In this document: positions 1-29,765 of the stretch, in pieces
Numbering within the stretch: position 1 is the first letter of the stretch
Layout of the letters: every line of letters begins with the position of its first letter
From: a virus
DNA length: 29,765 nt
Direction: 5' to 3' (one strand)
Virus record (IMG/VR): IMGVR_UViG_3300008267_000246
Span: 1 to 29,765 of that record
The notes under the pieces: generated by a model
Told to the model about the DNA's origin: nothing
Databases searched by the model: none
What the model saw: the letters and a program-made list of their open reading frames with translations, nothing else
Program-made: the position numbers and the translations under genes

Positions 1-1
1 C

Positions 2-448
2 TTTATTGACCGCATCGTTAAGGGCCAACAAGGCGGAATCTTAATTATCGACTACAAGACTTCCAAGAAAGAAAAGACTCGCATAGACCTGTCTCGGGAT
101 AAGCAGCTTATGGGGTATGCCTTCGCTGTCTCCCAGGAATTTAAGATCCCTCTAAGCGAAATCTGGTGCGCTCACTACTACCCTCTCACGGATAATCTTG
201 TATCCGTCAAATACCCTCAATCGTCAATCAATATGTGGCGCGAGAGGGAAATCAGCAAGGTCTGGAAGATCCGCAAGAAGAAGAAGGATGAGTTCCCAGC
301 CATGCAGAATCAGTTCTGCGAGTGGTGTGAGTATAAGCCTTTATGCACTGCTTTCAACGACAACTGCACTATTCAAACCAGACTTGAAGAGCAGGCAAAA
401 CTTAAGGCTCAGAAAGAAGCTGAAGCTCTGCCCAAGATTAATGGGTGA
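2..448 (+). CDS. PD-(D/E)XK nuclease, RecB/Cas4-like (5' truncated)
   Basis: The C-terminal 148 residues of a nuclease are visible; the frame is open from base 2, so the true start lies to the left of the window. Three signs place it in the RecB/Cas4 (PDDEXK_1) group: an acidic strand FIDRI, then IIDYKTSK carrying the D-x-K active-site pair (visible residues 17 and 19), then QLMGYA, which fits the Q-x3-Y motif. Near the C-terminus FCEWCEYKPLC gives three cysteines spaced C-x2-C-x5-C, as in iron-sulfur-cluster Cas4/AddB-type nucleases, where a fourth cysteine normally lies near the N-terminus, here out of view. The family cuts DNA ends in recombination or replication; a phage role in DNA processing is inferred. 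Base composition (about 46% GC, many AAG lysine codons) is richer than the DNA just to its right. It ends at a TGA inside the tail of the convergent minus-strand gene. Confidence 0.85.
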   Translation, partial: FIDRIVKGQQGGILIIDYKTSKKEKTRIDLSRDKQLMGYAFAVSQEFKIPLSEIWCAHYYPLTDNLVSVKYPQSSINMWREREISKVWKIRKKKKDEFPAMQNQFCEWCEYKPLCTAFNDNCTIQTRLEEQAKLKAQKEAEALPKING

Positions 449-711
449 TAAATCCTAACGTCGATAGCTTCAAAAAAATTGGATACTTGCTCGATGGAGT
501 ATCCGCACTTCTTCGACAAGTGCTTGATCAGAGAATCAATCTTTATTGGTTTTCTGTCTTTTAATGATTTTATAATCTTACTTTGAAATTCTTTTATGAA
601 CTTAGTACTGAATCTATATCTCCATTTATCTATAAATTCATCACTTAAAGTAAAGTTAATTAAATCAATAAAGTCTACAATATCAACATCTAAATTGCTC
701 ATATAATACAT
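409..711 (-). CDS. Small hypothetical phage protein, 100 aa, convergent with the nuclease gene
   Basis: This is a 100-codon minus-strand frame. I do not recognise the family. The product is lysine/isoleucine-rich and looks globular and mostly helical, with an acidic N-terminus, a basic middle (KIIKSLKDRKPIKIDSLIKH) and a C-terminal stretch GYSIEQVSNFFEAIDVRIYH that could be a small helical DNA- or protein-binding unit. No signal peptide or membrane segment is visible. Start at 711 or at a second ATG at 702; neither has a good Shine-Dalgarno. Its last 38-40 bases are antisense to the end of the nuclease gene, and its 3' third overlaps three hairpins at 481-539, one of which looks like an intrinsic terminator for this strand. 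GC is about 22% over 541-720 but about 45% over 481-540, so its C-terminal part may have been joined from other DNA. The AT-rich part has phage-like protein content, so I think it is real. Confidence 0.6.
   Translation of the reverse strand: MYYMSNLDVDIVDFIDLINFTLSDEFIDKWRYRFSTKFIKEFQSKIIKSLKDRKPIKIDSLIKHLSKKCGYSIEQVSNFFEAIDVRIYHPLILGRASASF
473..504 (-). terminator. Possible intrinsic terminator for the minus strand
   Basis: Read on the minus strand, the 7-bp hairpin 504-481 is followed at once by AATTTTTTT, the layout of a Rho-independent terminator. The problem is its place: it lies inside the coding frame, about 60 bases before the minus-strand stop codon at 409-411. A transcript ending here would cut off the last 20 or so codons. 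It may be partial, or chance. Confidence 0.25.
481..539. repeat. Three contiguous perfect hairpins
   Basis: Three inverted repeats follow each other almost without gaps. The first has a 7-bp stem, GGATACT (481-487) with AGTATCC (498-504), and a 10-base loop. The second has a 6-bp stem, GCACTT (505-510) with AAGTGC (518-523), and a 7-base loop. The third has a 5-bp stem, TTGAT (524-528) with ATCAA (535-539), and a 6-base loop. They lie just beyond the nuclease stop codon, inside the convergent gene, and end where GC content drops sharply. They could act in termination between convergent genes or mark a recombination junction. Confidence 0.6.
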
Positions 712-770
712 ATTAGAGAGGACTTTTAATAAATTTAAATGTCTATTTTAAATATTTCAAAGATGTTACA
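712..770. promoter_or_regulatory. Divergent intergenic gap with likely promoters
   Basis: A 59-base, very AT-rich gap lies between the starts of the minus-strand gene and the rightward gene block. It is the only divergent junction in the window, so promoters for both directions are expected here. On the minus strand TTGAAA (760-755), a 17-base spacer and TAAATT (737-732) make a fair sigma-70-like candidate about 20 bases before the 711 start. For the plus strand I see only repeated TTTAAAT/TTTTAAATA tracts and no clear box; T4-type TATAAATA is absent. Confidence 0.3.
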
Positions 771-1211
771 ATGATCAGGATCCCATTCTTAAATAAAAGT
801 ACAGCAGAAATAAAAAAGTACATTGAAGAGAATGAGGAAGATCCTGATGATCCAGCCGTTAAATATCACTACAAATCTTTTACTAAATCAGTAAAATTAC
901 TTGTTCCCGGTGAGATAATTCAATTAAGTTATCTTGGGAGTGGTGCAAAGACTGTATTGATAGCAGCCACAGAACGGGGTCCTCTAGGTAACTTTGTGTC
1001 TACCCGAGACAATGATTTGCTATGCTGCTTTGATATAAATGAAGAGTCTTTCTTATTTAAAATAATATTAAAGTTATTCCATAAGAAACAGAACAGGTGC
1101 GCTTATAAGCTAATGCCCAGTTTTTTAAAGTATGTGTTTGGGCTGAGTGCATTTAAAACGCTAGATATTTCTAAGATAAGTTCTGTATATCTTCTAATTA
1201 AGAAGCAATAA
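771..1211 (+). CDS. Hypothetical phage protein, 146 aa
   Basis: This is the first gene of the rightward structural block. I do not recognise the family. The N-terminus is charged (KKYIEENEEDPDDP). The central part, roughly residues 45-90, reads as a small beta-rich unit (VPGEIIQLSYLGSGAKTVLI, then NDLLCCFDI). The C-terminal half is hydrophobic and basic. There is no signal peptide. Its place directly before the tape-measure-like gene is where many phages put tail assembly chaperones, but length and content do not clearly match one and no frameshift extension is visible, so this is only position-based. The ATG at 771 has no Shine-Dalgarno. A 22-base gap separates it from the next start. Confidence 0.7.
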   Translation: MIRIPFLNKSTAEIKKYIEENEEDPDDPAVKYHYKSFTKSVKLLVPGEIIQLSYLGSGAKTVLIAATERGPLGNFVSTRDNDLLCCFDINEESFLFKIILKLFHKKQNRCAYKLMPSFLKYVFGLSAFKTLDISKISSVYLLIKKQ

Positions 1212-1233
1212 TAAGTATATACGGTAGACTAAA

Positions 1234-2913
1234 ATGACAAGCATCCCCCCTCCAAATAGAGACCCTTCCCTTAGAGTAATGGGTTCTTTGATAGCCCAAA
1301 TGCGCCAATTAAACAGGCATTTGATGGATCAAAGAAATGCTACAAGATCTTTTCAAAATAATTTTAATACGTTTGTAACTAATAGCAGAGATTTCTTTAG
1401 GGATTGGAGAGGGCTAGTCCCAGGGGGCGGGGCTGGAGGAGGTGGCGGTGGCGGCGGTGGTGGGCCTTCTGTAACTGGAACCGCGCCCCCTCCACCCCCA
1501 GATCCACAAGACAAGGTAAGCCCAGTTTTCCAAATGTTCATGTCATTTGGAAATCAACTTATCCAAAATGTTAAAAAGATGGATGAGTTGCAAGCCAGAG
1601 CTATGGCTTCAAATACCACATTGCAAAAGATGGACATTCCAAATGTTGGAGTAAGAATGTCCAAACTAGCAACTGAGATACTAGATTTACGAGAAGTTGG
1701 ATTTAAAAACTTAGATATTACTACAATGAGATTGATTGGTACAATGAAAATGACCAATCAAGGGACTCAATCGTTACAAGGATTCCTAGCCAATACATCT
1801 TTGAGTTTGAGACTCAATACGACGCAAGTACAGGACATGGCTAGAAGGCTTTCAGACAATGCTGTGGCTTATGGAATGAGTCAGCAGAAGATGTTTGAGG
1901 CAGTCAATTCATTAGCTCAATCTGTTCAAACAGCTTCCTTGTTAGGGAAAGGATCTCAAACGGCAGAGGCTTTAGGAGAAGTCGCTGCTATGATTGGTGA
2001 TAGAGCGACCAAAGAGCTTGGAGTAGTAGCTGATTTCTTAACTGGTATTGGTAATGAATCGAATGCAATGATTGCTGGGATATTCAGCAACTACGATAAG
2101 TTTTTAGATGTCTCTAAAGAAGATCAAACAAGACTTACCTTAGGGGCTATAAGAACTTTCAATAACACATTCCGGCAAATGACCGCTGGGTATGGCACAG
2201 GGTCTGCGGGAAGAAGAGCGGCAGCAGCGATAGCAGAGCAATTTGGTGGAATGCAAAATGTAAGAGCGTTCCAAGCAGTAGAAGCCGCGCTAGATGACTC
2301 AGCTAAAAAGACTAGCGAGAACAGTCAAAATCTTGCCTTATTAAAAACCGCTGAAGAGCAGTATGCAAATGCAATGGAAAGATCTGCTGCTGCGCTAGAA
2401 TCAATTGTGCAGAAATTTTCTCCGGCTGGCGTAGGCACTGTAGGGGCTGTCGGGGGTGGACTAGCCACAGTAGCAGGGGGTATAGGTGCTGGAGTTATAC
2501 TAAGACAACTTCTTAGAAGAGTTGGAATTGGAGCGGCTACTGGGGCAACTACTGGTTTAATGGGAGGTCCTTTAGGGGCAGCTTTGGGAGCCGTGGTTGG
2601 AATCGGAAGCACTCTTTGGGGTATAAGTGATATCATGACAGCGGTTAGAGATGCCTCAAAGAAAACAGAAGATGAATCCAGGAAGACTAATGAATTACTA
2701 GATCCAAACAAAGATAATTTACAAACAAGAAGAACTAACAGTCTTTTAGATATTTTAAATACAATGGTGCAAACCCTTAATCCACAGGCCGACACAACGT
2801 CAAAAGAATCATTAGCTATTCAAAAAGAAATGGTTCTTCAACTACAGGCAGTAAACACTAACATAGCCACTAAAGGTATCTCTCAACCTGCGGGATTTGT
2901 TTTAACGAGGTAA
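1234..2913 (+). CDS. Putative tail tape-measure protein, 559 aa
   Basis: Likely tail length determinant/internal tail protein; assigned from position and architecture, not from a catalytic motif. Residues 1-60 are polar and Arg/Gln-rich. Residues 64-77 are a near-pure glycine run followed by five prolines at 85-89, a flexible linker. Residues 90-395 are rich in Ala, Gln, Leu, Met and Asn and look helical. Residues 399-467 are a Gly/Ala-rich hydrophobic stretch (GTVGAVGGGLATVAGGIG, later GLMGGPLGAALGAVVGIG) able to span membranes, as in many tape-measure proteins. The C-terminus is polar helical again. The gene sits just before tube-cap, LysM and hub genes, the usual tape-measure slot in PBSX-like modules. 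At about 0.15 nm per residue it would set a tail near 80 nm if all were helical. Another internal or pore-forming tail protein is possible. Confidence 0.6.
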   Translation: MTSIPPPNRDPSLRVMGSLIAQMRQLNRHLMDQRNATRSFQNNFNTFVTNSRDFFRDWRGLVPGGGAGGGGGGGGGGPSVTGTAPPPPPDPQDKVSPVFQMFMSFGNQLIQNVKKMDELQARAMASNTTLQKMDIPNVGVRMSKLATEILDLREVGFKNLDITTMRLIGTMKMTNQGTQSLQGFLANTSLSLRLNTTQVQDMARRLSDNAVAYGMSQQKMFEAVNSLAQSVQTASLLGKGSQTAEALGEVAAMIGDRATKELGVVADFLTGIGNESNAMIAGIFSNYDKFLDVSKEDQTRLTLGAIRTFNNTFRQMTAGYGTGSAGRRAAAAIAEQFGGMQNVRAFQAVEAALDDSAKKTSENSQNLALLKTAEEQYANAMERSAAALESIVQKFSPAGVGTVGAVGGGLATVAGGIGAGVILRQLLRRVGIGAATGATTGLMGGPLGAALGAVVGIGSTLWGISDIMTAVRDASKKTEDESRKTNELLDPNKDNLQTRRTNSLLDILNTMVQTLNPQADTTSKESLAIQKEMVLQLQAVNTNIATKGISQPAGFVLTR

Positions 2914-2916
2914 TAT

Positions 2917-4224
2917 ATGCTCTTCGGTCAAAAAGAAGTTACATTTTCTCCCAGATTACTACCAGAGAGATCTTATCTCTATTACAAGTACCCCCAAAGA
3001 TCTTCCGACAGGTCGATTGAATTTTATTTTCCAATACTTGAAAATATTGAAATCTCTGAGTCTCAAAGACCTAACTTAGGAGTTTATGATATTCTCGGCA
3101 GATCAGGAAACTTATTCTCATACCATGGATCTAAATCAAGAGAATTTTCTCTTAGATTTTTTATAACACTTCCAAATTTAATAGACCATATTAATAACGT
3201 AGGATTAAACGCACAATTTTCGGATCACTTTAGATATTTCTATAGTGAAAGAGATTTTGAGAAGAGAAAGTTTTTTGTAAGATCTGATAGAAATAGTGAG
3301 TATGGCCCACAACAATTAAATGGTGAATCTGTCACAGCAGGGAATAGGGATGGAGTAAATTATTATAACGAAAGCTTATCAAAATACAGCAGCTTTCTAC
3401 CTCCGGCAAATGAACTAGACTCTATCCTAGAACAACTTAGTCAATTTACAAATGCACTAAAAATTCCTGTTTTTGAAAACCCAGCACAAATACTAAATTT
3501 ATTTAAAAAAGAAAGACCGCGAGTTTTAAAAAATGCAATAAGTTATTTTATGTTATTAATAAATGTTGTTAGAACTTCTACTGTTAACAACTCTTCAAAC
3601 ACTAGCCTAAGCCCTCCAACTATTTACATAAATCATGGGACAATGTATAACAATATTCCCTGCGTTTGCACCAACTATAGTTTAAGAGTAGTTTCTGAAA
3701 ACGGTTATGAATTAAAGAATATGAATCCAAGAAGAGTAGAGGTTACTTTAAATTTATCAGAAAATAGAACTGGTAATTTTGGACAATTTATACCTTGGAC
3801 AACTGTAAAAACTGACTTAACTTCAGCAGAAAATCTAGCTGGTTGGGAAGCGATCATTTCTAATAGAACAATGGATCCTTGGAACTCTACTTTCGGAGAG
3901 TATGATACTGATCTTACAAATGTGGCGGCTTGGGAAAAACAAGAAGAAGAGAGTCGTCAAAAAGCTATAGAAGGTTCAAAAGCTTTCTCTCAGTCAAAAA
4001 TAAACAGAGGAAAATTGTCTAATGATGAATTATTAGGAATAGCATCTGAAGAGTCAATTCGTGAAACTGTCGAGGAGCAACGCACTATTCTTGAGGCTCA
4101 AGGCTACGGAAGCTTAACCAGCGCGCAAATTGACGAGATTGGAAGGACTGCTCCGCTTTCAACTGAAGGGAGAATTACTCCTACTACAGGGCCTTACGAT
4201 TCCAGAAATAATACGACTATATAA
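2917..4224 (+). CDS. Tail-tube cap / baseplate hub adaptor-like protein, 435 aa
   Basis: Probably caps the tail tube and joins it to the hub (role of T4 gp48/gp54 or the first part of PBSX XkdP). The visible pattern is LGRSGNLFSYHGSKSREFSL at about residues 60-80, then a long middle, then PPTIYINHGTMYNNIPCVCT followed by NPRRVEVTLNLSE at about 228-280. This resembles the two halves of a tube-like fold in such adaptors: a graded R-x-x-x-x-Y-x-G-x-x-R motif, then P-x-x-Y-I-x-x-G...P. The last 120 residues are polar, charged and probably extended. A GAGG at 2907-2910 lies 6 bases before the ATG, one of the few reasonable Shine-Dalgarno sites here. The gene follows the tape-measure-like gene by 3 bases. 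Assignment rests on pattern and context. Confidence 0.55.
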   Translation: MLFGQKEVTFSPRLLPERSYLYYKYPQRSSDRSIEFYFPILENIEISESQRPNLGVYDILGRSGNLFSYHGSKSREFSLRFFITLPNLIDHINNVGLNAQFSDHFRYFYSERDFEKRKFFVRSDRNSEYGPQQLNGESVTAGNRDGVNYYNESLSKYSSFLPPANELDSILEQLSQFTNALKIPVFENPAQILNLFKKERPRVLKNAISYFMLLINVVRTSTVNNSSNTSLSPPTIYINHGTMYNNIPCVCTNYSLRVVSENGYELKNMNPRRVEVTLNLSENRTGNFGQFIPWTTVKTDLTSAENLAGWEAIISNRTMDPWNSTFGEYDTDLTNVAAWEKQEEESRQKAIEGSKAFSQSKINRGKLSNDELLGIASEESIRETVEEQRTILEAQGYGSLTSAQIDEIGRTAPLSTEGRITPTTGPYDSRNNTTI

Positions 4225-4226
4225 CA

Positions 4227-4280
4227 ATGAAGAGGACCCGCAAATTGTACCTTTTTAATTTATTTGTAAGAGGAATCTAA
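4227..4280 (+). CDS. Possible 17-aa basic mini-gene
   Basis: A tiny frame fills the whole gap between the tube-cap and LysM genes. It starts at ATG 4227, two bases after the previous stop, and its TAA shares the A of the next ATG (TAATG, the same junction as at 11591-11595). It would encode MKRTRKLYLFNLFVRGI, a basic-hydrophobic peptide. No Shine-Dalgarno precedes it, but the following gene's site (4268-4274) lies inside it, so it could couple translation. It could equally be chance. Confidence 0.25.
   Translation: MKRTRKLYLFNLFVRGI
4268..4274 (+). promoter_or_regulatory. Strong Shine-Dalgarno for the LysM/gp53-like gene
   Basis: AAGAGGA ends 5 bases before the ATG at 4280. It stands out because most start codons in this window have no purine-rich site, and it fixes the start of the 95-aa gene. 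Confidence 0.7.
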
Positions 4281-4567
4281 TGGCATATATTAATCATTAC
4301 AGGCTTGGCGGTGGGATAGTAAGTCACAAAGGTAAAAACATCTTTATTTCAGATAACGCAACTTTAACTGATTATTTAAAGACTTTAGAATCTATGAAAG
4401 TTGACGCAGTGATCATTCCTGCTGGCTATGAGCACAGACCAGATCTTATTTCAGATCTATTCTACGGCACTGTGACGAAAGACTGGCTAATAATGATGTT
4501 TAATAATATTAAAGATCCATTTCAAGAATTGAATGTTGGTGATAAGTTATTACTGCCTAAACTATAA
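4280..4567 (+). CDS. LysM-like baseplate protein, gp53/tail protein X type, 95 aa
   Basis: This is a small baseplate component that would bind the hub or wedge. The C-terminal half, residues about 53-95, reads RPDLISDLFYGTVTKDWLIM, then NNIKDPFQELNVGDKLLLP. That is the LysM-like pattern of T4 gp53, tail protein X and the C-terminal part of PBSX XkdP: R-x-D/E, a Y-G pair, a W in the following helix, an N-x-x-x-D-P turn, then G-D-x-L-x-x-P. The N-terminal half (residues 1-50) is a beta-rich extension. In phage tails this fold works structurally, not as a peptidoglycan hydrolase. With the preceding gene it appears to split what is one protein in PBSX. It has a good ribosome-binding site. Confident in the fold, less so in whether it serves in wedge or hub. 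Confidence 0.8.
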   Translation: MAYINHYRLGGGIVSHKGKNIFISDNATLTDYLKTLESMKVDAVIIPAGYEHRPDLISDLFYGTVTKDWLIMMFNNIKDPFQELNVGDKLLLPKL

Positions 4568-4574
4568 TTAAGTC

Positions 4575-7262
4575 ATGTCTAAGATACTTACTCCAGGTGT
4601 ATTTATAACCAATAATTTTGAAGTAGCTAGGGATATGTTTGCATCTTATTCAGATGTAGAACAAATACCCCCATCAGATGATTATTTAGTAATTACAAGT
4701 AAAACAAATAAGTATCTACAATCATTAGAATATTCTATAAATTTTGATAATGAAAATAATCCAAGTTTAACATTAGAATTCTTAGATACTGATGGAAATT
4801 TTGAACAAGTATTTTCTATGCATAGATCAAATACTGTGTTTAAAATGATGCAGCGTAGATTGTCTGATCAACGAGCAAGAACCGTCAATATAAACTCATC
4901 AGGAGTTGGATTATCCGAAGCAACTCTTGTTGATGAGTTTGAGTATGCTAATCAATTTAATAAAATATTTGTTGCATTTGGAACTGATAGTTCACTCTCC
5001 AACTGGAGTGATGTTCTTACTTTTTATCTAAACAAAACAAACATTGATATATCTAATGGGCTAAGAAAATATATCTTTAAATTTTTTGCATCAAACGATT
5101 CTGTCCTTAGGCCAAAACTAGTTTTTAACTTAAATGATCCGAACCCTTCAAGAGAATTCGTATTTACTGATAGCATTGATGAATTCTTAGTTTCAATACC
5201 AATTGACTCCAGCACGTTTTCTAAAGATACTTTAATAAATGTAATTTATCGTATAGTTAAAAAATATTTAAGTATTCTTACAGCTACCCCAGAAAAAAAT
5301 ATTATCGGCATCTTACCTAAGATTCAACGCTCAGACCCTGGTGCTATACCTGGGATTGAAAATAGACTGTCTAATATTAATTTAAACGATGTTGATTTAT
5401 CTGTATTTGGAATAAGCTTAGAGAGTTATTATACAAATTTGTTAGCTAGAAGTCAAAGACAAGTAATTCCACCTGGAACAACCCCGAGGCCGGGAGCTAT
5501 GGATGCGGAGATAGAAGCTAACAGCGGATCTAAAACCGGAGATGCATATATTATTAGATGTAAAAATAATCCATCTTCAGAAATACATCCAGCTTTTCCA
5601 AACTTCTATCAACCTTTGAACAAATTAAATATAGCATTAAAAAGTGTTTTAGGCACTGCTGATAATTTTGTAGTTGTACAAGAAAATAATTTAAAACTGT
5701 TATCACTTTGGAAGCAGTGGGGATTGATTGACTCGGCAAACGACAAGTGCATAATATTTGGACTGGAGCAAATGATTAGTGAGTATCTTTACAGAAATTA
5801 CATTCCTGTAGGATCAGCAGAAACTAACAAAACATTTGAAGAGTATATAAGTAATATTACAAATGAATTTACCCCTACTCTTCAAATATACGGAGAGGGC
5901 GACGAACTTTACAGCAAGGACGGCGATTTAAAAACTAATGTTGCTGAAATTCTTTTAGATAAGGAATACGGTATTAGTTTCTTAAAAACTGTTTCAAGGG
6001 GAAAAACATCTTCTAATTTTTTTGAACAAACTAATTTAGATGAGTTGTCTTTAAATCAAGATGCTGATTCAAGGTTTACAAATTTTTTCAGAAATAGCGA
6101 CTTCTTAAAATTATTTGATATACCAGTATTCACTAACAATTTAAAAAATTCAAACATATTAAATATTCAATTTACAAACAGTGAAGTTTATTTGATGGGA
6201 ATGAAGCTAGCAATTGATTCTAATTTTGCAAAAGCATATGTCGCATCTATTAATAAAAATGTTGATCAGGTAAATATCGAAGGACTAAATCTTAGATCTA
6301 TATTTGATGAATATAAAAAACTACTAGACGAAATTAATCCAGACCAATTACAAAAATTAAAAGAAGTTCTAATGTATCAATTGTATCTTGCTAAAGAACA
6401 AAAAAGAACTCCTCCTAGAAGTAATATAACTAAAAAAGATGTAAGCAATCAAGTTGCAGAAGAACTTCAAGGTAAGTTTGCTGAGTTACAAAATACAATA
6501 TTTAATAATCAAAATCTAATAGAATTTTTAACTAGCATAAAACCTGAACCTGTCATTGTGTTAGATAGAATTGATATCGAAGGTAAAGGGGGGTTCCGTG
6601 TGATGGAGTCCATGGATGAAGTTCATAAAAGATTAAAAACTAAGTTTAAAAGAGTAATTCCAAAACAAGAAATTAAAGAAGTAATTAAAAGATTTGAAAA
6701 GTTAGTAATATTTGCACAAAATTTAATCTTAAAAAACGGAGGAGATTTTAATACCAACGAAGTTCTTTTAGGCACAGCCATACTAAACCTACAATCAAAT
6801 TATGATTCTGATAATTTAGCTTTTTATAGACTAAACGAAGATAAGAGAATAGAATCTGTTCTTTCTTTTGTTAACACATTATTTAATATTTTTGATATAA
6901 AAACTTTAGACTCTAAAGATCTTCCAGACGGAGTTGTATTCAAACCAAAAGAATTTGGACTTTATCAAGAAAACATTGCCTCAGAGTTATGGAAGCATTT
7001 AAATAATCAAGTTATAAAGCTTAGTATTAAGACTTTACCATTTTTTCATCTTTCAACTTTAAGATTGGTGAACTTTAAACCTTGCTTTTTATTCTCTAAG
7101 CAAGTGACACCAATCAACCCTAATTCAAATTCAATATCTAATAATTTAGACTTTTTCTCTGGCGTATATAATATAGCAGCGATTAAGCACGTTATTAATA
7201 CCAGAGAGTGCTATTCTCAGTTTATGTTGGTAAAGACAAACGGAAATGCTTACGCATTATAA
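4575..7262 (+). CDS. Baseplate hub protein, gp27/gpD/XkdQ-like but enlarged, 895 aa
   Basis: Probable hub forming the ring that holds the spike and continues the tail tube. The N-terminus (YLQSLEYSINFDNENNPSLT, about residues 47-70) matches the first beta-barrel of hub proteins. The C-terminus, about residues 858-888, has FFSGVYNIAAIKHVINTREC followed by a final strand, resembling the G-x-Y-x-I-x-x-x-x-H...F hub ending. Between them lie several hundred extra residues, including helical, probably coiled segments near 575-615 and 690-725. T4 gp27 is about 390 residues and XkdQ about 325, so this is more than twice as long. It sits between the LysM and spike genes, the expected order. The ATG at 4575 lacks a Shine-Dalgarno; the previous stop continues into TAATTAAG. 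The DNA is among the most AT-rich in the window. Confidence 0.6.
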   Translation: MSKILTPGVFITNNFEVARDMFASYSDVEQIPPSDDYLVITSKTNKYLQSLEYSINFDNENNPSLTLEFLDTDGNFEQVFSMHRSNTVFKMMQRRLSDQRARTVNINSSGVGLSEATLVDEFEYANQFNKIFVAFGTDSSLSNWSDVLTFYLNKTNIDISNGLRKYIFKFFASNDSVLRPKLVFNLNDPNPSREFVFTDSIDEFLVSIPIDSSTFSKDTLINVIYRIVKKYLSILTATPEKNIIGILPKIQRSDPGAIPGIENRLSNINLNDVDLSVFGISLESYYTNLLARSQRQVIPPGTTPRPGAMDAEIEANSGSKTGDAYIIRCKNNPSSEIHPAFPNFYQPLNKLNIALKSVLGTADNFVVVQENNLKLLSLWKQWGLIDSANDKCIIFGLEQMISEYLYRNYIPVGSAETNKTFEEYISNITNEFTPTLQIYGEGDELYSKDGDLKTNVAEILLDKEYGISFLKTVSRGKTSSNFFEQTNLDELSLNQDADSRFTNFFRNSDFLKLFDIPVFTNNLKNSNILNIQFTNSEVYLMGMKLAIDSNFAKAYVASINKNVDQVNIEGLNLRSIFDEYKKLLDEINPDQLQKLKEVLMYQLYLAKEQKRTPPRSNITKKDVSNQVAEELQGKFAELQNTIFNNQNLIEFLTSIKPEPVIVLDRIDIEGKGGFRVMESMDEVHKRLKTKFKRVIPKQEIKEVIKRFEKLVIFAQNLILKNGGDFNTNEVLLGTAILNLQSNYDSDNLAFYRLNEDKRIESVLSFVNTLFNIFDIKTLDSKDLPDGVVFKPKEFGLYQENIASELWKHLNNQVIKLSIKTLPFFHLSTLRLVNFKPCFLFSKQVTPINPNSNSISNNLDFFSGVYNIAAIKHVINTRECYSQFMLVKTNGNAYAL

Positions 7263-7264
7263 TT

Positions 7265-8428
7265 ATGGAAATATACAGAGCAATAGTACAGCCTTATCGT
7301 GATATTGAAAACCAAGGTATAATAAACGCTGACCTAATCCCAGGGCCAAGACCGATTACCGTCAGGTATACAACACCAAACCACCAAAGGTACTACTATG
7401 GGCTGTATGCTCCCCCAGCGGTATACTCTGAAATTCTTGTAGCGTTTGATCAACAAACGAATGAGTATTACTACATCTCAACCATAGTAAAACACTCGAC
7501 TGATCTAGGACTGGTATCTAAAGATGCTGCGGGAAACCCAGCCCCTCTATTCTCAGATACGAAGATGGTTGACCCATCGGGCAATCCCACTGCAATGTTC
7601 TTTAAGAATGAGAAGGATGCTGGTTTAAAAGTTCAAAACTACTATACTCCTGGGGAATCTATTGTTAACCAAGTAGAGCTAAAGAGCAGCAAGAACCACC
7701 AGCTAATATTAAGTGACAGCCCTCAAGCAGGTGGGGTAATATTAAAGAACTCAGACGGAGATTTTATAGCTATTGGAGGAGATCTCCCAGTCCCTTACGC
7801 TCCATCTCCCGCAGGGTTTATATCCAGAGGTATAGAATTAAATAGCCTTAATAGCCAACAATGTATTGTTACAAATGGAGAGTATAAAGTAACCATTACA
7901 GATGGGAGAGACATTACATTAGAAAACAAGTCTCAAGGTCTGTATAGGCACTATGTCCCAGATCCAACTCAAGTCGGCATAGTTAACCCATTACTAATGT
8001 TCGGTAATGTTAATTTAATTAGCAAGTACAGGGATATTAATATATTTACTGATAATCCCGTTGGCCCTGCTCTTCCTGGGGGCGATAGAGAGAGTAACGT
8101 ATTTATATCCACTCAATGGGGAATAGTTCAAATAAGCTCGGGTGGGGATATTAAAATATTCTCAAAACAAGGTGGGGTAACTATCCAAGCGTTAGACGAT
8201 ATTAATATTACTTCTCAAACAGGCAATATTAATTTAACTGCTAATCAAGTTAATGTTAACTCTAGAACTGCTACTAACATTAAAGCTAATACTACTTTAA
8301 CTGCCTATGGATTAACTGAAACTAATTTAGGTGCGGGAACTCCACTCTACCTAAATAAACCAGGAACAGTTAGCCCTCCAAGTATTCCCCCTGTGGAATT
8401 GCCGAGACTAAATGCTTACGGAAAGTAA
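7265..8428 (+). CDS. Baseplate spike protein, gp5/gpV/VgrG-like, 387 aa
   Basis: Probable central spike that punctures the outer envelope. Residues about 1-75 look like the OB-fold of gp5/gpV: a short strand (YRAIVQPYRDIENQG), a P-rich loop, then EILVAFDQQTNEYYYISTIV. Residues about 290-350 are a run of alternating polar and hydrophobic residues (GDIKIFSKQGGVTIQ, then GNINLTANQVNVNS), the hallmark of the trimeric beta-helix needle. There is no lysozyme domain as in T4 gp5. The C-terminus is proline-rich and has no His-x-His metal tip, so a separate PAAR-type tip may exist elsewhere. I chose ATG 7265, which starts right after the hub stop (TATAATTATG), over an ATG at 7208 that would overlap the hub and add 19 residues unlike the OB-fold. 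Confidence 0.7.
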   Translation: MEIYRAIVQPYRDIENQGIINADLIPGPRPITVRYTTPNHQRYYYGLYAPPAVYSEILVAFDQQTNEYYYISTIVKHSTDLGLVSKDAAGNPAPLFSDTKMVDPSGNPTAMFFKNEKDAGLKVQNYYTPGESIVNQVELKSSKNHQLILSDSPQAGGVILKNSDGDFIAIGGDLPVPYAPSPAGFISRGIELNSLNSQQCIVTNGEYKVTITDGRDITLENKSQGLYRHYVPDPTQVGIVNPLLMFGNVNLISKYRDINIFTDNPVGPALPGGDRESNVFISTQWGIVQISSGGDIKIFSKQGGVTIQALDDINITSQTGNINLTANQVNVNSRTATNIKANTTLTAYGLTETNLGAGTPLYLNKPGTVSPPSIPPVELPRLNAYGK

Positions 8429-8435
8429 TTAAAAA

Positions 8436-11129
8436 ATGGCAGCTTTTGATTTTAGTTTATTTAACTCACTTTTAGGGGCGGGCACTAACCCTCTGACCGC
8501 TGCGGGAACAGCGTTTGGACTTCCTAGCTGTATTTTACAGTTAGGTTTAGATGCCTTAGGACTTCTCCCTACCGCGCTACTCGTACCCATACTAAAAGCT
8601 ATTTTAGCTGGAATGCGATTGGCTGATGGAGTTTTAAAAGCCATATTTGGAAAAATAAGAGATTTCCTTGGGTATATTGGAATCTTAGATGAGAATGGTG
8701 AATTCGTATTCTTATCAAAAATATTTGGTGCTCTTGGAGACAACGATATTGTAAAACTTCTAGCGGGAATCGCTGGATTTATTGCTGCCATTGGTGCGAC
8801 CGCTGGAAATCTATACGCGAACTATCAGAATGTATCAGATGCTATAAGAAGAATAAAAGAGTGTCTGGAAGCGTTCAAAGAGTCTAGGCGGCTACAGGAT
8901 AGAGGACTTGGAGAGCAGCCTCCAATGGACCCAGAAGCGTTTGAAGACTTCGTGGAGAGGAATCTTGCGACTGAGTTGATAGAGGCTGAGTCGGCCCTAG
9001 CCTTCATAGGGGATTCCAACAGGCAAGCTGAAGCAATAAGATCAATCATTAGAGATCGCAGAAATAACCCAAGCTTAGAACCGCAATTCGTTCCTGGCGT
9101 GTGTGAATTCTTTGAAGGAACCCCATTCGCTGCTAATTGCCCTCCTCCCGCGAGCGCGACAACTGAGACGGGCGAGAAGCCAATATTTAGACTGACATTT
9201 GGACCGCCAAAATCGTCAACAGGGCAATTTATTCTTTCCCAAGATGGATTGTATTTTGATTCACAAACAAGTGGTATATTCCCAGTACTGACATATTTGA
9301 ATCAAAAGAAAGCTCAATTGGACAAGGGAGATCTTTGGAAGTTCCTGCAAGATCCAAACTTAGGTGGAAGAGGTAAAGGATTCTCTACAAAAGATTTAAA
9401 CTTGTACTTCAATACGCTGCTAGATCCAACAGCAATAAATGATTCAGAATACTTAAAACTATACTACGACAATGATGGATTCTTACAAGAACTCTTGGGA
9501 AATAGAAACAAAAGAGTTTATGATCTGTCTGCACAAATATATGATTTAGAGCAAGATGATGCTCCATTATCTGTAATATTTAATTTTAAACAATCCCTTA
9601 TATCAGAAAACAATAGATTGCTTGAAAAGATAAACAAGAGAAAGAAGCAAATAGAATTAGCTATCGTGCTACCTTCAATATATCAGACTGGAATTTCATA
9701 CCCTCCAGGGGCAGTCCCTATTAACGATTTCTCATATCTGGCTGATACAAATATTGATTTAGATATACAAAAACAGAAAGCACTGAGCTTTAGCCAAGTT
9801 GATATATCTGGTGTCGTGTCCCCAATACAACTACAAAATGTATATGTAGAGACAAGGGCTAGCACTAGGAACTCAACTCTAGATCATCTCATTCTCGCTG
9901 AGAACGGAGATGGAGCCATCATATTTGATGGAAGCAGCGTCTCTTCTGTAGACGGTTTAGTACTCCAAACAGAAAACTCTCTTACAACAGATAACCTGTT
10001 TGCAATGTACAATTTCTTAGATACAGACGTTGTAATTCCATCGTCACCTCAGTTCTTATTAAGAAACTCAGCTTCTATAGGTGGGCAGTATTATGCACAG
10101 CTTGTGGCTAATAGCCCAGAGGACGTATTTAGTAGAGGTCTTGGCATACCTTACTTACAAGGGATAACTAAACAGTCGGGGACTACAACTAACTTAGTCT
10201 CAGGTCTTGGAAGTTATGTAAGACTTCCTGATGCAAAGCCATTTAATGATCTCCTTTACAGCCCAAATGGAGCCTCTATAGACTTCTGGGTTCATATGCC
10301 AAATATCAAATCAGATACAGGCATAGGAAATGTTTCAAGTCTTTACAGATTAGTTTTAGCTAATGAGAACAGCGGATCTGAGTTAGGGGCTAGCTCTGCG
10401 GACACTGAGTACATCTCTAACGACATGGGAACAAATACCGTTAGAGGATTCATGATGGGCTTCACAAGAGATAGAAGAATTACAAAGGGCTTGTTAGCGT
10501 CAAACTCTAACACAGATAACCCAGTCTCATCTACAGCGTTCTTTATAGCCCCAACTCAATCAACGTCGATCTCTTCAATATCCCTTGTTAACAGATCATT
10601 CTTTGATGGGTTGGATTGTAGGGCAAGTACTAAGTACCATTCAATGAAGATGGACATTTCTGGAAATCTAGAGAATTGCTCGTCAACATTCTGTCACTTT
10701 GCTGTGACCTTTGATTCTCGTCAGGACAAGATATCCATGTACTTTGATGGTAATCTAATAACAACATCAAGTATGTCTTATGTATTTGGCATTAGTCCAA
10801 ACACAATGCCTAATCTACCAACCTCAAAGAAGCCTAATAGCTTCTTCTATAACCCAATAACTGTAAACTCAACTGCTCCTACCACTCTTAAATCTGGCCC
10901 AGTCCTGGATAGCAACTTTACTCCTTGGATCGTGGGGGGCGGATTTACTGACGGATTCGCTTATGGAGGAAACTTCTTAGGTGGGATATATGGTGGAATA
11001 ATAAGCGGTCTAAGAGGTCGCCTTGGAAGTATTAAATTTTATTCAAAACCTCTAGAAAAAGATGAGGTATTAAATAATTACAATACACACAAAAATTTCT
11101 TTAAGAACATAGATACTTCTAAGTTATAA
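8436..11129 (+). CDS. LamG/concanavalin A-like domain protein with hydrophobic N-terminus, 897 aa
   Basis: A large structural protein of unknown exact role. Residues 1-130 are strongly hydrophobic and glycine/alanine-rich, with probable membrane-active helices near 30-60 and 106-130 (LLAGIAGFIAAIGATAGNLY). Residues about 130-450 are polar and partly coiled (SENNRLLEKINKRKKQIELA). The C-terminal third is a lectin-like beta-sandwich: IDFWVHMP near 612, CHFAVTFDSRQDKISMYFDG near 755-773, and GRLGSIKFYSKPLEKDEVLN near 861-881. This is the pattern of Laminin_G_3 domains, which bind sugars or act structurally. It lies between the spike and gp25-like genes, where core baseplate genes are expected, so it may be a baseplate-mounted binding protein or a protein delivered to the membrane. 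The ATG follows TAATTAAAAA, with no Shine-Dalgarno. Confidence 0.65.
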   Translation: MAAFDFSLFNSLLGAGTNPLTAAGTAFGLPSCILQLGLDALGLLPTALLVPILKAILAGMRLADGVLKAIFGKIRDFLGYIGILDENGEFVFLSKIFGALGDNDIVKLLAGIAGFIAAIGATAGNLYANYQNVSDAIRRIKECLEAFKESRRLQDRGLGEQPPMDPEAFEDFVERNLATELIEAESALAFIGDSNRQAEAIRSIIRDRRNNPSLEPQFVPGVCEFFEGTPFAANCPPPASATTETGEKPIFRLTFGPPKSSTGQFILSQDGLYFDSQTSGIFPVLTYLNQKKAQLDKGDLWKFLQDPNLGGRGKGFSTKDLNLYFNTLLDPTAINDSEYLKLYYDNDGFLQELLGNRNKRVYDLSAQIYDLEQDDAPLSVIFNFKQSLISENNRLLEKINKRKKQIELAIVLPSIYQTGISYPPGAVPINDFSYLADTNIDLDIQKQKALSFSQVDISGVVSPIQLQNVYVETRASTRNSTLDHLILAENGDGAIIFDGSSVSSVDGLVLQTENSLTTDNLFAMYNFLDTDVVIPSSPQFLLRNSASIGGQYYAQLVANSPEDVFSRGLGIPYLQGITKQSGTTTNLVSGLGSYVRLPDAKPFNDLLYSPNGASIDFWVHMPNIKSDTGIGNVSSLYRLVLANENSGSELGASSADTEYISNDMGTNTVRGFMMGFTRDRRITKGLLASNSNTDNPVSSTAFFIAPTQSTSISSISLVNRSFFDGLDCRASTKYHSMKMDISGNLENCSSTFCHFAVTFDSRQDKISMYFDGNLITTSSMSYVFGISPNTMPNLPTSKKPNSFFYNPITVNSTAPTTLKSGPVLDSNFTPWIVGGGFTDGFAYGGNFLGGIYGGIISGLRGRLGSIKFYSKPLEKDEVLNNYNTHKNFFKNIDTSKL

Positions 11130-11131
11130 TT

Positions 11132-11593
11132 ATGGTCCTAAATACCTCTACAAATCTATATGGAGTTAATAATCCAAGAAGCCCAGACAAGCTTGTAAGA
11201 CGGCAGGATAATAAACTTTTTGGATTTAAATATCCAATCGGGGATTTAGATAAAGGCGGATTCCTAAAGAAGAGTTCAGATGTTGATGTTGTAAAAGGGC
11301 AGCTACGTCAACTTCTGCTAACAAACCGTGGGGAGAGGGTAATGTTACCTTCTTATGGAACAAACCTAAGACGATATCTAATGGAGCCTTTAGATCAGGC
11401 TACTTTAAGCCAAATCAAAAGAGAGATCCTGGAATCGTTTTCTCGTTACGCTCCAAACGTGGGACTAACTAAACTTCAAGTTTTCCCAGGGGGTTCAACC
11501 CAGGGTGGGGGAAATTTCTTAGTAGTAAAATTATTTTGTGTGTTGCTTGCACAAGATAGTGTAAGTTTTGAAATTAAACTGGATATAGTCTAA
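11132..11593 (+). CDS. Baseplate wedge protein, gp25/W-like (XkdS-like), 153 aa
   Basis: Wedge component that binds the sheath and starts its assembly/contraction in T4-like and P2-like tails. The family signature is clear: VKGQLRQLLLTNRGERVMLP followed by SYGTNLRRYLMEPLD, roughly residues 54-90, with the conserved GER-x-x-x-P-x-x-G-x-x-L segment. After it come a helix (QIKREILESFSRY) and two closing strands, as in gp25. Length is slightly above T4 gp25 (about 130 aa), with an N-terminal extension of some 40 residues. It is followed by the baseplate J gene with a one-base TAATG overlap, the normal partner order. The ATG follows TATAATT with no Shine-Dalgarno. Confidence 0.92.
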   Translation: MVLNTSTNLYGVNNPRSPDKLVRRQDNKLFGFKYPIGDLDKGGFLKKSSDVDVVKGQLRQLLLTNRGERVMLPSYGTNLRRYLMEPLDQATLSQIKREILESFSRYAPNVGLTKLQVFPGGSTQGGGNFLVVKLFCVLLAQDSVSFEIKLDIV

Positions 11594-13188
11594 TGGCATT
11601 CAAGGGTACAGCAGAATCTGATTTCATGAAGCTCGTAAGAGTTGACGATATTAATAAGTCTACATTTATTGATTTTGCTTCAACTGATTTCTTAAGTTTA
11701 AGAAATTCTTTACTAAAGTATATTCAAGCTGTATATCCACTTGATTACAATTATTTTGTAGAATCAGACTTTGGAATGATGCTGATTGAACTTGTCTCGT
11801 ACATGGGGCACGTTCTCTCCTACAAAGCTGACTATCTTGCGAATGAAAATTTTTTAAGAACTGCTAGATCAAGACAAAGCTTAAAAAATCTAATGCAGCT
11901 AATTGGCATTAGAATGAAAGGCCCGATTGCTGCGGCTGCTGATGCTAAACTAACTTTAGCTTCAAACCCAGGATGGCCCGCTAACTCATTTGTAACCATA
12001 CAGCCTCAGGATAGAGTTATTACGATAACCTCTCCAGAAGACGGTCTCCCAATCACCTACACGCTTTACAAAGTAGGGGCGGATGGAGATATTGACTCTG
12101 GAAACTCTACTGGGCAAATAAAGATTTTTGAGTCAGAGAAAACTACAAATACAACTTTAACAAATTTAGTTTTACTTGAGGGTTCTCTTGTCCTTCAACA
12201 AGGAACCTTCAGTGATACAGAATCTTTAAAAAGTGTGTCTTTGGAGCAGGGTCCAATTATTGAAGGCAGCGTGCAAGCTTTTATAACAGGGCAGGATCAG
12301 ACAAGCGGGGCATACCAGCAAGTAGATAATATATTCTACGCCTCAGGTGGAGATGATAAGGTGTTCCAACTCCTTTCAGATGAAACTTACAAAGGCACTG
12401 TAGTATTTGGCGATAATAATATTGGTAAAGTTCCAAAGTTAGGGGATTCATATACAATCATTTATAGAGTTGGCGGTGGAACTAGAGGAAATATTGCAGA
12501 GAGGGTAATTAATGCCCGTACAAACCTTTATTATCAAAGCGAAACAACCCCTCGTCAAGTAACAGTAGAGAATGTTTCTAAATCTACTGGGGGATCTGAT
12601 GCTGAGACTATTGAAAATGTAAAGAGATATGCTCCTTTAGCATTTAGATCACAAGGCAGACTTGTCACTCTCCTAGACTACAAATCTTTTGTAAACTCGT
12701 ATATAAGTTCATATGGGTCTGTTGGAAAAGCAACAGCAGCAACTAGAAGATCTTATTCTTCGGCGAACATAATAGATGTGTATGTCCTTGAGAAGGCTAA
12801 CAATCTTCAACTCAGAAAGTCTACCCCAGAGTACAAGCGTCAAATCTTAGCTGCCATGGAAGACCGTAAAATGCTTACGGATGAACTTGTAATTGTAGAT
12901 GGATTGATTAGAACTTTAGATCTTCAAATAACAGTTCGTCTGGAGAAGAAATATCAATTCCTTGAGGCTAGAATAAGACAATCACTAAGAGCGAAGATAG
13001 AGTCGTTCTTTAATATGGATAACAATGATTTTGGGAAAGCATTTATTCCTCAGGATTTAATGTACGAAATCTTTACAATCCCTGAAGTTAGGTATGCTAC
13101 GATTGATAATGTTCCAAGCCCAATCAATATAAACTTCAATGAGATCTTGCAACTAAATAACTATACCTTGAATATATCGTATGTCTAG
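11593..13188 (+). CDS. Baseplate J protein, gp6-like (XkdT-like), 531 aa
   Basis: Main wedge protein, forming the ring around the hub. The N-terminal part, about residues 25-100, has NYFVESDFGMMLIELVSYMG followed by a helix and NLMQLIGIRMKG, typical of baseplate J. The centre has VGGGTRGNIAERVINA near 293-310, then STGGSDAETIENVKRYAP and RSQGRLVTLLDYKSF near 330-370, the strongest family motif. The C-terminal domain has the usual beta-alpha pattern ending in short strands. Length is close to the usual 350-660. The start overlaps the gp25 stop by one base (TAATG) and its own end overlaps the next gene by 8 bases, indicating translational coupling and equal-dose production of the wedge set. Confidence 0.92.
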   Translation: MAFKGTAESDFMKLVRVDDINKSTFIDFASTDFLSLRNSLLKYIQAVYPLDYNYFVESDFGMMLIELVSYMGHVLSYKADYLANENFLRTARSRQSLKNLMQLIGIRMKGPIAAAADAKLTLASNPGWPANSFVTIQPQDRVITITSPEDGLPITYTLYKVGADGDIDSGNSTGQIKIFESEKTTNTTLTNLVLLEGSLVLQQGTFSDTESLKSVSLEQGPIIEGSVQAFITGQDQTSGAYQQVDNIFYASGGDDKVFQLLSDETYKGTVVFGDNNIGKVPKLGDSYTIIYRVGGGTRGNIAERVINARTNLYYQSETTPRQVTVENVSKSTGGSDAETIENVKRYAPLAFRSQGRLVTLLDYKSFVNSYISSYGSVGKATAATRRSYSSANIIDVYVLEKANNLQLRKSTPEYKRQILAAMEDRKMLTDELVIVDGLIRTLDLQITVRLEKKYQFLEARIRQSLRAKIESFFNMDNNDFGKAFIPQDLMYEIFTIPEVRYATIDNVPSPININFNEILQLNNYTLNISYV

Positions 13189-15595
13189 TCCTATAAAATT
13201 CATTGATAACAGGCAGTTCCACAAATCAAATTATGTGGACGCACTAAAGAGTGTTGTCCCATCACTTTACTTTGAGGAAGATTACGCTAGAAATGATAAA
13301 AAAATAGATATCCTAGACCAAGTAATAAATTCACATTTAAAAATAATAAATAGCTTTTCAAGTATTTTAAATATAAGTGCTATTCCTGGCACGGTGTTTA
13401 GTGGTATAAATTCTGCTAGCGGTATAGCCCCTTTCTTTGTAAAGCAGAACGAATTAACTAATATAAACACTAATGATTTTGAAAGAAGAATACTAATACC
13501 TTTAAACAGATCCTTTAGAGATTTCAATTCTAGTGCAGAGTTCTCAGACTTCTTAGAAGAAGAACTATTACCTGGAATAAGATTAAACTCCCCAACTTTA
13601 GATTTTGTTGGGGATGGGCAAGCCTCGTCAAATCACACTTACTTAATTAATAATCTATCTTGGTTTTATTTTTTAAACTTAAGTGGTCCCCCCTCTCTAG
13701 CTTATAATTCTTCAGCTTACGTTCACGATATTTTAATTTCTAAAATTTACGAACGGCAAGAACTTAAGACAAATGATGGGATTAGAGGCTTAACAAATTA
13801 TGTATGGAAGAACTACACAACTCAGTCATGGTCTAGCCTAGGAGTTCTACCCTCCGATTTTGTCCCAAATGTAAACTCAGACTTTCCTGTATGGACAAGT
13901 GGAACTCAACAGCTTGATAAACTTTTAACACTTGTTGATGTTGTCTACTCTCCTCTCTATATTGATGATGGAGACTTTAAAGTTAAGAATGCTATTGATG
14001 ATTTCTTGGAGAATTCTTATTTATTAAGCGATAAGAAATTTCAAGGGCCATTCCTTAAACTACTAAAAGCTTTTTCATTTGCATTCGCGGATTACTCTAA
14101 TCAAATAGATAGATTAGAGTCTCTGAATGATTTAGATGAGTGCCCAGATGATTACTTGCCATTACTAGCGGATTTAATTGGATGGAGACTGTTTGGATCT
14201 GAGCCAGATAGATGGAGATTACAGTTAGCGAATGCAATAGATATTTACAAGACTGTAGGAACTAAGAAGTGTGTTCAACTTGTAGCCGACTCCATGTTTG
14301 GGCAAGACGTATTTGATGCTAGTTCAACTATAAGTGAACTTTGGGAATCGTATGTCCCATTCTTAATTCAGTATTCTTTAGCGACAGAATCCCCATTACT
14401 TAAAGATTTTTCAACCTGGAATACCGGAGTTGCTTTGAGTCTAGGAGTGTCCTCTTTCAACGCAAGTAGCATGGATGAAAACATAAAGCTTTGTGTTGAC
14501 AAGATAATGCAGGATACAGTATTTGAATTTCCAGAGAACTTCTACTTAGGAAGAGATTTGTTCAATCTAAACTCTCCCGACTTTGTATTTAATTATCGTG
14601 GGAATACAAACAAAATTCCACCCTTTGAAGAAATCCCCTACTACACCAAAGTTATCATAACAGACGAATTAATAAGAGCTATCGAGGACAGACTAATTTG
14701 TTTTGAAGTTCCAGAAGATTTTGCTGTAAAGGTCGGAAACTATATTAGAAAGCACACTATAGATAATAGCGATGATTACTCTATTACCAATAGCTGGCTA
14801 TTTTTTACTCCAAGTGCTGAGTATTCCCCTAATTGGAATTCTGTTGTAAAAGATATAACTAATTCTAGAATTGATTATCTACCTCTTTGGAATGGTAAAT
14901 CTTCTCACTTCCAATCCTTGTTAGATACTTCTAATTTTAATTTCGGAAAAACTTCTTTAGAAGCCGACTCAAGGGAAGTACTTTACATGGTTGCGGAAAC
15001 TATTAAAGAGTTCTCCCCTGCCAAATCAATACCTAGTGTAATTGCAAGGTCCTCTGCGGAGGATGAAATATCTTATAATGGAGACTATAGATTTCCATCA
15101 ATAAATATACCCAAAGCTGATTTTGGACAAGTAAGTTCTGTAAGTTCTAACGCTCTAGCTGGATTTGGAATCTCAGCGTTAGCCATGTCAACTTATAAGA
15201 GAGGATTAACTGCAACATCAGTCGCTACATTCTCAAGGGGAAGTGTAGATACAGTTATAGATTCTCTTACAAATCCCGAGGGAACAGTTGCTCTTTTGCC
15301 TCGTAGAAATCACAGAAGAAGAGACTTAAAGCATATACTGCCTAAAGAAGGGTATTATGACCGTGGAGGGTTTAATATGCCTTCACAATTACAAAATTAT
15401 GTAATACAAGGGTCATTAAGTGGAACATTCATTCCTCTAGGATTGATTCCATCTTCTATGCAATTTGTTCCTATCCCAGACTATAATAATATACCCCCTA
15501 TATATGGTAAATGTGAAGATTTATCATCATCTAGCGTCTATTCAGGATTAATAGTTAGTAATACTTTCCCTGTTAGAGGCTGGGTGCAGAGCTAA
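13181..15595 (+). CDS. Tail protein I-like wedge protein with long extensions, 804 aa
   Basis: Probable third wedge protein (P2 gpI, PBSX XkdU, gp7-like role), linking wedges to fibres. The core is at about residues 300-385: a helical region with NQIDRLESLNDLDECPDDYL, then PLLADLIGWRL and ANAIDIYKTVGTKKCVQLVA, the standard tail protein I pattern. P2 gpI is only about 176 residues; here about 290 residues precede and 400 follow the core. The N-terminal part starts with KFIDNRQFHKSNYVDALKSV, a wedge-type leader; the C-terminal part contains tyrosine- and serine-rich strands that probably form a fibre-attachment domain. It overlaps the J gene by 8 bases (ATGTCTAG) and ends 17 bases before the depolymerase gene. 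The order gp25, J, I is the canonical one, supporting the call. Confidence 0.8.
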   Translation: MSSPIKFIDNRQFHKSNYVDALKSVVPSLYFEEDYARNDKKIDILDQVINSHLKIINSFSSILNISAIPGTVFSGINSASGIAPFFVKQNELTNINTNDFERRILIPLNRSFRDFNSSAEFSDFLEEELLPGIRLNSPTLDFVGDGQASSNHTYLINNLSWFYFLNLSGPPSLAYNSSAYVHDILISKIYERQELKTNDGIRGLTNYVWKNYTTQSWSSLGVLPSDFVPNVNSDFPVWTSGTQQLDKLLTLVDVVYSPLYIDDGDFKVKNAIDDFLENSYLLSDKKFQGPFLKLLKAFSFAFADYSNQIDRLESLNDLDECPDDYLPLLADLIGWRLFGSEPDRWRLQLANAIDIYKTVGTKKCVQLVADSMFGQDVFDASSTISELWESYVPFLIQYSLATESPLLKDFSTWNTGVALSLGVSSFNASSMDENIKLCVDKIMQDTVFEFPENFYLGRDLFNLNSPDFVFNYRGNTNKIPPFEEIPYYTKVIITDELIRAIEDRLICFEVPEDFAVKVGNYIRKHTIDNSDDYSITNSWLFFTPSAEYSPNWNSVVKDITNSRIDYLPLWNGKSSHFQSLLDTSNFNFGKTSLEADSREVLYMVAETIKEFSPAKSIPSVIARSSAEDEISYNGDYRFPSINIPKADFGQVSSVSSNALAGFGISALAMSTYKRGLTATSVATFSRGSVDTVIDSLTNPEGTVALLPRRNHRRRDLKHILPKEGYYDRGGFNMPSQLQNYVIQGSLSGTFIPLGLIPSSMQFVPIPDYNNIPPIYGKCEDLSSSSVYSGLIVSNTFPVRGWVQS

Positions 15596-15612
15596 TTAAA
15601 TAAGATATTTGT

Positions 15613-18600
15613 ATGATTGAGATATTCCCAAGCCCATTAAGTTTTACAGGAAGTTATAATGCTGCTGCCGTTGAAGCCTCTTTGCAAACTAAATGGCCTG
15701 GAACAATTGTTAGATTAATTAATGGTAATGCATTTGCGTCACTAGAAACCACAGCGTCTTACTCAAATATAGAGTCCTCTGCTTTTGATGTAGAAATTTG
15801 GAATCCTGCTACAAATTCTTATTCTTCAACATTTGTATACAAATCAGGATTTTCTGCTCTTGGAGCAGGGCAGTATTACAATTACAGCGTTTGGGGGGAA
15901 GGTGTAACTGGAGTTGCCCCAAATACTTATACTCTTTGGAACGTGAGTGCCACGCCGGAGTTTAACTATGTAAACTTTGGCACTGATGAAGCTGAGTCAA
16001 GAATAAAAGTAACCTACAACAAAGGAAATATTTCTTCTATCGACATTGGGCCATATTCAAAGAACTTTAATTCTAAATGGTCGAGAGTTACAGGCACTTT
16101 AAACTCTGTAGAAATATCAGGAATAAAATCTAATAATAAGTTATTTATACAGGTTAGTAGCTCAATGGGGTTAGACGCTTCAACTCCTTTGATGGTCTTT
16201 GCAAATCCTATAAGTCCTACTCCTGCGCCTGGGTCAATTGTATTTTATGTTGCCCCTGGTATTTTACAGGCAAAATTATTTAATAACACTTACAGTTCAA
16301 CTGGATTTTATTATCCTCTTCTACCATTTACGGCAACTTTAGATCAGCAAATAGATCTAAAAACTTGGGGATTAACTTTATCTCCAACTAATTCTGTTTT
16401 ATATTTAGATGGCGGTTCCTACATTGATGGAACTTTTGGATGTAGGGGTCTTAGTAGTGTTAAGATAATGGGAAGAGGGGTAATAGACGCTTATCGCAAA
16501 AATGATTGGTTGCAGGCTTGGTCATATTTGGCTGAGGGAATTTCCGATGAAGATAAGCTACCTTATTCACCCTTTATGGGATTTAGTTCTTTCGCTGATT
16601 ATGGAGCGATATACAACGCTAAAAATAATACATTAGAAGGTATTACTGTAGTTAATTCTATTACCTATAACAATACTATTTATTTTACTGATGCTAATAA
16701 TGTTAAAGTTATAAATCAAATACCTAATGGAGATTTTATTAAGGTAGGGGAACCCGCTGAGTTTAATAACAGAGTAAATAGAACAGCTAGGTTGACAAAT
16801 TGTTTTGGATTTGTTGGCGACGATTGTTTTTTCCCAAACGAAGTGGACTGCGACACCATAGTAAGTTCCTGTTACGTTATTCCACTATATGCAACTGTAT
16901 TTAGAAGCTACGATGGGAAATACAACGGGAAAGCGTACAACCAACCTTCGTATGGGTACTCTGCAATAGATGTAGATGTTAGAAGTTACGCTTCAATTGG
17001 ATACTACGATAAAAATAGACCGCTTTACTCTCAATTTAAAATTTCTATTTTTGGACTTTGGAACACTCAAGAAAAAGAAGCCTTCGGTGTCTTTGATCCA
17101 AGTTTTGCATACTATATTGGAGATTGTTTATTTTCAGGAATTAGAGTAGAGGGTTATTGCGACGTACCCTTATTTGATATTGGTGTAAGATCATATCCAA
17201 GAACATCTCAAGATATAAACTCTGTTAATCCATATACAATAGACTATCCAGAAGTATACGGCAATATTTCTGGAATAAAATTTGTAGACATAACCTCAAG
17301 TTCACATCCATATAGCAAGTACAAATGGGTATACTCTAATGCTATATTCTCAACAGAGCCTAAATTTAGTCCAAATAATCTAACATTTTCAAATGTTAGT
17401 ATCGACGGTAAATACATTACTGAAGGAAATAAAAATGATTTCTTTCTTTGGGAGAATCGTCCAGTCCCATTGGATTTAGAAAGTACATTCTATAGTCCTG
17501 CCAATGGAAGCTCAATAGCTGACATATATTTTTTAATAGGCGACTCTATTGCTTTTGGAGTTAGTGGGTTCGCAAAAGACTTTTCTTCTACTTATTATTC
17601 AGGAGTATTCACTAGCGGAGAGGCTGTCCCAGGATGTTACATTTGGAGGCTTACTCAGCCTCCAGGGGAAGTAACCGGAGGTCCAGGGTTCTATCCGTTA
17701 AAGCCAGGAAAATCTACAGGTAATGTTGAATCTACTTTTGTAGACCCCTATGGGGACACGGGACTTGAAACGGTTTTAGCACATAAACTTAGAAATGATT
17801 CAGGGGACCGCGATATTTACTTTATTAAGATTGGAGTTGGTGGCTCTATGCCTGTATCTGCGGTATCAGCAGATGGATATGCCGCAGAGAACTGGAGTAC
17901 AAGTAGTGCAGGAAGTCTATTTTATGAATTTATGGCTTCCGCAACCTCAGCAATTGGATGGATAAGAAATCAAAATAAATATCCAAATTTGAAAGGGGGT
18001 GTCATTTGTCTTGGAACAAATAGACCTGAATATGTTGCAAATCAAGCGTTTGCTAGTTCGATGATTATTAAAGAAACAAGTTCTTTAATAGCGGGAGTCA
18101 GAAGTATATTCGCATCTTCAACTGGTAATGGGTTAAATGTTGATACTTTCTACACAAATATTGTCTGGGCTGGACCTCTGGAATTAGGAAGTACTGGAAC
18201 TGCTACTAGAAATTATTACGAAAGATTTAATGATCGGCTACAAGATTTAGATTTGAGTAGCATTAGATTCAATTATTTACCTACGCCTAGTGCAGCAGAG
18301 TATTTAGCAGATTCTGTTCACTACAATATAAAAGGATATTCAAAGATAGCTGAGGATATTTACTCTATCTTTAAACATAATACAAGCAGCGTAACAGACC
18401 CAACTTTAAATCCTCAGGGTAATCTGAAGTTTTTTGCAAATGGTGCAAGAGTATTAGAAACATACAATCCTAGAAAACCTGTTAGAAAATCAACAAAATA
18501 CAAAGTTGAAGTAAATGATGGTATACAGTATAATCCTGCTCATGTGTTTGGGAGGTCAAGATCCGCAGTTGCTGCCTACTCATCACAAAATCCTGGAGGC

Positions 18601-21600
18601 CCAGCAGCAACTAAGCTTTGGTTAAGTGGAGCAAATCCTGAAATGAGTTTTTTAACATTTGGAGCTTCGTCTACTTCAAATATTGTTAAAATTGAAAAAA
18701 TAGGGGATAGCATTTCTACAATTCAAATTAGACCAAAATCAAAAAACATAAGTTATGAAGTTACAGGAGGTAAAGCTTATGTTACACTGAACCCCTTAGA
18801 TCAGATTTGGGTAACTGTAAATAATGAAGTATCAAGTCCGCTCTTTTTATTCTGTGATCCGCTTAAACCCCCAGTACCCCAATCTAAATGTTTGTACTTT
18901 CCCCCAGGTACAACTTACTTATCCTCCTTGCCAGGACCTCATATATCCAAAGACTTTACAACTACAGCGGGAACTACCCTTCATCGACTTTACGGGGTAG
19001 GCTTCTCCTCAATTAATCAATATGGCTATACCCCTGGGGAGGATTTTACACTTTACTTTGATGGAGGAGCTTATGTCGTAGGGTCTTTAGATCTTAGAAA
19101 TAGGCATAATATCAAATTACTAGGACCAGGAGTTCTGTCTCTAGAGAACATCCCAAAAGAATCCGCAGGAGACCCCAGATTATCTTATATTGAAAACTAT
19201 AATTATGTTCAAGAAAGAGATTCTGGTCAAATACCAATTCATTTTAATTTAGAATTCGATGAAGTTACAGTTGGTGGAATTGTATCGGGGTCTAAAGCTC
19301 CTTCAGGAAATTATTTAAACGGATTAACTATAGTTGATACTCCTTTCCATGGAGTAAAAGGTATAAACGGTATAGAGAATTTTAAATTAATAAGTCCTTG
19401 GGTTCCAAACACCGATGGATTTGCTACTTCTCCAGACCATTCAGTTCAAGATAATTTTCAATATGCAAAACATTGCTTTTTGTTTTGTGCTGATGATACT
19501 CTTTATTTACCATTTAATGCAAGCACATTTAATAAAGATTTTCTTTGGTTAGGCGGAAAAGTCCACATAAGTTCTATTGTTGCTTACACCGTAAATAATA
19601 CTCCGTTAGCTAATTATTCACCTAGATTTTATTTCAATCAAGTAAGTAAAAGTCACCCCGCAGTAATAGAGGATATAGATCTAGGGTCTTATGCTTACGC
19701 AAGGCCAGATATTGAAGTTGGATTAAGGCTTACAGTAGATGGATCTTCTATGCAAGACTCTACTGTGTTAGATCCAGTAAATTATGGAATTTATGATATA
19801 ACTTTAAAAAATATAAGATTTGAAGATGAGATTGAAAATGAATTGTTTTGGCTTGGTAATGTACCCGACCCTTTTGGAAACAACCCACTGGTTGTTGATA
19901 GAGGAAATGAATTTGGTGCAATGTCTGGGATAGTAATTGACGGGGTGTCTGCAAATGGGAGTCCAACTAATACGAGAATATACCAAAATAGAATTTGGGG
20001 CAAGGATGCTAGTAGTAGACCGTACAATATAACTTTTAAAAACATATTTATTAACGGTCAGTATGTAACTAGCGCAAATAAAGATTCATACATAAGCTGG
20101 GCATCAGCAACTAATCCAACTTTCACAGATCCTGATGCCTACAACTCAAATATCTTATTTGTATTTGATTATGTTCCTGAACAAGGGTATCAAACAAATA
20201 AAGGAGTTCGTGTAGACTATCTTTGGGATCGAGGGCAGTTGCACCCATTTGTAGCTACTCTGCATTACATTCAAGAGCAAGCTAAAGTAATGCAAGCCTC
20301 CGCATATTATGATGATAATTTAAGTGAGGTAGCAGCAAGTGGCTGGTGGAGAAATTTACTACACAACTATGCTAATACTCTAACAGAATCAAGCGGGGCA
20401 TTCCCTAATTCGTTTGATAATTATACGACTTACAAATTTGGAAGAGATTTTCAAAAGTTGTACTACGATTATACGCACAACTTTAAACGTCATAAAGCTG
20501 TGCCTACAACCATAGAATTAGACGGCCCAACTATATTTGGGCATACATTTGGATCTGTTCTGTACAACTCTGATTTATCAAAGAATAGCTCCCTAACAAC
20601 TCAATATCCAGAATATATAACTTCTAGCTTAACAAATGTTTACGAGTTTAAAGCTGGGAGTGTGTTATTCTCAACGTCAGGATCTTCCTCAGGAACCTAC
20701 GTTGCTTCCTCAATAACTGATTGCTATGTTGAGGTATCTGAACTAAGAAATTCAGGAATACTATCGCACATAGAATTTTCTCATACTTCAGGAACGAGTG
20801 TAAATAATTCTTTTGCTGTGATTAGATTAAACAAAGCAGACCGACTTGGATACCGTTATAATCCATTGAACTACGAGAACACCCTTATAAAACACAAGGG
20901 AGCACCTGGGGGATTTAGCAGAGTTATCTTTGATATTAGTAAATACTCAACTGATTCAAATTTAGGTTATGATGTATCTACTAACTTCTTGAGTCCTGAG
21001 CATGATTTCAAACTTAACTTCAAAACAATCATTGCTAATAATAAGGGAGAGATTTTTGGTGGATCCCCAGTAGGTATTTGGATACACACTAAACCAGAGC
21101 TTGGAAAGATTTGGAGTTTTACAGATGGGGGTAGGTGGGTCCAACACTCAGTATCTTCCTTAACAAAATCAGAAGTTGTAGACCATTACTCTCATATTTT
21201 TGAGCTACCAACGGAACAAAGAGATTTAGAAAGTTCTAGCATACGTTGCAATAGATTTAGACTCATAGGAAATAAAAATCAAGAAAATGATGTTATAGCA
21301 TCATTATCAGAATCTGAGTTCACTGATATTGAAGTTAATTTTAATACAAAGAACTATGCTTGTAGGGGTGAGAAGATTGATGTACCTGAGGAGTATTTTA
21401 GCAATGTAGCCCAACAGGTACATCGTCTAGGCCAGAAGTATGTAATAGAAGTATTCAGCTTAGATAGAGATTTAGATAAGTTTACCCTTTTCTATGATTT
21501 TAATTTAGTAGATTCTACATTAAATAAGTGGTCTAAGCCCTTTGTTCTTGGGAAGGGTTCCACAGGATTGCCTGTAGGGGATCTATATTGCAAGGAATAC

Positions 21601-21828
21601 CGTGTAGATCTAACTCCTCGTCATCTATATAATATAATTAGATACTTTAACGAAATTGCTGGAGGTGCAACTTCTGTAGGTTATGCAAGTCGTAATGAAA
21701 ATCAGACTAGCGGAATCTACGAGTCCAGAGGTGGCAGCAGAATAAACTATGTGGAAAATCCAAATTGGAATCCAAATACAAAATCTGCTCAAGGTCAGTT
21801 AATTAACGAGGTTACAATTAAAAATTGA
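15613..21828 (+). CDS. Giant tail depolymerase: two GH49-like beta-helix units flanking an SGNH esterase, 2071 aa
   Basis: Likely surface-polysaccharide-degrading tailspike. Residues about 75-612 and 965-1500 are tandem homologous units, each a beta-sandwich followed by a right-handed beta-helix. Matching marks are PYSKN/RPKSKN, PLMVFANP/PLFLFCDP, DGGSY/DGGAY, GRGVI/GPGVL and a closing NGQYVT-type strand. The acid pair is D403-D404 in unit 1 and D1294-D1295 in unit 2, with an upstream Asp in PNGDF (374) or NTDGF (1268). This resembles GH49/GH28 glycosidases; no GH28 GHG motif is visible. Residues about 625-930 are SGNH hydrolase: IGDSIAFG with nucleophile Ser645, IGVGGS (741-745), LGTN with Asn803, and DSVH with Asp900 and His903. 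The C-terminal 570 residues are unrecognised. It follows the wedge genes, so attachment to the baseplate is expected. Substrate unknown. Confidence 0.75.
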   Translation: MIEIFPSPLSFTGSYNAAAVEASLQTKWPGTIVRLINGNAFASLETTASYSNIESSAFDVEIWNPATNSYSSTFVYKSGFSALGAGQYYNYSVWGEGVTGVAPNTYTLWNVSATPEFNYVNFGTDEAESRIKVTYNKGNISSIDIGPYSKNFNSKWSRVTGTLNSVEISGIKSNNKLFIQVSSSMGLDASTPLMVFANPISPTPAPGSIVFYVAPGILQAKLFNNTYSSTGFYYPLLPFTATLDQQIDLKTWGLTLSPTNSVLYLDGGSYIDGTFGCRGLSSVKIMGRGVIDAYRKNDWLQAWSYLAEGISDEDKLPYSPFMGFSSFADYGAIYNAKNNTLEGITVVNSITYNNTIYFTDANNVKVINQIPNGDFIKVGEPAEFNNRVNRTARLTNCFGFVGDDCFFPNEVDCDTIVSSCYVIPLYATVFRSYDGKYNGKAYNQPSYGYSAIDVDVRSYASIGYYDKNRPLYSQFKISIFGLWNTQEKEAFGVFDPSFAYYIGDCLFSGIRVEGYCDVPLFDIGVRSYPRTSQDINSVNPYTIDYPEVYGNISGIKFVDITSSSHPYSKYKWVYSNAIFSTEPKFSPNNLTFSNVSIDGKYITEGNKNDFFLWENRPVPLDLESTFYSPANGSSIADIYFLIGDSIAFGVSGFAKDFSSTYYSGVFTSGEAVPGCYIWRLTQPPGEVTGGPGFYPLKPGKSTGNVESTFVDPYGDTGLETVLAHKLRNDSGDRDIYFIKIGVGGSMPVSAVSADGYAAENWSTSSAGSLFYEFMASATSAIGWIRNQNKYPNLKGGVICLGTNRPEYVANQAFASSMIIKETSSLIAGVRSIFASSTGNGLNVDTFYTNIVWAGPLELGSTGTATRNYYERFNDRLQDLDLSSIRFNYLPTPSAAEYLADSVHYNIKGYSKIAEDIYSIFKHNTSSVTDPTLNPQGNLKFFANGARVLETYNPRKPVRKSTKYKVEVNDGIQYNPAHVFGRSRSAVAAYSSQNPGGPAATKLWLSGANPEMSFLTFGASSTSNIVKIEKIGDSISTIQIRPKSKNISYEVTGGKAYVTLNPLDQIWVTVNNEVSSPLFLFCDPLKPPVPQSKCLYFPPGTTYLSSLPGPHISKDFTTTAGTTLHRLYGVGFSSINQYGYTPGEDFTLYFDGGAYVVGSLDLRNRHNIKLLGPGVLSLENIPKESAGDPRLSYIENYNYVQERDSGQIPIHFNLEFDEVTVGGIVSGSKAPSGNYLNGLTIVDTPFHGVKGINGIENFKLISPWVPNTDGFATSPDHSVQDNFQYAKHCFLFCADDTLYLPFNASTFNKDFLWLGGKVHISSIVAYTVNNTPLANYSPRFYFNQVSKSHPAVIEDIDLGSYAYARPDIEVGLRLTVDGSSMQDSTVLDPVNYGIYDITLKNIRFEDEIENELFWLGNVPDPFGNNPLVVDRGNEFGAMSGIVIDGVSANGSPTNTRIYQNRIWGKDASSRPYNITFKNIFINGQYVTSANKDSYISWASATNPTFTDPDAYNSNILFVFDYVPEQGYQTNKGVRVDYLWDRGQLHPFVATLHYIQEQAKVMQASAYYDDNLSEVAASGWWRNLLHNYANTLTESSGAFPNSFDNYTTYKFGRDFQKLYYDYTHNFKRHKAVPTTIELDGPTIFGHTFGSVLYNSDLSKNSSLTTQYPEYITSSLTNVYEFKAGSVLFSTSGSSSGTYVASSITDCYVEVSELRNSGILSHIEFSHTSGTSVNNSFAVIRLNKADRLGYRYNPLNYENTLIKHKGAPGGFSRVIFDISKYSTDSNLGYDVSTNFLSPEHDFKLNFKTIIANNKGEIFGGSPVGIWIHTKPELGKIWSFTDGGRWVQHSVSSLTKSEVVDHYSHIFELPTEQRDLESSSIRCNRFRLIGNKNQENDVIASLSESEFTDIEVNFNTKNYACRGEKIDVPEEYFSNVAQQVHRLGQKYVIEVFSLDRDLDKFTLFYDFNLVDSTLNKWSKPFVLGKGSTGLPVGDLYCKEYRVDLTPRHLYNIIRYFNEIAGGATSVGYASRNENQTSGIYESRGGSRINYVENPNWNPNTKSAQGQLINEVTIKN
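15835..17448 (+). repeat. Depolymerase unit 1 (first GH49-like copy)
   Basis: This covers residues about 75-612 of the 2071-aa protein. It aligns by eye with 18505-20112 along its full length. Probable active-site acids are D403-D404 in FVGDDCFF and D374 in PNGDF. The usual NTDG-type motif is altered here, so this copy may have another specificity or only bind. Confidence 0.6.
17485..18402 (+). other. SGNH esterase domain inside the depolymerase
   Basis: This covers residues about 625-930 of the 2071-aa protein. All four SGNH blocks are present and in order: GDS (643-645), Gly-rich block II (741-744), GTN block III (801-803) and D-x-x-H (900-903). Family knowledge (SASA/CE6-type O-acetylesterases) suggests removal of acetyl groups from a polysaccharide; the substrate is inferred. 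Confidence 0.75.
18505..20112 (+). repeat. Depolymerase unit 2 (second GH49-like copy)
   Basis: This covers residues about 965-1500 of the 2071-aa protein. It is homologous to 15835-17448. It keeps a more typical acid set: NTDGF with D1268 and CADDTL with D1294-D1295, so it looks the more likely to be catalytically competent of the two. Confidence 0.6.
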
Positions 21829-21829
21829 T

Positions 21830-22801
21830 ATGCTAGTTGACGGAGCAGGAGAAATAATTGTTGATGCTTTCACAGCTAATAGAAGTTTTGCTTCTATCCC
21901 GTCTGCGTCTGCGATTCTAGACACATCAAATTACACTATACAAGCTATAAGTTTCGGCAAAGACGCAGAGGGATTCCGACAACACGCGCACATAATCTAC
22001 ACTACCTCATCCTCCCAAATAATAAAAGTTTTATCTTACGAAGCCACTTCAATCCAAACCTACCATACTTCCGCAACAGCACAGTATCTAGAAGATCTAG
22101 GATATAGACTTTACCCAGAGTCGCCCTCCCCAATACACAGAAGATTGGAGTCTAAGTCCACGATTACAAATTATTCTTCAGGGGTACCTGACATTGGACA
22201 CTGTTTAAATACAGCAATTCATCCAACCTTAAGTTCCTTTCACCATCTCATAGGTTGCTACCCGACTTCAGGGGGGACAAACTTCTGGATGTTCTCCTCC
22301 GTCGCTACTCCATCATCTACCATAATATCTGGAACTTTAAGTAGCTTTTTTAATTATTATGGGATCATGGATGCTTCTGGATTTTTAACGGTTGCTAACG
22401 GAAACGCAGCCTACCATTTAAGTTTATCTAACTCCACTGACTACACAAAAGGGGGAATTCGTGTTTGTGCCAGCAATTTCCCTAATTCAATAAATGTAAT
22501 TTGTAGAATTATAAGAGGGGATGCTGGGTCACTATTATTATTTGGTGGGCTTTATCATATAGGGCTTTGGGTTTTAGATTTAAAAGAAACATTAAAGCAA
22601 GGAATAACTGCACCTTTTAATTTTAATACTCTAAATAATCAAAGAAAATATAAGCTTTTTGCTAAAAAAACATTTAACAAAGATCTTTTATTTTGCAAAG
22701 ATGATTCTGGGTATAGCGGTTTAAAAGATTTATTTGCCATAGGTGGGTCTCTTAATAACCAAGGTTATGTTCAGATAATATACAAACTTGATTTCGCATA
22801 A
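21830..22801 (+). CDS. Phage virion/tail fibre-associated protein, 323 aa, function unknown
   Basis: I recognise no catalytic domain. The N-terminus reads ASAILDTSNYTIQAISFGKD (about residues 25-45), a motif I associate from memory with virion proteins in fibre regions of large phages. Residues 50-250 are rich in Ser, Thr, Tyr and His, with predicted beta strands; the C-terminal 70 residues are basic and hydrophobic. There is no signal peptide. The gene starts one base after the depolymerase stop (TGATATG) and is followed two bases later by the 203-aa gene, so the three are probably made together. An adaptor or fibre accessory role is an inference from position. The first half is noticeably C-rich compared with its neighbours. 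Confidence 0.65.
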   Translation: MLVDGAGEIIVDAFTANRSFASIPSASAILDTSNYTIQAISFGKDAEGFRQHAHIIYTTSSSQIIKVLSYEATSIQTYHTSATAQYLEDLGYRLYPESPSPIHRRLESKSTITNYSSGVPDIGHCLNTAIHPTLSSFHHLIGCYPTSGGTNFWMFSSVATPSSTIISGTLSSFFNYYGIMDASGFLTVANGNAAYHLSLSNSTDYTKGGIRVCASNFPNSINVICRIIRGDAGSLLLFGGLYHIGLWVLDLKETLKQGITAPFNFNTLNNQRKYKLFAKKTFNKDLLFCKDDSGYSGLKDLFAIGGSLNNQGYVQIIYKLDFA

Positions 22802-22803
22802 CT

Positions 22804-23415
22804 ATGAATCTTAATTTTTTAGAAGAATTAAATGTTAGAGGTCATTTGACCATCTCTAAAGTATTTAAAGATAATACTGAGGAAGTCGTATTTGATGATC
22901 ATAACATTATTGTGTCAGGTATGGGAGTTGCCCTCGCTCATATGTTTGCGATCTCAGGATCTAACTCTATCTTAGACTATCAAATAGATAGATTCCAGGT
23001 GGGGGTATCAGGATCCTCGGCAAGAGAAGTAGTTTCTACTAACTATATTGAAGGGCCATTAAGCTCTTTAATTGAGTATGTCGGGGATGCTGGGGATGTT
23101 TTAATTACGTCAGGCAACCAAATAAGAAATAATGCTGTAGTGTCTGTACCTTTATGGTATGGCATGATACCCCAGCATAACATAACTAAAGTTGATGCTA
23201 ACACTGTTAGATATACAATATTTTTAGATCAAGAGTCTTGCAATAATATTACAAGAAATGGATCTGCTGCAAACTTAAATGAAATAGGTTTGTTTGTAAA
23301 GAATATAAAAGGCGGAACTCCTGTCGCACCAATTCTCGTTGCCTATCGTTATTTCAGCAACGTAAGAAAGACCTCAGATTTTGGACTTGTTTTTAGATGG
23401 AGCTTAAGTTTCTAA
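22804..23415 (+). CDS. Putative tail fibre adaptor / structural protein, 203 aa
   Basis: A small beta-rich protein of unknown exact role. The N-terminus, GHLTISKVFKDNTEEVVFDD followed by HNIIVSGMGVALAHMF (about residues 13-50), and the middle IDRFQVGVSG (60-70) look like a conserved virion family in which an HN-x-I-x-x-x-G-x-G motif precedes a receptor or wedge contact. The last residues DFGLVFRWSLSF form a closing strand common at the end of wedge- or fibre-bound proteins. It sits between the 323-aa protein and the 1201-aa fibre, each junction being 1-2 bases, consistent with a connector between fibres. Recognition is from pattern memory, not from a named domain. Confidence 0.6.
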   Translation: MNLNFLEELNVRGHLTISKVFKDNTEEVVFDDHNIIVSGMGVALAHMFAISGSNSILDYQIDRFQVGVSGSSAREVVSTNYIEGPLSSLIEYVGDAGDVLITSGNQIRNNAVVSVPLWYGMIPQHNITKVDANTVRYTIFLDQESCNNITRNGSAANLNEIGLFVKNIKGGTPVAPILVAYRYFSNVRKTSDFGLVFRWSLSF

Positions 23416-23416
23416 A

Positions 23417-26400
23417 ATGTTTATTAAAGAAGATCTGTACACAACCATAGGTTCTCAAAAACTTTATCACTGCTGGACTGATAAGGTAACAAAGTTTGAT
23501 TCAAGCTCATTCTATAACTGGGAACAAGACAACCTCCCAGTGTATGATTTAGATGAGAGAACTTACTACCTTTGGGAGAAGATGGGGTATCCAACTTCAA
23601 GCATCCCAGGAGTAGCCTTGGTTGTTTCTGCTGATGCTCCTGACTCCGCTGTAGCCTGTAATAAAAACATTTTTAAAACTGTAAGTGCTGCGATTGATGC
23701 TCTGCCAAATGTTATCAACTTCCCCGTTGTAATTGAAATTGCTAGCTTTGGTAATCTCGGGGATCTTATACTTGATAATTACAAGTTTGGTCCGAGGGGT
23801 TCTATTGAGATTATAAATAGAAACTTTGCAAATGGGTATGCTGATGGATATTTACAGAATCTTGGAATTTGGAATCCAATTTTAATGTCTAGATCTTCCG
23901 CAGACGGTAATAACCCGTACTACCACGGATCAGCCTTTTCAACAAACTATGGAGTATTTAAAGACACTGGTTCGGGTGGTTTAATTAACGGGTTACTAGA
24001 GACATTTGCAATCAGAACTCATTTTGCAATGGCTTCTGCACTTAGTATCTCTTCTTTAGTTTTTAGCGGTAACCTAGGTCCTGGAAATACTAACGATGTA
24101 AGGCTTGTTCAAAATTTAAATGGATTTGTATCAAGATCTAAAGCATTAAATAGTGGAAGTATTTGGCAAATTAATTTTCCATCAATAAATACTACAACCC
24201 ATAATTCTAGATATTCAAAATCAGATTTAATTATAGCAAGCAGAAATACTATACATCCGTTTAGTGGGGCAGGAGCAGCGTCTCTTACTTACCATGATAA
24301 CATATATTACAAATCTTATGATTTGAATCCAGAAGCTTATGAAAATTTAGGAATCTACGATGCTAGCACTATTGATGACTTAAACTCAAATGAAAATTTA
24401 TTTTTTGCTGATGAGAGTTTAGGACTTAATGGAGTAAACGGATTATTTTATGGAAACAGATTAACTAAGCTTATAGTTAATAATTGCGACGGCCCTATTT
24501 ACATAAGAAATTTCTTTTTAGATGGGAGTGGAGCAAATCTAAAAAATAATAATTACGGAGTAGAGATAAATAATTGCAAAAATATTTTCATAGAAAATTT
24601 AGTTTCTACAAGATATAGAAAAGCTGGGTTTATATTTAACAATTCAAATGTTGTTCTTCTTAGAGGTTGCGTTGCCACTAGAAATTATGATTTTGATAGC
24701 AGCAATAATAGAATAACGGGACCTTGGGCTACTAGAAGAATAACTGATAGTTTAAATACTACTTCAGGAATTCCTTATCTTGATTACGGTGCTGGTCTTG
24801 TAGCTAACAATACAAATATAACAATCAGCTCTACAAGAACCATTGAAGAGCTTTTGGTAAGTTCCTATTCATATAACAGAACTTTACAAAATAATGGGTC
24901 TACTGGATACGCATTCTCTTCTGCTTTCACTAAAAATTACATTTTTGAATTTAGCAAAAATGCAAATGGTATTATCTTAAATAACTCACAATTAATTAGT
25001 GATGAGTTATTTAAACAAAATCAAACAGACCATTATGCTTGGACAATGAATTTAGATATATTCGATAATGTTCAAGATGGAATGTCTTTGATAAACTCTA
25101 AGTTATCTTTCAATGGAAGAACTCACTTTGTAGGAAACTTAATAGGGCTTAGATTAAATTCTTCTGTATTTGAAATAGATAAAGCATCGTTTATTTATAA
25201 TCAAAAAATAGGATTGATTGCAAACAATTCAACAGTACTATACGGTAAGAATCTGTTACCCTATGTAAATAACGGAAATCCAACAGAAACTAATTCTCCA
25301 ACTTATTTCAATAAAAATGGAAAGCATTTAGTTCTTGAAAATTCAAAATTTACTCCATTGTTTACATCGTCAATGGATAAAATATACGATTTGATAAGTT
25401 TCCTAAATCCAATAGGAACTAAGATGCCTGGGCAGAAAGATATAACACCAGGGGTGGAGATAACAAATAACTCTAACGCAATATTGGTATCTCCTTACGA
25501 GACACGAGATGAATTTCATTCAGTAGATAATAATTCAGCTAAAGCTTGCAAAGGTGCAGCTATAAGTGTTACAAATAATTCTAAAGCTACTCTGATAGGA
25601 ACTCAGCACGGAGCAACCAGAATCTCAGGACCTAAAGGTCGGGAAAGACATAAAAATCTAGCCGCTGTATTTGCCGGAAATAATTCAACAGTAGAGTTAA
25701 ACGGACCAACTGTTATTGGAAATTACGGAGTAAACCTATTAGCTGAGAATAATTCCGTAATCAATATACAACCTCAAAGAAATGAAGGAGAGGGAACTTT
25801 AGATGTTAGTTCATTCAATCTTTCAAATGTTTTAAACCATACCGCTGTTGAGTTGCATAGCACTAGAGCTTGTATTGTAGTGGATAACCACTCTCAATTA
25901 ACCGCTAGAGATCTTGGGTCCTACAAGTATAACTGGGAGTTTACTGGTTCGTACTACTCTACTGACAGTTCAAAGCAATTTAATTACAATATAGACAATA
26001 TAGAAACTTATGTAAGCGGAGGAAGTCTACAGTTCTATCCAAATCCAATTTTCCCTTATGGAGTAACTTCATACAATAGTACAACATTCCCTGGGCAGGC
26101 TTCCGCTACTATGAGCAGTAGAGCTTTTAGTCTTGCCGCAAATAATAGAAACCTTCGTTATTTTGTTGATACTGATACTGCATTTAATGATTTTAGTGGA
26201 ACCACAACAGGCGGTATGTGTGTTAGAGCATTGAATGACAGCTTAGTAAATATAACAAATGTAAACTTCCCGTGCGGGTGGTGGAATGCTTCGGGTCCTT
26301 ATTACGATAACACAATTACACCAGATCTTGGAGGTTTGTGTTATCGTTTGTACATTTGGAATATAGCAGATAATTCACAACTAAAAGCTTCCTATGCTTC

Positions 26401-27022
26401 TGTTAAGGGAGTTCACCCCAAGGCGGCAGGATATACTGGACCCCTAGGAGTTTGGACAAGCGGGGCTGGAGTTGTGTTAAGCGGTCTGCCTTCAACAACC
26501 CCTGATACTAGCAGCACTTCTATTCTAGATTATTTTGGAATAGCTGCAACCTCAGCCAATCCTTTTGGAAGATCTACGGCAACTAATTACGGTCCATTTA
26601 GATTATATTTCTCGATAGATCCCGTTGTAAATTCTCTAAGTTCTATCCTGGACTCAAATAATGATTACACTAATTATATTCCTCAGATATACTCACAAGG
26701 GTATCAACCTTCGGGGAATATGCAATGTTTAACTAGCTCTATTCATAGCTTTGCGCTTAAGAGGATTTCAGGTGGAAGCATCGCTGCCTCTGGCTATTAT
26801 TACGGCAATGAAGTTATGGATAAAGATGGCTATGTTAGAGTTTTCCTGGATGAATCGTCCGCTGAGATTTTTGCTAATGCAAAACATTGTGCTACAGGAA
26901 AATCTAATAATGCTAAGTTAGTTTCAATATACTATCCATTTGAAAATGCAACTTATGGGTCGTTTTATAATGACACTGGAATTAAGTCGGTAAACTTCTT
27001 TGATATACAGAGAGATAACTAA
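23417..27022 (+). CDS. Beta-helix tail fibre/tailspike protein, 1201 aa
   Basis: Likely receptor-binding fibre with a pectate-lyase-like fold. Residues about 20-60 hold a docking motif NWEQDNLPVYDLDERTYYLW that resembles one in the next gene. Residues about 70-130 (KTVSAAIDALPNVINFPVVI) match the usual lead-in of phage beta-helices. From about 370 to 1000 there are many short turns of the type hydrophobic-x-N-N-S-x-hydrophobic (ANNTNI, LNNSQL, ANNSTV, TNNSKA, GNNSTV, ENNSVI, DNHSQL), spaced near 21-23 or 35-45 residues: an asparagine ladder along coils of about 20 residues. I see no clear catalytic acid cluster, so it may bind rather than cut. The start lies one base after the preceding stop; the end overlaps the next ATG by one base (TAATG). 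Confidence 0.75.
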   Translation: MFIKEDLYTTIGSQKLYHCWTDKVTKFDSSSFYNWEQDNLPVYDLDERTYYLWEKMGYPTSSIPGVALVVSADAPDSAVACNKNIFKTVSAAIDALPNVINFPVVIEIASFGNLGDLILDNYKFGPRGSIEIINRNFANGYADGYLQNLGIWNPILMSRSSADGNNPYYHGSAFSTNYGVFKDTGSGGLINGLLETFAIRTHFAMASALSISSLVFSGNLGPGNTNDVRLVQNLNGFVSRSKALNSGSIWQINFPSINTTTHNSRYSKSDLIIASRNTIHPFSGAGAASLTYHDNIYYKSYDLNPEAYENLGIYDASTIDDLNSNENLFFADESLGLNGVNGLFYGNRLTKLIVNNCDGPIYIRNFFLDGSGANLKNNNYGVEINNCKNIFIENLVSTRYRKAGFIFNNSNVVLLRGCVATRNYDFDSSNNRITGPWATRRITDSLNTTSGIPYLDYGAGLVANNTNITISSTRTIEELLVSSYSYNRTLQNNGSTGYAFSSAFTKNYIFEFSKNANGIILNNSQLISDELFKQNQTDHYAWTMNLDIFDNVQDGMSLINSKLSFNGRTHFVGNLIGLRLNSSVFEIDKASFIYNQKIGLIANNSTVLYGKNLLPYVNNGNPTETNSPTYFNKNGKHLVLENSKFTPLFTSSMDKIYDLISFLNPIGTKMPGQKDITPGVEITNNSNAILVSPYETRDEFHSVDNNSAKACKGAAISVTNNSKATLIGTQHGATRISGPKGRERHKNLAAVFAGNNSTVELNGPTVIGNYGVNLLAENNSVINIQPQRNEGEGTLDVSSFNLSNVLNHTAVELHSTRACIVVDNHSQLTARDLGSYKYNWEFTGSYYSTDSSKQFNYNIDNIETYVSGGSLQFYPNPIFPYGVTSYNSTTFPGQASATMSSRAFSLAANNRNLRYFVDTDTAFNDFSGTTTGGMCVRALNDSLVNITNVNFPCGWWNASGPYYDNTITPDLGGLCYRLYIWNIADNSQLKASYASVKGVHPKAAGYTGPLGVWTSGAGVVLSGLPSTTPDTSSTSILDYFGIAATSANPFGRSTATNYGPFRLYFSIDPVVNSLSSILDSNNDYTNYIPQIYSQGYQPSGNMQCLTSSIHSFALKRISGGSIAASGYYYGNEVMDKDGYVRVFLDESSAEIFANAKHCATGKSNNAKLVSIYYPFENATYGSFYNDTGIKSVNFFDIQRDN

Positions 27023-29556
27023 TGGTACAATTCGTTGAGAGTCAATATCGGTTCACTGATCCAATTAGATACTTTAAAGCTAATGATCCAATCTACTTTG
27101 AAGTAGATAATATTCCACTCAAACAACTTCAAGAAAACGATCTGTGGATAAAAGATCAACTAGCTAAATTAGAGTATACTCAAACGATTGTAAGTAATAT
27201 TTACACTTCTACAATCACTAATAATACCAACAATGCCCCAGGTACGATAACAAGAGATAACTTTGATGAGTTAAAACCTTATGTTAACGGCACTGATAAC
27301 AAAGTAAAAGTACGTCCAGGAAGATTCACTGCTAGAATTAATGATGCTGCTAGAGATTTACCGAAGCTACAGTATATGGCAAGGGCTGCTTTCCCATATA
27401 GCTCAGAATCTAATCCGCTAAATTATCAAGATATATTTTTAACTCTCTCTCATCCTTTGCTTTATTCTGTTTATGAAAAAGTAAAGAACGCTGTCGGAGC
27501 CGACTCTCTCGCCATGAATGGTTTGGGAGAGAGAGTGTTCACACGGATGATAAGAGATAATAGTCTTATAAGTAATTTTGCGATTGGTGTGACTGACACT
27601 CCAAGATATAATCTTCCTAACGGAGAAGACGGAGCATACCCAAACGTCACTGGCAGGCAACCTGTTTTTGATTCTAATGCAGTTAAGGCTGTTGTTGATA
27701 GCTGGTTTAATCCTGATAATGGCGGAAACTCATCTAGAGTGGGGGCAGAGTCTGAGTGGATAAAAAATTGGAGAGGGGTCGCTAGAACAGCTATTGTTGA
27801 CATCCCTCAGGAACTTGAAATTGAAATTCCCCGATTCAACCCTGATGATTTTTATTATATAAATGAAGCTAATAATAGAGTAAGAATAAACGGTGCTACT
27901 CAACGAGTAGACTTAGTTTTTATTTGGGCCAAGCCAATTGATGCTTCATCTACTACTACTTTAAGTTTTCCAGATAACGGGGATGTCCCAAAGAAAATTT
28001 ACAAAGCAGAACTTGGTATTGTTAAAGGGGCTGGAGTGGGAATTAATTTTAATATTATTCCTAATGCAAGCAATGATCCCAAAGCGGATACCCCAAGATT
28101 GCAGGATGAAGACGGTAATGCCTTAATTATCCCTGCGGTAGGGGATGAGTACAATACCTCCCTAGGATTCTCAGGATTAAATATTCGCGGATCATTCCCT
28201 TCCCCAGATGATCTAATGAATATTTCTCCAACACTCGCAGAGTTTGCTTACAATGATAACGAAGCAGCGTTGGCAGATTTTAATACTACAGGTTTAAATG
28301 GAAACGAAGCTATTTTAAATAGCCAGTCTTTATACTTCGTAGGTCAATCAATTTTACCAATTGCGTATGTTGTTGTAAAAAATAATGCTCAATTAAATGC
28401 TAATCAAGTACAAATAATAACTCCTTCTAATTTGGTTGATATAAGACCATTCTTTAGAACTACAGAACTTGCGTACAATGAACGTGCTGGATTAGCTGCC
28501 GCCGTGCCTCAAGTCTCTTTGGCAAATCCAGTAGCTTCAGAGAATTTTGTTTTAAATGTTGCTAGAGATATTTATTCAAGACTTGGAGTTCCTGCTGTAA
28601 CTGGGACTACGCCAGGGGGATCTACAACTATCATTACTAGCCCTGTATCCATAACACCAAGACCAGTTGCTTGCGGATATATTCTCGGTGGTCGTGGGAT
28701 AGGTGGAACAGAGACTGCGATTATTAGGTACATGAGGGCTGTTAATCCAGATTTAGGCGAAAATGAAGCAATTACTAAATTAAGAACAGAATTAGCATAC
28801 CCATCTAATCAGGCTATAACTCTCAATCCTGGATGGGATTTGGCTAATTGGACAAGGAGCTACACGGCGGATACAGGGACTGCGGCAGTCTATAAGTATT
28901 TTAATTTTATAAGAAGAGTTGATTTTACAGCCGCAGAATTTCCATCATTTTTAAGAGCGGCTAGGTATAACAATACCTATCTGCCTATAGGGGATAGTGG
29001 GGAGTTATCTGAAGTTAGATTAAGCCAAACAACTATTCCTTTTGCAATGTACTTCTTAAAGAAAAGAATAAAAATTCTTAAGAATTCAAGTGCTGAGTGG
29101 GTAAATGATATTCAAGTTGATGCTAAGTTTTTTAATTGTGCTCCGATAGCTCAAGAAGGGGCTGGGATATCCACAACTAAAGAAATTGTAAATGGAGAAC
29201 TTTTTGTAAATATAATTGTTTACTGGACTGTGCCTGACGATAAGTTTAGAAATCCTAGGTATTGGCAGCGTATATCTAGTTTTAATAATCCAAGTAACCC
29301 AGATGGACAAGGAAATGCGCTTCAATTAAATAACGGAGTGCCCCCTCCAGGACCTTCATATCACAACGTATTTGCTAATTTTATAGTAATTGATGAAAAC
29401 CACACATCTCGATTCGCAGGCAGTACTAGAAACCAAGGGTATTCAAACTATGGTTTAGCACTATTCCCTTCAATTCAGTTTACAATAACTGGATTCCCTC
29501 AAGGGTATGGACAAGAGATTTCATTTGCATATCAAAATCAACTATATCTTGCGTAA
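27022..29556 (+). CDS. Baseplate/fibre protein with DNIPLKQL docking motif, 844 aa
   Basis: A structural protein, probably attached to the baseplate. Residues about 15-50 carry FKANDPIYFEVDNIPLKQLQ followed by ENDLWIKDQ, a motif I associate with baseplate/fibre proteins of large phages and similar to the N-terminus of the preceding 1201-aa protein. After it come a segment RPGRFTARINDAARDLPKL and a long body with beta-rich character (VDIPQELEIEIPRFNPDDFY), then a C-terminal domain near 640-844 ending in strands (FTITGFPQGYGQEISFAYQ). No enzyme motif is seen. The ATG shares its A with the previous stop; an AGAGAG 7 bases upstream may help initiation. Neighbours suggest it anchors fibres or forms part of the outer baseplate. 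Confidence 0.65.
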   Translation: MVQFVESQYRFTDPIRYFKANDPIYFEVDNIPLKQLQENDLWIKDQLAKLEYTQTIVSNIYTSTITNNTNNAPGTITRDNFDELKPYVNGTDNKVKVRPGRFTARINDAARDLPKLQYMARAAFPYSSESNPLNYQDIFLTLSHPLLYSVYEKVKNAVGADSLAMNGLGERVFTRMIRDNSLISNFAIGVTDTPRYNLPNGEDGAYPNVTGRQPVFDSNAVKAVVDSWFNPDNGGNSSRVGAESEWIKNWRGVARTAIVDIPQELEIEIPRFNPDDFYYINEANNRVRINGATQRVDLVFIWAKPIDASSTTTLSFPDNGDVPKKIYKAELGIVKGAGVGINFNIIPNASNDPKADTPRLQDEDGNALIIPAVGDEYNTSLGFSGLNIRGSFPSPDDLMNISPTLAEFAYNDNEAALADFNTTGLNGNEAILNSQSLYFVGQSILPIAYVVVKNNAQLNANQVQIITPSNLVDIRPFFRTTELAYNERAGLAAAVPQVSLANPVASENFVLNVARDIYSRLGVPAVTGTTPGGSTTIITSPVSITPRPVACGYILGGRGIGGTETAIIRYMRAVNPDLGENEAITKLRTELAYPSNQAITLNPGWDLANWTRSYTADTGTAAVYKYFNFIRRVDFTAAEFPSFLRAARYNNTYLPIGDSGELSEVRLSQTTIPFAMYFLKKRIKILKNSSAEWVNDIQVDAKFFNCAPIAQEGAGISTTKEIVNGELFVNIIVYWTVPDDKFRNPRYWQRISSFNNPSNPDGQGNALQLNNGVPPPGPSYHNVFANFIVIDENHTSRFAGSTRNQGYSNYGLALFPSIQFTITGFPQGYGQEISFAYQNQLYLA

Positions 29557-29560
29557 TTAA

Positions 29561-29765
29561 ATGTCTAACATTTATCTGAACTGTGGGGAGTATGCTCCAG
29601 GCCAAGAGCCTCGTACTCCCACAACTTCAAATACGGTGCCGGGGGATATCGTACCTAATCCAAGTAACACCACGCCTGTATTTAACACACCTACTTGTCC
29701 AGAGCCTAACCAGCCTCAAGAGCCAGGGTTCCCTACGCCGGGGATTCCTCCGGTACCGACCCCTC
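29561..29765 (+). CDS. Proline-rich protein, start only (3' truncated)
   Basis: Sixty-eight codons are visible and the frame runs off the window. The product begins MSNIYLNCGEYAPGQEP and becomes a Pro/Thr/Asn-rich low-complexity tract ending PGFPTPGIPPVPTP. Such tracts are linkers or collagen-like/extended stalks in fibres, but the domain they join is out of view. The ATG follows TAATTAA directly after the previous stop, the junction motif seen several times here. GC is higher than in the preceding gene. Confidence 0.7.
   Translation, partial: MSNIYLNCGEYAPGQEPRTPTTSNTVPGDIVPNPSNTTPVFNTPTCPEPNQPQEPGFPTPGIPPVPTP

Follow-up and report, generated by a model that had tools for sequence, protein, structure and literature searches.

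Payload-Loaded Half of a Phage Baseplate Wedge Gene with Two GH49-Type Units around an SGNH-Like Domain

The window analysed here is the whole IMG/VR virus record IMGVR_UViG_3300008267_000246 (29,765 bases), and one of its products, a protein of 2071 aa, is the payload-loaded half of a baseplate gene and not a conventional tailspike. We think it fairly probable that this protein represents one of the two halves of a conserved wedge gene of the baseplate, loaded with three carbohydrate-active modules and anchored by a C-terminal adapter. The preliminary description of this DNA had reported a tail protein with two homologous units around an SGNH domain; the adapter of about 540 aa and the exchangeable slot in front of it go beyond that description and change what the protein is.

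The split wedge gene, its adapter and its slot

Baseplate genes in the window encoded a gp53-like wedge protein, a gp25 wedge protein, a Baseplate_J/gp6-like protein and a protein of 804 aa, and this gene set is a contractile-tail baseplate cluster. The 804-aa wedge protein matched Pfam Tail_P2_I with E 8.5e-4, narrowly short of the cut-off, and it ends with FPVRGWVQS followed by TAA. Directly downstream lies the uninterrupted ORF of the 2071-aa protein. By sequence, the full-length protein had no match in Pfam, PHROGs, PDB or GenBank phages. The features are as follows.

13181..15595, + strand: wedge protein of the baseplate, 804 aa, with a weak match to Tail_P2_I; upstream half of a gene that most relatives have as a single ORF including the adapter
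15596..15612, + strand: split gap of 17 nt from the wedge stop to the restart of the payload gene (TAA..ATG junction)
15613..21828, + strand: payload plus adapter protein, 2071 aa (unit A, SGNH-like domain, unit B, adapter), open ORF
15763..17460, + strand: unit A, aa 51-616, GH49-type beta-sandwich plus right-handed beta-helix (Foldseek, VIA, local alignment)
17494..18432, + strand: SGNH-like domain, likely esterase, aa 628-940 (motif order, homologous slot inserts)
18448..20142, + strand: unit B, aa 946-1510, GH49-type (Foldseek, VIA, profile against bacterial GH49)
20194..21828, + strand: conserved baseplate adapter, aa 1528-2071, beginning near DRGQLHP (common to enzyme-free phages as C-terminal end of the wedge protein)
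20548..21516, + strand: CBM4/22-like jelly roll within the adapter, aa 1646-1968 (VIA, Foldseek)

The final ~540 aa also occur, conserved, in contigs free of enzymes; there they close the wedge protein within one ORF of 1300-1400 aa. The slot is bounded by PVRGW upstream and DRGQLHP downstream. Among 81 wedge loci surveyed, some of them on contigs that are near-copies of each other, wedge and adapter were fused with an empty slot in 50, fused with an in-frame esterase-type insert of 320-360 aa in six, and split in 18; the other seven were too short to classify, although two of them run on beyond the wedge like the insert class. No empty slot was found among the 18 split loci. Five of them carry GH49-type units, 11 a beta-propeller-like domain and one a start of no assigned type, and one stops at the contig edge; every readable payload (16/16) was GH49-type or beta-propeller-like, the latter being a putative call from Kelch-like repeats and weak Kelch matches. 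In all split loci where the start could be read (L207 was left out of this comparison), the wedge ends with P[VI]RGW and up to a few residues, followed by TAA and, 2-17 nt later, ATG.

Payloads other than GH49 were also carbohydrate-related (SASA, galactose-oxidase-like set domain). The galactose-oxidase-like set domain was found in the payload of locus L024 with E 1.9e-17.

The jelly roll of the adapter, modelled with pLDDT mostly of 60-90, matched CBM4-2 (3jxs) in VIA with Z 11.7 (160/166 aligned, rmsd 2.7), and Foldseek gave CBM4/CBM22 entries with E 4e-3 to 6e-3.

Relatives carry different parts of the same array. L001 has unit A, the SGNH-like domain and the adapter without unit B, on a backbone 78-88% identical; the sequences to either side of the absent unit are in frame. 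A B-like unit (43% identical to unit B) precedes the adapter in L002 and another unit does so in L003, while a propeller takes this place in L004, L005 and L020. L003 and L004 have near-identical backbones and wedges with unrelated payloads, and a tree of gp6 and wedge proteins requires at least three changes between split and fused state across well-supported branches. Because of this payload contrast and these tree changes, the slot is read as a repeatedly used exchange point. A lone unit of 543 aa in a different context (L016) means that units also travel without the adapter.

The 2071-aa chain might instead be a chimera, with an L001-like and an L002-like phage joined during metagenomic assembly. 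The array was obtained from a single record, and no second contig with unit A, SGNH-like domain and unit B was found in viral_contigs. Against the chimera, the flanks to either side of unit B match one relative, L001, on a single contig (77-78% DNA identity), the reading frame is kept at the two junctions, which fall at domain linkers, the G+C content is even along the gene (0.35-0.39), and unit B is just 43% identical to the L002 unit. We therefore consider a chimera very improbable.

Fold and catalytic residues of the two units

Units A (aa ~51-616) and B (~946-1510) can be aligned end-to-end, with a blastp score of 107 bits, E 1e-28 and 24% identity over 576 columns. The Smith-Waterman score of this pair was 338, far above 500 shuffles (47 ± 6, maximum 74), and comparing unit A by profile against the remaining units gave E 6e-39. 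The tandem homologous units of the preliminary description are thus confirmed. Its boundaries (75-612 and 965-1500) were nearly right, but the true starts lie about 20 aa earlier in both units.

That description had also proposed structure prediction and fold search as a check on the units. Two AlphaFold models were computed separately from shallow alignments (6 and 14 sequences), and their mean pLDDT was low (44.5 and 56.5), therefore we relied on the ranking of the searches and not on geometry. For these low-confidence models, GH49 came first each time. The unit A model (2-616) found isopullulanase 3wwg at the top of Foldseek (E 5.9e-13), with VIA Z 23.7, 412 residues aligned and rmsd 3.6; the other GH49 entries had Z of 23.1 (1wmr), 22.0 (6nzs) and 21.6 (1ogm). 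For unit B, 3wwg was found by Foldseek with E 9e-9 and by VIA with Z 20.7 (422 aligned, rmsd 4.5), followed by 1wmr with 20.2 and by 1ogm and 6nzs with 18.9 each. A single search of a viral structure library gave weak matches only, mostly to the jelly-roll part, a result that does not argue for absence.

The enzyme class had earlier been given as GH49/GH28 from motifs. GH28 and GH49 together make up clan GH-N, with a common fold and catalytic machinery (PMC7939477). In our search GH28 was the next family by VIA, with Z up to 15.9 for unit A and up to 14.2 for unit B, and it covered the helix part only. The GH49 matches to the low-pLDDT models span the beta-sandwich as well as the helix at full two-domain length in both units. 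The GHG motif, which follows the catalytic DD in GH28, is absent from the entire 2071 aa. GH49 is supported as the better assignment for both units because of the Z gap of 6-8, the matched sandwich and the lack of GHG, so the GH49 part of the earlier class holds and the GH28 part does not.

GH28 membership is ruled out by the lower VIA Z and the missing GHG motif. The curated GH49 model in Pfam gave no score for any unit up to E 10, so we name the units GH49-type without assigning them to GH49 itself.

For comparison at sequence level, the PF03718 draw and a broad PF17433 draw yielded no GH49 in the first genomes examined, so the reference set was taken from one genus draw: 12 proteins of actinobacterial genomes scoring PF17433 at E 7e-69 or better. 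Against these 12 bacterial GH49 proteins, unit B together with the units of L002, L003 and L016 gave an hhalign probability of 97.4 (E 9e-12), and all six units together gave E 2e-7. The N/W-TDG..DD pattern of the unit B type aligns onto the QTDG..NDD strand pair of GH49. Candidate catalytic residues of unit B are the acid D1268 (19414) in NTDG and the base pair D1294/D1295 (19492-19497). Those of unit A are the acid D374 (16732) in NGDF and the base pair D403/D404 (16819-16824), and these three Asp match GH49 by local alignment only. No bacterial relative was found in a genome scan with the unit patterns.

Unit A alone was not significant against the GH49 profile (E 0.015). It carries NGDF in place of the TDG of GH49 and unit B, and it is without the Trp of the W-Y-x-TDG strand. 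The unlike acid strand suggests that the two units have distinct roles, or that unit A only binds. From their sequences, units A and B probably cut or bind different linkages, because they share 24% identity and differ in the active-site strands.

The weak profile link and altered acid strand of unit A, and the CBM-like domain of the adapter which makes binding a theme of this protein, would also fit GH49-type units that are mainly binding modules. The fold would then be kept for attachment to a surface glycan, hydrolysis would be weak or absent in unit A at least, and the chemistry would fall to the esterase or another module. This is somewhat unlikely in our view, as D403/D404 are invariant across six divergent units, the third Asp is present in all of them by local alignment, and the full TDG..DD register is kept in unit B and its relatives. 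We prefer hydrolysis at least for unit B.

Compared with GH49 dextranase and isopullulanase of clan GH-N (1ogm, 6nzs, 1wmr, 3wwg), the units have the same beta-sandwich followed by a right-handed beta-helix across the whole unit, and unit B and its relatives have the Asp acid and the Asp-Asp base pair in register. The differences are the tandem arrangement within one phage protein that also has a baseplate adapter, and the divergence of unit A at the acid strand.

The middle SGNH-like domain

The domain between the units has SGNH motifs in order: GDS643-645 (block I), GVGG741-744 (II), GTN801-803 (III) and DSVH900-903 (V). Candidate residues are S645 (17545), N803 (18019) and D900/H903 (18310-18321). 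This ordered pattern of four blocks appeared in 22 of 200,000 shuffles of the domain (about 1e-4). The domain had been called complete earlier; its completeness is seen in the four ordered motifs and not in structure, the AlphaFold model having pLDDT < 50 over aa 614-945.

The domain is 74% identical in L001. It is homologous to slot inserts of L194, L201 and L192 (E 4e-11, 2e-6 and 2e-4, in a small database), and the inserts of these three loci retain GDSxAxG, GxN and a final HY. GDS, GxN and H are retained in five homologues. Scans with the SGNH domain only recovered L001 alone, and the distant homologues were reached only via the wedge scan. In L176 and L196, the inserts in the same slot are SASA carbohydrate esterases (PF03629, E 7e-10 and 2e-9, above the Pfam cut-off), and the insert of L222 is narrowly below the SASA cut-off. 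Comparison of the middle domain with the SASA-type slot inserts by hhalign gave a weak link, E 5e-4 with probability 32, against 0.25 for the reversed control. Because the homologous inserts keep the motifs and SASA esterases occupy the same slot elsewhere, the middle domain is likely an esterase, as judged from its sequence.

Alternatively, it may be a relic of the SGNH fold, or an unrelated fold with chance motifs, which would leave two hydrolase units and a structural spacer. The low pLDDT is consistent with a spacer, as is the result of the database searches: no Pfam or PDB match was found for the domain (Lipase_GDSL of Pfam reached only E 0.13), and hhalign against GDSL reference proteins was not significant. 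A spacer does not easily explain the four motifs in an order rarely reached by shuffling, their recurrence in the L192, L194 and L201 inserts, or a slot that takes true SASA esterases in other phages. We thus regard the spacer as clearly unlikely and keep the esterase as the preferred function.

SGNH domains are established in receptor-binding proteins of phages, and two of them were shown to be esterases (PMC13123978). Like those of G7C gp63.1 and of Klebsiella prophage receptor-binding proteins (PMC13123978), the domain here is of SGNH type in an adsorption protein, with predicted removal of acetyl groups. It differs in standing between two hydrolase units of the same chain, and its sequence is far from the GDSL and SASA references.

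Relation to known phage enzymes and a model of enzyme exchange

Depolymerase tailspikes usually have an N-terminal virion anchor and a C-terminal beta-helix. The order is different here, since the conserved baseplate part is C-terminal and the enzymes are N-terminal. With the tailspikes of HK620, Sf6 and CBA120 (TSPs), the protein shares the right-handed beta-helix and a presumed role on surface polysaccharide, but the structural match to them (Z up to 13.4) is under that to GH49, the polarity of the anchor is reversed, and two helix units plus an esterase-like domain stand in one chain.

Domain mosaicism is established for receptor-binding, tail and baseplate proteins of phages (PMC10684548). 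As in those proteins, enzymatic domains are swapped on a conserved structural part; here the slot is inside the wedge gene, and large payloads come with a stop and restart that divide the gene. No description of GH49 in a phage tail was found in the open literature, the scope of this search being papers outside subscription.

Large modules arrive together with a TAA and a new start, and the second polypeptide that results has the former end of the wedge as its C-terminal adapter. We propose that the adapter still docks to the wedge; the split halves would most likely re-associate in the baseplate, and the enzymes would be held on the baseplate and presented from it by their C-terminus. Contact with host glycan may be made by the CBM-like domain. 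The SGNH-like domain would strip ester groups off the host surface polysaccharide, and unit B, perhaps also unit A, could cut the polysaccharide backbone by the inverting reaction of GH-N with one Asp acid and two Asp bases. Such cutting might clear a path to the cell. The stepwise breakdown of an acetylated polysaccharide in the preliminary description would be a joint action of this kind and stays a hypothesis.

For the wider lineage, we see the chances as evenly balanced that widespread myovirus-like phages use a slot in the wedge gene as a loading bay for enzymes. Small esterases would enter in frame, whereas the insertion of large enzymes of beta-helix or beta-propeller type would bring a stop and a restart, with wedge halves that re-associate; modules could be stacked, as in unit A, esterase and unit B, and GH49-type hydrolases would be anchored by their C-terminus.

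The finding places GH49-type, alpha-glucanase-like folds on a phage baseplate, in tandem and with an esterase-like domain. The natural series of empty slot, in-frame esterase, one unit, unit plus esterase, and unit plus esterase plus unit makes the contribution of each module testable. It also gives a concrete model of how phages may change their surface-polysaccharide enzymes while the rest of the baseplate stays unchanged: the point of exchange is fixed, and large payloads are associated with a split of the gene.

Payload modules in related loci

In the related viral locus L024 (L024:3019-9635), the propeller-type payload, the module which fills the main slot between wedge and adapter, is itself interrupted by a galactose-oxidase-like segment (GO-like_E_set match, E 1.9e-17), giving a payload inside a payload. 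A stop and restart is found at this nested insertion too, with the ORF ending at 6645 and the next start at 6648. A GH49-type unit of 543 aa stands alone at L016:7833-9464 in an unrelated gene context, and is the sequence nearest to bacterial GH49 (blastp E 3e-8; the database was small). At L169:3853-4635, a locus where wedge and payload are split, the payload start (261 aa, incomplete) showed no match with any known payload type.

Other large ORFs of the window

8436-11129: ORF of 897 aa that weakly matches concanavalin A-like lectins close to its C-terminus (Laminin_G_3, E 2e-4)
23417-29556: two large conserved ORFs, of 1201 and 844 aa

The C-terminal end of the 897-aa ORF is also conserved in the related contig L001. 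Pfam and PHROG gave no significant match for the 1201- and 844-aa ORFs, of which most related loci carry homologues (identity 32-57%).

Inserts in wedge, adapter and downstream gene

The wedge part of L032:4029-9599 itself holds an insert of ~540 aa (DUF4832 match, E 9e-8), with the main slot ~50 residues downstream, and this insert is a second exchange point. At L243:3186-8039, the adapter is interrupted by a ~520-aa insert, which looks internally repeated, with adapter match on either side.

21830-22801: next gene downstream of the payload gene, 323 aa

Its counterpart at L011:9535-11526 carries an insert of ~335 aa, as does that of L010, and L178 has an ORF of 646 aa, similar in size to the insert-bearing gene of L011. 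The downstream gene is possibly another slot.
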